From positions 1,302,001 through 1,366,000 of the forward strand of contig NZ_JABTEZ010000002.1 in assembly GCF_015711605.1 (NCBI RefSeq): DNA of 64,000 nt, written 5' to 3'. The notes beneath the pieces are model-generated. The model ran no database searches and was not told where the DNA came from. It worked only from the letters and a program-made list of their open reading frames with translations. This document shows positions 1 to 64,000 of the stretch, one piece after another. The position numbers were made by a program, and so were the translations under genes. Every line of letters starts with the position of its first letter. Position 1 is the stretch's first letter. Source of the stretch: Planomonospora sp. ID67723 (GTDB lineage Bacteria > Actinomycetota > Actinomycetes > Streptosporangiales > Streptosporangiaceae).

Positions 1-954
1 GATGGTGAGCCCGCCGCCGCTGATGCCGGCGTCGGAGCCGATGCCCACGATCGTCTTGTCCGAGGCGACGTTGTGCATCCCCGCCGGAACCGTGATCATC
101 CCGCGCACGCAGATGTTCAGGGGGCCGCTCCGGCCGATCGCGGAGATCAGCTCGCCGGCCGTGTCGACCTCGACGGTCGGCCCGCCCGCGCCTCCCACGG
201 TGCCGTTCTGACCCCAGGCGTTCACCGAGGCGAAGCCGCCGGGCGCCCCCGAAGCGGCGCAGGATCCCGGGGGCACGGTGACCGTGGGGGTGGCCGTGGG
301 GGAGGGCGGTTGGCTCGGCCCGGCGACGTCGGTCACCAGCACGTCGTCGAACGAGGCGCTCGCGTAGTGGCCGGCCAGGCCCGCCCTGCCGGAGGCGATG
401 GACGCGTCCGTCGCCGAGACGACCTCCACGCCGCCGACGAAGCCGCGCAGCGTCGTGCCGAACGCCTCCAGCCTGAGGGTGTGCCACGTGCCCGGGGTCA
501 CGGTCGCCGGTGCCGAGTCGAGGGTCACCGGGGCGCCGCCGAGCCGCTTGCCCAGGACGACCGAGCCGGTGTTGCTCAGGCCCAGGAAGTAGTAACTGCT
601 GGTGCTCTGCGCCCTGGCCAGCACCGCGACGTGCCGGCCGGCGCCGTTGAACGCGATCGGCTTCACCCGTGCCTGCACCGCCTGGTTCGCCCAGCCGGCG
701 CCGGCCACGGCTCGGGCGTCCGCGCTGGTGCCGGACTGCCGGTACACCCGCGAGCCGTCGGCGACCACGGACCAGCTTCCTCCGGACCTGGACCAGCCGG
801 TGGCGTCGCCGTCCTCGAAGTCGTCGCCGAACAGCGTGGCGGCGAACGCGCTGGGCACCGCCGTCAGCGTCAGCGCCCCGAACAGCGTGGCCGTGACGGC
901 CGCCGTGAACGCGGCGAGCAGCGTGACAGCGCCGCGCCCTCTCCTTCTTCGCAC
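1..954 (-). CDS. Secreted pectate lyase (PL1) with N-terminal lectin-like domain, 3' end cut by window
   Basis: Reading the minus strand from a GTG at 954, with GGGAGG 7 nt upstream, gives an open frame to base 1. It begins with a basic, hydrophobic signal peptide of about 38 residues ending near AFA. Next comes a concanavalin/LamG-like segment (about residues 40-200) containing FGDDFEDGDATGW and ending in SFDDVLV. A Pro/Thr/Ser linker follows, and then the start of a PL1 pectate lyase: GGFASVNAWGQNG, and SDKTIVGIG followed by a GGG turn. These match the same segments of the intact lyase at 1721-2767. The catalytic half (WIDH, RHPRVRFG) lies outside the window, so activity cannot be judged. 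The enzyme should be exported to cleave polygalacturonate, with the extra domain perhaps binding carbohydrate. It is transcribed divergently from the other lyase, and its promoter carries a LacI-type operator. Confidence 0.88.
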   Translation of the reverse strand, partial: MRRRRGRGAVTLLAAFTAAVTATLFGALTLTAVPSAFAATLFGDDFEDGDATGWSRSGGSWSVVADGSRVYRQSGTSADARAVAGAGWANQAVQARVKPIAFNGAGRHVAVLARAQSTSSYYFLGLSNTGSVVLGKRLGGAPVTLDSAPATVTPGTWHTLRLEAFGTTLRGFVGGVEVVSATDASIASGRAGLAGHYASASFDDVLVTDVAGPSQPPSPTATPTVTVPPGSCAASGAPGGFASVNAWGQNGTVGGAGGPTVEVDTAGELISAIGRSGPLNICVRGMITVPAGMHNVASDKTIVGIGSDAGISGGGLTI

Positions 955-1026
955 TGTGGAACCTCCCGTTCCGCCGGTGCGTCCGGCCGTGCGTGGACCC
1001 GGCCGGACGCTCTGGTACGAAGTCAG

Positions 1027-1081
1027 GGAAAGCGCTATCCGGGTCTTCCGCACTTGTACGCCTCCAAGCGGAGCGGGTCAA
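1027..1081 (-). promoter_or_regulatory. Promoter and LacI-type operator of the left-end pectate lyase
   Basis: On the minus strand, TTGACC (1081-1076) and TACAAG (1058-1053) are spaced by 17 nt. Twelve bases further on is GGATAGCGCTTTCC (1040-1027), a 14-bp palindrome with one mismatch. The operator would overlap the expected start of transcription, so repression is the natural reading. The same layout recurs at 1230-1284 and 21128-21180. Confidence 0.6.
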
Positions 1082-1229
1082 GCGTCCCGTTCGCATCCGC
1101 ACTTCCGTTCGGCCGGGGTGCGGATGTCCTCCCAGGTGAGGACGGTCCGGAGGGGAGGGGAAAGGTTCTCGAGAAAGGAGGGCGCCCTCCCCCGCGGGAC
1201 CGCGGAGGGGTCGTTCCGCACCCTTACCG

Positions 1230-1284
1230 TTGACTGGCGTGAGTTGTTAAAGTATGTTCGCCTCAGTCAAGGAAAGCGCTTTCC
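1230..1284 (+). promoter_or_regulatory. Promoter and perfect LacI-type operator facing the intact pectate lyase
   Basis: TTGACT (1230-1235) and TATGTT (1253-1258) are 17 nt apart. The perfect 14-bp palindrome GGAAAGCGCTTTCC (1271-1284) begins 12 nt after the -10. This is the classic site for a LacI-family repressor of carbohydrate genes in actinobacteria. The first gene downstream is now a pectate lyase relic, followed by the intact lyase at 1721, so the promoter may serve the latter through a long leader. Confidence 0.6.
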
Positions 1285-1358
1285 ATTTCCCTCGACGGAA
1301 AGGGATGGTGTCTCACCCGCCGCTTCTGCCCGGTTGCGGGCGCCCGACTCCGCGATGC

Positions 1359-1715
1359 GCCTCCGCCACCCCCGCCCGACCGCCTCCACGGTGTGCCGGG
1401 CCCCGCCTCGCGCCGGATCCCGTACCGCGACCGGCTGACGCCGCCCTCCCGGACGAGGACGCCGGCCGCGGGACATCGGCCGGCTGCACGCGACCTGCCA
1501 CCACGGCCACTTCCACGGCGTCAAAAATCCAGCCCGGGCGGATCCCCGCGGCGGCTTCGGCCGGCCGGTCGGGCGCGGCGACATCCTCGTCGCCCGCAAC
1601 CGCCCCCGCCGGGAACCGCGGCACCGTGACCGGGCCGCGCACCCCTATCCGTACACCGCGGACCCCGCCGCCGCCGGTCATCGTGGCCGCCGGCCCCGGA
1701 GTCGGAAAGATCTGA
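1359..1715 (+). pseudogene. Decayed 3' fragment of a pectate lyase gene
   Basis: No single frame is open in a convincing way, but short blocks of PL1 C-terminal sequence appear in the right order across different frames. They are LRHPR (from 1359), DEDAG (about 1455), HFHGVKNPA (about 1509), GRPVGRGDI (about 1560), PYPYTADPA (about 1648) and AAGPGVGKI just before a TGA at 1713-1715. Their counterparts in the intact neighbour are RHPRVRF, EDAG, YFQGVPRP, GRAVQRNNI, YPYTLDDPA and RAGAGVG. GVGK(I/L) is a common PL1 C-terminus. The 5' half is missing, and the operator and promoter at 1230-1284 lie directly before the break. The likely story is that a tandem lyase copy was deleted and frameshifted. 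Read by eye, so moderately certain. Confidence 0.5.
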
Positions 1716-1720
1716 GGCAG

Positions 1721-2767
1721 ATGACCACCAGCACCCGCCGAGGCCCGGGCCTGCGGCACCTGACCACCGCTCTGTCCGCCGCCGTCCTCCTCACCGCCGC
1801 GCTCACCGGCCTGGGCGCCATCGCCCGGGCCGGTACGCATCCCCACCAGGCCGGCGCGGGCGCGGCCCTGTCCGCCGCCGACGCTCCCGTCGGCTTCGCC
1901 TCCGTCAACGCCCTCGGCCAGAACGGAACCACCGGTGGCGCCGGCGGGCGCACGGTCACCGCCACCACCGCCGGGGAGTTCCTGGAGTACATCGACAGCA
2001 AGGAGAGGCTCGTCATCCGGGTGGCGGGCACGATCACCATCACCAGCAAGCAGGGCGTGCGACCCGACAAGACCATCATCGGCGTCGGCGCCTCCGGCCA
2101 CATCACCGGCGGCGGCCTGGACTTCTACCGGTCCCACAACGTGATCGTGCGCAACCTCCGGTTCACCGGCGCCGAGGACGACGCCATCAACGTCGGCCGT
2201 GAGTCGCACCACATCTGGATCGACCACAACACCTTCTCCGGTGCGGTCGACGGCTCCATCGACGTGGTGCGCGGCGCCGACTACGTCACCGTGTCGTGGA
2301 ACCACTTCGACCACTCCGACAAGAGCATGCTGATCAGCCACTCCGACGGCGCCGCGGGCACCGACGTGGGCCACCTCAAGGTGACCATCCACCACAACTT
2401 CTTCGACAACAGCCGCCAGCGCCACCCCCGCGTCCGGTTCGGCGAGCCGGTCCACGTCTTCAACAACTACTTCCTGGGCAACGAGCTGTACGGCGTGGCC
2501 TCGACGGAGGACGCCGGCGTGCTGGTGGAGGGCAACTACTTCCAGGGCGTCCCCCGCCCCCTCATCTCGGCGAGCGGCTACGCCGACAGCGGCCCCGGCC
2601 GGGCCGTGCAGCGCAACAACATCTACGCGAACTCGGGCGCCCCCGAGACCGCGGGAAGCGTCGTCGAGCCGCGCATCTACTACCCGTACACGCTCGACGA
2701 CCCGGCGGGCGTGCCGTCGGCGGTGCGGGCCGGTGCCGGCGTCGGGCCGCAGTGGGGCGCGCCCTGA
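1721..2767 (+). CDS. Secreted pectate lyase, polysaccharide lyase family 1
   Basis: This 348-residue protein carries an N-terminal signal peptide (basic residues 6-12, hydrophobic about 15-35, cleavage probably near ARA-G). The PL1 parallel beta-helix follows: GFASVNALGQNG (58-69), DKTIIGVGASG (116-126), WIDH (166-169) and DGSID (177-181), whose acidic residues fit the calcium site, then RHPRVRFG (234-241), which holds the catalytic arginine region. It would cleave de-esterified pectin outside the cell by beta-elimination. It lacks the lectin-like domain of its divergent neighbour. The gene starts 5 bp after the stop of the lyase relic, so the relic and this gene look like former tandem copies. 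Control is probably by the LacI-type operator at 1271-1284. The downstream arabinose genes and the sugar regulators fit a pectin/arabinan diet. Confidence 0.93.
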   Translation: MTTSTRRGPGLRHLTTALSAAVLLTAALTGLGAIARAGTHPHQAGAGAALSAADAPVGFASVNALGQNGTTGGAGGRTVTATTAGEFLEYIDSKERLVIRVAGTITITSKQGVRPDKTIIGVGASGHITGGGLDFYRSHNVIVRNLRFTGAEDDAINVGRESHHIWIDHNTFSGAVDGSIDVVRGADYVTVSWNHFDHSDKSMLISHSDGAAGTDVGHLKVTIHHNFFDNSRQRHPRVRFGEPVHVFNNYFLGNELYGVASTEDAGVLVEGNYFQGVPRPLISASGYADSGPGRAVQRNNIYANSGAPETAGSVVEPRIYYPYTLDDPAGVPSAVRAGAGVGPQWGAP

Positions 2768-2968
2768 TCCGCCCCGGAACCGGAGACGGCCTCCAGCCCC
2801 GAGCCTCTCCGGGCTCCGTCTGATCCGTGTCCGGATGCCGCGCCGGGTGGATCCGCCGGAGGCGGCGCCGGCGGCTTCCGGCAGCGGTGGGCGTCTCCGG
2901 CGCGACCTGGCAACCCGACCGGACGCCCTCCCCTGCATGACCGTGCTGATCAAGGGTATTCCGACCTG

Positions 2969-3343
2969 CTACCGCACAGGAAGGTCCCTCACATGATCAC
3001 CGTGATCCTGCTCGTAGCCGCTCTCGCCTGTTTCCTGCTGGCCGCCTTCAACATCGGCTCCGCCCGCGTCAACCTCATCGGCCTCGGTCTCGCCCTGTGG
3101 GTGCTGACCGAGCTGATCCCGCGCGTCGGCGACTTGTGACAGCACCGGCCCGCTCGTGCCGCTCCACCGGTTCACGGCCGCGACCAGTGCTTTCCAGCCG
3201 GCGACCAGGAAGGACACCGAGAAGACGATGAAGGCGGTGAACGTCCCGAGGAGCAGCGGCCAGATCTGAAGAATCGCGCCCGCACCGCCCAGGACGATGA
3301 ACATCCAGCCGTCCACGGGGTTGTACCTGACGTCCGTGGTCAT
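2969..3343 (-). CDS. Possible small membrane protein, convergent and overlapping
   Basis: From an ATG at 3343 the minus strand encodes MTTDVRYNPVDGWMFIVLGG and two strongly hydrophobic stretches (residues about 12-30 and 35-52), followed by a polar tail. The membrane part looks genuine, with real-protein composition and a plausible hairpin. The tail after about residue 65 runs antisense through the small gene at 2993-3139 and has low-complexity, shadow-like composition, so the true C-terminus is doubtful. No strong ribosome binding site is visible. Function unknown. Confidence 0.35.
   Translation of the reverse strand: MTTDVRYNPVDGWMFIVLGGAGAILQIWPLLLGTFTAFIVFSVSFLVAGWKALVAAVNRWSGTSGPVLSQVADARDQLGQHPQGETEADEVDAGGADVEGGQQETGESGYEQDHGDHVRDLPVR
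2993..3139 (+). CDS. Small hydrophobic membrane protein
   Basis: A 48-residue frame starts at ATG 2993 with AGGAAGG 8 nt upstream. The protein begins MITVILLVAALACFLLAAFN, which forms one membrane helix. It continues with a short polar loop (IGSARVN) and a second hydrophobic stretch ending WVLTELIPRVGDL. Short two-helix proteins of this pattern, with an AFN/G.RVNL...GLALWVL core, are common conserved hypotheticals in actinobacteria. It stands alone between the pectate lyase and the NTF2-like gene, and its function is unknown. Confidence 0.6.
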   Translation: MITVILLVAALACFLLAAFNIGSARVNLIGLGLALWVLTELIPRVGDL

Positions 3344-3431
3344 GGTCACGAAGCCTGTCGGAGGCGTCCGGGGTCTCGCCACGCCCCGGGCGGTGTCCTG
3401 CTCCGTGTGACGGCCTGGGATGCTGTGCGGC

Positions 3432-3761
3432 ATGACCGCCACGCCTTCCGATCTCGCCCAGCGCCAGCTCGACGCCTACAACGCCCATGATCTCGACGCC
3501 TTCCTCGCGTGCTACGCGGAGGACGTCGTCGTGCTCAGCGGCGACCAGGTCCAGGGCAAGGGCCACGATTACCTGCGCGAACGGTATTCGCCGCAGTTCA
3601 CCGCCAGGTCCTGCCACGCCGACCTGCTGGGCCGGGTCGCCGAGGGCGACTGGGTGGTCGACCACGAGCACGCGGTCGGCACCGCCCGCGGCGACTTCGA
3701 CCTGCTGGTCTCCTACCGTGTCAAGGACGGCGTGATCGACCGAGTGATCTTCATGTCCTGA
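3432..3761 (+). CDS. SnoaL/NTF2-like protein
   Basis: The 109-residue protein begins MTATPSDLAQRQLDAYNAHD, the typical first helix of the SnoaL/NTF2-like cone fold. AFLACYAEDVVVL, a central GDWVVDHEHAVGTARGDFDLLVSYRVKDG sheet and a C-terminal beta strand (IDRVIFMS) follow. The length matches single-domain family members. These proteins serve as small-molecule isomerases, hydrolases or simple binding modules, and the sequence does not say which. An alternative ATG at 3420 would add four residues. The gene faces the end of the NRPS operon, and nothing ties it to peptide synthesis. Confidence 0.8.
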   Translation: MTATPSDLAQRQLDAYNAHDLDAFLACYAEDVVVLSGDQVQGKGHDYLRERYSPQFTARSCHADLLGRVAEGDWVVDHEHAVGTARGDFDLLVSYRVKDGVIDRVIFMS

Positions 3762-3855
3762 GGCGGGCGCCACCGCCATCCGTCCGGCGGACGCCGGCCG
3801 CCACGACCGTGCCGCGGGTCTCCATCGGCGCGGTCGCGGCGGCCGGGCGCCGCGC

Positions 3856-6800
3856 TCACGGCACCCGGCCGAGCAGGGCGACCGCCTCCTCGTCGGTGAG
3901 GCCGGACAGCTCCTCGACCAGGAGGTCCTCCACCGCCGCGGCGAGGGCCGCGACCGTGCGGTGAGCGAACACCATCCGGATCGGCACCTCCAGCCCCGTC
4001 CCGGCACGCAGCCGGGCCGCGATCCTGGTCGCCAGCAGCGAGTGGCCGCCCAGGGAGAAGAAGTCGTCGAGCGCGCCGACGGCGGTGACGCCGAGCTGCT
4101 CGGACCAGATGGCCGCCACCAGGCGCTCCGCGTCGGTGCGGGGCGGCACGTGCGCCGCCCGCGCTGCGGAGACCCGCCCCGGATCCGGGAGGGCGGCACG
4201 GTCGATCTTCCCTCTGGTGGTGAGCGGCAACTCGTCCAGGTGCACCCACAGGGTCGGCACGAGGTGGCGGGGGAGGGACCCGCCGAGGTGGACGCGTAGC
4301 TCGTCGGGAGACGCCGTGCCGGTGACGTAGGCGACGAGATCGTCGCCGCGCGCGGCGACGTGGGCCTGACCCACCGCCGGATGGGCCAGCAGATGGCTCT
4401 CGACCTCGCCGGGCTCGATCCGGAAGCCGCGGACCTTGACCTGGTCGTCGAACCGTCCCAGGAACTCCAGCCGCCCGTCGGCGCGCCACCGCGCCCGGTC
4501 CCCGGTGCGGTAGCGGCGCGCGCCCGGCGGGCCGTACGGGTCGGGCACGAAGGCGGCGGCGGTGAGCGCGGGGCGGCCGAGATAACCACGCGCCACCCCG
4601 GCCCCGCCGACGACCAGCTCTCCCACGGCGCCCGGCGGCACGGGTTCGCCCCGCGCGTCGAGCACGCGGACGGAGGCCGCCCCGACGGGCACGCCGATCG
4701 GCACCCGGCCGGTGGCCGCGCCGGGGCCGAGGTCCGCCGCCGTGGCGATCACCGTGGTCTCGGTCGGGCCGTAGGTGTTGACGAGCCGGACACCGTCGCC
4801 GAAACGGGCGCGCCAGCGGCCCACGGCGGCCGAGGCGACCTGCTCCCCGCCGAGGATCACCAGGCGGAGGGCCGGCGGCCAGGCGATCGCCTCCATCTCC
4901 TCCACCATGCGGTGCCAGTAGGCGGTGGGCAGGTCCAGGACGGTGACCCCGGAGCCCGCGGGGGAGGCGAGCAGGTCGGGCAGGGTCGCGGCGCCGTCGG
5001 GCAGCAGCACCAGCGCGGCCCCGGCCGCGAGGGTCGGGAACACCTCCTCGACGTGCGCGTCGAAGCTCAGCGAGGCGAACTGCACGACGCGGTCGCCGGG
5101 GGCGAGGCCGTACTCCCGCCGCATCCACCGCACGCGGGCGGCCACGCCGCGGTGCTCCACCAGAACGCCCTTGGGCGCTCCCGTGGAGCCGGAGGTGGAG
5201 ATGACGTAGGCGGCGTCCGCGGGGTCCGACTCCACGGTCTCCGCCGGATCCGTCTCAAGGGCCTCCGCGGCCGGGGCCGTCTCGGCGGGGCCGATCACGA
5301 CGGCGGACTCCGGGCCGCCGCCCGTGGTGATGAGGTAGGCGGGCCCGTCACCCGTCCGCGCCAGATTCTCCAGGGAGGAGACGAGCCGCTCGTCCGGATC
5401 GTCCGGGTCGAGCGGCAGGTAGGCCGCCCCCGCGAGCCACACCGCCAGAAGCGCGGTGATCGCCTCGACCGAGCGGGGCAGGCGGACGCCGACGACGTCA
5501 CCGCGCCGCACCCCGCGCAGGCGCAGCACGGCGGCGAGCCGCTCCGCCCCCGCGTGGAGCTCGCCGTAGGTGACGGACCGCTCGCCGCAGACCACCGCGA
5601 CGGCGTCGGGGTGGAGCCGTACGGCGGCGCCGATCAGCTCGGGCACCATGGGGCCGGGCGCCGCCGCGCCGTCACCGGCCAGCTCCCGGATCGCCGCGTG
5701 ATCGTCGTCAGTCCAGATCCGCAGCTCCGCGATCGGCACGGAGGGGTCGGCCGCGATCGACTCCAGGAGAAGGGCGAAACGGGAGGCCAGGCGCTGGATC
5801 GTCGCCGGTGCGACCATGCCGGGATCGTGGCAGAACGACACGATCAGCTCGTCGCCGTCCCACCAGGCCTCGGTGAGCAGGTCGTTCTTGACCTGCCGGT
5901 AGCCGTCGGCGAACCCCGACACCGTCAGGTCGCCGAAGGGAGGGAAAGCGCCGTCGTTCTGGTTGTGCAGGATGAACATGGTCGGCATCAGCGTGCCCAG
6001 CGGGTGATCGATCCGCTCGAAGGGCACTCCGGGCCGGCCGAGCGCCTCCAGCGCCTCGTTCCGCGTACGGCCGAGCAACTCGGCGAACGGCGGGTTCCCG
6101 CTCAGGTCGCCGCGGAGGACGACGGTCTGGGCGACGTAGCCGACCAGCGGCTCCAGCTCGACCCGGTCGCGGCCCGCGACCGCCGTGCCGACCAGGACGT
6201 CCTCCTGACCGGTGTGCCGGAACAGCAGTACCTGGTAGGCCGCCATCAGGACCGCGAACAGCGTGGTCCGCCGCTCCCTGGCCAGCCGGTCCAGCTCGCG
6301 CGTCACCGCGGCGTCCACCCGGATGTGGCGGAACGCGCCGTGCCCCGGCCGGACGTCCTCACGGAGGCGGTCGAAGGGCAGCTCGGGAGAGGGCGGGTCG
6401 GCCAGCTTCTCCTGCCAGTACGGCACCGCCCGCTCGACCCTGCGGCGCTGCCAGCGCGCGTAGTCGCTCGGCTGGACGGGCAGCGGGCGCAGCCGCGGCT
6501 CCCGCCCCCGGACACGAGCCGTGTAGCAGGCGCTCAGGTCGTCGAAGAGCACGTTCAGCGACGACCCGTCGGCGACGATGTGGTGGAGCGTGAAGCAGAG
6601 CACGTGGTCGTCGCCGGAGAGCCTGATCAACGTGACCCGCGCGGGCGCCCCCGCCGCCAGGTCGAAGGGCGCGTTGACCCGCTCGGCCACCAGCCGCTCG
6701 GCTTCCTCCGGCCCGTCGGCCGCCAGCCGTTCGAGAGACAGCGGTCCCGGCGGTCCCGGCGCGTCCGGGGATCTCAGTGCGTCCGGAGAGCTCGAGGACC

Positions 6801-7041
6801 CCGGCGAGCCGGGGGGTCCCGCGGGTTCCGCGACCGCCCACGGCACGCCGTCCACCTCCACGAAGCGGGTGCGCAGGCTCTCGTGCCGGGCCACCAGGTC
6901 GGAGAGCGCCCCGCGCAGCGCGCCCTCGTCGAGCGGGCCGTGCAGCCGCCGTACGAGGAAAACGATGTAGGAGGCGTCGTCGGGGTCCATGCGGTGCAGG
7001 AGCCAGAGCCGCTCCTGAGCGGGGGAGAGGGGCGCCCTCAT
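3856..7041 (-). CDS. Nonribosomal peptide synthetase module C-A-PCP
   Basis: This 1061-residue module has a condensation domain at about 5-445 with an intact HHIVADG at 153-159. The adenylation domain is at about 465-950, with STSGSTGAPKGV near 614, NTYGPTETT, YRTGDRARW, and GKIDR carrying the A10 lysine. The carrier domain at about 965-1035 has Ser1001 in LGGHSLL. Reading specificity positions against GrsA gives D-A-E-D-I-G-T-V-I-K. The acidic pocket residues hint at a basic amino acid, but this is inference. The protein ends in a helical LTDEEAVALL tail that may dock to a partner. There is no thioesterase, although this is the last gene of the operon, so its product must pass to the TE of the first gene. 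The start codon overlaps the A-PCP stop (ATGA). Confidence 0.93.
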   Translation of the reverse strand: MRAPLSPAQERLWLLHRMDPDDASYIVFLVRRLHGPLDEGALRGALSDLVARHESLRTRFVEVDGVPWAVAEPAGPPGSPGSSSSPDALRSPDAPGPPGPLSLERLAADGPEEAERLVAERVNAPFDLAAGAPARVTLIRLSGDDHVLCFTLHHIVADGSSLNVLFDDLSACYTARVRGREPRLRPLPVQPSDYARWQRRRVERAVPYWQEKLADPPSPELPFDRLREDVRPGHGAFRHIRVDAAVTRELDRLARERRTTLFAVLMAAYQVLLFRHTGQEDVLVGTAVAGRDRVELEPLVGYVAQTVVLRGDLSGNPPFAELLGRTRNEALEALGRPGVPFERIDHPLGTLMPTMFILHNQNDGAFPPFGDLTVSGFADGYRQVKNDLLTEAWWDGDELIVSFCHDPGMVAPATIQRLASRFALLLESIAADPSVPIAELRIWTDDDHAAIRELAGDGAAAPGPMVPELIGAAVRLHPDAVAVVCGERSVTYGELHAGAERLAAVLRLRGVRRGDVVGVRLPRSVEAITALLAVWLAGAAYLPLDPDDPDERLVSSLENLARTGDGPAYLITTGGGPESAVVIGPAETAPAAEALETDPAETVESDPADAAYVISTSGSTGAPKGVLVEHRGVAARVRWMRREYGLAPGDRVVQFASLSFDAHVEEVFPTLAAGAALVLLPDGAATLPDLLASPAGSGVTVLDLPTAYWHRMVEEMEAIAWPPALRLVILGGEQVASAAVGRWRARFGDGVRLVNTYGPTETTVIATAADLGPGAATGRVPIGVPVGAASVRVLDARGEPVPPGAVGELVVGGAGVARGYLGRPALTAAAFVPDPYGPPGARRYRTGDRARWRADGRLEFLGRFDDQVKVRGFRIEPGEVESHLLAHPAVGQAHVAARGDDLVAYVTGTASPDELRVHLGGSLPRHLVPTLWVHLDELPLTTRGKIDRAALPDPGRVSAARAAHVPPRTDAERLVAAIWSEQLGVTAVGALDDFFSLGGHSLLATRIAARLRAGTGLEVPIRMVFAHRTVAALAAAVEDLLVEELSGLTDEEAVALLGRVP

Positions 7042-8954
7042 GCGCCCGGCGCCAGTTCGTCGAAGAGGGCCTCCAGGTCCTCGGCGCTGAGGCCGTCCAA
7101 CTGGTCGCGGAGCGCGGCGACCTCGGCCAGGTCCAGGTCGTCGGGATCGAGGCGGTCCATCTCCCGGGCGAGCCCCGCGACGGTGGGGTGCTCGAAGAGC
7201 AGCGCGATCGGCACCGCGACCGCGAAGCGCTCCTGGATCCTGGCGATGATCTGGGTGGCGGTCAGCGAGTGCCCGCCGAGGTCGAAGAAGTCGTCGTCGG
7301 CGCCGACCGGCTCGGTGACGCCGAGCACCTCGGCCCACATGGCGGCTAAGTCGGCCTCCAGGGCGCCCCGCGGCTCCCGGTAGGCGGCGGTCGCGGCCCT
7401 GGACCACTCGGGGCGGGGCAGCGCCGCGCGGTCGAGCTTGCCGTTGGGCGTGAGCGGCAGGGACTTCAGCACGGTCAGGTGCGCGGGGACCATGTACTCG
7501 GGCAGGCGCCTGCGCAACCGTCCGCGGAGCTCCCGCCAGAGTCCGCCGGGTACGGGGAGCGTCTCGGGGACGATGTGGGCCACCAGACGGGGCAGTCCGT
7601 CCGGGCCCTCGCACGCGCTGACGGCGGCCTGCCGTACGCCGGGCAGGGAGCGCAGGACGGTCTCGATCTCGCCGAGCTCGATCCGGAACCCCCGGATCTT
7701 CACCTGCTGGTCGGCGCGGCCGAGATACTCCAGGCGGCCGGCGGGCGTGATCCGGACGAGGTCGCCGGTGGCGTACATGCGGGCCCCGGGCCGGCCGGCG
7801 AAGGGGTCCGGGAGGAAACGGGCGGCGGTCAGCGCGGGCATGCCGTGGTAGCCCCGGGCCACCCCGGCCCCGCCGACGTGCAGCTCGCCCACCTGCCCGG
7901 CAGGCACCGGCAGGCCGTCGGGGCCCAGGACGTGCAGCTGGGTGCGGGCTATGGGTTCGCCCAGGTCGACGGCCGCGGGCGACGGCGCGACGAGGCCCGC
8001 CGAGGACCACACGGTCGTCTCCGTCGGACCGTAGACGTTCCACAGCCGGACCCCGTCCCCGTGCGGGGCGTCCGCAGGGCGCACGCCGTCGCCGGGTACG
8101 CCGCCGAGCAGGGCGTCGGCGAGGTCGCGGGGGAGCGCCTCGCCGCCGCACAGGCGGGTGCCGATTCCCTCCGGGACCCCGCCGGACTCCACCAGGATCC
8201 GCCAGCCCGCCGGGGTGGCCTGCATGACCGTGACCCCCTCGGCGATCGCGCGCTCCCGCAGGGCCCGGCCGTCCGCGGTCCCGGACGCGACGACCACGCG
8301 CGCGCCGCAGGTCAGGGGGAGCAGCAGTTCCAGGACCGAGATGTCGAAGGACAGGGTGGTCACCGCGAGCCAGACGTCCCCGGAGGTCAGCCCCAGGCGG
8401 GCCGCGAAGGACTCCAGCAGGTTGACCACCGCGCCGTGCGGGACGGCCACGCCCTTGGGCCGGCCCGTGGATCCCGAGGTGTACATCAGGTAGGCCAGGT
8501 CGCCCGCGGGGGAGGCGGCAGGGGAGACCGCCGCACCGGTGGCGGAGGCCGTACCGGCCGGGAGGGAGGCGACGCCGCCGGGGGAGAGCTCGATCACCTC
8601 GGGCACGCCCTCCAGCAGGGCGCGGTCCACCCCGGGCTGGGTCAGCACCAGGCCGACCCCCGCGTCCTCGCGCGTCAGAGTGAGCCGGTCGGCGGGGAAG
8701 CCGGGGTCGAGCGGGACGTACGCGCCGCCCGCGGCCCAGACGGCCAGCACCGCGACGAGCATCCCGGTGCTGCGCTCCAGGCAGAGCCCGACGGGGGTCT
8801 CGGGCCCCACACCCCGCTCCCGCAGCACCGCCGCCAGGTCCTCCGCCCGCCGCCACAGCGCGCCGTAGGCCAGCTCGCCGTCGGGCGCGCGTACGGCGAC
8901 CGCCTCGGGCGTGCGCTCGCACCACTGCCGGACCAGGTCCAGTGTCGTCCCCAT
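7038..8954 (-). CDS. NRPS A-PCP didomain, glycine-like specificity
   Basis: From ATG 8954 this is 638 residues with no condensation domain. The adenylation core shows YTSGSTGRPKGV, NVYGPTETTVW, YATGDLVR and PNGKLDR. The carrier domain has Ser563 in LGGHSLTATQ. Specificity positions read D-I-L-Q-L-G-V-V-W-K, eight of ten identical to the published glycine code DILQLGLIWK, so it should load glycine. The C domain needed to use it is the separate upstream protein at 8959-10443, making this a split C / A-PCP module. The ATG at 8954 has AAAGGTGA 8 nt before it. A GTG at 8966 overlapping the previous stop would add four residues. The C-terminus carries an acidic LSAEDLEALFDEL helix, probably for docking. 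Confidence 0.92.
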   Translation of the reverse strand: MGTTLDLVRQWCERTPEAVAVRAPDGELAYGALWRRAEDLAAVLRERGVGPETPVGLCLERSTGMLVAVLAVWAAGGAYVPLDPGFPADRLTLTREDAGVGLVLTQPGVDRALLEGVPEVIELSPGGVASLPAGTASATGAAVSPAASPAGDLAYLMYTSGSTGRPKGVAVPHGAVVNLLESFAARLGLTSGDVWLAVTTLSFDISVLELLLPLTCGARVVVASGTADGRALRERAIAEGVTVMQATPAGWRILVESGGVPEGIGTRLCGGEALPRDLADALLGGVPGDGVRPADAPHGDGVRLWNVYGPTETTVWSSAGLVAPSPAAVDLGEPIARTQLHVLGPDGLPVPAGQVGELHVGGAGVARGYHGMPALTAARFLPDPFAGRPGARMYATGDLVRITPAGRLEYLGRADQQVKIRGFRIELGEIETVLRSLPGVRQAAVSACEGPDGLPRLVAHIVPETLPVPGGLWRELRGRLRRRLPEYMVPAHLTVLKSLPLTPNGKLDRAALPRPEWSRAATAAYREPRGALEADLAAMWAEVLGVTEPVGADDDFFDLGGHSLTATQIIARIQERFAVAVPIALLFEHPTVAGLAREMDRLDPDDLDLAEVAALRDQLDGLSAEDLEALFDELAPGA

Positions 8955-8958
8955 GTGG

Positions 8959-10443
8959 TCATTCACCTTTCAGTCCGGTCAGTCCGGAAAGTCGCAGGTC
9001 CGGGTCGACCCCGGCGCGCGTCACCAGGCCGGTGAAGGCGGCGGCCACGCGCCGCGCGGTCCCGGCCGAGAACAGGTCGCTGCTGTATTCGAGGGACCCG
9101 CCCAGCCCCTCCGGTCCTCGGTACAGGTCCACTGAGATCTCGGCCCTGGTCCGGCCGGCCTCCGGCGGCGGGTAGACCTCCACGCTGAGATCGCCCATCG
9201 CCGTGCGCAGCAGGTCGTCCTTGGGCAGGTTGTGCGTCAGGTTGAACATCGCCTGGCACAGCGGCGGCCTGCTCAGGTCGCGCGGGAGCCGCAACGCGCC
9301 GAGGATCCGCTCGAAGGGCTCCTCGGCGTGCTGCAGCGCCCGCAGGGTCGCCGGGCGGACCCGGCCGAGCAGCTCGCGGAAGGAGGGGTCGCCCGACAGG
9401 TCGGCGCGGAGCGCGATGGTGTTGGAGAAGTAGCCGATCAGCGGCGCGAACTCGGTACGGCCGCGCCCCGCGACCGGCACGCCCACGCAGAAGTCGTCCT
9501 GCCCCGCCACGGCGCCGAGCGTCGCCTGGAAGGCGGCCAGCAGCGCCATGAAAAGGGTGCTCCGCTGCTGCCTGGCCACCTGCTCGAAGCGGCTGGTCTC
9601 CGCGTCCGGCACGCGCAGCTCCACCCGCCCGCCGCGACCCGTCCAGCGGGGCGGCCTCGGGTGGTCGGCCGGCAGGTCGAGGACGGGCACACCCGCCAGC
9701 CGCTCCGTCCAGAACGCGAGCCTGGCCGGTCCCGCCCGCTCGGTCTGGGCGCGTTCCCAGGCCACGAAGTCGGCGTACCGCGTCGGCAGTTCCTCCAGCT
9801 CGGGCCGCCTGCCCTCCCGGTGGGCCGCGTAGCACTCGCCCAGCTCCCGCATGAGGACGTTCAGCGACCAGCCGTCCGCGGCGACGTGGTGCAGCACGAT
9901 GCACAGCAGCGCGTGCCGTTCCCCCAGCCCGATCAGCGCCACCCGCATGGGGGGATCGCGTTCCAGGTCGAAGGGCCGGTCGAACAGGGCGAGGACGGCC
10001 GCGTCGGGGTCGGCGCCGCCGTCGGCGAGTTCCAGGACGACCGGCTCCGGCGGCGGCACGATCTGGACCGGCCGGTCGCCGTCCATGCGGTACCGCGCGC
10101 GCAGCACCTCGTGCCGCCCGGCGACCGCGGTGAAGGCGGCGGCCAGCCCGCCGGAGTCGATCAGGCCGCGCAGCCGCAGGCACCACAGGATGTGGTGACT
10201 GCTGTCCGCCGGGTCGAACCGGTTGAGGAACCAGAGCCGCTCCTGGCCCGATGAGAGCGGCAGGCCGGGGGCGGCGGACGCTCCGGTCATCGCACGGCGC
10301 AGGGACTCGCGGCGGGCGGGAGGCAGGGCGGCCAGGCGCCGCAGCAGCGCCTGGCGCCGGTCATCGGCCGACGGATCTCGCCCGGGTGAGGGGGCTGCTC
10401 CGATCGGGGAGAGCCGCCCCGCCGGAGGGGTCTGTCCGGTCAA
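8959..10443 (-). CDS. Free-standing NRPS condensation domain
   Basis: The 494-residue protein has an N-terminal helix (ADDRRQALLRRLAALPPARR) typical of NRPS N-termini, then a single condensation domain from LSSGQERLWFLNRFDP. The intact active motif HHVAADG is at 185-191, followed by VGVPVAGRGRTEFAPLIGYFSNT. It stops after the C domain. The matching A-PCP is the next gene, almost abutting, so a formerly single module appears split. It should join the upstream donor to carrier-bound glycine. The start is taken as TTG 10443, which overlaps the MbtH stop (TTGA). ATG 10293 would cut off the N-terminal helix. Confidence 0.88.
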   Translation of the reverse strand: MTGQTPPAGRLSPIGAAPSPGRDPSADDRRQALLRRLAALPPARRESLRRAMTGASAAPGLPLSSGQERLWFLNRFDPADSSHHILWCLRLRGLIDSGGLAAAFTAVAGRHEVLRARYRMDGDRPVQIVPPPEPVVLELADGGADPDAAVLALFDRPFDLERDPPMRVALIGLGERHALLCIVLHHVAADGWSLNVLMRELGECYAAHREGRRPELEELPTRYADFVAWERAQTERAGPARLAFWTERLAGVPVLDLPADHPRPPRWTGRGGRVELRVPDAETSRFEQVARQQRSTLFMALLAAFQATLGAVAGQDDFCVGVPVAGRGRTEFAPLIGYFSNTIALRADLSGDPSFRELLGRVRPATLRALQHAEEPFERILGALRLPRDLSRPPLCQAMFNLTHNLPKDDLLRTAMGDLSVEVYPPPEAGRTRAEISVDLYRGPEGLGGSLEYSSDLFSAGTARRVAAAFTGLVTRAGVDPDLRLSGLTGLKGE

Positions 10444-10628
10444 GGCGTCCGGTTCCTGACGCTGAGCGGCCGCATGTCCGTCCACACCGCCGCGATGTGG
10501 TCCAGGCACTCCTGCCGGGAGCCCTCGAACCCGGTGGCGGTCCATCCCGGCGGCAGCTCCCTGTCCGGCCACCAGACGGAGTACTGCTCCTCGTCGTTGA
10601 CGACCACGCGCATGGGACCGTCGGTCAT
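10440..10628 (-). CDS. MbtH-like NRPS chaperone
   Basis: The 62-residue protein has the MbtH signature: VVVNDEEQYSVWWPDRELPPGW, then GSRQECLDHIAAVWTDMRP. The two conserved tryptophans and the ELPPGW turn are present. MbtH-like proteins bind adenylation domains and are often needed for their solubility or activity, so this one probably serves the three A domains of the operon. It overlaps the preceding stop (ATGA) and the next start, showing tight coupling. Confidence 0.95.
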   Translation of the reverse strand: MTDGPMRVVVNDEEQYSVWWPDRELPPGWTATGFEGSRQECLDHIAAVWTDMRPLSVRNRTP

Positions 10629-12019
10629 CTCATCTCCTCGGGTAGGGCGTCGGTGAGGCCGCAGATCTCGGCGACCCGGCCGAGCGGCACCTCCTCGGTC
10701 ACGCAGCGCACCAGCAGCGTCTCCACACCCCGCAGGAGCGCGTAGGCGGTGGAGCGCGGCAGGTAGGCGGTGTCGGTCAGCAGATAGAGCTGGCAGGTGT
10801 GGGTGGCGGGCCCGGTGGCGAAGAACACCTTCGCGTCCACTTCGGCCCACGCGCCCACGAAGAAGGTCTTCGTCCGCCCGGTGAGCGCGGCCGGGTCCAG
10901 CGTGGCCTGGGCGGGCAGGTTCGGCCAGGCGGGAACGGTGCGCACGTCGTTGAAGTAGGCCGACAGGTCGACGGGCCCGGCCTCCTCGCGCAGCGCCATC
11001 ATCGCGTACGGCTCGTAGTGCGCATGCCGGTAGGTGATCAGCGCCTGCCGGTGCCCGGCCCGGACGGCGTCGGCGAACATGCCGTCCGGCAGGTCGAGCA
11101 CGAACAACCCGTCCTGTACGGCGGTGCCCACCATGTCGCGGAGCCGCGGGTCGTGCCGGTTGCCCACGATGAACTGCATGACCGCCGTGCCGCGGGCGGT
11201 CAGCGTGGCCAGCAGCACGGCGCTCGCCGTCAGCAGCACGCTGGTGGTGCTGACCGACCAGCGCTCCGCCAGCACCCGGGCGGCGGCCGCGACGGCGGCC
11301 GACTCCATGCCGACCCTGACGAACCGCGGGTCCTCCGGCGTCCCGGGCGGGTGGTCGAACAACGTTCCGGGCGCCCGCTCCAGCACCGACCGCCAGTGGC
11401 GCAGAGCCCGCTCGCCGCGCTCGGCGCCCTTGCCCGACCGTTCGAAGGCGGCCTGGTCCATCGGCTGCCACGCGGGTGGCGGCAGATCCTCCCCGGCCAG
11501 CAGCCGCCGCCACTCGGCGGCGAGCAGGTCGAGCGCCCAGGCGTCGACGGCCAGGTGGGACAGGGCCAGTGCCAGCGCCCTCGGCCGCCCGTCCGCCGTC
11601 ACGACGGCGCACCGCAGCGGCAGCTCGGCGGCGTAGTCGAAGCCCTTGGTGGCGAGCTCGCCGGCGAGTTCCGCGGCGGCCTGCCGGGGCGTGGCGTCCA
11701 CCGCGTCGAATATCTCGACGGTCAGCCGCCCGACGGACGCGATCCGCTGGACGGGCCCCTCCGGGGTCTCCTGACAGGTGGTCCTGAGGGACTCGTGCCG
11801 CTCGACGAGCGTTCCCAGCGCCCGCAGCACGGTATCGAGGTCCGGCCTGCCGGGGACGGGAAGCACCCACGGCGTGTTGAAGTAGGGGTCGCCGTCCTCC
11901 AGCCACCGGGTGATGCGCCAGATCGACCGCTGCCCCCAGGTGAGCGGGGCCTCGCCACCGCGTTCCCCGGTGAACTCCACCGTCGCCGAGCGCAGCCAGG
12001 CGAAAGGGGGCCCGGTCAT
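10625..12019 (-). CDS. Degenerate condensation-like protein
   Basis: At 464 residues it has the length and layout of a single condensation/acyltransferase domain: LTWGQRSIWRITRWLEDGD at the start, then LVERHESLRT. The active motif HHxxxDG is changed to SHLAVDA (154-160). The first histidine is serine and the final glycine is alanine, while the second histidine (155) and the aspartate (159) remain. It may be a slow or specialised acyltransferase, as in starter loading or release, or a structural C domain. The genes before it (carrier protein, C-PCP, AMP-ligase) suggest a role in handling the acyl starter, but this is inference. It overlaps both neighbours by 4 bp. Confidence 0.85.
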   Translation of the reverse strand: MTGPPFAWLRSATVEFTGERGGEAPLTWGQRSIWRITRWLEDGDPYFNTPWVLPVPGRPDLDTVLRALGTLVERHESLRTTCQETPEGPVQRIASVGRLTVEIFDAVDATPRQAAAELAGELATKGFDYAAELPLRCAVVTADGRPRALALALSHLAVDAWALDLLAAEWRRLLAGEDLPPPAWQPMDQAAFERSGKGAERGERALRHWRSVLERAPGTLFDHPPGTPEDPRFVRVGMESAAVAAAARVLAERWSVSTTSVLLTASAVLLATLTARGTAVMQFIVGNRHDPRLRDMVGTAVQDGLFVLDLPDGMFADAVRAGHRQALITYRHAHYEPYAMMALREEAGPVDLSAYFNDVRTVPAWPNLPAQATLDPAALTGRTKTFFVGAWAEVDAKVFFATGPATHTCQLYLLTDTAYLPRSTAYALLRGVETLLVRCVTEEVPLGRVAEICGLTDALPEEMR

Positions 12020-12255
12020 CGCGGCGCCGCCTGCCGGTCGGCGATGTGGGCGGTCAGCCCGTCCAGGGTGTCGAGAACGGCCGGGCCGTCCAGCTCGACG
12101 CCGAACTCCTCCTCCACCGCGTCGATCAGCCGCAGGTAGGTGAGGGAGGTGACGCCCAGGGCGGTCAGCGAGCCGGGCGCCGCCATGATCTCCTCGACGC
12201 CGAGGTCGCCGTCGCTCGCGCGGGAGACCAGCTCGGCCAGGCGCCGCCTCAGCAC
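12016..12255 (-). CDS. Free-standing acyl/peptidyl carrier protein
   Basis: This 79-residue protein shows the carrier-protein helix LGVTSLTYLRLIDAVEEEFGVEL. Ser37 sits at the phosphopantetheine position, and the usual D of the DSL motif is replaced by T. It begins at GTG 12255, overlapping the C-PCP stop (GTGCTGA), and its stop overlaps the next ATG. With an AMP-forming ligase two genes upstream, it is a good candidate to carry an acyl or aryl starter. It could also be a spare aminoacyl carrier. Confidence 0.85.
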   Translation of the reverse strand: MLRRRLAELVSRASDGDLGVEEIMAAPGSLTALGVTSLTYLRLIDAVEEEFGVELDGPAVLDTLDGLTAHIADRQAAPR

Positions 12256-13862
12256 GCCTCCTCCCGCAGCCGGTCGACGTCGGCGGCGACGCCCGCGGCG
12301 GTCGGGGTGTCGATGAACACCTCGAAGGAGAGCTCCACGCCCATCCGGTCGCGCACCCTGGCGATGATCTGCGTGATGGACAACGAGTGGCCGCCGAGGT
12401 CGAACAGGTCGTCGTCGGGGCCGATGTCGTCCATGCCGAGGACCTCGCGCCAGATCTCCATGACCTCGTCCACCACGCGGGACGCACCCGCGGCGGCGTA
12501 CCCGGCCGTGGGCGCGGACCCGGCGGTGGACCCGGGGACGCCGGCCGGCACCGTGGCCGCCTGCTGCCGGAGCGGGAGCGGGAGTTCGGCGATCGGCGCG
12601 TCCGGGCGGGCGGCGATGCCGCGCAGCAGGTCCGCCAGGTGCCCGGCGACGGCCTCGCAGGAGGCGCGGTCCAGGCACTCGGGGTCGAACCGCAGCTGGG
12701 CGGTGATCCCGTCCGGGGCCTCCACGGCCTGCAGGTGCAGCGTTCCCCTGACCGCGCGGTTGGACATCGTCCACTCGACGCGGGAGCCGAGACCGGGGAA
12801 CAGAGGCTCCTCACCGCGCCTGCGGTAGCTCAGCGAGACCGGGGTGAGCGAGGCGCGGGGGGAGACACCGCCCAGGGCCCGCGCGACCGGCACCTCCCTG
12901 AACCGGTACGCCGCGCGCAGCTCCTCGCGGACCGACCTGGCGAAGGCAGTGAACGTCCCGTCCGGGGGGAACGTCCCGTCCGGGGGGAACGTCCCGTCCG
13001 GCGAGGCGGTCACCGGGAGCTCGTTGACGAACATTCCCACGTGCTCTCGTGTCTGCCCGGTCCGGGTCGAGACGTCCACGGACACGGTGGCCGGGGTGTT
13101 GCCGTAGCCGTGCAGCAGGGCGTGCAGCGCGGCCAGCAGCAGCTCGAAGCGGGTGACGCCGATCCGCTCGGCGGCCGGGCCGAGAGCGGAACCCAGGCCG
13201 GAGCCGAGGGCGAGGTCCACCGTGTCACCGGGAGCGGCGCGCAGCGACACGCGCCGCAGCCCGGGAAGCAGCAGCCCGTCCCCGTCGTTCCAGCGGGGTC
13301 GCCAGAACTCCGCCGCGGCCTCCAGCTTCGCCGCCGCGCGGTCGTGCTCGTCGGCCGCCGCGGCGCCGTAGGAGACCTCCAGCTCGGCCAGGGGCGAGCC
13401 GCCGTAGGCGGCGGCCAGGTCGCGCAGGAGGAGGTCCTTCGACATGCCGTCGAAGGCGGCGTGGTGGGCGACGATCAGCAGGAGGTGCCGCTTGGGCTCC
13501 AGCCGGAACAGCGTGAACCGGATGAGCGGTCCCGCGGACAGGTCGAAGGGGCGGGCGACCTCCTCGTCGAGGACGGCGGGCACATCGCCCTCGGCCGCGT
13601 GCTCGACGGCGAAGGGCGGCTCGGCCGCGCCGGGGACGAGGCGCAGCTCGCCGTCGTCCTCCGCCAGAGCGGAGGTGAGGACGGGGTGGCGGGCGGCGAC
13701 GGCGGCGCAGGCCGCCCTCAGCGCGGTCTCGTCCAGGGGTCCTTCCAGGTGTACGGCGAGCGGCATGTGGTGCACGGCGCTCCCGCCCGCCCCCGTCCGC
13801 TCGGTGAGCCACATCCCGTGCTGGGCGAGGGAGGCCCGGTCCCCGGTTACCGATGAGCGCAT
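12249..13862 (-). CDS. NRPS C-PCP didomain protein
   Basis: The 537-residue protein contains a condensation domain with intact HHAAFDG (133-139). A Pro/Ala-rich linker and a carrier domain with Ser493 in LGGHSLSITQ follow. There is no adenylation domain, so its carrier must be loaded in trans, or it accepts an acyl group from the ligase. Within the C domain three near-perfect 18-bp repeats (12951-13003) encode PDGTFPPDGTFPPDGTF, probably a slippage-prone loop. The ATG at 13862 has GGAAGG 11 nt upstream. A GTG at 13874 overlapping the ligase stop is possible but lacks spacing for a binding site. Confidence 0.88.
   Translation of the reverse strand: MRSSVTGDRASLAQHGMWLTERTGAGGSAVHHMPLAVHLEGPLDETALRAACAAVAARHPVLTSALAEDDGELRLVPGAAEPPFAVEHAAEGDVPAVLDEEVARPFDLSAGPLIRFTLFRLEPKRHLLLIVAHHAAFDGMSKDLLLRDLAAAYGGSPLAELEVSYGAAAADEHDRAAAKLEAAAEFWRPRWNDGDGLLLPGLRRVSLRAAPGDTVDLALGSGLGSALGPAAERIGVTRFELLLAALHALLHGYGNTPATVSVDVSTRTGQTREHVGMFVNELPVTASPDGTFPPDGTFPPDGTFTAFARSVREELRAAYRFREVPVARALGGVSPRASLTPVSLSYRRRGEEPLFPGLGSRVEWTMSNRAVRGTLHLQAVEAPDGITAQLRFDPECLDRASCEAVAGHLADLLRGIAARPDAPIAELPLPLRQQAATVPAGVPGSTAGSAPTAGYAAAGASRVVDEVMEIWREVLGMDDIGPDDDLFDLGGHSLSITQIIARVRDRMGVELSFEVFIDTPTAAGVAADVDRLREEAC
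12951..13003 (-). repeat. Three 18-bp tandem repeats inside the C-PCP gene
   Basis: The unit gaacgtcccgtccggggg occurs twice exactly and a third time with a changed end. It is in frame and encodes repeated PDGTFP. A copy-number change would keep the frame. Confidence 0.85.
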
Positions 13863-13866
13863 GGCG

Positions 13867-15378
13867 TTACGCACCTTCCGTTCGTGCCTGGGCCGCGGGG
13901 CCGTCGAGCAGTTCCCGCAGCCGCCCCTTGATGACTTTGCCGGACTGGTTCCTGGGCAGTGCGTCCATGACCAGCACCCGTTCGGGCAGCTCGTGCCGGG
14001 CCAGCCGATCCATCAGGAAGGCACGAAGCTCGCCGGTGGACAGGCCCGGGGCGCGCGGCACGACCGCGGCGGCGAGCACGGTGCCCAGCACCCGGTGCGC
14101 GACGCCGACCACCGCCGCCTCCTTGATCTGCGGGTGCTCGTACAGCGCGGCCTCCACCTGGAGCGTCGAAACCTTGAAGGCGCCGGTCTTCACCACGTCG
14201 CTCTCCCGGTCGTCCAGGTAGAGGTAACCGTCGGCGTCGAGATGCCCGACGTCTCCCATCCGCACCCAGCCGTCCCGGAACGTCTCGGCGCTGGCCCGGT
14301 CGTCGCCGTAGTAGCTGCGGGTGGTGGCGGGGGAGCGCAACCAGATCTCGCCCGTCTCGCCGGGCGGCAGCGGGCGGCCCTCGCGGTCGGCGACGCGCAG
14401 GGCGCCGCCGGAGGCCGGACGGCCCAGCGCGGCGGGCCTGGCCGGATCGTAGATCATGATCGTCTGGGCGGGGGCCGCCTCGGTGGAGGTGTAGTAGTTC
14501 GTCACCGTGGCGTTGGGGAAGGCGGTGGCCAGCCGTGCGGACAGCGCCGGGGGGAGGGCCGCCGCCGACGAGCCGAGGAGCACGACACTCGACAGGTCGT
14601 GGCGCTCGTGCAGTCCCGTGTTGAGCAGCTCGATCGCCATCGCGGGCACGACGAAGACGGTGCCGGCCCGGTACGACTCGATCAGCCGGGTGAACCTGCC
14701 CGGGGTGAACCGGGCGAGGGTCAGGACCGTGGGATACGCGTCCAGAGCGTTCATCAGCATGGTCTGGCCGGCGTTGGTCCCGATCGGGAAGGCGTGCAGC
14801 AGGTGCTCGGAGTGCCGGAAGCGGCGCCGGTTCCGGCGGGTCTCGCAGCCGTGGACCAGGTTGGCGTGGTCGGCGCTCACGCCCTTGGGCCGCCCGGTGG
14901 TGCCCGAGGTGTAGAGGATCTGGGCCAGGTCGCTCGAACGGATCCGGACACCGGTGGGTCCTCCGCCGCCGTCCTCCAGTTGGGCGGCGGGGACGGACGG
15001 GTACGGCCCGGCCGGCGGGGTCAGCCCCTCGGCGTGCAGCACGACGGAGGCCGAGCAGTGGTCGAGCATGTATCCGGCCTCCGGCGCGGCGAGGCGGTCG
15101 GAGAGCGGCACGGCCACCGCCCCGGCCTTCTGCGCGGCGCAGTAGGCGACGGCGAAGCCGGTCCAGTCCCCGCTCCCGAACAGCAGCCCGACCCGGTCAC
15201 CGGGCCGCACCCCCAGGCCGAGCAGGCCGTGGGCGACCGCGTCCGAACGCCGCTCCCATTCCTCGAAGGTGAGCGTGTCCCCGCCCGCCACCTCCATCGC
15301 GGTCCGCCCCGGATCCTGGGCGGCGCGCAACCGCAGCAGGTCCGGCACGGTCCGGACCACCGCCGGCGTGCCCGTCAT
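13867..15378 (-). CDS. AMP-forming acyl/aryl ligase
   Basis: The 503-residue protein belongs to the ANL superfamily: ILYTSGTTGRPKGV (phosphate loop), YYTSTEAAPAQT in the A5 position, MGDVGHLDADGYLYLDDRESDVVKTGAFKVS, and the C-terminal NQSGKVIKGRL with the catalytic lysine. No carrier or condensation domain is attached, and its sequence is closer to stand-alone CoA/ACP ligases than to the NRPS A domains of the operon. In this setting it probably activates a carboxylic acid starter and hands it to the free carrier protein (12016-12255) or the C-PCP protein, which would give an acylated peptide. The acid itself cannot be predicted. ATGA overlap with the first gene. Confidence 0.88.
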   Translation of the reverse strand: MTGTPAVVRTVPDLLRLRAAQDPGRTAMEVAGGDTLTFEEWERRSDAVAHGLLGLGVRPGDRVGLLFGSGDWTGFAVAYCAAQKAGAVAVPLSDRLAAPEAGYMLDHCSASVVLHAEGLTPPAGPYPSVPAAQLEDGGGGPTGVRIRSSDLAQILYTSGTTGRPKGVSADHANLVHGCETRRNRRRFRHSEHLLHAFPIGTNAGQTMLMNALDAYPTVLTLARFTPGRFTRLIESYRAGTVFVVPAMAIELLNTGLHERHDLSSVVLLGSSAAALPPALSARLATAFPNATVTNYYTSTEAAPAQTIMIYDPARPAALGRPASGGALRVADREGRPLPPGETGEIWLRSPATTRSYYGDDRASAETFRDGWVRMGDVGHLDADGYLYLDDRESDVVKTGAFKVSTLQVEAALYEHPQIKEAAVVGVAHRVLGTVLAAAVVPRAPGLSTGELRAFLMDRLARHELPERVLVMDALPRNQSGKVIKGRLRELLDGPAAQARTEGA

Positions 15379-18300
15379 CGCAGCTCCCTCTCCCGGCGCG
15401 GTGCGCGCCCGCCCGCGCCGCCCGCCCGGTCCCGGCGGTCCAGCGCAGCGGACCCGAGCACGTCGTCGGGGAGGGAGTCGGCCACCTCCCGGTCGAAGCG
15501 GGACAGCGAGCGCAGGCGCAGCGCCGTACCGGCGATCACCACGATCATCACGGCGCAGATCAGGTACATCAGCCCCATGCCCCGCCCGGGACCGGTGCCC
15601 AGGAGCGATCCCAGCGTCGGGGCGAGCGGCCCGTCCGGCGTCATGAGCGGCTCCAGCACGGCCGACGCGTACGGCGCGACCAGGCCGAACCCGATCGGCA
15701 TGGTGGACCACGCGATCATCGTGTTGAGCGCGAACACCCGCCCGTGGAACCGCTGCGGCACCTTGACCTGGACGATGGTGGCGTAGATCCCGTTCAGCAG
15801 GGTGAGCGCCATGCCCATGCCGAATGCTCCCGCCCCGATGACGAGCAGGTCCTCCCGCATTCCCGTGACCAGGCAGCACAGGCCCAGGGCGAGAGTGAAC
15901 AGCAGCATGCCGCGCACCCGCAGCCGCCGCGGCCCGCCCCACACGCTCATCACCAGGCCGCCGAGGAACACGCCCAGCCCCGAGGCGAACGAGACCCGTC
16001 CCACGTCGTCGAGTGTCCCGAACGACAACACCAGCGGAGAGATCATCAGGAACAGCGGGGCGAGGAAGACGTTGAGGACGGCGAAGAAGATCAGCATGCT
16101 GCGGAAGCCGCGGTGCCCCCAGGAGTAGCGGAAGCCCTCGACGATCTCGGCGGTCACCGTCTCCCTGCGCCGGTGGGCCATGGTCCGGGGGAAGCGCACG
16201 GTCAGCAGCACGCCGATGGCGAACAGGTAGCTCACCACGTCCAGGACGAGGATGCCTTCCAGGCCGATGCCCGCCACCAGGCCGGCGGCGACCAGCGGCA
16301 CGAACAGCTGGGAGACGCCGGTGACCATCTGGTTGACCCCGTTGGCGTGGCCCAGGTACCGCTTGGGCACCAGTTGCGGGATGGCCGAGGCGTAGGCCAG
16401 GCGCTGGAAGGTCAGGGCGATGGACAGGCAGACCAGGAGCGGGTAGAGGTGCCAGGTCTGCAGACTCCCCGTCCACAGCAGGCCGCCGAGGGCGAGCTGG
16501 GTGCCGAAGGCCGCGACGTCGCCGCAGAGCATGACCTTCTTGCGGCTGACCCGGTCGACCACCGCCCCCGCGAGCGGTGCGACCAGCAGGCCGGGGACCA
16601 GGCCGAGCACGGCGAACAGGGCGAAACTGGCCACGGAGCCGGTGGTCAGGTAGATCCAGATGGGGACGGCGAACTCGGTGAGCGCGGAACCGGTGATCGA
16701 GACGAGCTGGCCGGAGGCGACCGCGAGGAACCGCCCCATGCTGGGCTCCGGCCCCGGGACCTCCGCGGACCGCGCGGCCTCGTGCGATCGCGAGACGCCC
16801 TCCAGCCACCAGGTCACCCCGTCCTCGCGCGGCGGCACCGGTTCCGCCGCCGGCCTCGCAGCCGACGGCGTCTCCGTCCTTTCCTCCGGTTCCGCTGCCG
16901 CTCCCGCCGCCGAACCCGCCGCGAGGTGCGCGGTGGTGACGATCGCGGCCAGTTCCCCGGCGCGGTAGCGGACGAAGAAGTGGCCCGCCTCCTCCAGTAC
17001 CACCAGAACACTGGTCGCGGCCAGGAAGTGCCACTCGCGGTAGCGCTCCTCGTAGTACTCGGTGGCCGGGTCGCGCTCGCCGGCGATCGTGACCAGCGGG
17101 GCCCGCAGCTGTGCGGTCCCGCCGTCGAGCAGGCCGGTGAAGTACCGCTCGGCGTGCTCGGCCTCGGCGCGCATGGTGCGCACGATGTGCAGGGCCTGCT
17201 CGGGGGTGAGCTCGCTGAGGTCCACGCCCATGGAGGCCAGCCAGTTGCCGTAGGCCCGGTCGGAGGCGACGGCGGAGGCGCGGGCCAGGCGGGACAGCGC
17301 GTTCATCACCCGGCCGCGGGGCCGCGCGAACGGGAAGGCCGCCCCGATGTAGACGGCCTCCGGCACCCGGCCCGCCGCCTCCAGCCGCCGGGCGACCTCC
17401 ACGGCGAGGGCCGAGCCCACGCTGCTGTGGCCGTAGACCACCACCGGGCCCGGCACCCGCTCCAGGATCTCGGCCACGCAGCGGGCGGCGAGCTCGTCGA
17501 AGGGCAGCGGGTCCTCGGCCAGGCCCACGTCGTGCCCCGGCACGGCCAGCGACAGCAGCCGGTACCCCTCGGGCAGGGCGTCGGCCAGCGGCTGGTAGAC
17601 CACCGCGCTGCCGCCGCCGTACGGCACGCAGACGTAGGTGAGCACGCACCGGTCCGCGGGGAGCGGCGGGGTGAGCTCGTGCAGCAGCCGCCGGGGCCGC
17701 CTGGCCTCGGCGGGGGTGTCGGCCAGGGCGGCGAGCCCGCGGACGGTGGGGTGCCGGAACAGGTCTATCAGGGAGACGCCCGCGCCGAGCGCGCGCCGCA
17801 TCCTGGCGATGACCTGGGTGGCGAGCAGGGAGTGGCCGCCCAGCTCGAAGAAGTCGTCCTCGGCGCCGACCCGCTCGGTCCCGAGCACCTGCGCCCAGAT
17901 ATCGGCGATCGCCTGCTCGGTGGGAGTCGCGGGGGCGGTGTAACCGCTGCCGCCGCCGAATTCGGGGGCGGGCAGCGCGGCCCGGTCCAGCTTGCCGTTG
18001 GGTGTCAGCGGCAGCCGGTCCACGACCGTCACGGCGGCGGGCACCATGTGGGCGGGCAGGGCCCGCGCGACGTACTCGCGCAGCTCCGGCCCTATCCCGG
18101 TGCCGGTCGCCGGAGCGTCGGTCGCCGGAGTGCTCGCCGCCGGAGCGTCGGCCGCCGGCACCACGTAGGCCAACAGGTTGCCCCGTTCGGCGAGGACCAC
18201 GGCCTGGGCGACCGCGGGGTGCGCCAGCATGCAGGACTCGATCTCGCCGGGCTCGATCCGGTACCCGCGCACCTTGACCTGGTCGTCGGCCCGGCCGAGG

Positions 18301-21035
18301 AACTCCAGCTCCCCGTCGGGCCGCCAGCGGGCCCGGTCGCCGCTGCGGTAGAGGCGGCCGTCGCCGTACGGATCGGGGACGAAGCGCTCGGCGGTCAGAT
18401 CGGGCCGGCCGAGGTAGCCGCGGGCCAGCCCGGCCCCGCCGATGTACAGCTCTCCCGGGATCCCGACCGGGGTGAGCCGCCGCCGCTCGTCCAGCACGTA
18501 GAGGGAGGTGGCCGCGATGGGCCTGCCGATCGGCGGACGCCGGTCCCCCTCACGCAGCTCGGCGGCGCTGGCGATGATCGTGGCCTCGGTGGGGCCGTAG
18601 GTGTTCATCAGGCGCACCCGGCCGCCGAAGTGCCGGTGCCACGCCGTCACGGCCGCCGCCTGCGCCTGGTCGGCGCCGAGGATCGTCAGCCGCAGGCCGG
18701 GCGGCCAGTCCACGGTGTCCAGGTCGGTGACCAGCTCGTGCCAGTAGGGGGTGGGAAGGTCCAGCACGGTCAGGTCTCTGGCGTACGGCGTGGCCAGGAA
18801 GTCCGGCAGGAACTCCCCGCCTCCGGGCAGCAGCACGAGCGTCGCTCCGGCGGCCAGGCAGGGATAGATCTCCTCGGCGTGGGTGTCGAAGCTGACCGTG
18901 GCGAACTGGAGCACCCGGTCGGCCGGGGTGAGACCGTAGGCCTCCCGCATCCAGCCCACGCGGGCCGCCAGCGCCCCGTGCTCGACCACGACGCCCTTGG
19001 GCCGTCCGGTGGAGCCGGAAGTGTAGATCACGTAGGCGGCGCGGCCGGGGTCGGGGGCGGGCAGCGGGTCCCGCGTGCCCCGGGGGAGATCGCCGTCCAC
19101 GCAGAGCACCCGGTACCCCTCACCCGGCAGACGCGTGCGCAGCGCCGTGCTGGTGAGCACCACCTGCGCGCCGCTGTCGTCGAGCATGGCGGCCTGGCGC
19201 GGCGGGGGGTAGGCGGGGTCGAGCGGCAGGTAGGCGCCGCCGGCCTTCCAGACGGCCAGCAGGGCCGCCACCAGGTCGGGGGAGCGGTCCATCGCGACGG
19301 CGACCACCGACTCCGGACGCACTCCCGCCGCGCGCAGCGCCCGGGCCAGGGTGTCGGCGCGTGCGTCCAGCTCGGCGTAGGTGATCACCCGGTCGGCGCA
19401 GGTCACCGCGGGGGCGCCGGGGCGGGCCGCCACCGCGGCGGCGAACAGCTCGGGGACCGTGTCCGAGGAGGGCGGCGTGGTGTCGGCGCTCCACTCCAGG
19501 ATCCGCCGGCGTTCTTCCCCGGACAGCAGGTCGATGTCCGACAGCCTCAGGCCGGGGTCGGCGGCGACGGCGGTGAGCAGCCGGGTGAAGCGGTCGGAGA
19601 GGGCGGCGACGGTGTCGCGGTCGAACAGGTCGGTGGCGTACCCGAACGCAAGGTTCAGCGCGTCCTGGGTCCGCCAGGCGTCGAGGGACAGGTCGAACTT
19701 GGCCGCGGTGTACCCGGCGTCGAACCCGGTGACCTCCTCGATCCCGCGGCCCGCGGCGGCTGCGGGGGCCTCGGCGGCTTCGGAGGTCTCGCGGACTCGG
19801 GGGGTCTCGCGGGGTTCGGGGATCGCGGTCCGCTGCCGCCGGTCGTTCTGGGTGTGCAGGACGAACATCGTCTGGAACAGCGCGGAGCGGCTGAGGTCGC
19901 GCTCGACGCGCAGCTCGCCCATCACCTGCTCGAAGGGGATGTCCTGGTGGTCGAAGGCGTCGAGCACCGCGATGCGGGTGCGGTCGAGGAGCTCGTGGAA
20001 CGTCGGATCTCCCGACAGGTCGCCGCGGAGCACCAGCGTGTTGAGGAAGAAGCCGACGAGCGGTTCCAGCTCCACCCGGTCCCGGCCCGCGGTGGGAGAT
20101 CCGACGCAGACGTCCTCCTGCCCCGTGTGCCGTGCGAGCAGCGCCTGGTAGGCCGCGAGCAGGGTCATGAACAGCGTCGCGCCGTGCCGGGCGGCCAGCT
20201 CCTCCAGGGCCGCGGCCGGCTCCGCGCCGAGCGTGACCGTGACGACGTCACCGCGGGAGGAGTGCACGGCAGGGCGGGGCCGGTCGGCGGGCAGCTCCAG
20301 CACGGGCGGGTCGGCCAGGCGCGCGGTCCAGTACGCCAGGGACCGCGCGGCCGCCTCCTCCGTCAGGTGCTCCCGCTGCCAGGCGGCGAAGTCGGGGTAC
20401 TGCACGGGCAGCGGGGGCGGCTCGTACGCCGGGCCCGCGCCGTACCACGCGGCCAGCTCGTCGGCGAAGATGTTCAGCGACACCCCGTCGGCCACGATGT
20501 GGTGGCAGACCACGCAGATCACGTGGTCCTCCTCGCCCAGGCGTAACGCGCTCACCCGCAGCAGCGGGGCCTCGGCCAGGTCGAACGGGGTGTTGGTGCG
20601 CCGGGCGACCGCCGCGCGCGCCCACTCCTCGGGCGGGGGCGCGCCCGGTCCCGCCTCGGCGTGGTCGAGGAACTCGACCGGTACGGCGACGTCCGGAACG
20701 ACCTCCTGCACCGGTGTGCCGTCCTCGGCCCGGAAACGGGTGCGCAGGCTCTCGTGCCGCTCGACGACGGCCGCCACGGCGCTCCGCAGCGCGGCCAGGT
20801 CCAGCCTGCCCCGCCACCGCTGCGCCAGGCACATGTTGAACGCCGCATCACCGGGGTCGAGCTGGTCGAGGAACCAGATCCGTTCCTGGCCGAACGTGAG
20901 CGGCGCGGGTGCGCCGACGGGACGGCGCGGGATCGGCGGGGCAGCCGCGCCCGCGCCGCCGCGCAACCGCTGCAGCAGCAGGGCGCGCTTGGCGGGACTC
21001 AGCGTGGCGACGCGCGAGTCCAGCTCATCGAGCAT
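15375..21035 (-). CDS. NRPS C-A-PCP-TE fused to an MFS transporter
   Basis: A single 1886-residue frame carries five units. The condensation domain (about 45-500) has HHIVADG at 178-184. The adenylation domain (about 525-1020) has YTSGSTGRPKGV near 671, NTYGPTEAT and PNGKLDR, with a code read as D-T-E-D-I-G-T-I-I-K. The carrier domain has Ser1069 in LGGHSLL. The alpha/beta-hydrolase thioesterase (about 1125-1365) has GHSSVG with Ser1204, Asp1322 in GERDP and His1352. From about 1433 there is a twelve-helix MFS permease with DRVSRKK in the A-loop position. The TE should release the peptide and the fused permease export it. ATG 21035 is preceded by GAGGGAG. It is first in the operon although it holds the terminal TE. 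The code is nearly the same as that of the last module. Confidence 0.93.
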   Translation of the reverse strand: MLDELDSRVATLSPAKRALLLQRLRGGAGAAAPPIPRRPVGAPAPLTFGQERIWFLDQLDPGDAAFNMCLAQRWRGRLDLAALRSAVAAVVERHESLRTRFRAEDGTPVQEVVPDVAVPVEFLDHAEAGPGAPPPEEWARAAVARRTNTPFDLAEAPLLRVSALRLGEEDHVICVVCHHIVADGVSLNIFADELAAWYGAGPAYEPPPLPVQYPDFAAWQREHLTEEAAARSLAYWTARLADPPVLELPADRPRPAVHSSRGDVVTVTLGAEPAAALEELAARHGATLFMTLLAAYQALLARHTGQEDVCVGSPTAGRDRVELEPLVGFFLNTLVLRGDLSGDPTFHELLDRTRIAVLDAFDHQDIPFEQVMGELRVERDLSRSALFQTMFVLHTQNDRRQRTAIPEPRETPRVRETSEAAEAPAAAAGRGIEEVTGFDAGYTAAKFDLSLDAWRTQDALNLAFGYATDLFDRDTVAALSDRFTRLLTAVAADPGLRLSDIDLLSGEERRRILEWSADTTPPSSDTVPELFAAAVAARPGAPAVTCADRVITYAELDARADTLARALRAAGVRPESVVAVAMDRSPDLVAALLAVWKAGGAYLPLDPAYPPPRQAAMLDDSGAQVVLTSTALRTRLPGEGYRVLCVDGDLPRGTRDPLPAPDPGRAAYVIYTSGSTGRPKGVVVEHGALAARVGWMREAYGLTPADRVLQFATVSFDTHAEEIYPCLAAGATLVLLPGGGEFLPDFLATPYARDLTVLDLPTPYWHELVTDLDTVDWPPGLRLTILGADQAQAAAVTAWHRHFGGRVRLMNTYGPTEATIIASAAELREGDRRPPIGRPIAATSLYVLDERRRLTPVGIPGELYIGGAGLARGYLGRPDLTAERFVPDPYGDGRLYRSGDRARWRPDGELEFLGRADDQVKVRGYRIEPGEIESCMLAHPAVAQAVVLAERGNLLAYVVPAADAPAASTPATDAPATGTGIGPELREYVARALPAHMVPAAVTVVDRLPLTPNGKLDRAALPAPEFGGGSGYTAPATPTEQAIADIWAQVLGTERVGAEDDFFELGGHSLLATQVIARMRRALGAGVSLIDLFRHPTVRGLAALADTPAEARRPRRLLHELTPPLPADRCVLTYVCVPYGGGSAVVYQPLADALPEGYRLLSLAVPGHDVGLAEDPLPFDELAARCVAEILERVPGPVVVYGHSSVGSALAVEVARRLEAAGRVPEAVYIGAAFPFARPRGRVMNALSRLARASAVASDRAYGNWLASMGVDLSELTPEQALHIVRTMRAEAEHAERYFTGLLDGGTAQLRAPLVTIAGERDPATEYYEERYREWHFLAATSVLVVLEEAGHFFVRYRAGELAAIVTTAHLAAGSAAGAAAEPEERTETPSAARPAAEPVPPREDGVTWWLEGVSRSHEAARSAEVPGPEPSMGRFLAVASGQLVSITGSALTEFAVPIWIYLTTGSVASFALFAVLGLVPGLLVAPLAGAVVDRVSRKKVMLCGDVAAFGTQLALGGLLWTGSLQTWHLYPLLVCLSIALTFQRLAYASAIPQLVPKRYLGHANGVNQMVTGVSQLFVPLVAAGLVAGIGLEGILVLDVVSYLFAIGVLLTVRFPRTMAHRRRETVTAEIVEGFRYSWGHRGFRSMLIFFAVLNVFLAPLFLMISPLVLSFGTLDDVGRVSFASGLGVFLGGLVMSVWGGPRRLRVRGMLLFTLALGLCCLVTGMREDLLVIGAGAFGMGMALTLLNGIYATIVQVKVPQRFHGRVFALNTMIAWSTMPIGFGLVAPYASAVLEPLMTPDGPLAPTLGSLLGTGPGRGMGLMYLICAVMIVVIAGTALRLRSLSRFDREVADSLPDDVLGSAALDRRDRAGGAGGRAPRRERELR

Positions 21036-21127
21036 GGTTTTTCTCCCTCGTATCGGGATGAACCCGCCGGGGACGAGGCGGTGGGGGATGGCGGACATCT
21101 CTGTGTCGAGGAGCCGCCGGAAAGCCG

Positions 21128-21180
21128 TGGGAACGCTCCCACTGCGGAGCAGGGTAGGGAGGCATGATCGAGGGCGTCAA
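21128..21180 (-). promoter_or_regulatory. NRPS operon promoter with CebR-like operator
   Basis: On the minus strand, TTGACG (21180-21175) and TACCCT (21156-21151) are 18 nt apart. TGGGAGCGTTCCCA (21141-21128) lies 9 nt after the -10. It differs from the published CebR/CelR box TGGGAGCGCTCCCA at one base. Placement over the start of transcription indicates repression of the whole operon by a LacI-family sugar sensor. The leader to the ATG at 21035 would be about 110 nt. Confidence 0.65.
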
Positions 21181-21264
21181 GGAGTTACTTTGGGATTGCT
21201 CGCTCGTTACTCGTCTGGCCTGGTGTTTCTTCAGGATTACGCTGAAGGCCGCGACGGATGGGGA

Positions 21265-21348
21265 TGGAGCGCTTTCCGGATTCCTTGACACCCTCCTGCC
21301 GTCTCCCTAGTTTTAGGGGCGTTTTCCGAGTCTGTGGGAGCGCTCCCG
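21265..21348 (+). promoter_or_regulatory. Orphan plus-strand promoter with two LacI-type operators
   Basis: TTGACA (21285-21290) and TAGTTT (21308-21313) are 17 nt apart. TGGGAGCGCTCCCG (21335-21348) matches the CebR box at 13 of 14 bases, and TGGAGCGCTTTCC (21265-21277) precedes the -35. No plus-strand gene follows: the next is the TetR gene on the opposite strand. The promoter may be a relic, or drive an untranslated or antisense RNA. The operators may also act on the divergent NRPS promoter by looping. Confidence 0.55.
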
Positions 21349-21521
21349 CGCCGGTTTGTGTGCTATCTGCCGAGTTTCGTCCGCTTTTATTTATGCTGTC
21401 CGATGACAGGAAGATCTGCCATGCCATGAACGGCGCCACACTGGATCGGGCGGAGACGCCCCTCTCCCCGCCCGCGGCGGCGGATGGAGGGCGCGGACAC
21501 CTCGACGATCACAGGCGACGG

Positions 21522-22121
21522 TCATCCTCCGGGCGCGTCGGCGTGCCGCACGTCTCGGGCGAGGGCGTCGCACACCGCTGCCGCGGACTCCGGGTCGGCG
21601 TGCGCGGTCACCAGGGCCCCCATGATCGTGGCGCAGAGAACGCGAGCCCGGACGGGCGCCTGCTCGGCGGTGATCCGGTCGTGGCCGGTCATGCCTCTGA
21701 GGGTGTTCTCCAGGGCGCTGGTCACGCGTTGCCGGTAGGCGCTCACAAGCGCCTGCGCCGCCGCATCGTGAGCGCTCAGCTCCGCCATGGTGTTCACCAG
21801 GAGGCAGCCGCGCACCGCCAGACGCGGCTCCGCGCGGAAGGAGGCGGCCAGCGTCTGCAGATAACCGAGCAGCTCCGGCCGGCCGGCTCCGGGTGATTCC
21901 AGGGCCGCGAGGGCGGGTTCGACGTGCTCGGCGACATATCGCTCGACGGCTGCGTCGAACAATCGGCGCTTGCTGCCGAACGCCTGGTAGAGGCTCGACC
22001 GGTTCAGTCCCGTGGCGGCCTCCAGGTCTCCGATCGAGGTTCCCTCGTAGCCGCGGCTCCAGAAGGTGTCCAGCGCGGCGGCGACCGCCTGCTCGGGGTC
22101 GAAGGCCCTGGGTCTGGCCAT
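21522..22121 (-). CDS. TetR/AcrR-family transcriptional regulator
   Basis: The 199-residue protein starts at ATG 22121 (GGAGGT upstream) with MARPRAFDPEQAVAAALDTF. The helix-turn-helix is TSIGDLEAATGLNRSSLYQAFGSKRRLF (about 30-57). The C-terminal ligand domain includes RGCLLVNTMAEL, a feature of the YezE/TetR_C branch often linked to oxidoreductase genes. It is divergent from the SDR/ligase pair, so it likely represses them and itself. The inducer is unknown. It could reach the NRPS operon, but nothing in the sequence shows that. Confidence 0.9.
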   Translation of the reverse strand: MARPRAFDPEQAVAAALDTFWSRGYEGTSIGDLEAATGLNRSSLYQAFGSKRRLFDAAVERYVAEHVEPALAALESPGAGRPELLGYLQTLAASFRAEPRLAVRGCLLVNTMAELSAHDAAAQALVSAYRQRVTSALENTLRGMTGHDRITAEQAPVRARVLCATIMGALVTAHADPESAAAVCDALARDVRHADAPGG

Positions 22122-22331
22122 GGCGGCACCTCCGTCTGACGGTTTCGCAACGACCATTTCAGTATAGAGTTATGAACTAATCGTTTCAGAACATGGATCG
22201 AGCTCCCGCCGCCGGTCCGGCGGGGAGGGGGGAGGTCGGGCGCCGGGTCCCGGCCGAGGGGGCCGCCGTCCACTCCGCGCAGGTCGGGACGTTCTGTATC
22301 CAACCTACCGCTTGCTTGTTTTAAGGGTTAC

Positions 22332-22349
22332 TCTCGACGTGAGTCGAGA
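22332..22349. promoter_or_regulatory. Inverted repeat, candidate TetR operator
   Basis: TCTCGAC-GTGA-GTCGAGA is a perfect 7-bp inverted repeat around a 4-bp centre. It sits between the TetR gene and the SDR gene, 91 nt before the SDR start, in an intergenic region of 319 bp. Its assignment to the adjacent regulator is inference. Confidence 0.4.
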
Positions 22350-22362
22350 CACGGGAGCACCG

Positions 22363-22428
22363 ATGGTGAACGCCTCACTCCGCACGCCCCTGACTGTGGA
22401 CGGCGCTGTCACCGCCGTCGGCCGCTGA
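22363..22428 (+). CDS. Possible 21-residue leader peptide before the SDR gene
   Basis: ATG 22363 has GGGAG 5 nt upstream. The frame reads MVNASLRTPLTVDGAVTAVG plus R and ends 12 bp before the SDR start. It could be a short translated leader that couples to the SDR gene, or chance. No known leader type is recognised. Confidence 0.3.
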   Translation: MVNASLRTPLTVDGAVTAVGR

Positions 22429-22440
22429 CCGGGAGAGCCC

Positions 22441-23268
22441 ATGACAGGCACGACCCCGCTGACCGGTACGGCGGCGCTGATCACCGGTGGTGGCAGCGGC
22501 ATCGGACGGGCGTGCGCGCGCCGCCTGGCCGCAGACGGCGCCGTCGTCACCATCTGCGGCCGGACCGAGTCGCGGCTGAAGGAGGCCGCCGAGGCGATCG
22601 GCGCGCGCTACGTCGTCGCCGACGTCACCGCCGAGGAGCAGATCGCGGCGGCGGTGCGGTTCGCCGCCGAGCCCGCACCGCTGCGCGCCGTCGTGCACAG
22701 CGCGGGCGGCTCCACCTCGATCGGCCCCCTGCCGCGCCTGGACACCGATGCCTGGCGGGCCACGCTGGAGCTGAACGCCACCGGCACGATGCTCACCCTC
22801 AAGCACGCCGCCCGCGTCATGGCCCGCAACGCCCCCCAGGGCGGCGCGTTCGTGGCGATCTCGTCGATCGCGGCCTCCAACACCCACCGCTGGTTCGGCG
22901 CGTACGGCGTGTCGAAGGCGGCCGTGGACCACCTGGTGAAGCTGGGCGCCGACGAGCTGGGTTCGGTGGGCGTGCGCGTCAACGGCATCCGGCCGGGCCT
23001 GGTGCGCACCGAACTGGTGGCGGGCGTCGCCGAGCCCGGTCCCGTCCTGGACGACTACCTGGCGTGCATGCCGCTGGGCAGGATCGGTGAGCCCGACGAC
23101 ATCGCCGAGGCCGCGAGGTTCCTGGCCGGCCCCGAGTCGTCGTGGATCACCGGCCAGATCGTCAACGTGGACGGCGGCCACCACCTGCGCCGCGGTCCCG
23201 ACTTCCGCGCGATGTTCGAGCCCATGTTCGGCGCGGACGCGTTGCGCGGAGCGCCTCCCGAGGAGTGA
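22441..23268 (+). CDS. Short-chain dehydrogenase/reductase
   Basis: The 275-residue SDR has the cofactor motif TGGGSGIG near the N-terminus, HSAGG for the NAG-type turn, a serine in AISSIAAS and the YGVSK active-site pair, and the C-terminal GQIVNVDGG typical of classical SDRs. It should oxidise or reduce a hydroxyl/keto group with NAD(P)(H). The substrate is not predictable. It is followed after 4 bp by an acyl-CoA ligase, so the two probably act on one acyl or acyl-CoA pathway. GGGAGAG precedes the ATG. Confidence 0.92.
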   Translation: MTGTTPLTGTAALITGGGSGIGRACARRLAADGAVVTICGRTESRLKEAAEAIGARYVVADVTAEEQIAAAVRFAAEPAPLRAVVHSAGGSTSIGPLPRLDTDAWRATLELNATGTMLTLKHAARVMARNAPQGGAFVAISSIAASNTHRWFGAYGVSKAAVDHLVKLGADELGSVGVRVNGIRPGLVRTELVAGVAEPGPVLDDYLACMPLGRIGEPDDIAEAARFLAGPESSWITGQIVNVDGGHHLRRGPDFRAMFEPMFGADALRGAPPEE

Positions 23269-23272
23269 ACCC

Positions 23273-24862
23273 ATGAAAGACCTGATCGCCCAGGAGACCG
23301 GGGCGGCGAAACCAGCGACAGGGCGCTCGTTCAACCTGGCCGACCTGTTCGAGGTGGTGGCCGACGCCTGCCCCGACCGGCCGGCGCTGGTCGCCTCCGG
23401 TGGACCGCCCGATCGGCGGCTGACCTACGCCGAGCTGGACGCGCGCGCCAACCGGGTCGCCCACCACCTGGCCGTCGCCGGGGTGAGGCCCGGTGACCAC
23501 GTGGGCATCCTCGCCTGCAACCGGGCCGAGTGGGTCGAGACGATGATCGGCTGCTTCAAACTGCGCGCCGCCCCGGTCAACGTCAACTACCGCTACGTCA
23601 CCGACGAGCTGGTGCACCTGCTCGGCAACGCCGAGTGCGTCGCGCTCGTCGCCGAACGCTCGTTGCTGCCCGGTGTCGACCGCGACCGGCTGCCGAAGCT
23701 GCGCCACGTCCTGACCGTCGACGGCGACTACGAGGACGCGCTGGCGGCGGCGTCACCGGAGCGTGACTTCGGGCCGCGCTCGTCGGACGACCCGTACCTG
23801 CTCTACACGGGCGGAACCACGGGCCTGCCCAAAGGGGTGTTGTGGCGGTGCGAGGACATCTTCGTCGCCGCCATGGGCGGCGGGAACTACGGCGGTCCGC
23901 CGGTGTCCGCGCCGGAGGAGCTGGCGGTGTGCGCCGGCCGCGAACCGCTGCGGGCCCAGGTGCACGCACCGCTCATGCACGGCGGCGGCCAGTGGATAAC
24001 CTGGATCACCCTCACCACCGGCGGCACGGTGGTGCTGTGGACGGGGCGGCACTTCGACGCCCTCTGCTCCCTCGACCTCGCGGTACGCGAGCGGTCCCAG
24101 ATCCTCATGCTGGTCGGTGACGGCATGGCGCGCCCGGTCGTCCAGGCGCTGGAAGGCGAGACGTACGCCGGGCTTGAGGTGTTCGCGTTCGGGTCGGGTG
24201 GCGCGCCGCTGTCCGACGACGTCAAGGAGCGGCTGCTGGCGGCGGTGCCGGGCGCATACGTATCCGACAACCTGGGCGGCTCGGAGACCGGTGCCATGGG
24301 GCCCTCGCTCGGCAACGGGCGGTTCCGGCTGGGCCCGGAGTTCGCGGTGCTCGGCAGCGGCCTCACCCCGGTCGGCCCCGGGCAGGAGGGCGTGGTGGCG
24401 AGGACCGGTCACATTCCCCTCGCGTACTGGGGCGATCCAGACAAGACGGCGGCGACCTTCGTGACCGGGCCGGACGGACGGCGCTGGGCGCTGCAGGGCG
24501 ACCACGCCCGGGTCGAGGACGACGGGTCGGTCACACTGCTGGGGCGCGGCTCCCTGGTCATCAACACCGGGGGAGAGAAGGTGTTCGCCGAGGAGGTCGA
24601 GACCGCGCTGCGCGCCCACCCCGCCGTGGCCGACGCGATCGTCATCGGCGTCCCGGACGCGCGGCTCGGCCGGCGCGTCACCGCCGTGGTCGTGCCCGCC
24701 GGGCCGGTGGCCGAGGAGGCGCTGGTCGCGCACTGCAGGACCCGGCTGGCGGGCTACAAGACGCCGCGTGCCTTCCACTTCGTGGAGCACATCGAGCGCA
24801 CGCCCGTCGGCAAACCCGACTACGCCTGGGCCCGTTCCGTGGCCACCGGAGGGGAGGGGTAG
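23273..24862 (+). CDS. Acyl-CoA synthetase (AMP-binding)
   Basis: The 529-residue ANL enzyme has LLYTGGTTGLPKGVLW (P-loop), NLGGSETGAMG in the A5 position, LQGDHARVEDDGSVTLLGRGS and the hinge, and the C-terminal TPVGKPDYAWAR with the catalytic lysine. The TGGTTG loop and RCEDIF segment resemble actinobacterial fatty-acid or steroid side-chain CoA ligases of the FadD3/FadD19 type. It is coupled to the SDR (4-bp gap, GAGGAG before the ATG) and probably shares its TetR control. Substrate uncertain. Confidence 0.88.
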   Translation: MKDLIAQETGAAKPATGRSFNLADLFEVVADACPDRPALVASGGPPDRRLTYAELDARANRVAHHLAVAGVRPGDHVGILACNRAEWVETMIGCFKLRAAPVNVNYRYVTDELVHLLGNAECVALVAERSLLPGVDRDRLPKLRHVLTVDGDYEDALAAASPERDFGPRSSDDPYLLYTGGTTGLPKGVLWRCEDIFVAAMGGGNYGGPPVSAPEELAVCAGREPLRAQVHAPLMHGGGQWITWITLTTGGTVVLWTGRHFDALCSLDLAVRERSQILMLVGDGMARPVVQALEGETYAGLEVFAFGSGGAPLSDDVKERLLAAVPGAYVSDNLGGSETGAMGPSLGNGRFRLGPEFAVLGSGLTPVGPGQEGVVARTGHIPLAYWGDPDKTAATFVTGPDGRRWALQGDHARVEDDGSVTLLGRGSLVINTGGEKVFAEEVETALRAHPAVADAIVIGVPDARLGRRVTAVVVPAGPVAEEALVAHCRTRLAGYKTPRAFHFVEHIERTPVGKPDYAWARSVATGGEG

Positions 24863-25020
24863 CGCTCGCGCGGGGCCACTCCGTCCACCGCCGCGACGCG
24901 GCCCGCGTCATGAGGACGCTGAGCGCCGAGTTCGCCGGGCAGGGCCATCCGGTCGGCCGGGCGATCACGGAGATGGCGGACGGCGGCCCGGCCCGGCCGT
25001 GGTACGGCTCGCGGCCCCGC

Positions 25021-25503
25021 TCAGGCGCCGCCGCTCTCGTAGTGCCGCCGCCGGGTGGTCTCCGAGGTCACCGGGACCTGGAGCGTCCGGGACAGCCGCT
25101 CCTCAGCCTTCCGGTTGAGCGGTCCGGAGACCTCGATCGACGCGTCGCCGAAATCGAACCGGACGCGGGTCTCGGGGGAGTCGCCGACATAGTGGTGCAG
25201 GTGCACGCCGTGCAACTGGACGACCGCTCGCGTGCGGGTCCCGCTCATGGAGCGGAACCGGATGAGCCGGCCGTCCAGCTCGACCTCGGTGATCGCGCCG
25301 GCCGCCCCGACGGCGTACACGAGGGTCACGGCGGCGGTCACCAGGGCGAAGACGACCACGGCGACGGAGGTCTGGGACAGCGACATCGCCGCGGCGACCG
25401 TGGTCACCGAGCCCACGACGAGCGCGCCGGCCGCCATCTTCAGCAGCCCCACGCCCTCGCCCCGGGCCTCCCAGAGGACGGCCTCCGTCGGTTCCTCGCT
25501 CAT
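25021..25503 (-). CDS. Small membrane protein, partner of the WD40 protein
   Basis: At 160 residues it has a short cytoplasmic N-terminus (MSEEPTEAVLWEARG), two membrane helices (about 22-42 and 47-70), then a soluble C-terminal part with beta-rich character (VELDGRLIRFRSMSGTRTR, VRFDFGDASIEVSG). No family is recognised. Its ATG overlaps the stop of the WD40 gene (ATGA), so the two are co-translated and may act together at the membrane. Confidence 0.7.
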   Translation of the reverse strand: MSEEPTEAVLWEARGEGVGLLKMAAGALVVGSVTTVAAAMSLSQTSVAVVVFALVTAAVTLVYAVGAAGAITEVELDGRLIRFRSMSGTRTRAVVQLHGVHLHHYVGDSPETRVRFDFGDASIEVSGPLNRKAEERLSRTLQVPVTSETTRRRHYESGGA

Positions 25504-27866
25504 CCGTCCTCTCCCCGCCCGTCGTAACCGTCGTACTCGTCACCGGTCTCCCGGACGGAGCCGCCGGGCTCGCCGGCCCGGCCGGCGGCCTGCGGCCGCC
25601 CGCATCGGGGGGCGAGCACCGCGACCTCCCGGCCGAAACCGACGAGCAGCGCACCGCCCGGGGCCGAGACGAGCGGCCCCACCGGCAGCGGGAAGGCCAG
25701 CTCGGCCCCGATCGGGAGACCGGTCGGCAGTTCCCGGATCTGTACCGTCTCGTCCCGGCCGGTCACGACGGCGGGTCGTCCGCCCACGGCGGTGGTGGTC
25801 ATGGTCCGTACCGGGTCTCCGGGGAGGGGGTCGCCGAGCTGCTCTCCGCCGGTGAGATCCCAGAGGCGGACCGTCGCGTCACGGCTCGCGCTGACGGCCA
25901 CGGGCCGCCCGTCCACCTCCGTCGCGGCCACCGCCGTCACCCAGTCGCCGTGCCCGGTCAGCGGGTCGCCGAGCTGCTCTCCGCCGGTGAGATCCCAGAC
26001 GCGGACCGTCCTGTCCCAGCCCGCGGTGACGGCCACGGGCCGCCCGTCCACGACCGCGGTGGCGACCGCCAGCACCCGGCCGGTGTGACCGGCGAGGGGA
26101 GCGCCCACCTGGCGGCCGTCCAGGAGGTCCCAGATCCGCACCGTGCGGTCCGAGCCGCCGGTGACGGCGACCGGCCGCCCGTCCACGACCGCGGTGGCGA
26201 CCGCCAGCACCCGGCCGGTGTGACCGGCGAGGGGAGCGCCCATCTGGCGGCCGTCCAGGAGGTCCCACGTGCTCACGGCGCAGTCGGCGTCGACGGTGAC
26301 GGCGACGGGCCGCCCGTCCAGCACGGCCGTGGCCAGCACCGGGACTTCGTCCTGGAAACCGGTGAGAGGCGAACCAACCGGACGGCCCGTGGCGAGATCC
26401 CAGATCCGCACCGTGCGGTCCTCGCCGCCGGTGACGGCGACCGGCCGTCCGTCCACGACCGCGGTGGCGGCCGCCAGCACCCGGCCGGTGTGACCGGCGG
26501 GGCCGGATTCGGCGGGGCCGGTGCCGGAGAGGTCCCAGATCCGCACCGTGTGGTCCGCACCGGCGGTGACGGCGACCGGTCTGCGGTCCACGGTCGAGGT
26601 CGCCACGGACCACACCCGGTCGGTGTGGCCGGTCAGGGGCGGGCCCAGCTGCCGGCGGGCCTCCAGGTCCCAGATCCGCACCGTGTGGTCCGCGCCGGCG
26701 GTGACGGCGACCGGTCTGCGGTCCACGGTCGTGGCCGCCACGGACCACACCCGGTCGGTGTGGCCGGTCAGGGGCGGGCCCAGCTGCCGGCGGGCCTCCA
26801 GGTCCCAGATCCGCACCGTATGGTCCGCGCCGGCGGTGACGGCGAGCGGATGCCCGTCGACCACCAGGGAGGCGACCGCCAGCACCGGTCCTTCATGGCC
26901 GGTGAGCCGGTGCCGCGGCTGCGGCCTGACCCGCGCGAGCGGGGTCCGGCCCGCTCCGGAGGCGAACAGGCCGGCAGGGTCCAGCGACCAGATCCGGACC
27001 GCTCCGTCCCTGCCTGCGGTGAGGACGACCAGAGCGCCGTCCACCACCGCGGTGGTCACCGCCTGCAGGGAAGCGGTCTCGGCACGATGCTCCGGGCCGG
27101 CTTCACCGGTCTTCCGGCCGGTGGACAGGTCCCAGACGCGCAGGGTCTCGTCCCCGCCGGTGGACACGGCGACCGGACGCCCCTCCAGCACGCCCGTGGC
27201 CACCGCGATCACTCCGTCGCGGTGCCCGGAGAGCGGCTTGCGGAAGTGCTCTCCCGTGGTCAGGTCCACCACCGGCATGCGCCCGTCGTCGCTTCCGGTG
27301 ACGGCGACGGGCCGCCCGCGCACGACCGCGGCGGAGACGGTGACCGCCTCGGCGCTCACCGCGGTGATCGGATCGACATCGCCGGGCAGGGGCGCGTGGA
27401 TCTGGCCGGCGCCGGCCAGATCCCATACCCGGACCGTCTTGTCCGAGCCGCCGGTGACGGCGACCGGCCGTCCGTCCACGACCGCGGCGGCGATCACCAG
27501 CACCCGGCCGGCATGGCCGGTCAGCACATGCACCAGCCGGTGGTCGAGCAGCGAACCGCTCGCCCAGGCGACCGTCCACCCGGAGGAGGGGCGGCCGGGG
27601 AGCTCCACGGCCGCGAACCCGGCGGCCAGGTCCCGATCGCCGAAGCGAGCCGCGTCCGTCGCCAGCACCTGCCGGCGCCGGGCCGCGTCCATGTCGCGAT
27701 GCGTCTGCGCCGAGGCCCGGTACACCGCGGCCATGAACCTCGCCCGCGAATCCGGCATCCCGTCCAGCGTCGCCAGGACGTGTTCCGGGTCCCCGGATAC
27801 CACGAACGCAAGGTCTGGTGATGACATGTCTGTTCTCAGGGACGATTTCCCGACGATCTCCGGCAT
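25500..27866 (-). CDS. WD40-repeat beta-propeller protein
   Basis: From ATG 27866 this is 788 residues. About 130 residues of helical N-terminal region (ARFMAAVYRASAQTHRDMDAA) are followed by a dozen or more repeats. Each runs about 45 residues with the pattern GHTxRVxxVATxxVDGRPVAVTxGxDxTVRIWDL. They should form one or two beta-propellers serving as a protein-protein platform. There is no kinase or protease domain, unlike many actinobacterial WD40 proteins. Several repeats are nearly identical at DNA level, a sign of recent duplication or homogenisation. The ATG at 27827 (MSSPDLAFVV) is an equally possible start. The C-terminal tail is acidic (ETGDEYDGYDGRGEDG). Confidence 0.88.
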   Translation of the reverse strand: MPEIVGKSSLRTDMSSPDLAFVVSGDPEHVLATLDGMPDSRARFMAAVYRASAQTHRDMDAARRRQVLATDAARFGDRDLAAGFAAVELPGRPSSGWTVAWASGSLLDHRLVHVLTGHAGRVLVIAAAVVDGRPVAVTGGSDKTVRVWDLAGAGQIHAPLPGDVDPITAVSAEAVTVSAAVVRGRPVAVTGSDDGRMPVVDLTTGEHFRKPLSGHRDGVIAVATGVLEGRPVAVSTGGDETLRVWDLSTGRKTGEAGPEHRAETASLQAVTTAVVDGALVVLTAGRDGAVRIWSLDPAGLFASGAGRTPLARVRPQPRHRLTGHEGPVLAVASLVVDGHPLAVTAGADHTVRIWDLEARRQLGPPLTGHTDRVWSVAATTVDRRPVAVTAGADHTVRIWDLEARRQLGPPLTGHTDRVWSVATSTVDRRPVAVTAGADHTVRIWDLSGTGPAESGPAGHTGRVLAAATAVVDGRPVAVTGGEDRTVRIWDLATGRPVGSPLTGFQDEVPVLATAVLDGRPVAVTVDADCAVSTWDLLDGRQMGAPLAGHTGRVLAVATAVVDGRPVAVTGGSDRTVRIWDLLDGRQVGAPLAGHTGRVLAVATAVVDGRPVAVTAGWDRTVRVWDLTGGEQLGDPLTGHGDWVTAVAATEVDGRPVAVSASRDATVRLWDLTGGEQLGDPLPGDPVRTMTTTAVGGRPAVVTGRDETVQIRELPTGLPIGAELAFPLPVGPLVSAPGGALLVGFGREVAVLAPRCGRPQAAGRAGEPGGSVRETGDEYDGYDGRGEDG
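26040..26850 (-). repeat. 135-bp tandem repeat units within the WD40 gene
   Basis: Two pairs of neighbouring 45-codon units are almost identical. One pair lies around 26040-26310; for example, ggcggccgtcc recurs exactly 135 bp apart at 26111 and 26246. The other lies around 26530-26820, encoding TGHTDRVWSVA...DLEARRQLGPP twice. The identity extends to synonymous positions. Confidence 0.8.
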
Positions 27867-28013
27867 GCCGGAAGAGTAGCCTTCCTGTCTGACAGTCGAT
27901 CCGCACCTCGTCCCGCAGTCCGGGGGCCGGTCCGCGGACACGGAGCCGGAAGGGCCGCCACGCGCCGGTGAGGACCGGCGAGCCCGGCGACCGGCCCGAT
28001 CGGAGGAGGCGAC

Positions 28014-28895
28014 ATGACACGAGGGCACCCGGCCCGCCCGGCGGGCGACGGTCCCGGCCCGGAGACGGTGCGCGTGATGTCGTTGAACGTCTGCTGCGGG
28101 CTGCGTTCCCCGCTGCCGCCGCCGACGGACCGGGCGGCCGAGTTCTGCCGACGCATCGAGCGGTCGGACACCGGCGTGGTCAACTTCCAGGAAGTCTGGA
28201 CACCCGGTCTGCTCCGGTTCCTCCGGAGGAGGCTCCCCTCGTTCCCGTTCGCCGCCTGGCGGGCGGGTACGGCCGGTCAGCCGGCCGGGGGCCTGGTCAC
28301 CTTCTCCCGGCTGCCGCTGCGGTCGGTGGCGTACACGCCGTTCCGCGGCGCGCGCCCTGAGACCGGTTCACCGGCCTTCCTCGGGCTTCTCACGCTCAAG
28401 AGCCTCGTGCAGGGCGTGCTGACCGTCGAACTGGCCGGCCGGCGCACTGTGATCGGCAACGCGCACCTGACCGCGAACAAGGACGGCGACTGGTCCGAGG
28501 GCAACCGCCACTACGCGTTCCAGCGGGCGCAGCTGGGGCTGCTCCACCGCGCCCTCGGACGGGCGCACCGCGGCGGCGCGGACCTGACGATCGTCAGCGG
28601 TGACTTCAACATCGCGGCCGAGGGGCCGCTTTACTCCTCGGTGGTGGACGGCGGTGCCTGGCATGATCCTTTCCGGTCCGCCGCCCGGCCCACCTTCCAC
28701 GCCGACCTGCTGCCGCCCGGGCAGTCCGCCCGCCGGGTCGACTATCTGCTCGTCCGCGGCGACCTCGGACGGCATCCGGTGACGGAGGCCGCGACGCTCT
28801 TCGCCGAACCGGTGCCGCTGCCCGGAGGGGGCCGGTCGTTCCTGTCCGACCATCTGGCGTTGTCCGCCAGGGTCGTGATCCCGTCTGCGACGTGA
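28014..28895 (+). CDS. Endonuclease/exonuclease/phosphatase-family protein (sphingomyelinase-like)
   Basis: The 293-residue protein has the EEP fold signatures: VRVMSLNVCCG (first strand with the metal-binding Asn), NFQEVW (metal-binding Glu), NAHLTAN, SGDFNI (catalytic Asp and Asn), RVDYLL and SDHLALSA (catalytic Asp-His). The arrangement resembles neutral sphingomyelinase/phosphodiesterases more than DNA nucleases. No clear signal peptide is seen, so it is likely cytoplasmic unless the start is misjudged. It is convergent with the siderophore-binding gene. Confidence 0.83.
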   Translation: MTRGHPARPAGDGPGPETVRVMSLNVCCGLRSPLPPPTDRAAEFCRRIERSDTGVVNFQEVWTPGLLRFLRRRLPSFPFAAWRAGTAGQPAGGLVTFSRLPLRSVAYTPFRGARPETGSPAFLGLLTLKSLVQGVLTVELAGRRTVIGNAHLTANKDGDWSEGNRHYAFQRAQLGLLHRALGRAHRGGADLTIVSGDFNIAAEGPLYSSVVDGGAWHDPFRSAARPTFHADLLPPGQSARRVDYLLVRGDLGRHPVTEAATLFAEPVPLPGGGRSFLSDHLALSARVVIPSAT

Positions 28896-28977
28896 GGTCC
28901 GCGCCGGAGCGGCTCGAACCCACGCAACGGTGACTGCGTGCAACGGTCACCGCACGCAACGGTGAAACAGAAGGGAT

Positions 28978-29010
28978 GCGGCGCCGGTCCCCGAAAGGAC
29001 GCGGCGCCGC
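28978..29010. terminator. Bidirectional hairpin between convergent genes
   Basis: Arms gcggcgccggtcc (28978-28990) and ggacgcggcgccgc (28997-29010) pair over 13 positions with one bulge around a CCGAAA loop. It lies between the EEP gene stop (28895) and the binding-protein stop (29032). Just before it, GCAACGGT occurs three times at a 16-bp period (28924, 28940, 28956). Confidence 0.65.
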
Positions 29011-29031
29011 CTGCTCAGGAAGGACCCGCCG

Positions 29032-30105
29032 TCACAGCAGCGCCTTCTCGACGTCGTCGAGGACCCGCTGGGCCGAGAGCAGCCCGGCGAAGTACCACGG
29101 GCGGTTGGCGACCTGGTGCACCTGCCCGGCCTGGACGGCGGGCAGCCGCGCCCACAGCGGGGACTTCGTGACCTTCTCCAGCGCCTTGTGGTCAGGCTGG
29201 CCCTTGTCGTCCTGACGCACCTGCCAGAACAGGATGTCGGCGTTGATGTCGGTCAGCCGTTCGAAGGACACCTGGGCGTTCTCCTCCGTCGCGGCGGTCA
29301 CCATGGGGTGCAGGGGCAGGCCCAGCTCGGTGAGGACCGCCGAGGAGAAGGCGCCGCGGTAGTCGACCTGGACGTTCGCGGCGTCGCTGCTGACCTGGGG
29401 GCTGGCCACGGTCCTGCCCTTGACGACGGGGGCGAGTTCGGCCGCCAGCGCGGTCGCCCGCCGCTCGTAGGCGCCGAGAAGCTCCCGGGCCTTCTGGTCC
29501 TGGCCGAGAACGGCGGCGACGTAGCGGAAGTCGTCCTTCCACCGCTCGCCGAGCGCGGAACCGCGCGGCACGGTCGGTGCGATCTTCTGGAGCTGGTCCG
29601 CGGTCTCCTTGTTCACGGTGAAGATCAGATCAGGCTTGAGCGCGGCGATGTCCTCGATCGGCAGACCGCTGCCCCAGGCCAGCGGGGTCGTGTTCGCCAG
29701 CGCCGAGGCCACGTGCGGGGCGAATCCGTCGGTCGCACCGCCACCCTGCGTGCCCGCGCCGACCAGCGGGATGCCCAGGGCCACCATCGCGTCGACGTCG
29801 GTGTCCCCGAGGACCGAGACGATGCGCTGCGGCTTCGCCGGGACGACGACGGTGCCCCAGCTCGACTGCACGGTTCGCGTGCCGTCCGGGTTGGCGGTGA
29901 CCGCCCCCACGCCGTCGGGAAGGGCGGAGACGTCGGCCTGGTTCGCCTGGCCGGACCGGGAGGGTTGCGCGGCGGCCGGAGCCGTACTGGACGAGGGCGT
30001 CGCAGCGGTGCCGCCGCATCCCACGAGCAGGGCTGCGGACAGCAGGGCGGTGGTCGCGGCTAGGGACGGGCGCACGATGGTGTTCCTGTTCTTTCGAGAG
30101 TGCAC
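29032..30105 (-). CDS. Iron-siderophore ABC transporter substrate-binding lipoprotein
   Basis: The 357-residue FecB/FhuD-type protein has a basic N-terminus, a hydrophobic stretch and lipobox LLVGC, so it should be lipid-anchored. A Ser/Ala/Pro linker leads to the binding fold (PQRIVSVLGDTDVDAMVALGI, IEDIAALKPDLIFTVNKETADQLQKIAPTV, the long connecting helix, PWYFAGLLSAQRVLDDV). It should capture a ferric siderophore for the two permeases just upstream in the same operon (45-bp gap). GTG 30105 gives the better signal peptide, while GTG 30075 has the better ribosome binding site. Class III fold and operon point to iron, but cobalamin or haem cannot be excluded. Confidence 0.88.
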   Translation of the reverse strand: MHSRKNRNTIVRPSLAATTALLSAALLVGCGGTAATPSSSTAPAAAQPSRSGQANQADVSALPDGVGAVTANPDGTRTVQSSWGTVVVPAKPQRIVSVLGDTDVDAMVALGIPLVGAGTQGGGATDGFAPHVASALANTTPLAWGSGLPIEDIAALKPDLIFTVNKETADQLQKIAPTVPRGSALGERWKDDFRYVAAVLGQDQKARELLGAYERRATALAAELAPVVKGRTVASPQVSSDAANVQVDYRGAFSSAVLTELGLPLHPMVTAATEENAQVSFERLTDINADILFWQVRQDDKGQPDHKALEKVTKSPLWARLPAVQAGQVHQVANRPWYFAGLLSAQRVLDDVEKALL

Positions 30106-30150
30106 CGGGCGCGGATGCGCTCCGGCTTTCGGAGGTCTGCCGGCAGCGGG

Positions 30151-31218
30151 CTAGCCGGTCCGGTTGGCCCGGACGAGCAGCCACATGAGGCAAGGGCCGC
30201 CCAGAGCGGCGGTCACGATTCCGACGGGCAGCTCCGTGGGGGCGAGCACCACCCGTGCGGCGATGTCGGCGATGACCACGAGCGCCGCACCGGCGAGTGC
30301 GGAGTTGACCATGGGGACCGTCGACGAGCGCGTCACCATGATCGCGATGCGCGGTGCCGCCAGGGCCACGAAGGCGACCGGTCCGGCCCCCGCCGTGGCG
30401 ACCGCGGCGAGGACCACGGCCACCACGATCAACGCCGCCCGGGAGCGCTCCACCGACAGCCCGAGCGCCCTTGCGGTGTCGTCACCGAACCGGATGACCG
30501 TCAGGTTCCGGGTCAGCGCCAGTGCCGCGGGCACCAGCACGAGAAGGGCGACCCCGACCGGGACGGCGTGCTCGAAGCCGCGTCCGCTGAGACTGCCGGT
30601 CAGCCACACGGAGGCGCGCAGGGCGTCGTTGATCTCGGCCCGGAGCAGGAGGTATTCGATGAAGCTGGTCAGCAGCGCCGCCGCGCCGATGCCGACCAGG
30701 ATCAGCCGCAACCCGGCCAGCCCTCGCCGCCAGGCCAGTGCGTACACCACCGCGGCGGTCGCGAGGGCCCCCGCCAGGGCGGCCGCGGTGATCCCGGCCA
30801 TGGAGGCGGTCTCACCGCCGAGCACGATGACGGCCACGGCCGCGGCCGAGGCGCCCGCCGTCACCCCGAGTACGTCGGGGCTGGCCAGCGGGTTTCTGGC
30901 GATCGACTGTGTGATCGCGCCGGACACTCCGAAAGCCGCCCCGACGAGGGCGCCGGTCAGCACTCGGGGCAGCCGCACCTCCTGGACGATGTACACGACG
31001 GCGGAGTCGCCCCGTCCCAACAGCGCGGCGGGAACGTCGCCGAGCGGCGCGGGGAAGTTGCCGATGCCGAACGCGACCAGGCCGCTCGCCAGGAACACCG
31101 CCGCGAACGCGATCGCGGTCAGAGCCGAGCGCGGCCGGACCGCCACCGACAGGCCGTGGCGCGTCCGGAGGGTCCACGCGCCGGGAAGGCGGACCGTCTG
31201 CCGCTGGAGGCTCATCAT
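30151..31218 (-). CDS. FecCD-family ABC transporter permease
   Basis: The 355-residue protein has about nine to ten membrane helices. It carries the FecCD motifs LPRVLTGALVGAAFGVSGAITQ, NPLASPDVLGVTAGAS and GPVAFVALAAPRIA, plus a C-terminal LPVGIVTAALGGPCLMWLL. It forms the membrane channel with the permease encoded just upstream (ATGATG start overlapping that stop). The ATP-binding subunit is not encoded nearby and must come from elsewhere. Confidence 0.93.
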   Translation of the reverse strand: MMSLQRQTVRLPGAWTLRTRHGLSVAVRPRSALTAIAFAAVFLASGLVAFGIGNFPAPLGDVPAALLGRGDSAVVYIVQEVRLPRVLTGALVGAAFGVSGAITQSIARNPLASPDVLGVTAGASAAAVAVIVLGGETASMAGITAAALAGALATAAVVYALAWRRGLAGLRLILVGIGAAALLTSFIEYLLLRAEINDALRASVWLTGSLSGRGFEHAVPVGVALLVLVPAALALTRNLTVIRFGDDTARALGLSVERSRAALIVVAVVLAAVATAGAGPVAFVALAAPRIAIMVTRSSTVPMVNSALAGAALVVIADIAARVVLAPTELPVGIVTAALGGPCLMWLLVRANRTG

Positions 31219-32261
31219 CCGAGGACCTTCCTGCGGCGGACGAACACGATGAACACCGGGGCACCGATCGCCGCGGTGACGATGCCGACCTGGAGTTCGC
31301 CCGGCGAGGCGACGACCCGCCCGGCGATGTCGGCGGTGAGGAGCAGGATCGCCCCGAGCAGGGCGCTGAACGTCACGACCACGCGGTGGTCGAGCCCGAC
31401 CAGTGTCCGGGCGGCGTGCGGCACGACCAGGCCGACGAATCCGATGGGACCCGCCGCGGACACGGCGGCTCCGGTGAGCACGGTGACCGCCGCCGCGCAC
31501 AGCGCCCGGCCCGCCCAGAGCCGCTGCCCGAGGGAACGGGCGACGTCGTCACCGAGCGCGAGGGAGTCCAGCGTACGGCCGCAGGCGATCGCGAGGACCA
31601 GTCCGGCCAGCAGGAACGGTGTCACCTGTCCGACCAGGGTGCTGTCACGACCGGCCAGGGCGCCCACCACCCAGTACCGGTACTCGTCGAGGACCTGCGT
31701 GTCGGTGAGCGTCAGCGCGGAGGTCACGGCTCCCAGGAAGACGCTCGCCGAGACTCCGGCCAGAGCCAGCCTGACCGGGGTCGCACCGCCGCGGCCCGTG
31801 GAACCCAGCAGGTAGACCGCCGTCGCCGACGCCGCGGCGCCGGCGAAGGCGAACCATACGTAACCGGACGGGGAGTCGATGCCGAATCCCACGATGGCCA
31901 CCACGACGGCGAACGAAGCCCCGGCGTTGACGCCGAGGACGCCCGGGTCGGCCAGAGGATTGCGGGTCAGCCCCTGCATGATGGCGCCCGCCGCTCCCAG
32001 GGCCGCCCCGGCCAGAAGGCCGAGGATCGTACGCGGCAGACGGAACTCCCGCACCACTTCTTCGTTCTCCGTACCCGACGGGCTGAACAGGGCCCCCAGC
32101 ACCTCGCCCGGCGGCACCGCTCGCGCGCCGACCGCCAGACTCGCGATCACCACGATCACCAGCGTCACGCCCGCGCCCGCGATCCACGCGCGACGTACGG
32201 CGGGCGACCGGCGCTCGGCTCGAGAGGACGGGCCGTGCTGCCTCTGCGCGAGTGCCGTCAC
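31215..32261 (-). CDS. FecCD-family ABC transporter permease
   Basis: The 348-residue protein is the paired half of the iron-siderophore channel. It has LPRTILGLLAGAALGAAGAIMQ, NPLADPGVLGVNAGAS, GPIGFVGLVVPHAAR and GELQVGIVTAAIGAPVFI, with about nine membrane helices. GTG 32261 overlaps the stop of the FhuF-like gene (GTGA) and has AGGTGG upstream. An earlier GTG at 32276 is less well placed. Confidence 0.92.
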   Translation of the reverse strand: MTALAQRQHGPSSRAERRSPAVRRAWIAGAGVTLVIVVIASLAVGARAVPPGEVLGALFSPSGTENEEVVREFRLPRTILGLLAGAALGAAGAIMQGLTRNPLADPGVLGVNAGASFAVVVAIVGFGIDSPSGYVWFAFAGAAASATAVYLLGSTGRGGATPVRLALAGVSASVFLGAVTSALTLTDTQVLDEYRYWVVGALAGRDSTLVGQVTPFLLAGLVLAIACGRTLDSLALGDDVARSLGQRLWAGRALCAAAVTVLTGAAVSAAGPIGFVGLVVPHAARTLVGLDHRVVVTFSALLGAILLLTADIAGRVVASPGELQVGIVTAAIGAPVFIVFVRRRKVLG

Positions 32262-33142
32262 GACACCACCTGCCACTCGGCGGCGATGCGTGCCCGTGCC
32301 TCGTCCGTCTGGCGGGGACAGGTGAAGCAGACGTCGGCGACGTGGCTGAGCTTGTAGAAGTAGCAGCAGCTCTGCCGGATACGGCTGACGTGCCGCCGGC
32401 CGCGGACGTCCTCCACGGTGCGCACGGTGGACGAGCGCGTGAACGGGGGCTTCCCGCCGGGAAGCAGCAGCCGGCTGTCCCTCATGGCGGCTCCCAGATC
32501 ACCCCGGCAGCGGGCGACGTCCAAGGGGGCGCTGTCGAGAGCGTCGGCGAAGGCTCCCGTGAGGGCTCGACGCCCCAACCTGGTCAGCGGCCCGAAGACG
32601 CCGACGAAGCGCTCGGCGTGAACGGCCACCTGCTCGCGAACCCTCGCAGCCAATGCCGCCTCGTCGGCCACCACCCGGGCCTGCGGGTGGTCGGCGAAGG
32701 GGTCGTCCGGCAGGCAGGTGAAGCCGGGCGACAGGAAGGCGATCCGCACCGGCCACGGATCCTGGCCGTCGTGCCGGAAGGCCACGTCGGTCACACCGAT
32801 GTCAGGTGTCCGTCGAACCAGGTGGAACAGCGCCCCGGCGGCCCAGGCGACGACCTCGGCGTAGGCGGCGGCCAGGCAGGCGCTCACCGTGGTCTCCGGG
32901 GCCTGCCCGTTCCGCTCGCCGAGAACGGCGGCCATGCGGGTCCGCCATCCCAGGAAGAACCCGGGATCACCGGTCGCGTCGGCGCACCGCGTCCAGCCGG
33001 CCCCGTCCACCGGTCCGGCCCCGTCCACCGAGGTGGACATGACGAAATCGGCCCACTCGACCATCGCGGTCAGCCGTTCCAGGGGCTCCCTGAGCGGATG
33101 CTCCGCAAACGCCCGGGGAGGGTAAAAGCACGCCGCTTCCAC
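32258..33142 (-). CDS. FhuF-like ferric-siderophore reductase
   Basis: The 294-residue protein ends with the FhuF [2Fe-2S] cluster motif C-C-x10-C-x2-C (SCCYFYKLSHVADVCFTC), which distinguishes this family of siderophore-iron reductases. The rest is the usual poorly conserved helical body. It should reduce ferric iron in the cytoplasm after uptake by the coupled permeases. The start is set at GTG 33142 because the iron box (33156-33174) occupies the upstream part of the open frame. The longer frame to 33184 would be translated through the operator. First gene of the four-gene iron operon. Confidence 0.87.
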   Translation of the reverse strand: MEAACFYPPRAFAEHPLREPLERLTAMVEWADFVMSTSVDGAGPVDGAGWTRCADATGDPGFFLGWRTRMAAVLGERNGQAPETTVSACLAAAYAEVVAWAAGALFHLVRRTPDIGVTDVAFRHDGQDPWPVRIAFLSPGFTCLPDDPFADHPQARVVADEAALAARVREQVAVHAERFVGVFGPLTRLGRRALTGAFADALDSAPLDVARCRGDLGAAMRDSRLLLPGGKPPFTRSSTVRTVEDVRGRRHVSRIRQSCCYFYKLSHVADVCFTCPRQTDEARARIAAEWQVVS

Positions 33143-33155
33143 GACCCATCCGTTC

Positions 33156-33174
33156 TTAGGTTTGCCTAACCTTA
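33156..33174. promoter_or_regulatory. IdeR/DmdR iron box
   Basis: TTAGGTTTGCCTAACCTTA matches the DtxR/IdeR consensus TTAGGTTAGGCTAACCTAA at 16 of 19 positions. It lies 13 bp before the FhuF-like start and is the only such box seen in the window. It should keep the iron operon off when ferrous iron is plentiful. Confidence 0.8.
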
Positions 33175-33183
33175 GCATCGGCA

Positions 33184-33336
33184 TACCTGATCTTCGAATG
33201 CGGCCGGATCGAGCCCCTCGCCGTACAGGCCGGGACCGGTTCCCCGGCGTACGCGGTGGGGGTGTTCGGCGCGGTCAGCGTGCTGCTCGGCGGGACATTC
33301 GCGCTGCGGACGGGGCCCCGGGCCGTTCCGGCCTGA
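33184..33336 (+). pseudogene. Possible 3' remnant of a membrane protein gene
   Basis: A 50-codon plus-strand frame ends at TGA 33336. It contains a credible membrane helix (SPAYAVGVFGAVSVLLGG) followed by a basic, short tail (FALRTGPRAVPA), like the last helix of an MFS-type transporter. No start codon or 5' part exists; the frame runs straight out of the iron box. A perfect hairpin follows 2 bp after the stop. It is probably a leftover of a deleted gene. Confidence 0.3.
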
Positions 33337-33338
33337 CC

Positions 33339-33357
33339 TCCGGTCCACCGGACCGGA
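33339..33357. terminator. Hairpin after the remnant frame
   Basis: TCCGGTCC-ACC-GGACCGGA forms an 8-bp perfect stem. It lies between the remnant stop and the SagB-type gene stop (33430), so it may terminate either strand. Confidence 0.5.
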
Positions 33358-33429
33358 TCGGCGGACGGCCCCGCCTGCGCGTCCCCGCCACGCCGCCGGG
33401 CTCGCGCCGTGCAGCCTCCGGAAGCCGTG

Positions 33430-34218
33430 TCATGCGGCTTCGCCGATGAGAACGGCGTAGAGGGCGATTTCCTGGCAGCCGTCCACTGCGAGCATGGCGT
33501 TGAGGGCGTCGTCGTTGAATCCGCCCACCGGGACGGCGCCCAAGCCCTCGGCCTTCGCGGCGAGCAGGAGGTTCTGGGCGATGTGGCCCGCCTCCAGAAG
33601 GGCGAAGCGGTAGCCGCGCTCGCCGTACTTGAACTTCACCCGGTCCATGAACGCGACGAGGACGATGCACGCCGCGGCCCCCGCGACGGCCTCGGTGAGG
33701 CCGGTGGCCGCCGCCAGTTCCGCGGTCGGATCGCCCTCACCCAGGCGCTGGAGGCTGTGCTGGGATAGGTGGTAGAAGTACGGGCCCGGTGCGACGTCGT
33801 CCACGCGCAGCGCGACACAGTAGATGTCGACGGGGAACAGGGCTCCACCGGAGGGCGCGGTCCGCAGCCGCCAGGTGACGCCCTCGTCCGTCGTCAGGGT
33901 CCCGGTGATGCCGTCACCGAAATAGAGGACCCTGGCGAGGGTCCCCAGGCCGATCCGGCCGCCGGAGAATTCACGGCAGGAGCGCCGGCCCAGCATGACG
34001 GATTCGATGCTCTCCTGGTTGGGGGTGAAGTCCCGGGGCAGCGGGATCGTCGGATACCCAGGGTAATGAGTGAAAGGCGCCGTGACGACGCTGCCGATCT
34101 CGGGCGACTCGTTGACGGCGTTTATGACCGCGTAGGCCATGTAGTCGGACGGATGCAGTTTGGAGTTCTCGTGGTAGACCTCCGACGGAGAGAGGTCGAA
34201 GCCATCGGGAATCGACAT
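33430..34218 (-). CDS. SagB-type azoline dehydrogenase (TOMM B protein)
   Basis: The 262-residue protein belongs to the SagB/nitroreductase-like FMN oxidoreductases. It has RRSCREFSGGRI (flavin phosphate contact), APSGGALFPVDIY, YFYHLSQHSLQRL and EAGHIAQNLLLAAKAEGLGAVPVGGF. In TOMM/LAP pathways this enzyme oxidises azolines made by the YcaO complex to thiazoles or oxazoles. It is the last of four genes downstream of the precursor, 24 bp after the YcaO gene, with GGAGG before the ATG. Length is close to the stand-alone SagB of streptolysin S-like clusters. Confidence 0.9.
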   Translation of the reverse strand: MSIPDGFDLSPSEVYHENSKLHPSDYMAYAVINAVNESPEIGSVVTAPFTHYPGYPTIPLPRDFTPNQESIESVMLGRRSCREFSGGRIGLGTLARVLYFGDGITGTLTTDEGVTWRLRTAPSGGALFPVDIYCVALRVDDVAPGPYFYHLSQHSLQRLGEGDPTAELAAATGLTEAVAGAAACIVLVAFMDRVKFKYGERGYRFALLEAGHIAQNLLLAAKAEGLGAVPVGGFNDDALNAMLAVDGCQEIALYAVLIGEAA

Positions 34219-34242
34219 GACGGTGACCTCCGCCGGTAGCGG

Positions 34243-35562
34243 TCAGGGATACGGGTGAGGGAACGGGTTGATCGCGTGCAGAGGCGTCGGCGAATGCCTG
34301 AGTCCCAGCCGGACCGGGACGTCCCGCCACCGGTCGCCACCGAGGAAGGGCAGTCTGTGGTCGCCTTCCATGGGCACGCATTCGGGTATGAGCACCTTGA
34401 CGACGAAAAGGCCGCAGGCTTCGAGGTCCGCACTGGTGAGGTCCACCGCCAGCGGTTCCAGAGCCGCTTGTTCGACGGCTTCGCAGCAGCGGTCCACGGC
34501 CGCCCCGGGGTTCGGCGCGGCGAGTGACGGAATGGCCGAGAGGCGGACTCGCCCTCCGTCCCGGTCCAGAAACCCGAATGCCTCATCCAGGCCGCCGAAC
34601 GCATAGAGATGCATGCGGTCCTCGAAGGTCCTGACGTCGTCGAAAGACGGGAAGGATCGGCGCTCGCGGTTGCGGGCGTGGGCCATCCACTGCAGCCCCT
34701 GAGTCAGTTCGAGCAGGGTTTTGAGGACGGCGCGCGCGGGATCGGGGTGGCATGCTCCACCGACGACGGTCCGAGCCGGCGAATGGCGCTTGTCGCGGAG
34801 AAGGCCGAAACACGCGGGAACGGAGAGGTCCAGGGTGGTGTACCAGAGCCGGTAGTCCAGCCACGGCCTGTCGAAACGGGAGCCGAAGGTCTCCAGCAGG
34901 CCGCTTGCCTCGTCGATGACGATCCGCGGGCGGGAGAGGCGATTCCGCCACACGATCATGAACGCGTCACGTTCGATCACCTCGCAGAGACCGCCCATGA
35001 TCGCCTCGGCGCGGATGGGCGCACAGGCGGTACCGGTGGAGACGGCCTCGGCGACGATTTGTTCGCCCCGGTCGGCGAACTGCCGGGGGTACGGCATGTG
35101 CACCAGGCTGGCGGGCACGAGGGTGCGACCACCGCTGGTGAGGTTGTCGGCCGCGGTCCAGGCGATCGAGGTGTCGTCGGCGAACCCGGTGTAGCGGCTG
35201 GTCTCGTACTGTTCGCCGGTGAACAGCGCCCAGCGCTCCGGGGGGACCGCGGCTGTCCCGGCGCCGTGCAACTCGGAGTAGGACGCCAGCGTGAGGTCTT
35301 CGGGGTGGACGAACGCGCAGGCGTAGCGTTCCGCGCTCTCTCCGACGGCCGCGCGGCGGGCCGCTTCGCGAGTGAGCCCGGCGCCGCTGCCGTTGGCGGT
35401 CGCCTGCTCGGGCAGACCGTAGCCCACCAGGTTCCCGCTCTGCGCCACGGTCACGAAGACGTCGGGATCGGAGCGCTCGATCTCCAGATCGGCGGACCAG
35501 GTGACGATGCCGGTCAGGGGGTCGGCTATGGAGAGGGGCGGTGGCTCAACCCGCGCGTTCAT
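34243..35562 (-). CDS. YcaO-domain azoline cyclodehydratase (TOMM D protein)
   Basis: The 439-residue YcaO protein shows the ATP/Mg-binding acidic motifs ESAERYACAF and CEVIERDAFMIVWRN, the VVGGACHPDPARAVLKTLLELTQG helix, and a proline-rich C-terminus NPFPHPYP. That end resembles the PxPxP tail needed for cyclodehydration in TOMM YcaOs. It should activate backbone amides with ATP to turn Cys/Ser/Thr into azolines. Its partner, the C protein, overlaps it by 17 bp upstream, so this is a two-protein C + D system. The substrate is almost certainly the precursor encoded two genes upstream. Confidence 0.93.
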   Translation of the reverse strand: MNARVEPPPLSIADPLTGIVTWSADLEIERSDPDVFVTVAQSGNLVGYGLPEQATANGSGAGLTREAARRAAVGESAERYACAFVHPEDLTLASYSELHGAGTAAVPPERWALFTGEQYETSRYTGFADDTSIAWTAADNLTSGGRTLVPASLVHMPYPRQFADRGEQIVAEAVSTGTACAPIRAEAIMGGLCEVIERDAFMIVWRNRLSRPRIVIDEASGLLETFGSRFDRPWLDYRLWYTTLDLSVPACFGLLRDKRHSPARTVVGGACHPDPARAVLKTLLELTQGLQWMAHARNRERRSFPSFDDVRTFEDRMHLYAFGGLDEAFGFLDRDGGRVRLSAIPSLAAPNPGAAVDRCCEAVEQAALEPLAVDLTSADLEACGLFVVKVLIPECVPMEGDHRLPFLGGDRWRDVPVRLGLRHSPTPLHAINPFPHPYP

Positions 35563-36637
35563 CCGTCGTCCGCGTCCTTTCTTCCCACAGCGTGCGCGAA
35601 GGGCGGCTCCGGTGGACGCCGCAGGAGGGGCAGCGCGGCAACTTGAGGACAGGATGCGCGTTGACGACGCCGGACATGTAGTCGAACGCGAGCATCCGAG
35701 CCCTGGTGACGGGTTCTCCGATTCCCGTGACGAACTTGACGACCTCGAAGGCGACCCAGTCGGTCGACAGCGGGATCATCGGCCGCGCCCGGTCCGCGCC
35801 GGCTGCGGAGGCCATGGGCCCCATCCCGTCCAGAGCGGCCCGGCGCCGGACGGTGAAACAGCGATAACACGCCGTCTCCCGCGGAATCACCAGCGGCCCG
35901 ACTTCCACCGCGACGCCCCTGCGACGGTAGAACAGGTACGGCGTGCCGCGCTGGAGGCAGAGCGAGTTGACCGTCTCGGCGGCGCTCTCCTCGAACTCGT
36001 CCGGGCAGTAGACGACCAGTTCGGGAGAGAACCCGAACAGCTCGTCCGTCAGCTCACGCCCGTCGTCGATCAGCTCGAGATCCACGAACGGATTCAGCCG
36101 GCGGAGCTCGGCGACGATCTCGGCCCGCCGGGGCGCGGGATCGGCGCCGCCGGCGGGAGCGCCGACGATCGTGCCGATGCCGGTCAGGGCGAGCAGGCGC
36201 ATCAGATCCGCGCCGACCGCGCCGAGACCGACGATGACCACGGTCGTGTCCTTCAGGAGTGCCTGGAGATCGGCGCCGGTCGCCTGCCACGCCGATCCCG
36301 ACGCTCGCAGCGGCTCGGCCCGCAGCCCTGCGAACAGTTCCATCTGGCTCGCGTAGCGGGTGAGCTCCTCCCCGGAGAGCCGGCGGGACTCCGAGGTGCC
36401 GCACTCTCGTAGCAGGCCCGCGCGGTCGATGCCGTCGAGAGCCCTGAATATCCGATCGACGTCGAATCCCGAGACCAGGAGCGCCCCGTACACGCCGGAA
36501 ACCGAGTACGAGCCGTCGAGAAGCGAGACGAGCTCCTTCAGCAGCCCGTCGTCGGCGTCGCCCAGCACTTTGCGGATGTCCGCCGGATCGGCGCCGGCCA
36601 CCAGGACCGGCCGGTGGTAGGCGTCCAGATGCGTCAT
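35546..36637 (-). CDS. TOMM C protein: RRE plus ThiF-like domain
   Basis: The 363-residue protein has an N-terminal winged-helix-like segment (about 10-80, ADPADIRKVLGDADDG...GLLREC) fitting a RiPP recognition element. An E1/ThiF-like Rossmann domain follows (TTVVIVGLGAVGADLMRLLA). Two CxxC pairs (CYRC and CPSC) probably hold zinc. Such proteins bind the leader peptide and deliver the core to the YcaO enzyme. No adenylation activity is expected. Its ATG overlaps the precursor stop by one base, tying leader-binding protein to substrate. Confidence 0.88.
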   Translation of the reverse strand: MTHLDAYHRPVLVAGADPADIRKVLGDADDGLLKELVSLLDGSYSVSGVYGALLVSGFDVDRIFRALDGIDRAGLLRECGTSESRRLSGEELTRYASQMELFAGLRAEPLRASGSAWQATGADLQALLKDTTVVIVGLGAVGADLMRLLALTGIGTIVGAPAGGADPAPRRAEIVAELRRLNPFVDLELIDDGRELTDELFGFSPELVVYCPDEFEESAAETVNSLCLQRGTPYLFYRRRGVAVEVGPLVIPRETACYRCFTVRRRAALDGMGPMASAAGADRARPMIPLSTDWVAFEVVKFVTGIGEPVTRARMLAFDYMSGVVNAHPVLKLPRCPSCGVHRSRPSRTLWEERTRTTDERAG

Positions 36638-37407
36638 CAGGGGTGCGCGGGTGCGACGGTGACGGGCGGGTCGCTGTGATAGGCCACGGAAGTGGTGGTG
36701 CAGCCGTTGCAGCACGTGCTGCTCGTCGCGACGAGCCACCTGGGGCTGTTTGAATACCGCAGCCGCTGGATGGTCGAGAACTTCACCATCTGCGGTGTCT
36801 GCGACATGAGCGAGGCGATGCCCTCGGACGGGTAGATCGGCCTGGCGTAACTGTCGTTGATGATCTGATCGAAGGCGACGGTGAGCATCTGCTCGATCTG
36901 CCTGGAGTCGGGCGGTGCATTCCTGAACCGCGTTTCACCCAAATCGACCTTGAATCTGCCGAACCGGCTGGCGATCTCGTCGGCCGACTGCTCGGACAGC
37001 TCGTCGTTGGTGATCGCGCTGGAGATGATTTTGCCGTCTCTCAGCTCGTGCAGCGTCCACTGGGAAACGTAGAAGGGGTTGTGCTCGACCCGCACCTCGG
37101 TGGCCACGACGCCGTTGCTGTTGTGCACCGCGATGCCCACCGCGATGTGGAAGGGGTCGTCGCGCCTGACCGGGCGGAAACTCGGCAGGATTCCGAGCAG
37201 GTTCGGTGCGATGACGTCGTCGTCGTTCTCCATGGCCGGCGCGTAGAGAAAAACCTTCGCACGGGAGAAGACGAACTCGAACCCGTCATCGCTGAAATGG
37301 CTGAGGAGATAGCGGAAATCCGGGCTGCGTTCCCGCATCTGCTGAAGATACGTCATCGCGTGGGACGGATCTAATTGAATCATGGAGCCTGACGGGGCCT
37401 CGGCCAT
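36637..37407 (-). CDS. Putative TOMM precursor with a large N-terminal domain
   Basis: The 256-residue protein starts at ATG 37407 with CAGGGG 7 nt upstream. Residues 1-215 look like a folded, mixed alpha/beta domain (FRYLLSHFSDDGFEFVFSRA, HIAVGIAVHNSNGVVATEV, FDQIINDSYARPIYPSEG) that I cannot assign to a family. The end is quite different: residues about 224-256 carry VATSSTCCNGCTTTS (Cys232, 233, 236 among six Thr and several Ser) and a Pro/Val/Ala tail. Dense Cys/Ser/Thr is the hallmark of an azole-forming core such as streptolysin S. Being first in an operon with C, D and B enzymes strongly supports this. The leader is far longer than usual (20-100 residues). The alternative is an enzyme with a modified tail. 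Confidence 0.75.
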   Translation of the reverse strand: MAEAPSGSMIQLDPSHAMTYLQQMRERSPDFRYLLSHFSDDGFEFVFSRAKVFLYAPAMENDDDVIAPNLLGILPSFRPVRRDDPFHIAVGIAVHNSNGVVATEVRVEHNPFYVSQWTLHELRDGKIISSAITNDELSEQSADEIASRFGRFKVDLGETRFRNAPPDSRQIEQMLTVAFDQIINDSYARPIYPSEGIASLMSQTPQMVKFSTIQRLRYSNSPRWLVATSSTCCNGCTTTSVAYHSDPPVTVAPAHP

Positions 37408-37471
37408 GATGCATCCCCTGCACATTAAGTGTTCGATTGTGTCCCGTGCGCTACAAATGGAAGATGACGCC

Positions 37472-37499
37472 ATAGTAGACCCGGGGTATCGGGTGTCAA
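37472..37499 (-). promoter_or_regulatory. Promoter of the TOMM operon
   Basis: On the minus strand, TTGACA (37499-37494) and TACTAT (37477-37472) are separated by 16 nt, close to the consensus. This predicts a start near 37465 and a leader of about 58 nt before the precursor ATG. It separates the TOMM genes from the methyltransferase gene, which ends at 37589. Confidence 0.55.
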
Positions 37500-37588
37500 T
37501 ACCGAGGCGTTCTTTCCCGGCGTCACGGGCACCGTGCTGATCGGCGCGGCGCGCGATGCCCGCGCCGGCCGTACCGGGCCGCGGTCGG

Positions 37589-38359
37589 CTACCGGGGACC
37601 CGGCGGACCCGGAGTGAGGGAGAAGACGACAAGGTCCATGGCGCTGGTGATCGGGCCCGCGTCAGGGGAGCGGCCGGCGTCGCGCATCAGGTGTTCGAGG
37701 CCCTCGGCGAACTGGTCGTCGGTGAGGCGCCGCAGCGGGCTGTGCGCGCGCAGCGCCACCTGGGCCGCGAAGTCCGCCAGCGTCGGGGCCGAGGACTGGA
37801 CGACCGTGGCGTGGTGCTCGCGACGCAGCCCGGCCTGCCGCAGCGCGCGCCTCAGAGCGGTCAGAGCCTGGGCCCGCTCCTCGGCGAAGGCGACGAGTGC
37901 GGGGAAGTAGGTGTGGAACAGGGTCGGCCGCTCGGCGTCGTGGAAGGCGCCGCGGACGATGAACCGGCCCCCGGGGGCCAGCGTCCGCCTCACCTCGGCG
38001 GCGCACCGGTCGAAGTCCCCGATGTGGTGGACGACCTGGGACGCCCAGATCGCCTGGAAGGCATGGGACGCGCACGGTATCGCCTCGGCCCGGCCGCCCA
38101 CCACGAACACCCCGGAGCCGGCGGCGGAGGCCGCGCGTTCGCGCATCTCCGGCGCCGGCTCGACGGCGACCACCGGAACCGAGAAATGCCGGGCCAGCGC
38201 GTGGGAGAAGCGGCCCGTCCCCGCCCCGAGGTCCAGGACCGGGCCGCCGGAGACCGCGACGAAGGCCGCTACGGCGCGCATCCACGCGGTCACCGTCCCG
38301 GCCGGAAGCCGGCGCCCGGCCTGGTAGCCGCGTGCGAGCCCGCCGCTGAAATCCGTCAC
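37589..38359 (-). CDS. Class I SAM-dependent methyltransferase
   Basis: The 256-residue protein has the SAM motif VLDLGAGTGRFSHALA, acidic motif II (VAVEPAPEMRERA), and IWASQVVHHI plus LAPGGRFIVRG for motifs III-IV. The fold is that of small-molecule or N-methyltransferases. It starts at GTG 38359, overlapping the APH-family stop (GTGA), so it is translated with the STAND/APH genes. It lies 180 bp upstream of the TOMM precursor, so it could methylate that peptide. The separate TOMM promoter makes this only a suggestion. Confidence 0.88.
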   Translation of the reverse strand: MTDFSGGLARGYQAGRRLPAGTVTAWMRAVAAFVAVSGGPVLDLGAGTGRFSHALARHFSVPVVAVEPAPEMRERAASAAGSGVFVVGGRAEAIPCASHAFQAIWASQVVHHIGDFDRCAAEVRRTLAPGGRFIVRGAFHDAERPTLFHTYFPALVAFAEERAQALTALRRALRQAGLRREHHATVVQSSAPTLADFAAQVALRAHSPLRRLTDDQFAEGLEHLMRDAGRSPDAGPITSAMDLVVFSLTPGPPGPR

Positions 38360-39351
38360 CGGCCCGCCCACCGCCGCAGGATCGCCTCGACTCCGGCGGC
38401 GTCTGCGTGCGGGGAGACGCCCCAGTGGCGGTAGGCGTTGTTGAGCTTCTCGGTGAGCTTGGCGACGAGATCGGGCTCCGGCTCGGGAGCGGAGGACGGA
38501 TCGACGAACAGCTGGGCGTAGCGGACGGTGTCCACGACCGCCGACTTGATCTGCTCGTGGGTGAGGTAGACCTCCAGGTCGTGCTCCCAGCCGCGGGTGT
38601 ACTCCGGCGGGAGGGTGCGCGCCCAGAGCCGCAGGACACGGTCGCGTTCGTCGGGGAGGTAGCCCATCTTGTGGAAGTGCACGGCCAGTTCGTAGACCGG
38701 ATCCCCCCACAGGGCGAGCTCCCAGTCCAGGAAGACCGTCCGGCCGTCATCGATGATCATGTTCTTGCGGTGGATGTCGGCGTGCACGCACACCAGCGGG
38801 CGCGCGGTCAGCGTCGGCCACGCCGACTCCGCCGCGGAGACCGGGTCGGCCGGGATCCGGAACGCGGTGTACAGCCACTCGTAGTCGGCGACGAGCGTGG
38901 AGTACACCCACATCGTCAGGTCGGAGAGTTTCCGCCCGAACCCGGGGGTGTCCTCGCCCGCCGGCCAGGCGGGCGGGAGAGCCGGGAGCTTCTCGCGGGG
39001 GACCTCCACGAGCTGGGCGAGGAGCCGTACGACATCGGCGGGGACGTGCGCGGGAACCGGGACGCCCCTGGGGGCCAGGTCGTTGAGAACCCGGCCGTGG
39101 ATGAACTGGTGCACCTGGAAGACCGGGTCCGCCGAGGTGTGCAGCAGCCGCGGCGCCTGGGGGACGTAGGGGGCGATGGCGGGGAGGACCTCGTCCTCGC
39201 GCCAGAGCCGCAGGTCCATCACGTCCGCGCCGTCGATCGGGATCCGCACGTTGACCGGCCCGTCCGGGGTGCTGACGCGGACGTTCTTGTTGTAGTAACC
39301 CGCGGCGGCGTCCATGTGCGCCCGGGCGCTTTCGTACAGCTCCATGGTCAT
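38356..39351 (-). CDS. APH-family phosphotransferase
   Basis: The 331-residue protein has the aminoglycoside phosphotransferase/choline kinase core: VCVHADIHRKNMIIDD (catalytic HxD...N loop) and VFLDWELALWGDP (metal-binding Asp), followed by a helical C-lobe. Family members phosphorylate small molecules such as antibiotics, homoserine or choline. Nothing here fixes the substrate. It is sandwiched with 4-bp overlaps between the STAND ATPase and the methyltransferase, so a joint task is likely, such as modification or self-resistance for the nearby RiPP. Confidence 0.87.
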   Translation of the reverse strand: MTMELYESARAHMDAAAGYYNKNVRVSTPDGPVNVRIPIDGADVMDLRLWREDEVLPAIAPYVPQAPRLLHTSADPVFQVHQFIHGRVLNDLAPRGVPVPAHVPADVVRLLAQLVEVPREKLPALPPAWPAGEDTPGFGRKLSDLTMWVYSTLVADYEWLYTAFRIPADPVSAAESAWPTLTARPLVCVHADIHRKNMIIDDGRTVFLDWELALWGDPVYELAVHFHKMGYLPDERDRVLRLWARTLPPEYTRGWEHDLEVYLTHEQIKSAVVDTVRYAQLFVDPSSAPEPEPDLVAKLTEKLNNAYRHWGVSPHADAAGVEAILRRWAGR

Positions 39352-41774
39352 TGCTTTCCCCCCAGGACCGAGTCGATCAGTGCAGCCATCCGGGACTCCA
39401 GCGCGGCCAGCGAGTCCAGCGGCTCGATCTGGCCGCGCGCCTGCTCGGCCGCCCGCGTCACCTGGTCGTCGGGCAGGCCGATCCGGTTCAGCGCCAGATC
39501 GGCGGCCACGATCAACGTGGGGTACACCTCGGCCTCGATGAACTCCTCGACCGCCCAGACCAGCGACCGGGCCGCCTGCCCGGGCGCGCCCCGGCGGGCG
39601 TGGAAGAGCGCGCAGAACAGCTCCGCCCTGGCCCGCCCGGAACGGTACCCCGCCCGCTCCAGGTATTCGCAGGCCAGCGTGAACGAGTCGGAGGCGGCAG
39701 GATCCTCGCCGAGCCGTGTCTGGGCGAGCGCCAGCGCGGTGTAGGTCTTGCCGAGCTCGTGCAGCGCGGCGAGCTCCTCCTGCTGCCTGATCGCTTCGGC
39801 CGCGAGCCGTACGGCTGCCGCCGGGTCGTCCCACGCCGCCAGCTCGACCCGGTTGGTGGCGATGTTGGCCAGCCCCACCATCGACCCCGCCCGTGCGTAG
39901 CAGTCGTGGGCCTCCTCCAGCCGCCGGGCGGCGTCGGCGAGGTCGAGGTGGAACCGGTGGCCCAGGTGCATGAGCCGCACCACGTCCCCGCGCAGCACCC
40001 AGTCGTCGGCGGGAGCGTCGCGCAGCACCTGCTCCGCGAGGGAGAACGCGGTGGTGAACCGCCCCTGCCACATGGGAACCTCGGCCACCCACAGGCCGGC
40101 GGTCGGGCGGACCGGTCCCCGGTGCCGTTCCCAGACGAGGGAGTAGATGCGGCCCGCCTCGGTGGTGTCCCCGGCGAGCCGTTTGGCGTGCGCCGCGGCC
40201 ATCGCCAGCCGCGCCCCGGCCGCGCGCTCCACTGCGGGGAACGCATCCGGCCCGGCGAGCGCCGCGGCCTGCACGGCGTCGCCCATGGTGATCGCCGCCT
40301 CGGCGTACAGGCAGCGGGCCGCCTCCGCCAGCTCCTCGCCGAGATCGAGTTCCGCCAGATCGGCGAGGATGCCGTCGCCCGCCTGCTTGCCGCCGCGGCG
40401 GATGCTGCGATCGGCGTAGTCCAGGACGTCGTCCGCGCTGAGCACCCCCGTCCGGACCCCGTGGTAGACCGCCTCCCGCAGCGCCGTCCCGTCGTCGGCG
40501 GTCGCGCGGGCGTCCCAGGCGGCGCGCAGGTGCGCGTGCACCTCCCGCGCCGCCTCGGGACTGAGCCGCTCCCGCAGCGCGGCGACCATCAGCTGGTGGA
40601 GCCGCAGGCCGTGCTCCCCGGCCGGATACACGAACGAGTAGGCGGTCAGCGACTCCCAGGTGATCCGGTCCCCGGGCATGTCGAACGCCTCCGCCAGCGT
40701 GCGGAAGATCTCGAAGTCGAAGGTCCGGGAGACGCTCAGCAACTCCAGCAGCCGCACCTCGGCGGGGGCCACGTGGTTCAGGAACCTCTGCAGGATCTCC
40801 TCCGAGGAGACCGTCCGCGCGTTCCCGGCCTGGGTGTCCAGCGCCAGGTGCAGGTAGAACGGCAGCCCTTCGGAGGCCCGCGCGATCGCGGTCCCGCCGG
40901 GGATGCCCGCCTGCTCCAGCAGCTCCAGCCGGGCGGTCATCGGCAGCCCGGTCACCGGGCACTCCCGGATGACGTCCGCCCATTCGGAGTCGTAGGCCTG
41001 CCAGCCGAGGGGTTCCCGGCTGGCCACCACCACCAGGCCGCGGTCGAGCTGGGCGATCAGATCCCGCAGCCACGCGTCGGCGCCGGAGACCCGCCCGCTC
41101 TTGACCGGGATGGGGACCAGCGCCTCGTACGCGTCGACGAACACCACGTACGGCCTGTCGTCGGCGGCCCGCAGATCCTGGGCGAACAGGTAGGTGACCG
41201 CGTCGAGCACGTCGGTGTTCGACAGCTCGTCCAGCCGCTGGAGTATCTCGTCGTCGTTGACCACGCGGCGGTGCCGCCGGGACGAGCGCGCCCGCTGGGC
41301 GAGTCTCAGCAGCCCCACGGCCGTCCCGAACACCGGCAGGCCGGCCGTCTCGTCCAGGATCGAGGTGAGGACCTCGCTTTCCTGGGCGAACGGCAGATCC
41401 GACTGGCCGATCTTCAGGTGCGGGTGCAGCCGCTGCCACAGCACCGCGTACGCGATGTCGAAGTGGTCGAACACCACGCCCTGCCGGCCGAGGTCCGTCC
41501 GCAGGACGGCGAGCGCGTCCTCCTGCTGCCGCATCGCGGGCACCTGCAGGTCCAGCAGAGCCGTCCGGCACCCGTGCTCGGTCGCCCGGTTCCTGAGCTC
41601 GCGAAGCAACCGGGATTTGCCGATCCCGCCCACACCGGTCACGCTGAAGACCCGGGGGCCCCGCCGGTCGGAGATGTCCCGCAGCTCGTGCGCGAAGCTC
41701 TCCAGCACGTTCTCGCGGTCGACGAACCGCCGGTCGAGCGCGGCCACCCGACGAAATCGCGGCTGCAGCGACAT
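39348..41774 (-). CDS. STAND-type AAA ATPase with TPR-like C-terminus
   Basis: This 808-residue protein has a P-loop GVGGIGKSRLL (47-57), a Walker B region RPYVVFVDAYEAL, VVVASREPL (sensor) and a winged-helix-like segment. A long helical region (about 430-808) rich in alanine/leucine follows, of the TPR type (ALAQTRLGEDPAASDSFTLACEYLERAG). Such NB-ARC/STAND proteins are signal-responsive regulators or scaffolds. No DNA-binding domain is evident, so it is not a plain SARP/AfsR regulator. It heads an operon with the APH-family kinase and the methyltransferase. GAGGAG lies 5 nt before ATG 41774. Confidence 0.87.
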   Translation of the reverse strand: MSLQPRFRRVAALDRRFVDRENVLESFAHELRDISDRRGPRVFSVTGVGGIGKSRLLRELRNRATEHGCRTALLDLQVPAMRQQEDALAVLRTDLGRQGVVFDHFDIAYAVLWQRLHPHLKIGQSDLPFAQESEVLTSILDETAGLPVFGTAVGLLRLAQRARSSRRHRRVVNDDEILQRLDELSNTDVLDAVTYLFAQDLRAADDRPYVVFVDAYEALVPIPVKSGRVSGADAWLRDLIAQLDRGLVVVASREPLGWQAYDSEWADVIRECPVTGLPMTARLELLEQAGIPGGTAIARASEGLPFYLHLALDTQAGNARTVSSEEILQRFLNHVAPAEVRLLELLSVSRTFDFEIFRTLAEAFDMPGDRITWESLTAYSFVYPAGEHGLRLHQLMVAALRERLSPEAAREVHAHLRAAWDARATADDGTALREAVYHGVRTGVLSADDVLDYADRSIRRGGKQAGDGILADLAELDLGEELAEAARCLYAEAAITMGDAVQAAALAGPDAFPAVERAAGARLAMAAAHAKRLAGDTTEAGRIYSLVWERHRGPVRPTAGLWVAEVPMWQGRFTTAFSLAEQVLRDAPADDWVLRGDVVRLMHLGHRFHLDLADAARRLEEAHDCYARAGSMVGLANIATNRVELAAWDDPAAAVRLAAEAIRQQEELAALHELGKTYTALALAQTRLGEDPAASDSFTLACEYLERAGYRSGRARAELFCALFHARRGAPGQAARSLVWAVEEFIEAEVYPTLIVAADLALNRIGLPDDQVTRAAEQARGQIEPLDSLAALESRMAALIDSVLGGKQ

Positions 41775-41996
41775 CTGATCTCCTCGGGGGCGGGAGCAAT
41801 GATCAGAGTTTGCCTGGATCACCGTGGCGATCCACCATCCTAGACGGTGCCCCCGGACATCCGCCGTCGGAAAAGACGGCCTCGAACGCCGGGGGCGGCG
41901 GTCACCGGCGTTCTCCCCCGCCCGCCTGCGGGCCGTCACCGGGCCGGTCCGGGTGCGGAGGCGAACCGGACCCGCGGGAGCTGCGTATCCCTGAAT

Positions 41997-42413
41997 GTGA
42001 AGACATATCCGCGCATCGCCGCGCTCGCTCTCGCGGCCGTGTTCTCCGCGGCCTGCTCGTCCGCCGCAGGCTCACCGGCCGAGGAGCACGGCCAGGCCGC
42101 GCCGCAGGGGAAACCGCCCACCGTCGAGGAACTGGCCGCCAAGGTCGGCTGCGAGCCGGTGATCCAGATCGAGGCGGCCGAGCTGCGGCAGGGACACTGC
42201 AGGACGCCGGCGGGGGAGTTCTTCCTCACCACCTTCGTCACCCAGCAGGGCAAGGACGAGTGGATGGACGCCGCTCCGGAGTACAACCCGCACCTGGTCG
42301 GGAACCTGTGGACCGCGCTGTCGAGCCGCGCGGTGCTGGAACACGTCCAGCAGAAGCTGGGCGGCGACCTGCACCTGACGGACCACCGGACCAAGACGCC
42401 CGCTCCCGGCTGA
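41997..42413 (+). CDS. Small secreted lipoprotein
   Basis: The 138-residue protein begins (GTG) with KTYPRIAALALAAVFSAAC: a basic n-region, a hydrophobic core and lipobox SAAC. The mature part is short, acidic and without a recognised domain (VEELAAKVGCEPVIQIEAAELRQ, GEFFLTTFVTQQGKDEWMDAA). It keeps two further cysteines that could form a disulfide. It is transcribed divergently from the STAND gene and has a strong terminator after it. Function unknown. Confidence 0.72.
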   Translation: MKTYPRIAALALAAVFSAACSSAAGSPAEEHGQAAPQGKPPTVEELAAKVGCEPVIQIEAAELRQGHCRTPAGEFFLTTFVTQQGKDEWMDAAPEYNPHLVGNLWTALSSRAVLEHVQQKLGGDLHLTDHRTKTPAPG

Positions 42414-42420
42414 CCACAGC

Positions 42421-42450
42421 CGGAGCCGGTCCCTGCTGGGACCGGCTCCG
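42421..42450. terminator. Perfect 13-bp hairpin terminator
   Basis: CGGAGCCGGTCCC (42421-42433) and GGGACCGGCTCCG (42438-42450) pair fully around a TGCT loop. It starts 8 bp after the lipoprotein stop and also lies downstream of the convergent permease gene, so it could serve both. Confidence 0.8.
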
Positions 42451-42557
42451 GGCCCGCGACCGTGAAACCGGTCTCCGCGTCCCCGCCCGTCCGGGCGGGC
42501 CGGGGCTCCGCACCCTCCGCCGCGCTGCCCCGGCCGGCAGGGGCGCCGGCCCGGCGC

Positions 42558-43829
42558 TCAGCCGGCCGAGGCGCCGGCGCGGCGCTTGGCCCAGATGTCG
42601 AAGGCCACGGCGGCGAGCAGGACCAGGCCCTTGAAGAGCATCACCCGCTCGCTCGGGGCGCCGATGAGGGACATGCCGTTGTTGATCACGGCCATGATGA
42701 GGCCGCCGGTGATCGCGCCGACGACCTTGCCGACCCCGCCCTGGACGGCGGCGCCGCCGATGAACGCGGCCGCGATGGCGTCCAGCTCGAAGCCGTTGCC
42801 CGCGGTGGGGCCGGCCTGGTTGAGCCGCCCGGCGAAGATGATCCCGGCCAGCGCGGAGAGCACCCCCATGTTGACGAAGATCCAGAACGTGACGGACTTC
42901 ACGTTGATCCCCGACAGGCTCGCGGCGTGCACGTTGCCGCCGATGGCGTAGATGTGGCGGCCGAAGACGGCGCGGTTGGTCAGGAGCGTGTAGCCCAGCA
43001 CGAGGAGTGCCAGGAGCAACAGGACCCAGGGCAGGTTCTTGAACCGGGCGAGCTGGACGACGACCGTCATCACCACCACGGCGACGGCGGCCATCTTCAG
43101 GGCGAACAGCGGCAGTGCGTCGACCTGCTGCCGGTAGCCGATACGTCCCTGGCGGGCCCGCCACTGCGTGCCGACGGTCCCGGCCACGGCGGCCAGCCCG
43201 AGCAGCAGGGTGAACAGGTCGGCGCCGCCGAGCGGGCCGAGCCCGATGTTGCCCAGGTAGCCGGGGAGGAAGCCGTTGGAGAGGGTGCGCACCTCGTCGG
43301 GGAAGGGGCCGATGCCCTGGTTGCCGAGGACGGTCAGGGTCAGCGCCCGGAACACCAGCATCCCGGCCAGGGTGACGATGAACGCGGGGATGCCGAAGTA
43401 GGCGATCCAGTAGCCCTGCCAGGCTCCGATCAGCGCGCCCGCGACGAGCGTGACGAGGAGCGCCAGCGGCCACGGCGTGTCCATCTCGACCATCAGCACC
43501 GCCGCGATGGCGCCGCAGAGCGCCACCACCGATCCCACCGAGAGGTCGATGTGACCGGCGATGATGATCAGGATCATGCCGATCGACAGGATCAGGACGT
43601 AGGAGTTCTGAACCATGATGTTGGAGATGTTCTGCGGGCTGAGCAGCTCACCCCCGGTCAGGACGGAGAACAGCACGATGATCAGCGCGAAGGCGACGTA
43701 GATGCCGCTCTGCCGCAGGTTGACGGACAGGCGTGTGCCCGGCGCCTTGGCGCGGGGCGACGGGAGGCCGCCGCCGGCCGGCGCGCCCTCCCGGGTCGTG
43801 ACCTTTCCGCTGGTCGTCTCGGCCATCAT
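42558..43829 (-). CDS. mmsB: Multiple-monosaccharide ABC transporter permease (MmsB/GguB-like)
   Basis: The 423-residue protein has about ten membrane helices and the BPD_transp_2 motifs [19 protein letters not shown] and [24 protein letters not shown] long central insertion (residues about 160-250, [18 protein letters not shown]...) is typical of the GguB/XylH branch for xylose, arabinose, glucose or galactose. It forms a channel with the ATPase upstream (ATGATG overlaps its stop) and the binding protein. The operon runs away from the LacI-family regulator. Confidence 0.9.
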
Positions 43830-45367
43830 TCCTTTTCCTTGGTCATGAGCTGCATGAGCCGCTCCGGGGTGGCGTCGGACCGTGACACCTCGCCGGTGAC
43901 GCGTCCGGCCGACATGGCGTAGATGCGGTCGCAGAGGCCGAGCAGCTCGGGAAGCTCGGAGGAGATCACGAGGATGGCTCTGCCCTGGTCGGCGAGCCGG
44001 TTGACGATGGAGTAGATCTCGTACTTGGCGCCCACGTCGATGCCGCGGGTGGGCTCGTCGAGGATCAGCACGTCGGGGTCAGCGAAGATCCACTTCGAGA
44101 GCACGACCTTCTGCTGGTTGCCGCCGCTGAGCTTCCCGGTGACCGCCATGACGTTCGGGGCTTTGATGTTCATGTCGGCGCGGAAGCCCTCGGCGACCCG
44201 GTACTCCTCGTTGTCGTCGATCCAGCCCCGCCCGGCCAGCTTGCCCAGCGCGGCGGCCGAGACGTTGCGCTTGATGTCCTCGATCAGGTTGAGGCCGTAC
44301 CGTTTGCGGTCCTCGGTGGCGTAGGCGAGCCCGTGCGCGATCGCCTCGCGCACCGAGCCGAGCCGGATCTCCCTGCCGTTCTTGTAGACGCGCCCGGAGA
44401 TGCCCACCCCGTAGCTGCGGCCGAACACGCTCATCGCCAGCTCGGTACGGCCGGCGCCCATGAGCCCGGCCAGTCCGACGATCTCGCCGCGGCGCAGCGT
44501 CAGGGAGGCGCCGGAGACGACGACGCGGCCGTGCTGGGTGGGGCTGTGCACGGTCCAGTCCTCGATCCGCAGGATCTCCTCGCCGATCCGCGGCTCGTGC
44601 GGGGGGAAGCGGTGTTCGAGGTCGCGGCCGACCATGCCGGCGATGATCCTGTCCTCGTCGACCTCGCCGGCCTTCATGTCGAGGGTCTCGATCGTCCGCC
44701 CGTCGCGCAGGATCGTGACCGAGTCGGCGATCGCCTCGATCTCGTTCAGCTTGTGCGAGATGATCACCGAGGTGATGCCCTCGTCGCGCAGTCCGCGCAG
44801 CAGGCCGAGCAGGTGCGCCGAGTCCTCGTCGTTGAGCGCCGCGGTCGGCTCGTCGAGGATGAGCAGCCGGACCCGCTTGGACAGGGCTTTGGCGATCTCG
44901 ACCAGCTGCTGCTTGCCCACCCCGAGGTCCATCGCGGGTGTCACCGGGTTCTCGCGCAGCCCGACCCGCTCCAGGAGCTCGGCGGCCTCGGCGTTGGTCC
45001 GGTTCCAGTCGATCAGGCCGCGGCGGGTCCGCTCGTTGCCGAGGAAGATGTTCTCGGCGATCGACAGGTAGGGGCTGAGCGCGAGCTCCTGATGGATGAT
45101 CACGATGCCGTGCCGCTCGCTGTCCTTGATCCCGGTGAACCGGCACGGCTGCCCGTCGAAGGAGATCTCGCCCTCGTAGGAGCCGTGCGGGTACACGCCG
45201 GACAGGACCTTCATCAGGGTCGACTTGCCGGCGCCGTTCTCCCCGCAGATGGCGTGGATCTCGCCCCTGCGCACCGCCAGGTTGACGTCCTGGAGCGCCT
45301 TGACGCCCGGGAAGGTCTTGGTGATCCCGCGCATCCGAAGTATGTGGTCGGTCATGTCGTCCGTCAT
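43826..45367 (-). CDS. mmsA: Multiple-monosaccharide ABC transporter ATP-binding protein (MmsA/GguA-like)
   Basis: The 513-residue protein is a tandem ATPase. The first half has GENGAGKST (Walker A), a signature region diverged to [10 protein letters not shown], and [11 protein letters not shown]. The second half has the degenerate [17 protein letters not shown] and [16 protein letters not shown], as in all sugar ATPases of the RbsA/XylG group. It energises sugar uptake with the permease and binding protein encoded on either side. Two in-frame ATGs (45367, 45355) begin almost identical MTDDMTDH repeats. Confidence 0.93.
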
Positions 45368-45448
45368 GTCGTCCGTCTCCCCGTGGGCGGCGCGGCGGGC
45401 GGGCCCCGGCCACCGGCCGGAGGCTCCGCCCGCCGCGCGCCGTCCGTC

Positions 45449-46576
45449 CTACTTGAGCTGGTCTTCGGTGTAGTAACCGGAGTCGACGAGGACCTTCTTG
45501 TAGTTGTCCTTGTAGACGATGATGGGTTCGAGCAGGTAGGACGGGACGACCTTGTTGCCGTTGTCGTAGTCCTTGGTGTTGTTCACCTCGGGCGTGCCGC
45601 CCTTGAGCACGGCGTCGGCCATCTTGACGGTCACCGCGGCCAGCTCGCGGGTGTCCTTGTAGATCGTGGCGTACTGCTCGCCGGCGATGATCGACTTGAC
45701 CGAGGCGGCCTCGGCGTCCTGGCCGGTGACGACCGGGTAGGGCTGGTCGGCGGTGCCGTACCCGCTGCTCTTGAGGGCCGACAGGATGCCGATGGACAAC
45801 CCGTCGTACGGCGAGAGCACACCCTGGACCTTGGCGTCGGAGTAGGCCTTGGTGATCAGGTCCTCCATGCGCTTCTGCGCGGTGGCCGGGTCCCAGCGCA
45901 GGATGGCGACGGTCTTGAAGTCGGTCTCGCCGCTCTTGACGACCAGGGTGCCGGAGTCGATGTACGGCTTCAGCGTGTCCATCGCGCCGTTGTAGAAGAA
46001 GGTGGCGTTGTTGTCGTCGGGGGAGCCGGCGAAGATCTCGATGTTGAACGGGCCCTTCGCGGTGCCGTCGGAGCCGTCCTGCTTCTTCAGGCCGAGGCCG
46101 ACCAGCAGGGAGGTCGCCTGCTGCACGCCGACCTTGTAGTTGTCGAAGGTGGCGTAGTAGTCGACGTTGGGGGTGTTGCGGATGAGGCGGTCGTAGGCGA
46201 TCACCGGGATCTTCTTGTCGGCCGCCTGCTGCAGCTGGGTGGTGATCGCGGTGCCGTCGATCGAGGCGACGATCAGGAGCTTGGCGCCCTTGGTGATCTG
46301 GTTCTCGATCTGGTTGACCTGCGTGGGGATGTCGTTCTCGGCGTACTGGAGGTCGACCTGGTAGCCCAGCTTCTCCAGGGCGCTCTTGACGTTGTCGCCG
46401 TCGTGGATCCAGCGCTCGGACGACTTGGTGGGCATGGTGACGCCGATCAGGGAGCCGGCCGATCCGCCGGGGCTCTCGGTGGCCTGGTCGACGGTCTTGG
46501 TGCTCGAGCCGCAGGCGGTCATCGTCATGGCGAGCGCCAGACCCACCGGCACGGCGACCAGCTTCGCGAACCTCAT
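45449..46576 (-). CDS. chvE: Sugar-binding lipoprotein (ChvE-like)
   Basis: The 375-residue protein has a lipoprotein signal (lipobox MTAC). The periplasmic-binding fold of the ChvE/xylose-arabinose branch follows: [67 protein letters not shown] and [14 protein letters not shown]. Residues around SERWIHDG and YDRL match ChvE-type sugar contacts. It should deliver arabinose, xylose, glucose or galactose to MmsAB. It is first in its operon, with AAAGGAGA before the ATG and a perfect 14-bp operator 68 bp upstream. Confidence 0.9.
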
Positions 46577-46644
46577 GTTCTCTCCTTTGTGACACGGTGT
46601 GGATCTGGATGCGGTGTGGCCGTCCCGGTGCTGTGTCATGGGGC

Positions 46645-46658
46645 TGTTAGCGCTAACA
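46645..46658. promoter_or_regulatory. Perfect LacI-family operator, sugar-transport operon
   Basis: TGTTAGCGCTAACA is a perfect palindrome 68 bp upstream of the binding-protein gene on the minus strand. It is the best copy of a motif found at five places in this regulon and gives the consensus. Confidence 0.8.
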
Positions 46659-46787
46659 AAAGCGGTGGCAAATTCTCGCCGAGATGATCGGTGCGGAGGC
46701 GGTCGTGCGGAGCGCGGGCCTGCGGCTGTGAAGACGCGAGGCGCCGGGCCCGGCGATCGGCGTGCGTTCCCACAGCCTTGATCAGGA

Positions 46788-46801
46788 AGTTAGCGTTAAC
46801 A
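46788..46801. promoter_or_regulatory. LacI-family operator in the divergent region
   Basis: AGTTAGCGTTAACA matches TGTTAGCGCTAACA at 12 of 14 bases. Lying between the other two sites, it could support looping or control of both directions. Confidence 0.65.
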
Positions 46802-46911
46802 TCCGGGGTGGCCACTAGTTAAGGACTCCAAAGACGCCACGTCAAGAGGATGTTAACGGGACGTTTCAGTGTGACCTGACCGTAATGAAGAAGGCTCTTG
46901 ACGGCACCCAT

Positions 46912-46925
46912 TGTTAACGTTCACA
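46912..46925. promoter_or_regulatory. LacI-family operator before the regulator gene
   Basis: TGTTAACGTTCACA matches the consensus at 11 of 14 bases and lies 29 bp before the GTG start, implying autoregulation. It overlaps a possible upstream TTG start (46898), which makes that start unlikely. Confidence 0.65.
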
Positions 46926-46954
46926 GTCTCTTTCAAACGAGAAGGGACGTGACC

Positions 46955-47977
46955 GTGAGCCCCAGTCAGGAGCGCCGCTCCCCGGTGATGGCCGATGTGG
47001 CCAGAGTGGCCGGCGTGTCGCACCAGACGGTGTCGCGGGTGCTCAACGACCACCCTAACGTCCGCGACGAGACCCGCACCCGGGTCCTGGCCGCGATCGA
47101 CCAGCTGGGCTACCGCCGCAACCTGGTCGCCCGCGCCCTCGTCACCCGCCACTCGCGGACGCTCGGCGTGGTCAGCTTCGACACCACGCTGTACGGCCCG
47201 GCCAGCACGGTCTACGGGATAGAGCAGGCGGCGAGGGCGGCGGGTTACTTCGTCAGCATCGTCAGTCTGCGGACCATCGACCGGGCGGGCGTGCGCGACG
47301 CGCTCGGCTACCTGGCCGAGCAGGGCGTCGACGGCATCGTCGTGGTGGCGCCGCAGCGTTCGGCGGCCCTCGCGCTGGCGGATCTGCCGGTCGGCATCCC
47401 CGTCGTGGCCGTCGAGGGAGACCACGACGGCGACGTCTCCGTGGTCAGCGTCGATCAGGTCGAAGGCGCCCGGCTGGCGACCGAGCACCTGCTCGGCCTC
47501 GGCCATGAGACGGTCTGGCATGTCAGGGGGCCGTCGGACTGGCTGGAAGCCGAAGGGCGGGTCGAGGGCTGGCGCGCCGCGCTGTCGGCGGCGGGCCGCG
47601 CGATCCCCGATCCGGTGGCCGGTGACTGGAGCCCGCGCTCCGGCTACCGCGCCGGTCAGCGCCTCGCCGAGATGGCGGGGGTCACCGCGGTGTTCGTGGC
47701 CAACGACCAGATGGCGCTCGGGTTGCTGCGGGCGTTCGCCGAGGCGGGCGTCGACGTCCCGGGAAGGATCAGTGTCGTCGGCTTCGACGACATCCCCGAA
47801 TCGGAGTTCTTCTCGCCGCCGCTCACCACGGTCAGGCAGGACTTCGGGGCGGTGGGCAGGTACAGCATCGATCTGCTGCTCGGGCAGATGGAGACGGGCC
47901 GGGACGGGTCCCGCGAACGACTCGTCGTCCCGCCGCAGTTCAAGGCCAGGGCCAGCACCTCGCGGGTCCGGCGCTAG
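46955..47977 (+). CDS. LacI/GalR-family regulator of arabinose genes
   Basis: The 340-residue protein has the LacI helix-turn-helix ADVARVAGVSHQTVSRVLND followed by the hinge (VLAAIDQLGYRRN). The sugar-binding domain follows: LGVVSFDTTLYGPAST, DGIVVVAP, HVRGPSDWLEAEGRVEGW, VFVANDQMALGLLRAFAEAGVDVPGRISVVGFDDIPES. It probably binds the 14-bp TGTTAGCGCTAACA-type sites and is released by arabinose or a related sugar; inducer inferred from the genes controlled. GTG 46955 has GAAGGG 8 nt upstream. GTG 46949 and TTG 46898 are alternatives. Confidence 0.93.
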   Translation: MSPSQERRSPVMADVARVAGVSHQTVSRVLNDHPNVRDETRTRVLAAIDQLGYRRNLVARALVTRHSRTLGVVSFDTTLYGPASTVYGIEQAARAAGYFVSIVSLRTIDRAGVRDALGYLAEQGVDGIVVVAPQRSAALALADLPVGIPVVAVEGDHDGDVSVVSVDQVEGARLATEHLLGLGHETVWHVRGPSDWLEAEGRVEGWRAALSAAGRAIPDPVAGDWSPRSGYRAGQRLAEMAGVTAVFVANDQMALGLLRAFAEAGVDVPGRISVVGFDDIPESEFFSPPLTTVRQDFGAVGRYSIDLLLGQMETGRDGSRERLVVPPQFKARASTSRVRR

Positions 47978-48059
47978 CCGCACGAGACCGGGGCCGGCAC
48001 CTCGCGGGCCCGGTGTCGGTCGTACAGAGGAAAGGGTGGCGCTGAGGTCGCACCAGCGA

Positions 48060-48073
48060 TGTTAGCGCTCACA
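48060..48073. promoter_or_regulatory. LacI-family operator before the second transporter operon
   Basis: TGTTAGCGCTCACA matches the consensus palindrome at 13 of 14 bases. It ends 21 bp before the GTG of the binding-protein gene, so repressor binding would block the start region. Confidence 0.75.
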
Positions 48074-48094
48074 ACAAGAGAGGAACCCCCCACT

Positions 48095-49081
48095 GTGTTG
48101 AAGAGGATGTCGGCGCTGCTGTTGGTCGGCGCCACCGTGATGACGATGGCCGCCTGCGGAAGCGGCGGATCGGGACCGGCGAGCTCGGGAGGCGGCGGCG
48201 GCGACACGCTCACCATGGGCTTCTCCCAGGTCGGCGCGGAGAGCGGCTGGCGTACCGCCAACACCAAGTCCGTCCAGGACTCCGCCAAGGCCGCCGGGAT
48301 CGAGCTGAAGTTCTCCGACGCCCAGCAGAAGCAGGAGAACCAGATCAAGGCGATCCGCTCCTTCATCCAGCAGAAGGTCGACGTCATCGCCTTCTCGCCG
48401 GTCGTCGAGTCGGGCTGGGACACCGTGCTCAAGGAGGCCAAGAACGCGAACATCCCGGTGATCCTCACCGACCGCGCGGTCGACTCGGCCGACACCAGCC
48501 TCTACAAGACCTTCCTCGGCTCCGACTTCGTGGCGGAGGGCAAGAAGGCCGGGCAGTGGCTGGTGGAGGAGTACAAGGACTCCACCGAGACCGTGAACAT
48601 CGTCGAGCTGCAGGGCACCACCGGCTCGGCCCCCGCCAACGACCGCAAGGCCGGATTCGCCGAGGTCATCGGGGCCGACCCCAAGTTCAAGGTGATCGCC
48701 TCGCAGACCGGCGACTTCACCCGCGCCAAGGGCAAGGAGGTCATGGAGGCCTTCCTGAAGTCCAACCCGGACATCGACGTGCTCTACGCCCACAACGACG
48801 ACATGGGCCTGGGCGCCATCGAGGCGATCGAGGGCGCGGGCAAGGTGCCGGGCAAGGACATCAAGATCATTACGGTCGACGCGGTCAAGGACGGCATGCA
48901 GGCGCTGGCCGACGGAAAGATCAACTACATCGTCGAGTGCAGCCCGCTGCTCGGCCCGCAACTGATGGACCTCGCCAAGAAGGTCGCCGCCGGCGAGCAG
49001 GTGCCCACCCGCGTGGAGACCGAGGAGACGACGTTCACCCAGGAGCAGGCCAAGCAGGCCCTGCCCAGCCGCCAGTACTGA
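48095..49081 (+). CDS. ytfQ: Sugar-binding lipoprotein (YtfQ-like)
   Basis: The 328-residue protein has a lipoprotein signal (lipobox MAAC) and a Gly/Ser-rich linker. The YtfQ-type fold shows LTMGFSQVGAESGWRTANTK, QENQIKAIRSFIQQKVDVIAFSPVVESGWDTVL, ILTDRAVD, NDDMGLGAIEAIEGAG and CSPLLGPQLMD. E. coli YtfQ binds galactofuranose, but actinobacterial relatives next to araBDA are thought to take furanose-form arabinose. The gene opens a transporter-araBDA run. GTG 48095 follows AGAGGAA. Confidence 0.9.
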   Translation: MLKRMSALLLVGATVMTMAACGSGGSGPASSGGGGGDTLTMGFSQVGAESGWRTANTKSVQDSAKAAGIELKFSDAQQKQENQIKAIRSFIQQKVDVIAFSPVVESGWDTVLKEAKNANIPVILTDRAVDSADTSLYKTFLGSDFVAEGKKAGQWLVEEYKDSTETVNIVELQGTTGSAPANDRKAGFAEVIGADPKFKVIASQTGDFTRAKGKEVMEAFLKSNPDIDVLYAHNDDMGLGAIEAIEGAGKVPGKDIKIITVDAVKDGMQALADGKINYIVECSPLLGPQLMDLAKKVAAGEQVPTRVETEETTFTQEQAKQALPSRQY

Positions 49082-49090
49082 CAGCGGTGG

Positions 49091-49121
49091 GGTCGCTCCG
49101 GGCTCGCACTCCGGAGCGGCC
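49091..49121 (+). terminator. Hairpin between binding-protein and ATPase genes
   Basis: GGTCGCTCCGG (49091-49101) and CCGGAGCGGCC (49111-49121) form an 11-bp stem with one G-T pair. Placed in the 75-bp gap after the binding-protein gene, it may stabilise or attenuate the transcript, so that more binding protein than channel is made. Confidence 0.5.
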
Positions 49122-49156
49122 CTCCCCGCAGCGGAAACCGAGGAAAGGCACGCCTC

Positions 49157-50680
49157 ATGGCCGCACCCGCCCCGATCCTGCAGATGAGCGGGATCTGCAA
49201 AGAGTTCCCCGGCGTCAAGGCCCTGACCGGCGTCGACTTCCGGCTCCTCCCCGGCGAGGTGCACGCCCTGATGGGTGAGAACGGCGCCGGGAAATCGACC
49301 CTGATCAAGGTCCTCACCGGAGTCCACGAGATCGACGCCGGCCAGATCACCCTGGGCCGGACGCCGGTCGCCTTCGGCAGCCCCCTGCAGGCGCAGCAGG
49401 CCGGGATCAGCACCGTCTACCAGGAGGTCAACCTCTGCCCGAACCTCTCGGTCGCGGAGAACGTCTTCATCGGCCGCGAGCCGCGCCGCCTGGGCCGGAT
49501 CCGCTGGAAGGAGATGCGCCACCGCGCCGCGGGGCTCCTGGCCAGGCTCGACATCCACCTGGACGTGTCGGCGCCCCTGTCGTCCTACTCGCTGGCGATC
49601 CAGCAGATGGTCGCGATCGCCCGCGCGGTCGACATCTCCGCCCGGGTGCTGATCCTCGACGAGCCGACCTCCAGCCTCGACGCGGGCGAGGTCGCGCAGC
49701 TCTTCCGGGTGATGCGGCGGCTCAAGGACGAGGGGATCGCGATCCTGTTCGTCTCCCACTTCCTCGACCAGGTCTACGAGATCGCCGACCGCATGACGGT
49801 GCTGCGCAACGGCCGGCTGGTGGGGGAGTACCTCACCAGCGAGCTGAGCCAGGTCGAGCTCGTCGGCAAGATGATCGGCAGGGAGCTCGCCGACCTGGAG
49901 GAGCTCGACGACAAGCCCAAGGAGCTCGCCGAGGTCGAGCGCTCGCGGCCGTTCGTGGAGGCACGGGGACTGGGCCGGCCCGGCTCCGTCGAACCGTTCA
50001 CCCTCACCATCCACGAGGGGGAGGTGGTCGGCCTGGCCGGACTGCTGGGCTCGGGCCGCACCGAGGTGGCCCGCCTGCTGTTCGGCGCCGACCACGCGGC
50101 CACCGGCGAGCTGTCGGTCGGCGGCGCGCCCGCGACGCTGCGCACCCCGCGCGTCGCCATGACACACGGGATCGCCTTCTGCTCGGAGAACCGGCGCGCC
50201 GAGGGACTGATCCCCGACCTCACCGTCCGGGAGAACATCGTCCTGGCCCTCCAGGCCACCCGGGGCTGGTCCCGGCCGATCCCGCGCCGCAGGCAGGACG
50301 AGCTGGTCGCCCGGTACATCGAGGCGCTGAAGATCAGCCCGGCCAACCCCGAGCACCTGGTGAAGAACCTCAGCGGCGGCAACCAGCAGAAGGTGCTGCT
50401 CGCCCGCTGGCTCATCCTCGAGCCCCGGCTGCTCATCCTCGACGAGCCCACCAGAGGCATCGACGTCGGCGCCAAGGCCGAGATCCAGCGGCTGGTCGCC
50501 TCCCTGGCCGACGGGGGCATGGCCGTGCTCTTCATCTCCGCCGAGCTGGAGGAGGTGCTCCGGCTCAGCCACAAGGTCGGCGTCCTGCGGGACCGGCGGC
50601 TGGTGGCCGAGCTGCCCAACGACGACGACCTGACCACCGGAGTCCTGATGGAGACCATCGCGAGCGGAGGCCGAGCATGA
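49157..50680 (+). CDS. ytfR: Sugar ABC transporter ATP-binding protein (YtfR-like)
   Basis: The 507-residue tandem ATPase has [25 protein letters not shown] and LILDEPTSSLD in the first half. The second half has [23 protein letters not shown] and [16 protein letters not shown]. The order and the RRAEGLIPDLTVRENI segment fit the YtfR/RbsA group. It works with the two permeases that follow with 4-bp overlaps. AGGAAAGG precedes the ATG. Confidence 0.92.
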   Translation: MAAPAPILQMSGICKEFPGVKALTGVDFRLLPGEVHALMGENGAGKSTLIKVLTGVHEIDAGQITLGRTPVAFGSPLQAQQAGISTVYQEVNLCPNLSVAENVFIGREPRRLGRIRWKEMRHRAAGLLARLDIHLDVSAPLSSYSLAIQQMVAIARAVDISARVLILDEPTSSLDAGEVAQLFRVMRRLKDEGIAILFVSHFLDQVYEIADRMTVLRNGRLVGEYLTSELSQVELVGKMIGRELADLEELDDKPKELAEVERSRPFVEARGLGRPGSVEPFTLTIHEGEVVGLAGLLGSGRTEVARLLFGADHAATGELSVGGAPATLRTPRVAMTHGIAFCSENRRAEGLIPDLTVRENIVLALQATRGWSRPIPRRRQDELVARYIEALKISPANPEHLVKNLSGGNQQKVLLARWLILEPRLLILDEPTRGIDVGAKAEIQRLVASLADGGMAVLFISAELEEVLRLSHKVGVLRDRRLVAELPNDDDLTTGVLMETIASGGRA

Positions 50681-51789
50681 CCGCCCCCACCGGGGACGCG
50701 CCCGTGACCTCCCCGCCCCGGAACCCGCGGGCGGGCCGGCCGGCCGCCGCGCTCCGGCACCGCCTGTTCTGGCCGGCGCTCGTCCTCGCCCTGCTGCTCC
50801 TGGCCAACCTGCTGTTCACCCCGGGCTTCCTGTCCGTGGAGATGAAGGACGGCCACCTCTACGGCAGCCTGATCGACATCTTCCGGTTCGGCGCGCCGCT
50901 GATCCTCGTCGCCACCGGCATGACCCTGGTCATCGCCACCGGAGGCATCGACCTGTCGGTCGGCTCGGTGGTGGCGATCTCCGGCGCCCTGTCCTGCCTG
51001 TGGGTCAGCGGCCTGGCCGACCAGCAGAGCGCGGGCGGCGTGCTGGCCGCCGTCGGCCTGGCGCTCGGCCTCTCCCTGGCTCTGGGGGTGTGGAACGGCT
51101 TCCTCGTCTCGGGCATCGGGATCCAGCCGATCATCGCGACCCTCATCCTCATGGTGGCCGGCCGGGGCCTCGCCCAGCTGATCACCGACGGCCAGATCGT
51201 CACGGTCAACAGCGACCCCTACAAGCTCATCGGCGGCGGCTACTGGCTCACCCTGCCGTTCGGCGTGCTCATCGCGGCGGCCGTGCTCGCGGTCACCGCG
51301 TTCCTCACCCGGCGGCTCGCCCTCGGGCTGCTGATCGAGTCCGTCGGCGGCAACGCCACGGCGAGCCGGCTGGCGGGCCTGCGCTCGCGCGGGCTGATCG
51401 TGACGGTCTACGCGTTCTGCGCGCTGTGCGCGGGCATCGCCGGACTGATGATCAGCTCGAACGTCTCCAGTGCCGACGGCAACAACGCGGGCCTGTGGAT
51501 CGAGCTCGACGCCATCCTCGCCGTCGTGATCGGCGGCACCTCCCTGGCGGGTGGCCGGTTCTCGCTCGGCGGCACCGTGATCGGCGCGCTCATCATCCAG
51601 ACGCTGACCACCACGATCTACTCCATCGGCATCCCGCCGGAGACCACGCTGCTGTTCAAGGCGCTCGTGGTGACCGTCGTGTGCCTCCTGCAGTCCGCCG
51701 CCTTCCGCGAGAAGGCGTTCCACCTCCGCAGGCGCCGCCCGGGAGCGGCACCTGCGAGCGCCGACGAGAAGGTGAGGGTGCCGGCATGA
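50677..51789 (+). CDS. ytfT: Sugar ABC transporter permease (YtfT-like)
   Basis: The 370-residue protein has about nine helices. It carries [28 protein letters not shown] and GLWIELDAILAVVIGGTSLAGGRFSLGG, the permease motifs of the RbsC family. The N-terminus is unusually long and Pro/Ala/Arg-rich (about 30 residues) before the first helix. It is paired with the next permease as in the E. coli ytfT-yjfF arrangement. ATGA overlap on both sides. Confidence 0.92.
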   Translation: MTAPTGDAPVTSPPRNPRAGRPAAALRHRLFWPALVLALLLLANLLFTPGFLSVEMKDGHLYGSLIDIFRFGAPLILVATGMTLVIATGGIDLSVGSVVAISGALSCLWVSGLADQQSAGGVLAAVGLALGLSLALGVWNGFLVSGIGIQPIIATLILMVAGRGLAQLITDGQIVTVNSDPYKLIGGGYWLTLPFGVLIAAAVLAVTAFLTRRLALGLLIESVGGNATASRLAGLRSRGLIVTVYAFCALCAGIAGLMISSNVSSADGNNAGLWIELDAILAVVIGGTSLAGGRFSLGGTVIGALIIQTLTTTIYSIGIPPETTLLFKALVVTVVCLLQSAAFREKAFHLRRRRPGAAPASADEKVRVPA

Positions 51790-52823
51790 GCCAGGACATT
51801 CTCGTGACCGGCAAGCCCGGTAAGCCCGGTAAGCCCGGCAAGGCAGCCGGTGGGGACTTCGGGCGGCTGGGCGACCGGCGCAAGTACATCCCCGTCCTGG
51901 CGACGGCGAGCCTGCTCGTCGCGATGTTCACCGTGGGCGGGATCCGCTACGAGGGGTTCGCCTCCGGACAGGTCGTGCTCAACGTCTTCATCGACAACGC
52001 CTTCCTGCTCGTCGTCGCCGTCGGCATGACCTTCGTGATCCTCACCGGCGGGATCGACCTGTCGGTCGGCTCGGTGGTCGCGCTCTCCACGATGATCTCG
52101 GCGAGCCTGGTGACCGGCCAGGGCTGGCCGCCCCTGCTGGTGATCCCGCTGGTGCTGCTCATCGGTGCGGTGCTCGGGTTCGTGATGGGCTGCATGATCC
52201 ACTACTTCGAGATCCAGCCGTTCATCGTCACCCTGGCCGGGATGTTCCTGGCGCGCGGGCTCTGCTACACGATCGGCACCGACTCGATCCCGATCACCGA
52301 CGAGACCTACACCGCCCTCGCCCAGGCCCGGATCGACCTGCCCGGCGACATGTTCGTCTCGCCGAGCGTCGTCATCGCCCTGGCGGTGGTCGCCGTCGCG
52401 GCCTACGTGCTGCACTACACCCGGCTGGGGCGCAACGTCTACGCGACCGGCGGGAGCGAGCAGTCGGCGCTGCTGATGGGCCTGCCCGTGGCCCGGACGA
52501 AGATCGCGGTCTACACGGTGAGCGGCTTCTGCTCCGCGCTCGGCGGCGTGCTGCTCTCGCTCTACATGCTCTCCGGGTACGGCCTGCACGCGGTCGGCAT
52601 GGAACTGGACGCGATCGCCGCGGTCGTCATCGGCGGCACGCTGCTGACCGGCGGCTCGGGGTACCTGCTGGGCACCGTGCTCGGCGTGCTCGTCCTCGGC
52701 CTGATCCAGACGGTCATCAGCTTCGAGGGGACGCTCAGCTCCTGGTGGACCAAGATCTTCATCGGCCTGCTGCTGTTCGTCTTCATCCTGCTGCAACGTC
52801 TCATCTCGGCACGGCGCACCTGA
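51786..52823 (+). CDS. yjfF: Sugar ABC transporter permease (YjfF-like)
   Basis: The 345-residue protein has the same family motifs: [41 protein letters not shown] and GMELDAIAAVVIGGTLLTGGSG. The N-terminus contains a short run of GKP repeats from a 9-bp DNA repeat (51810-51843), a likely slippage product in the cytosolic tail. It completes the transporter whose heterodimeric channel is YtfT-YjfF-like. The araB gene follows after 76 bp. Confidence 0.92.
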   Translation: MSQDILVTGKPGKPGKPGKAAGGDFGRLGDRRKYIPVLATASLLVAMFTVGGIRYEGFASGQVVLNVFIDNAFLLVVAVGMTFVILTGGIDLSVGSVVALSTMISASLVTGQGWPPLLVIPLVLLIGAVLGFVMGCMIHYFEIQPFIVTLAGMFLARGLCYTIGTDSIPITDETYTALAQARIDLPGDMFVSPSVVIALAVVAVAAYVLHYTRLGRNVYATGGSEQSALLMGLPVARTKIAVYTVSGFCSALGGVLLSLYMLSGYGLHAVGMELDAIAAVVIGGTLLTGGSGYLLGTVLGVLVLGLIQTVISFEGTLSSWWTKIFIGLLLFVFILLQRLISARRT

Positions 52824-52898
52824 CCGGGCGGGCCCGGGCCCGCCGCGGGTGACCGCATCGGCCCGTACCCGGTGAACCCCTTTTGACCCTGGAGAAAT

Positions 52899-52912
52899 TG
52901 TGAACGCTAACA
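52899..52912. promoter_or_regulatory. LacI-family operator over the araB start codon
   Basis: TGTGAACGCTAACA matches the regulon palindrome at 12 of 14 bases and includes the GTG start codon (52900-52902). Bound repressor would act as a roadblock to transcription coming from the transporter genes, giving araBDA a second control point. Confidence 0.65.
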
Positions 52913-54597
52913 GCGAGCGTTACGTGGTCGGCGTCGACTTCGGCACGCTGTCCGGCCGCGCCGTCGTGGTGCGGGTCTCGGACGGCGCCGAGCTGGGCAC
53001 CGCCGTACACGAGTACGCCCATCGCGTGATCGAGGACCGGCTGCCCGGCACCGGCGCGCGGCTGGGGCCGGACTGGGCGCTGCAGTCACCCGATGACTGG
53101 CGCGAGGTGCTGCGCCACGCCGTGCCCCAAGCGGTGGCGCAGGCCGGGATCTCCCCCTCGCAGGTCGTCGGCATCGGCACCGACTTCACCGCCTGTACCG
53201 TGCTGCCGGCCACCGCCGACGGCGCCCCGCTCTGCGAGCTCCCGGAGTTCGCCGGCCGGCCGCACGCCTGGCCCAAGCTCTGGAAGCACCACGCCGCGCA
53301 GCCGCACGCCGACCGCATCAACGCCCTGGCGGCCGAGCGGGGCGAAGCCTGGCTGCCCCGCTACGGCGGGAAGATCTCCTCCGAGTGGCAGTTCGCCAAG
53401 GCCCTCCAGGTCCTGGAGGAGGACCCCGAGGTGTACGGCCGCACCGAACGCTGGATCGAGGCCGCCGACTGGATCGTCTGGCAGCTCACCGGCGTGGAGA
53501 CCCGCAACACCTGCACCGCCGGGTACAAGGGCATCCACCAGGACGGCGCCTACCCGTCCGACGACTTCCTGGCCGGGCTCAATCCCGCCCTCGCCGGTTT
53601 CACCGGCAAGCTCGGCCGGGAACTGGCTCCACTCGGCGGCCTGGCGGGCCGCCTGACGGCCGAGGCCGCCGAGTGGACCAAGCTCCCCGAGGGCATCGCG
53701 GTCGCCGTCGGCAACGTCGACGCCCATGTCACGGCCGCCGCCGCCGACGCCGTGCGGCCCGGCCGGATGGTCGCCATCATGGGGACCTCCACCTGTCACG
53801 TCATGTCGTCGGAGACCCTCGCCGAGGTGCCCGGCATGTGCGGGGTGGTCCGCGACGGGATCGTGCCGGGCCTGTGGGGCTACGAGGCCGGCCAGTCCGG
53901 CGTCGGCGACATCTTCGGCTGGTTCGTCGAGACCTGCGTGCCCGGCTCCTACGAGCGCGAGGCCGAGCGGCTGGGCCGCAGCGTGCACGAGCACCTGACG
54001 GAGCTGGCCGCCGCGCAGCGGCCCGGCGAGCACGGGCTGGTCGCGCTCGACTGGCACAACGGCAACCGGTCGGTCCTGGTCGACCACGACCTGTCCGCCG
54101 TCATCGTCGGCCAGACGCTCGCGACCCGCCCCGAGCACACCTACCGGGCGCTCATCGAGGCGACCGCCTTCGGCGCCCGCGTGATCGTGGAGACGTTCGA
54201 GGCCGCCGGAGTGCCCGTCGAGGAGTTCGTCGCCGCGGGCGGCCTGCTGAAGAACCGCTTCCTCATGCAGGTCTACGCCGACGTGCTGCGCCGCCCCATC
54301 TCGGTGATCGGCTCCGAGCAGGGCCCCGCCCTCGGGTCGGCGATCCACGCCGCCGTCGCCGCCGGGGCCTACCCCGACATCACCGCCGCCGCGGCGGCCA
54401 TGGGCAAGCGCACCGAGGCCGCCTACACCCCCGACGCCGGACGCGCCGCCGTCTACGACCGGCTGTACGCCGAGTACCGCCGCCTGCACGACCACTTCGG
54501 ACGAGGAGAGCACCCCCATGACAGCCCCGCCGGCGCTCCCGCCGGAAACGACGTCCTGCGCCGCCTGCGCGCCCTGCGGAACGAGGTGACCGCATGA
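52900..54597 (+). CDS. araB: L-ribulokinase
   Basis: The 565-residue FGGY kinase has VVGVDFGTLSGRAVVVRV (phosphate 1), GIGTDFTACTVLPA, a KTGW-like region replaced by GRTERWIEAADWIVWQLTG, MGTSTCHVM, and AAGGLLKNRFLMQVYADVL near the C-terminus. Length and the GTDFT motif fit AraB rather than xylulokinase. It phosphorylates L-ribulose at O5 in the cytoplasm. It is the first of araB-araD-araA. The start codon lies inside a repressor operator, and GGAGAAA precedes it. Confidence 0.95.
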   Translation: MNANSERYVVGVDFGTLSGRAVVVRVSDGAELGTAVHEYAHRVIEDRLPGTGARLGPDWALQSPDDWREVLRHAVPQAVAQAGISPSQVVGIGTDFTACTVLPATADGAPLCELPEFAGRPHAWPKLWKHHAAQPHADRINALAAERGEAWLPRYGGKISSEWQFAKALQVLEEDPEVYGRTERWIEAADWIVWQLTGVETRNTCTAGYKGIHQDGAYPSDDFLAGLNPALAGFTGKLGRELAPLGGLAGRLTAEAAEWTKLPEGIAVAVGNVDAHVTAAAADAVRPGRMVAIMGTSTCHVMSSETLAEVPGMCGVVRDGIVPGLWGYEAGQSGVGDIFGWFVETCVPGSYEREAERLGRSVHEHLTELAAAQRPGEHGLVALDWHNGNRSVLVDHDLSAVIVGQTLATRPEHTYRALIEATAFGARVIVETFEAAGVPVEEFVAAGGLLKNRFLMQVYADVLRRPISVIGSEQGPALGSAIHAAVAAGAYPDITAAAAAMGKRTEAAYTPDAGRAAVYDRLYAEYRRLHDHFGRGEHPHDSPAGAPAGNDVLRRLRALRNEVTA

Positions 54598-55262
54598 GCT
54601 CCGCACTGAGGCGGCTGCGGGAGAGCGTCTGCGCCCTCCACGCCGAACTGGTCCGCAACAACCTCGTCGCCTGGACCGCCGGCAACGTCTCGGGCCGGGT
54701 GCCCGGCGAGGACCTGTTCGTCATCAAGCCGAGCGGCGTCTCCTACGACGACCTGACCCCCGAGGCGATCGTCGTGTGCGACCTGGACGGCAACCTCGTC
54801 GAGGGCGACTTCGCCCCCTCCAGCGACACCGCCGCCCACGCCTACGTCTACCGGGCCATGCCGCACGTCGGCGGCGTCGTGCACACCCACTCCACCTACG
54901 CCTCGGCCTGGGCGGCACGCGGCGAGGCGATCCCGTGCGTGCTCACCGCCATGGCCGACGAGTTCGGCGGCGAGATCCCGGTGGGGCCGTTCGCGCTGAT
55001 CGGCGGTGACGACATCGGCAAGGGCGTCGTCGCCACGCTGACCGGCCACCGGTCTCCGGCGGTCCTGATGCAGAACCACGGGGTCTTCACGATCGGCGCC
55101 ACGGCGAAGGCGGCGGTCAAGGCCGCCGTGATGTGCGAGGACGTCGCCCGCACCGTGCACATCGCCCGGCAGCTCGGCGAGCCGCTGCCCATCCCCAGCG
55201 GCGACGTCGACAGCCTGTACGACCGCTACCAGAACGTTTACGGACAGAGGAGTCCCCGTTGA
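54594..55262 (+). CDS. araD: L-ribulose-5-phosphate 4-epimerase
   Basis: The 222-residue class II aldolase-like epimerase has [26 protein letters not shown] (phosphate-binding), [16 protein letters not shown] (zinc-binding His pair), and [20 protein letters not shown] (third zinc His). It converts L-ribulose 5-phosphate to D-xylulose 5-phosphate for the pentose phosphate pathway. Overlaps araB by 4 bp and araA by 4 bp. Confidence 0.95.
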
Positions 55263-56755
55263 ACACCGAAGCGCGTGAGATCTGGTTCCTGACCGGCAGC
55301 CAAGGGCTGTACGGCGAGGACACGCTGCGCCAGGTGGCCGAGCAGTCCCGGCGGATCGCCGAGGTCCTGGACGGGGCGCTGCCGTTCTCCGTGGTGTGGA
55401 AGCCGGTGCTCACCGACGCCGGGGCGATCCGGCGGGTCTGCCTGGAGGCGAACGCCGCGGACGCGTGCGCCGGAGTGATCGCGTGGATGCACACCTTCTC
55501 CCCGGCCAAGATGTGGATCGCCGGGCTGGACGCGCTGCGCACCCCGCTGCTGCACCTGCACACCCAGGCGAACATGGCGCTGCCGTGGGACTCCATCGAC
55601 ATGGACTTCATGAACCTGAACCAGGCCGCCCACGGCGACCGCGAGTTCGGCCACATCCAGTCCCGGATCGGAGTGCCCCGCAAGACCGTCGCCGGCCACG
55701 TGGAGGACCCGTCGGTGGTCGCGCGCATCGGCGCCTGGGCCCGCGCCGCCGCCGGGCGCGCCGAGGTCGGCTCGCTGAAGCTGGCCCGGTTCGGCGACAA
55801 CATGCGCGACGTGGCCGTCACCGAGGGCGACAAGGTCGAGGCGCAGCTGCGCTTCGGGGTCTCGGTCAACACCTACGGGGTCAACGACCTGGTCGCCGCC
55901 GTCGACGCCGCGGCCGACGCCGAGGTGGACGCGCTCGTCCAGGAGTACGAGGACGCCTACAAGATGGCGCCCGAGCTGCGCGCGGGCGGCGAGCGGCACG
56001 ACTCGCTGCGCTACGCGGCCCGCATCGAGCTGGGCCTGCGCGGCTTCCTGGAGGCCGGCGGCTTCGGCGCGTTCACCACGAACTTCGAGGACCTCGGCGG
56101 TCTGCGCCAGCTTCCCGGCCTGGCCGTGCAGCGGCTCATGGCCGACGGGTACGGCTTCGGCGGCGAGGGCGACTGGAAGACCTCGGTGCTGCTGCGCACA
56201 CTCAAGGTGATGTCCGCCGGGCTGGAGGGCGGGACGTCGTTCATGGAGGACTACACCTACCACCTGGTGCCGGGGCAGGAGCTCATCCTCGGCGCCCACA
56301 TGCTGGAGGTCTGCCCGACCATCGCGGCCGGCACCCCCTCGTGCGAGATCCACCCGCTGAGCATCGGCGGCCGCGAGGATCCGGTCCGGCTCGTCTTCGA
56401 CGCCCAGCCCGGCCCGGCCGTGGTGGTCGGCCTGGCCGACATGGGCGAGCGGTTCCGGCTGGTCGCCAACGAGATCGACGTCGTGAACCCGGCCGAGCCG
56501 CTGCCGAACCTGCCGGTGGCCCGCGCGGTGTGGCAGCCCCGCCCCGACCTGCGCACCTCCGCCGAGGCGTGGCTGACGGCCGGAGCACCGCACCACACCG
56601 TGCTGTCGGCCGCCGTCGGCACCGAGGAACTGGCCGACTTCGCGGACATGCTCGGCGTCGAACTGCTCGTCATCGACGCCGACACCACGACCCGGCAGTT
56701 CACCAAGGAGATCCGCTGGAACCAGGCCTACTACCGCCTGGCCCAGGGGTTCTGA
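55259..56755 (+). CDS. araA: L-arabinose isomerase
   Basis: The 498-residue enzyme begins [13 protein letters not shown], the hallmark of AraA. It carries [54 protein letters not shown] (with the metal-site glutamates nearby: [13 protein letters not shown]) and [13 protein letters not shown] with a metal His. It converts L-arabinose to L-ribulose. The start is TTG 55259, overlapping the araD stop (TTGA), with AGAGGAG 7 nt upstream. Confidence 0.96.
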
Positions 56756-56788
56756 CACCCGTGTGGGGCCGTCCGGCTCGACGAGGAA

Positions 56789-56814
56789 CGGGCGCGGCCC
56801 GCGGGCCGCGCCCG
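56789..56814 (+). terminator. 26-bp perfect palindrome after araA
   Basis: A completely self-complementary GC tract centred at 56801/56802 (core GGGCGCGGCCC and its complement) lies 34 bp after the araA stop. It should form a stable hairpin that ends the araBDA transcript, although no loop or T-tract is present. Confidence 0.55.
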
Positions 56815-56938
56815 CGCTGGGGCCCTCACCCGGCGGCTCTCCGCCCGGCGCCCGCGCACGCCCGGTGTGATGGCGTCGGCGAGCGGGCTTGTAGGGTGGT
56901 CAGCGGTGTGCCGGGAAGGCTGGTCGGCGGTTTCCTTC

Positions 56939-58201
56939 GTGACCGTCCACCCGCTCGGAGTTCCCGTGACCCTGCTGCTCGCCTTCGCCGCGCTGCTCCT
57001 GCTGGCCGTGCTGCTGTCCAGCCTGGCCCACCGGACGATCCTGTCGACCGCGGCACTGTTCCTGCTGGCTGGCTTCGTCCTCGGTGAGGGGGTCAGCGGC
57101 GTCCTCCCGCTCACCCCGGACGACCCCGTGGTCGCCATGCTGGCGGAGCTGGCGCTGTTCGCCGTGCTGTTCACCGACGGCATGCGGGTGGGCTGGGCGG
57201 ACCTGCGCAGCGCCTGGCGGCTGCCCGGCCGGGCCCTCGGCTGGGGTCTGCCCCTCACCCTGGTCATCACCGCGCTGGCCGCGCACTACGTGGTGGGGCT
57301 GGGCTGGGTTGAGTCCCTCCTCATCGGGGCGATCCTCGCCCCCACCGACCCGGTGTTCGCCGCCGCGCTGGTCGGCAACGAGCGGGTCCCACCCCGCCTG
57401 CGTCAGCTGCTGAACGTCGAGTCCGGCGTCAACGACGGCCTGGCGCTCCCGTTCGTCATGGTCTTCCTGGCCGTCGCGGCAGGCTCCGGCGACCTGCACC
57501 TGGGCGGGCTCGCCCTGGAGCTGGGGCTGGGGGTGCTCATCGGCGTCGCGGTGCCGTGGGCCGCCGTCATGCTGGAGCGCACCCGCTGGTTCTCGGCCTC
57601 GGCCGCCTACGAGCCGCTCAACGCCGTCGCCATCGGCCTGCTGGTCTTGGCCCTCGGCAAGGTCACCCACGGCAACCTGTTCCTGGCGGCCTTCTCCGCC
57701 GGGATCACCGTGGCGACCTTCGGCGAGCGGCAGCGCGAGGCATTCGAGCACTTCGGCGAGCTCATCGCCGAGCTGCTCAAGCTGGCCGCGCTTCTGGTCT
57801 TCGGCGCGCTCATCTCTCCGGCCCTGCTGGGCGCCGTCGGCTGGCAGGGCTGGCTGTTCGCGATCCTCGCTCTGGTCCTGGCCCGTCCGCTGGCCATCTG
57901 GCTGTCGTTCATCGGCTCCGGGCTCAGCGGCAGGGAGGTGACCGCCGTCATGTGGTTCGGCCCCAAGGGTTTCGCCTCGGTGGTCTACGGGCTGATCGTC
58001 CTCAACGCGGGCATCGCCGCAGCCGACCAGGTGTTCACCCTGGTCGCCGTCACGATCGTGTTGTCGATCCTGCTGCATTCGTCCACCGACATCGTGGTGG
58101 CCCGCTGGTTCGACGACGAGCGTGAGACGCCCGCCTGGCACGGTGCCGTCGACCGGGTCCGGGCCCGCCTGCGGGGGCAGGGCGTCGGCGAACCGGAATG
58201 A
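56939..58201 (+). CDS. Cation/proton antiporter (CPA1, NhaP-like)
   Basis: The 420-residue membrane protein has about twelve helices and the CPA core: AILAPTDPVFAAAL (helix-break region), LLNVESGVNDGLALPFVMVFLAV with the ion-binding ND pair, and MWFGPKGFASVVYGLIVL. It should exchange Na+ or K+ for H+ for pH and salt balance. GTG 56939 gives a full first helix. GTG 56966, with GGAG closer by, is an alternative. No regulatory domain follows, only a short basic tail. Confidence 0.9.
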   Translation: MTVHPLGVPVTLLLAFAALLLLAVLLSSLAHRTILSTAALFLLAGFVLGEGVSGVLPLTPDDPVVAMLAELALFAVLFTDGMRVGWADLRSAWRLPGRALGWGLPLTLVITALAAHYVVGLGWVESLLIGAILAPTDPVFAAALVGNERVPPRLRQLLNVESGVNDGLALPFVMVFLAVAAGSGDLHLGGLALELGLGVLIGVAVPWAAVMLERTRWFSASAAYEPLNAVAIGLLVLALGKVTHGNLFLAAFSAGITVATFGERQREAFEHFGELIAELLKLAALLVFGALISPALLGAVGWQGWLFAILALVLARPLAIWLSFIGSGLSGREVTAVMWFGPKGFASVVYGLIVLNAGIAAADQVFTLVAVTIVLSILLHSSTDIVVARWFDDERETPAWHGAVDRVRARLRGQGVGEPE

Positions 58202-58272
58202 CGCCGCCCGCGGGGACGGCGCACCGCCGTGCCCCGGGCAGATCGGCTCCGGCGGAGTAGTAACTTCGATCC

Positions 58273-59202
58273 ATGCGACTGGGCGTTCTCGACATCGGTT
58301 CCAACACGGTCCACCTGCTGGTCATGGACGCCCACCGGGGGGCGCGGCCGCTGCCGGCCTACTCGCACAAGGTGGAGTTGAGGCTCTCCGAGCACATGGA
58401 GGACGGCGACCGGCTCTCCGGTGACGGGGCCGCGCGACTGCGCGAGTGCGTCGAGGAGGCCCTGCGGATCGCCGAGGACAAGGGCGTCGAGGACCTCATG
58501 GCCTTCGCCACCTCGGCGGTGCGGGAGGCGGTCAACGGCGAGGAGGTGCTCGGGCGGATCAAGGACGAGACGCGGGTGGACATCCAGGTCCTCTCCGGCC
58601 AGGACGAGGCGACGCTGACCTTTCTGGCCGTGCGGCGGTGGTTCGGGTGGTCCTCGGGGCGGCTGCTGGTGCTCGACATCGGCGGCGGCTCGCTGGAGAT
58701 CGCCTCCGGCATCGACGAGCAGCCGGACGTGGCGATCTCGCTCCCGCTGGGCGCCGGACGGCTGACCCGGGGCTGGTTCACCGCCGACCCGCCCCCGCCC
58801 GACGAGGTGAGGGCGCTGCGCAGGCACGTGCGGGCGGAGATCGCACGCTCGGTGGGCAACATCGCCAGATACGGCCAGGCCGACCACGCCGTGGCGACGT
58901 CGAAGACGTTCAAGCAACTGGCCCGGATCGCCGGGGCCGCGCCGTCGGGTGAGGGCCCGAACGTCCGGCGGACGCTCCGGCACTCCGCACTGACCGGCTG
59001 GGCCGGACGGCTGGCCGAGATGGGCGTCGCCGAGCGCGCGGGGCTGCCGGGCGTCTCGGAGGGGCGGGTGCGGCAGCTGCCCGCCGGTGCGATCGTCGCC
59101 GACGCCACCATGGACCTGTTCGGAGTCGACGAGCTGGAGGTCTGCCCCTGGGCGCTGCGCGAGGGGCTCATCCTGCGGCATCTGGACACGCTGCCGGGCT
59201 GA
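58273..59202 (+). CDS. Ppx/GppA-family phosphatase
   Basis: The 309-residue protein is an ASKHA-fold enzyme: [20 protein letters not shown] (phosphate 1), [33 protein letters not shown] and [14 protein letters not shown] (phosphate 2). It matches the short actinobacterial exopolyphosphatase/guanosine pentaphosphatase proteins without the HD-like C-terminal domain. It would hydrolyse polyphosphate or pppGpp. Its C-terminus is the family's usual [17 protein letters not shown]. Confidence 0.92.
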
Positions 59203-59286
59203 ACAGGTCCCTCTGCCCGGTCCGCCGGAGATCACCCTCGTGTCGTGGCAGGTTTGTCCGGTGTTTGACCGGTAAGGGGCCACGTT

Positions 59287-60099
59287 ATGAACAGTGCTCA
59301 GGTGGAAGGCGCCGCCCGCCGGGCGGCGAACAGTCAGACGCTGGACCGGCTGGCCCGCCTGGGCATGGCCTGCCGCGGCGTCCTGTACGGGTTGATCGGC
59401 TTCCTGTCCCTGCAGATCGGCCTCGGCCTCGGCAGCGGGGGCAAGGAAGCCGACAAGACCGGCGCGATCGAGATGGTCGAGCAGCAGCCGTTCGGCGTGG
59501 TGCTGCTGTGGCTGATGGCCGTGGGCTTCGCCGCGCTGACCGTCTGGCAGCTCTCCGAGGCGGTCATCGGGCGCGGCCGGACCAAGGACCGGGTCGAGTC
59601 GGCGGCGCGCACGGCGGTCTACGGGCTGGTCACGGCCACGCTGCTCGGCCTGCTGCTCCGCGGTGACCACGGGGGCTCGACCGACCAGCACTCCCAGGAC
59701 ATCACCGCCGCCCTGATGAAGCTGCCCGGCGGGCAGCTCCTCGTCGGCCTGATCGGGCTCGGCCTGATCGGCCTGGGCGCGTACTGGGTGCACAAGGGCT
59801 GGAAGAAGAAGTTCCTGGAGGACCTGCGGACCGGTGAGATGTCCCCGCAGGCGCTCTCGATCGCCAGGCGGCTCGGCATGGCCGGGTACCTCGCCCGCGG
59901 CGTGATCGCCGCGGCGGCCGGCGTCTTCGTCGTCCAGGCGGCGGTCACCTACGACGCGGACAAGGCCAAGGGCATCGACTCCACGCTCCGCTCGCTGGCG
60001 GAAACCCCTCTGGGATCGGGGCTGCTGGTGGTCGTCGCGGTCGGCCTGCTGCTGTTCGCGGTCTACTGTTTCTTCGAGGCCCGTTGGCACCGGGTGTGA
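59287..60099 (+). CDS. DUF1206-family membrane protein
   Basis: The 270-residue protein has six membrane helices arranged as three two-helix repeats. Each repeat begins with a LARLGMACRGVLYGLIGFL-like element (residues about 20, 105 and 200; for example IARRLGMAGYLARGVIAAAAGVFVVQAA). This three-repeat design is the DUF1206 pattern, frequent in actinobacteria. Its role is unknown. Confidence 0.9.
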   Translation: MNSAQVEGAARRAANSQTLDRLARLGMACRGVLYGLIGFLSLQIGLGLGSGGKEADKTGAIEMVEQQPFGVVLLWLMAVGFAALTVWQLSEAVIGRGRTKDRVESAARTAVYGLVTATLLGLLLRGDHGGSTDQHSQDITAALMKLPGGQLLVGLIGLGLIGLGAYWVHKGWKKKFLEDLRTGEMSPQALSIARRLGMAGYLARGVIAAAAGVFVVQAAVTYDADKAKGIDSTLRSLAETPLGSGLLVVVAVGLLLFAVYCFFEARWHRV

Positions 60100-60263
60100 C
60101 GGGATAAACCGCACGTGGCGGCAGGTGCGGGCACGCAGGCGGAGGCCCGCCCGGCAAGCCCGACCTGCCTGTCCGGCAGGCGATCGCATTCCTACTTTTT
60201 CGAGACATCTCATTTCCCGGGGCCCGCGTCTTCCAGAGGCGCGGACACCATCGGGAGGGTCGG

Positions 60264-60719
60264 ATGAACGACGTGCCGGAGTACGACGAGGAGTACGACA
60301 GTACCGAACGGGTCCTCCGCCTGGCGGGCTCGCCCGACCAGGTCGGGCGAGCCCGCCGCCTGGTCTCGGCGACCCTGGGCCGCGGCCATCCGCTCTACGA
60401 CGACTGCGTCCTGCTGACCAGCGAGCTCGCCACGAACGCGGTGATCCACTCACGGTCGGGCGAGGGCGGGGCGTTCATCCTCACGATCTCCTGTTCACCC
60501 GCCCGTGTTCGGGTCTGCGTGCAGGACGAGGGCTCGGCGGAGGCGCCCTGCCTGTGCCGCGCCTCGGCCGAGGGCACCGGGGGCCGCGGCCTGCCGTTGC
60601 TGGAGGCGCTGGCCCACCGGTGGGGACTGGTCAGGGAGGCCGGGATGAACACGGTCTGGTTCGAGCTCGTGCCGGAGCTGGCCGGAGTCTCGCTGGGCCG
60701 CCTCGCCTGCGCCGGGTGA
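60264..60719 (+). CDS. Anti-sigma-factor-like ATP-binding protein (HATPase_c)
   Basis: The 151-residue protein is a single GHKL ATPase domain: LLTSELATNAVIHS (N box), VRVCVQDEG (G1) and GTGGRGLPLLEALAHRWG (G2). These belong to the RsbW/SpoIIAB-like regulators abundant in filamentous actinobacteria. They bind anti-anti-sigma factors or act as partners in stress and development control. No sensor or partner gene is adjacent. The N-terminus is acidic (DVPEYDEEYDSTE). Confidence 0.88.
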   Translation: MNDVPEYDEEYDSTERVLRLAGSPDQVGRARRLVSATLGRGHPLYDDCVLLTSELATNAVIHSRSGEGGAFILTISCSPARVRVCVQDEGSAEAPCLCRASAEGTGGRGLPLLEALAHRWGLVREAGMNTVWFELVPELAGVSLGRLACAG

Positions 60720-60736
60720 CCCCCGGCGAGAACCGG

Positions 60737-60760
60737 CCCGGCCCGGATCACCGGGCCGGG
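60737..60760. terminator. Bidirectional hairpin between convergent genes
   Basis: CCCGGCCCGG-ATCA-CCGGGCCGGG forms a perfect 10-bp stem. It spans the stop codon of the M20 peptidase gene (60748-60750) and follows the ATPase gene by 17 bp. Confidence 0.65.
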
Positions 60761-62028
60761 GCCGCCCCGGCGAGCAGGCGGTCCAGGACACGCACGCCGA
60801 ACTCCAGGCCCTCGACCGGGACCCGCTCGTCCACGCCGTGGAACATGCCGTAGTAGTCGAGGTCGGGGGTGAGCATCAGGGGAGCGAAGCCGTACCCGGC
60901 GATGCCGATGTCGGCGAAGGACTTGGCGTCGGTGCCGCCCGACATCACGTACGGCACCGGCCGTGCGGCCGGATCCTCGCTCCTCAGCGCGGCGCAGAGC
61001 CGGTCGAAGAAGGGGGCCTCCAGCGGCGCGGAGGGGGCGTCCTCCAGATTGACGAACTCCCGGGTCACCCCGGGGCCGAGGAGCCGGTCGATCGTCTCCA
61101 GGAACTCCTCGCGCAGTCCGGGCAGGAACCGGCCGTCCACGTGTGCGACGGCGGAACCCGGCACCACGTTGACCTTGTAGCCGGCCTCCAGCATGGTCGG
61201 GTTGGCCGAGTTGCGGATCTGGGCCTTGAACAGGGTGCCGGCCCGGCCGATCCGGTCGGCCTCCTCCTCCAGGCGGTCCCTGTCGATCCGCTCGCCGAGG
61301 ATCTCCTCCAGCGCGTCGATCAGCGCGGCGACAGCGGGCGTCAGCCGTACCGGCCAGCGGTGGGAGGCGATCCGGGAGACCGCGTGGCAGAGCTCGGCGA
61401 CCGCGTTGTGCACCGGCGGGCGGGAGCCGTGACCGGCGACGCCGCGGGCGGTCAGCCGCATCCAGGCGGTGCCGCGCTCGCCCACCGCGACGGGATAGAT
61501 CCGCGCGTCCCGCGCCTGGACGCTGTAGCCGCCCGACTCGCTGATCGCCTCGGTGCAGCCGTCGAACAGCTCCCGGTGACGGGTGACCGCGTAGCGCGCG
61601 CCGTACTCGCCGGTGGACTCCTCGTCGGCGAGGAACGCCAGCACCAGGTCCCGGCCGGGCCGGACGCCGCGCTGAGCCCAGTCGAGGACCAGGGCGAGCG
61701 TCATCGCCAGCGTGCCCTTCATGTCCACGGCCCCCCGGCCCCAGACGCAGCCGCCGGCGATCTCGCCGGAGAACGGGTGGATCCGCCAGTCGGCGGGCTC
61801 GGCGGGGACCACGTCGAGGTGGCCGTGGATCAGCAGGGCCTCCGGGGAGTCGCCGGGGATCCTGGCGACCACGCTGGTGCGGTGCGGGGCCGACTCGAAG
61901 ACGACCGGCTCGATGCCGGCGCCGGACAGCAGCCCGGCGACGTACTCGGCCGCCGGACGCTCGCCGGAGCCGGGGTTGGTGGTGTCGAACCTGATCAGGT
62001 CCGAGCAGATCTGTGCGACCTCACTCAT
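60748..62028 (-). CDS. M20-family metallopeptidase
   Basis: The 426-residue protein has the M20 dizinc layout: LLIHGHLDVVPAE (zinc His, catalytic Asp), WGRGAVDMKGTLAM (bridging Asp), FLADEESTGEYGARYAV (catalytic Glu, zinc Glu), a dimerisation lid with GVAGHGSRPPVHNAV, and GGTDAKSFADIGIAGYGF toward the C-terminus. It resembles the ArgE/DapE/CPG2 group used as dipeptidases or acylases. The substrate is not predictable. No signal peptide is seen. Confidence 0.93.
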   Translation of the reverse strand: MSEVAQICSDLIRFDTTNPGSGERPAAEYVAGLLSGAGIEPVVFESAPHRTSVVARIPGDSPEALLIHGHLDVVPAEPADWRIHPFSGEIAGGCVWGRGAVDMKGTLAMTLALVLDWAQRGVRPGRDLVLAFLADEESTGEYGARYAVTRHRELFDGCTEAISESGGYSVQARDARIYPVAVGERGTAWMRLTARGVAGHGSRPPVHNAVAELCHAVSRIASHRWPVRLTPAVAALIDALEEILGERIDRDRLEEEADRIGRAGTLFKAQIRNSANPTMLEAGYKVNVVPGSAVAHVDGRFLPGLREEFLETIDRLLGPGVTREFVNLEDAPSAPLEAPFFDRLCAALRSEDPAARPVPYVMSGGTDAKSFADIGIAGYGFAPLMLTPDLDYYGMFHGVDERVPVEGLEFGVRVLDRLLAGAAPAR

Positions 62029-62119
62029 GAAAAGAACGCTCCTGGGGGTACGGGTGCTCGTCGTGCGCCTGCCCGGTGAACCCTGTCCCGATGACGGCCG
62101 GCCATGCCCGCGACCGCGC

Positions 62120-62836
62120 TCAGAACCGGGGGATCTCGATCAGCTCCACGGTGATCCGCCGTGTGCTCTCGGCCTTCGTGTTCGGTTCGGGCGTCTGGGA
62201 GACCACCCGCCACCCGGCGGGGTCGCCCACGCTTCCGCCGCCGACCGGGACGAGGGAGACGGCGTAGAACCCGGCCGACTGCAGCCGGTTCTGCGCGGTG
62301 ACCCCGTCCGCGCCGCGCACGTCGGGCACCAGGAGCTCCAGGGCGGTGGGTGCGGCGCCCTGCCCGGGAGCGGGGGGAGCGGTCCCCGTGCGGGGGTCGC
62401 CGGTCCCCGGGGACGGCGGACCGCCGGGGGAGGCGGTGCTCTCGGGGGCCGGCGTGTAGACCGGCGAGGTGGAGTCGGCCTCGGCTGCGGGAGGGGGAGA
62501 GCCGCCGGACAGGAACAGGACGACCCCTGCCAGCACGCTGCCCGCCACGGTCAGCGCGGACATCACGGCCACCGGGCTCCTCGGTGCGGAGACGGTGCCG
62601 GGAGGCGGTGCCTGCGGCGGGGCCGAGGGGAACCCGGGCGGTGGGAGCATCGGGAGCGGCGCGTGCAGCGGAGCCGGCGGGACCGGCAGGTAGGGAGGGG
62701 ACCGTCGCAGGGCCGGATGCGGTGCCTGCGGCGGAGCCTCGGAGAACCCGGGCCGTGGCGGCTGCGGCCGGGCCGAGGCGGGTCCGGGCGGCGGGAGCGC
62801 GGTTTCCGGGCCGTGACCGGGCCGCGGGTGGTTCAT
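62120..62836 (-). CDS. Proline-rich membrane protein with a PASTA-like domain
   Basis: The 238-residue protein has an unusual Pro/Ala/Gly-rich N-terminus of about 90 residues. One membrane helix follows (VAVMSALTVAGSVLAGVVLFLSGG), then a Pro/Ser/Thr linker and a C-terminal domain LLVPDVRGADGVTAQNRLQSAGF...GWRVVSQTPEPNTKAE, which fits a PASTA repeat. It would expose the PASTA domain outside the cell, where such domains bind peptidoglycan fragments or partners. No kinase domain is attached. Confidence 0.8.
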   Translation of the reverse strand: MNHPRPGHGPETALPPPGPASARPQPPRPGFSEAPPQAPHPALRRSPPYLPVPPAPLHAPLPMLPPPGFPSAPPQAPPPGTVSAPRSPVAVMSALTVAGSVLAGVVLFLSGGSPPPAAEADSTSPVYTPAPESTASPGGPPSPGTGDPRTGTAPPAPGQGAAPTALELLVPDVRGADGVTAQNRLQSAGFYAVSLVPVGGGSVGDPAGWRVVSQTPEPNTKAESTRRITVELIEIPRF

Positions 62837-63195
62837 GCCGGACCCCCATCCCCTGCGCGTGTCCTCCACCTGAACGGCGTCCAACCGCGACTTTACGTGC
62901 CGGGCGGGAACGGCCGGCACGCGCGGCCGTATCGGTTCCGTCACGGGACGGCGGAGACGGGGCGGCCGGCCTTGATCGTGACCCGGACCGGTGCCGCCCG
63001 CAGCTCCGGTCCTTCCGCGGGCGGCTCCGGCGGAGCGGTCCAGATAACGGGCGCGTGGCTCGACCGGGAGTCCGTCGACGGATACGTCCGGCGACTCACC
63101 TCCTGACAGCAGAGGCGGAAGAACCGACCCTCGAGAGCTCACCGTCCGGCCGGTGCGTGCTTTCCCGCTCCAGGCGGGTGAGGCGGATCGCGCGG
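62837..63195. other. 359-bp region without a supported gene
   Basis: Both strands contain open frames, including a 52-codon minus-strand GTG frame ending near 62942, preceded by AGGAGG immediately adjoining. None has both a good start and a recognisable protein. It probably holds the promoter of the PASTA-like gene. Confidence 0.4.
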
Positions 63196-64000
63196 TCAGA
63201 GATAGAGGCCGGTGGCGTCGGGGGCGGCGGACCGGGCGGCCACTCCGTCGCGCAGGGCGAACAGCTCGGCGAGGGTGGCGCCCGACGGGGGGACGCCCTC
63301 GCCGGTGCCGAGCCAGGCGGCCGCCTCGTCGTACGGCAGCGTGCCCACCTCGATCTGGGTCAGGCAGCGGCCGGGACGGACCACGGCCGGGTGGAGGCGG
63401 GCCAGGTCCTCATTGGTGGTGATGGCCACCAGGACGTCGCGTCCCTGGCCGAGGAGGCCGTCGGTGAGGTTGAGCAGGCGTGACAGGCCCTGCCCGGTGG
63501 CCTCCTTGGCGCCGCCCCTGACCAGCTCGTCGCAGTCCTCCAGCACCAGAAGCCGCCACTTCTCGCCGTCCTCGCCGGAGTCGGAGCCGACGGCGACCTC
63601 CATCAGGTAACCGGGGGAGCCGAAGAGCCGTTCCGGGTCGAGCACGCAGTCCACCTGGCACCACGACCGCCACTCGTGGGCGAGCGTGCGCAGAAGCGTG
63701 GTCTTGCCGGTGCCCGGCGGGCCGTGCAGCAGGACCAGGCGGCCGTGTACGTCGTCGGGGGTGACCGACATGAGGCGGGAGAGCGGGTCGTGCAGCGACC
63801 TGGCGTAGTTGCCGCTCACCTCCGCCCAGGGGGAGGTGGTGATCGTCTTGCCGGAGCGGCGGCTGCCGTGGCCGGTCTGCCACCAGAAGCCCATCTCGAC
63901 GTGGTCGCTCTCCGGAGCGGGCTCCGTCGCGTCCTCGGTGACCTCCTCGATCACCGCGCGGGCGAGCTCCTCGCTGACCGCGGTCACACTGACCGTGGCG
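63196..64000 (-). CDS. AAA-family ATPase, 5' end beyond the window
   Basis: The minus frame stays open to base 64000 with no convincing start, so the N-terminus lies outside. The visible part has a Trp/His segment (MGFWWQTGHGS), then Walker A LHGPPGTGKTTLLRTLA, Walker B RLLVLEDCDEL, sensor LVAITTNEDL and an arginine-finger region HPAVVRPGRC. This is the pattern of actinobacterial DUF5925-type AAA proteins of unknown role. A GTG at 63987 is in frame but would give an unusually short front. Confidence 0.85.
   Translation of the reverse strand, partial: ATVSVTAVSEELARAVIEEVTEDATEPAPESDHVEMGFWWQTGHGSRRSGKTITTSPWAEVSGNYARSLHDPLSRLMSVTPDDVHGRLVLLHGPPGTGKTTLLRTLAHEWRSWCQVDCVLDPERLFGSPGYLMEVAVGSDSGEDGEKWRLLVLEDCDELVRGGAKEATGQGLSRLLNLTDGLLGQGRDVLVAITTNEDLARLHPAVVRPGRCLTQIEVGTLPYDEAAAWLGTGEGVPPSGATLAELFALRDGVAARSAAPDATGLYL

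Follow-up and report, generated by a model that had tools for sequence, protein, structure and literature searches.

Can an azole-forming YcaO pathway act on a folded protein? The question is raised by a 64,000-nucleotide stretch of DNA from Planomonospora sp. ID67723 (contig NZ_JABTEZ010000002.1, positions 1,302,001 to 1,366,000; hereafter the window). An earlier note, made from the sequence alone, proposed that a 256-residue protein encoded there is an azole-peptide precursor whose leader is a folded domain. We consider a folded-domain TOMM substrate in this operon very likely. Whether the operon as a whole is a compact four-gene azole pathway acting on a protein, with the azole tail retained, we regard as evenly balanced between true and false.

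A four-gene operon with a complete azole-forming enzyme set

The 256-residue reading frame was borne out exactly, on the minus strand and with the ribosome binding site AGGGG upstream. The features of the locus are as follows.

37472..37499, minus strand: sigma-70-like promoter TTGACA-16-TACTAT (motif scan)
37415..37419, minus strand: ribosome binding site AGGGG (upstream of the precursor ATG)
36637..37407, minus strand: precursor protein, 256 aa plus stop (ORF call and homologues)
36757..37407, minus strand: N-domain, residues 1-217, modelled as alpha/beta and matching no known family (model and tail-free homology)
36688..36726, minus strand: predicted core TSSTCCNGCTTTS, residues 228-240 (tail scans and conservation)
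36640..36687, minus strand: unconserved C-terminal extension VAYHSDPPVTVAPAHP, residues 241-256 (0/16 identical to the Verrucomicrobial protein)
35546..36637, minus strand: ThiF-type TOMM C protein (TIGR03882) with a probable N-terminal RRE (profile match; RRE inferred by eye)
34243..35562, minus strand: YcaO cyclodehydratase (TIGR03604), ending ...PHPYP (profile match)
33430..34218, minus strand: SagB-type FMN dehydrogenase (TIGR03605) (profile match)

In the window protein an N-domain of about 220 residues is thus followed by TSSTCCNGCTTTS, and the genes behind it are tightly packed. The precursor stop and the C-protein start overlap in TGATG, the C-protein gene shares 17 bases with the YcaO gene, and SagB starts 24 bases further on. 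The promoter is the sole promoter-like site found within 32900-38400 (shuffle mean 0.3). All three enzyme genes exceed curated cut-offs, which makes the set of C protein, YcaO and SagB complete: the C protein scores 56.6 bits against 36.9 for TIGR03882 ("TOMM precursor leader peptide-binding protein"), YcaO 264.8 against 219.25 for TIGR03604 (SagD family) and SagB 128 against 78.4 for TIGR03605. The proposal that the precursor opens an operon with RRE-ThiF, YcaO and SagB genes therefore stands for the three enzymes; its RRE part is an assignment by eye, and no RRE model matched the C protein.

Relatives in two phyla keep the same gene neighbourhood

We found three homologues, two in genomes of the window's bacterial family (G598 and G631) and one in a Verrucomicrobia MAG (G100), and all four members, the window included, have both the N-domain and the tail, with the same enzyme set encoded alongside. 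The MAG was the one relative returned by a pattern scan of 84,980 species, one genome per species, with six exact peptides of the window protein; the majority of distant relatives would escape such a scan because the patterns are exact window peptides. Its precursor has 326 residues and the same tail, and is 39% identical to the window protein. The C-protein gene comes next and is cut by the contig end, and the rest of the operon (the C-protein remainder, YcaO and SagB) starts another contig of the MAG; the two contig ends have the residues LNSVAL in common. YcaO and SagB are each 49% identical between the window and the Verrucomicrobial operon, where SagB is followed by a gene named by eye as enolase.

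The two nearer relatives belong to one genus and emerged from a C-protein search of 345 genomes of the window's order. Having entered through the C protein (L005 and L006), their precursors were picked by tail scan; they are 224 and 225 residues long and adjoin the C-protein gene, with YcaO and SagB following in both. Gene order, precursor-C-YcaO-SagB, is identical in the window, G598 and G631. C-protein matches at E 1e-10 occurred in 22 of the 345 genomes, and such a precursor was seen only in the window's own and the two closest, the remaining ones (L007-L026) being checked by tail scan alone. A profile search with the precursor across the same 345 genomes should reveal tailless relatives within the candidates scored. 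Forty genomes passed E 0.01, and three matches are real (E <1e-100, the window's own among them); the other 37 were taken as chance, with E values of 3e-4 to 9e-3 and at most 60 positions matched, in G048 over the tail stretch.

Further relatives were not found in plasmids, phages, viral contigs, 99 other relatives, 386 other genomes of the Verrucomicrobial phylum, 145 others of its order, 393 others of the class or 265 others of the phylum, sets that overlap one another. In many genomes the searches scored a few of the first-look candidates (for example 7 of 23 in the profile search of the window's order), so that a weak relative could be missed. Within the candidates so scored, no homologue lacked the tail and none lay outside a YcaO locus, the two findings that the earlier note had named as counting against its proposal.

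One gene start needs comment. In G631 (L028 7113-9134) the frame of a universal stress protein is open through into the precursor, in the same frame, giving 673 aa; the probable cause is a lost stop or a frameshift, and the precursor proper would begin at MAGTITEL.

A fixed Cys/Ser/Thr tail

The Cys/Ser/Thr tail of the window protein is not a product of chance. We called core-like any 13-residue stretch with at least 11 C/S/T, at least 3 of them C, and looked for it in the last 45 residues of ORFs of at least 60 aa. It occurred in 1 of 302 such ORFs in the window, 1 of 107 in L027 (G598), 1 of 96 in L028 (G631) and 1 of 64 in L002 (the Verrucomicrobial contig), each time in a precursor, and in none of 289 in L067-L070. 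Allowing the stretch at any position and ORFs down to 20 aa gave 1/122 in window 30000-42000, 1/164 in L027, 1/137 in L028, 1/120 in L002 and 0/116 in L067; the stretches scanned at the four loci hold no second core-like ORF of at least 20 aa. The residues taken as substrate are S-T-C-C-N-G-C-T-T-T-S, in which cyclisable Ser/Thr are plentiful besides Cys. Of the earlier description of this tail as streptolysin-type, the non-chance richness in Cys, Ser and Thr holds good; the likeness to streptolysin is one of composition only.

TCCNGCTTTS is identical at 10 of 10 positions between the window protein and the Verrucomicrobial protein, whose overall identity is 39%, although L002 was most likely retrieved through the tail pattern TCCNGCTT and its tail was hence selected for. 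The 16 residues after the core in the window protein share 0/16 with the Verrucomicrobial protein. The G598 and G631 precursors end SCSCSTSCHGCSSTSTSAI, and in both GGG directly precedes the core, perhaps as a site of cleavage or as a linker.

Could the Cys-rich tail instead escape modification and serve as a metal site or redox tail, the enzymes acting on something else? CC-NG-C could bind metal as it stands. Yet enzyme genes follow the precursor at all four loci, in the window with the stop/start overlap, and the scanned stretches contain no other core-like ORF that might serve as substrate; the abundance of cyclisable Ser/Thr also counts against this reading. We give this reading hardly any credence.

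The N-domain is conserved and matches no named family

Profile searches of Pfam and NCBIfam named no family for the N-domain, and none of the four members matched nitrile hydratase or an NHLP leader in these libraries (max_evalue 10, although HMMER filters out most matches above about 0.1). An AlphaFold2 model from a two-sequence alignment places helices and strands over residues 8-217 with pTM 0.65 and a mean pLDDT of 58; 82 of the 256 residues fall below pLDDT 50, among them the whole of 219-256 and, within the domain, five shorter stretches. This low-confidence model had no clear fold match. The view that the first part of the protein is an ordinary folded domain is supported by the alpha/beta model at pTM 0.65 and, at a mean pLDDT of 58, not proven.

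The N-domains of the two subgroups are very probably homologous in themselves. A profile of the window/Verrucomicrobia pair matched one of the G598/G631 pair with a probability of 96.9 and E 1.5e-10, and after removal of the tail the match stood at a probability of 89.4, E 2e-6 and a score of 45.6. That score lies far above the maximum of 18.7 from 40 column shuffles of the tail-free comparison, and this is why we attribute the homology to the domain itself. The recognition motif L(X)4L, sought by eye, is not common to all members.

Polar motifs conserved in the window/Verrucomicrobia pair (FH-A-GI-VH, HNPF and DSYARP-YP-EG) raise the thought that the N-domain has an enzymatic or binding activity of its own, exerted in cis on the tail or, with the tail as cofactor, on some partner, in the manner of borosins, whose domain is the modifying methyltransferase. 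But HNPF and ARP are not retained in G598/G631, no enzyme family matched, and the low-confidence model offered no clear fold match. We judge this highly improbable.

Domain and tail are constrained in the one close pair

A leader that is discarded should change faster than its enzymes, and the core of a bacteriocin should vary. Both expectations belong to the reading that we take most seriously against tail retention, namely that the product is a conventional linear azole peptide (a bacteriocin or signal), with a giant folded leader that serves only to be recognised and to keep the core inactive until a protease encoded elsewhere releases the azole peptide. The enzyme set is that of ordinary LAPs, which suits such a peptide, as do GGG before the core in G598 and G631 and the unconserved 16-residue extension after the core in the window protein.

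In G598 and G631, the one close pair, the N-domain has changed as slowly as the enzymes have. Its dN/dS values are 0.156/0.401, compared with 0.143/0.337 for the C protein, 0.144/0.365 for YcaO and 0.146/0.426 for SagB; the comparison rests on a single pair because the family has four members only, of which two are 79% alike. This pair agrees in all of its last 22 residues, with 8 of 66 nucleotides different, and the non-zero tail dN of 0.039 we put down to serine codon switches. A slow N-domain and an identical tail follow neither the pattern of a throw-away leader nor that of a bacteriocin core in the G598/G631 pair. Against a released peptide we therefore count a domain constrained like the enzymes in that pair, and a core that is fixed, not hypervariable, both between G598 and G631 and between the window and Verrucomicrobia.

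No recurrent processing or export genes were seen in the flanks

Across the loci, no gene for a peptidase, an exporter or immunity was seen to recur among 20 chosen proteins checked with Pfam (10 from the window and 10 from the G598/G631 loci, their SagB included) and other flanking ORFs inspected by eye; this too speaks against a released peptide. Fifteen window proteins in 29032-47977 were scanned: the ABC genes were confined to uptake sets of the siderophore and sugar types, and no protease family appeared. No MNIO enzyme or DUF2063 partner family occurs among the neighbours scanned. Since peptidases with genes elsewhere remove the leaders of many RiPPs, the lack of a local protease common to these loci is a weak argument.

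Some genes at the G598 locus speak for release. An alpha/beta hydrolase gene (Pfam Hydrolase_4, "serine aminopeptidase") adjoins its precursor on the same strand, and an ABC-transporter-like pair, named by eye, starts about 4 kb away; neither was seen at the other loci. Together they may leave room for local processing or export.

The flanks also hold other genes. The window has a methyltransferase, an APH-family gene, an AAA ATPase, an FhuF_C-like gene and siderophore-type uptake genes; G631 has a universal stress protein and GH65, and G598 has DMFA2_C and SnoaL-like genes. G598 (L027 1207-3729) and G631 (L028 4458-7004) each encode a cation P-type ATPase no more than about 10 kb from the operon. 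Downstream of SagB, on the same strand at window 29032-33184, are the FhuF_C-like gene (a weak match below the cut-off), two FecCD permeases and Peripla_BP_2; we dropped an iron link through the FhuF_C-like and FecCD genes, none of which was seen at the other three loci. Separately, window 42558-47977 encodes a sugar-type ABC transporter (permease, ATPase and binding protein) beside a divergent LacI-family regulator.

The Verrucomicrobial precursor may leave the cytoplasm whole. Its N-terminus reads SRRKAM, an uncharged stretch, K and then AVAQ, which we take to resemble a Tat signal. By a simple rule, a Tat-like start is present in 2 of the 19 L002 ORFs that reach 150 residues, and in 0 of 19 in L067. 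A signal of this kind would export domain and tail together, which counts against release of the tail as a peptide; the other three precursors (window, G598 and G631) have no signal-like N-terminus. TatC and TatA were not found in the MAG by searches that each matched in 11 of 14 control genomes, a result that is not conclusive in an assembly broken into hundreds of contigs, where even the operon is divided between two. Weighing these points with the constraint on domain and core, we rate a giant leader with later release as a serious possibility, short of an even chance.

A possible protein-borne azole tail

Read as a modified protein, the operon suggests a simple sequence of events. The ThiF/RRE C protein would bind the N-domain of about 220 residues; YcaO, going by its enzyme family, would cyclodehydrate Cys/Ser/Thr in the C-terminal tail; and SagB, again going by family, would oxidise the azolines to azoles. 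The azole tail would then remain on the protein and act jointly with the domain as a protein-borne azole group. This last is the least certain step, and on whether the tail stays attached to the domain we come down on neither side. For the Verrucomicrobial member, a Tat-like route would carry the protein, modified and folded, out of the cytoplasm. The fuller picture, a permanent azole tail on a folded protein of 220-256 residues, made by cytoplasmic YcaO/SagB, exported folded in one lineage and with its conserved core in a physiological role such as metal or redox binding, not that of a variable antibiotic, we offer tentatively, at slightly below even likelihood. For the specific job of the azole array, our first guess is metal binding, by analogy with bufferins, though taken by itself it is rather unlikely.

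The system resembles LAP/TOMM pathways in that a substrate whose C-terminal core is rich in Cys/Ser/Thr is encoded next to a C protein, YcaO and a SagB-type dehydrogenase. It departs from them in that substrate, which has 224-256 residues (326 with the Verrucomicrobial signal region), a conserved domain and a fixed core, and in that no transporter or protease was seen to recur. The usual short unstructured leader is replaced by a conserved domain of about 220 residues, with secondary structure modelled at low confidence; among the LAP/TOMM families listed in the consulted passages of PMC4603692, none has such a precursor. Cytolysin (streptolysin S-type) TOMM clusters encode ABC transporters and a CaaX-like protease (PMC4603692), unlike window 29032-47977, where the ABC genes among the 15 proteins scanned are uptake sets.

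A close published parallel is the azole-bearing NHLP/proteusin precursor (MprE/MprC), whose structured leader is used by a YcaO cyclodehydratase (PMC12455567; PMC10858898). These leaders have about 81 residues, resemble nitrile hydratase alpha and are recognised through protein/protein contacts (PMC12455567), a precedent that lends weight to a large leader here as well; their cores are described as hypervariable (PMC4603692). Our domain is far longer, at about 220 residues, and lacks a nitrile hydratase match in four of four members. That TOMM leaders are normally short is thus right as a rule, with the structured NHLP leaders as published exceptions (PMC12455567, PMC10858898). Bufferins are small proteins with MNIO-modified, Cys-derived heterocycles and a Sec signal peptide that act in the periplasm (PMC12452194). 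Compared by description only, they parallel our family in Cys-derived heterocycles, which here are predicted, on a protein with a signal peptide, and differ in using MNIO where YcaO/SagB is encoded here; a signal-like N-terminus occurs in one of our four members only. Borosins likewise fuse the core to a large folded domain (PMC10858898), whereas separate modifying enzymes are encoded in our operon.

The combination described here, an N-domain of some 220 residues, an azole-type core that stays fixed and C/YcaO/SagB alongside in two phyla, was not found in a literature search that included portions of PMC4603692, PMC12455567, PMC12452194, PMC7470986, PMC12710340, PMC10858898 and PMC7136475, most subscription journals lying outside it. 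In the sources so covered, structured leaders recognised by YcaO are already known from NHLP; a domain of this size with a fixed core apparently is not. The suggestion of a new precursor class accordingly keeps its substance, in that what looks like a TOMM-type precursor with a large conserved domain bears the tail and adjoins the enzymes in four of four loci, and loses its claim on structured leaders as such. The domain may be purely a recognition module, a module for self-inhibition or a permanent carrier of the tail, and nothing in the data bears on the second of these.

If a folded protein is decorated here, the reach of azole-forming enzymes extends beyond peptides cut from short leaders, and a fixed core has been kept between phyla. 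With its four genes, the operon would then be a simple model for recognition of a whole domain by a YcaO/C-protein complex, and would raise the question of what azoles do while remaining on a protein. Genome mining that restricts precursor searches to short ORFs would miss such substrates. Were the tail proven to stay attached, this would be more than a variant of known structured-leader systems.

The operon may have moved between phyla

A YcaO tree suggests horizontal transfer of the operon. We combined the four operon YcaO proteins with three other YcaO proteins from two of these genomes. The operon proteins form one clade (99/98) that excludes the other three, and within it the window and Verrucomicrobia are sisters (98/98) although G598 and G631 share the window's family, the placement on which the suggestion rests.

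The genomes also hold YcaO genes of other kinds. Another contig of the window's genome encodes a second YcaO (L068 7151-8482), which groups with another G631 YcaO outside the clade. In G631, at L069 5684-9834, where the tail scan found no Cys/Ser/Thr-tailed ORF, a YcaO-type ORF of 644 aa precedes genes judged by eye to be ABC-transporter-like, an arrangement more typical of TOMM loci.
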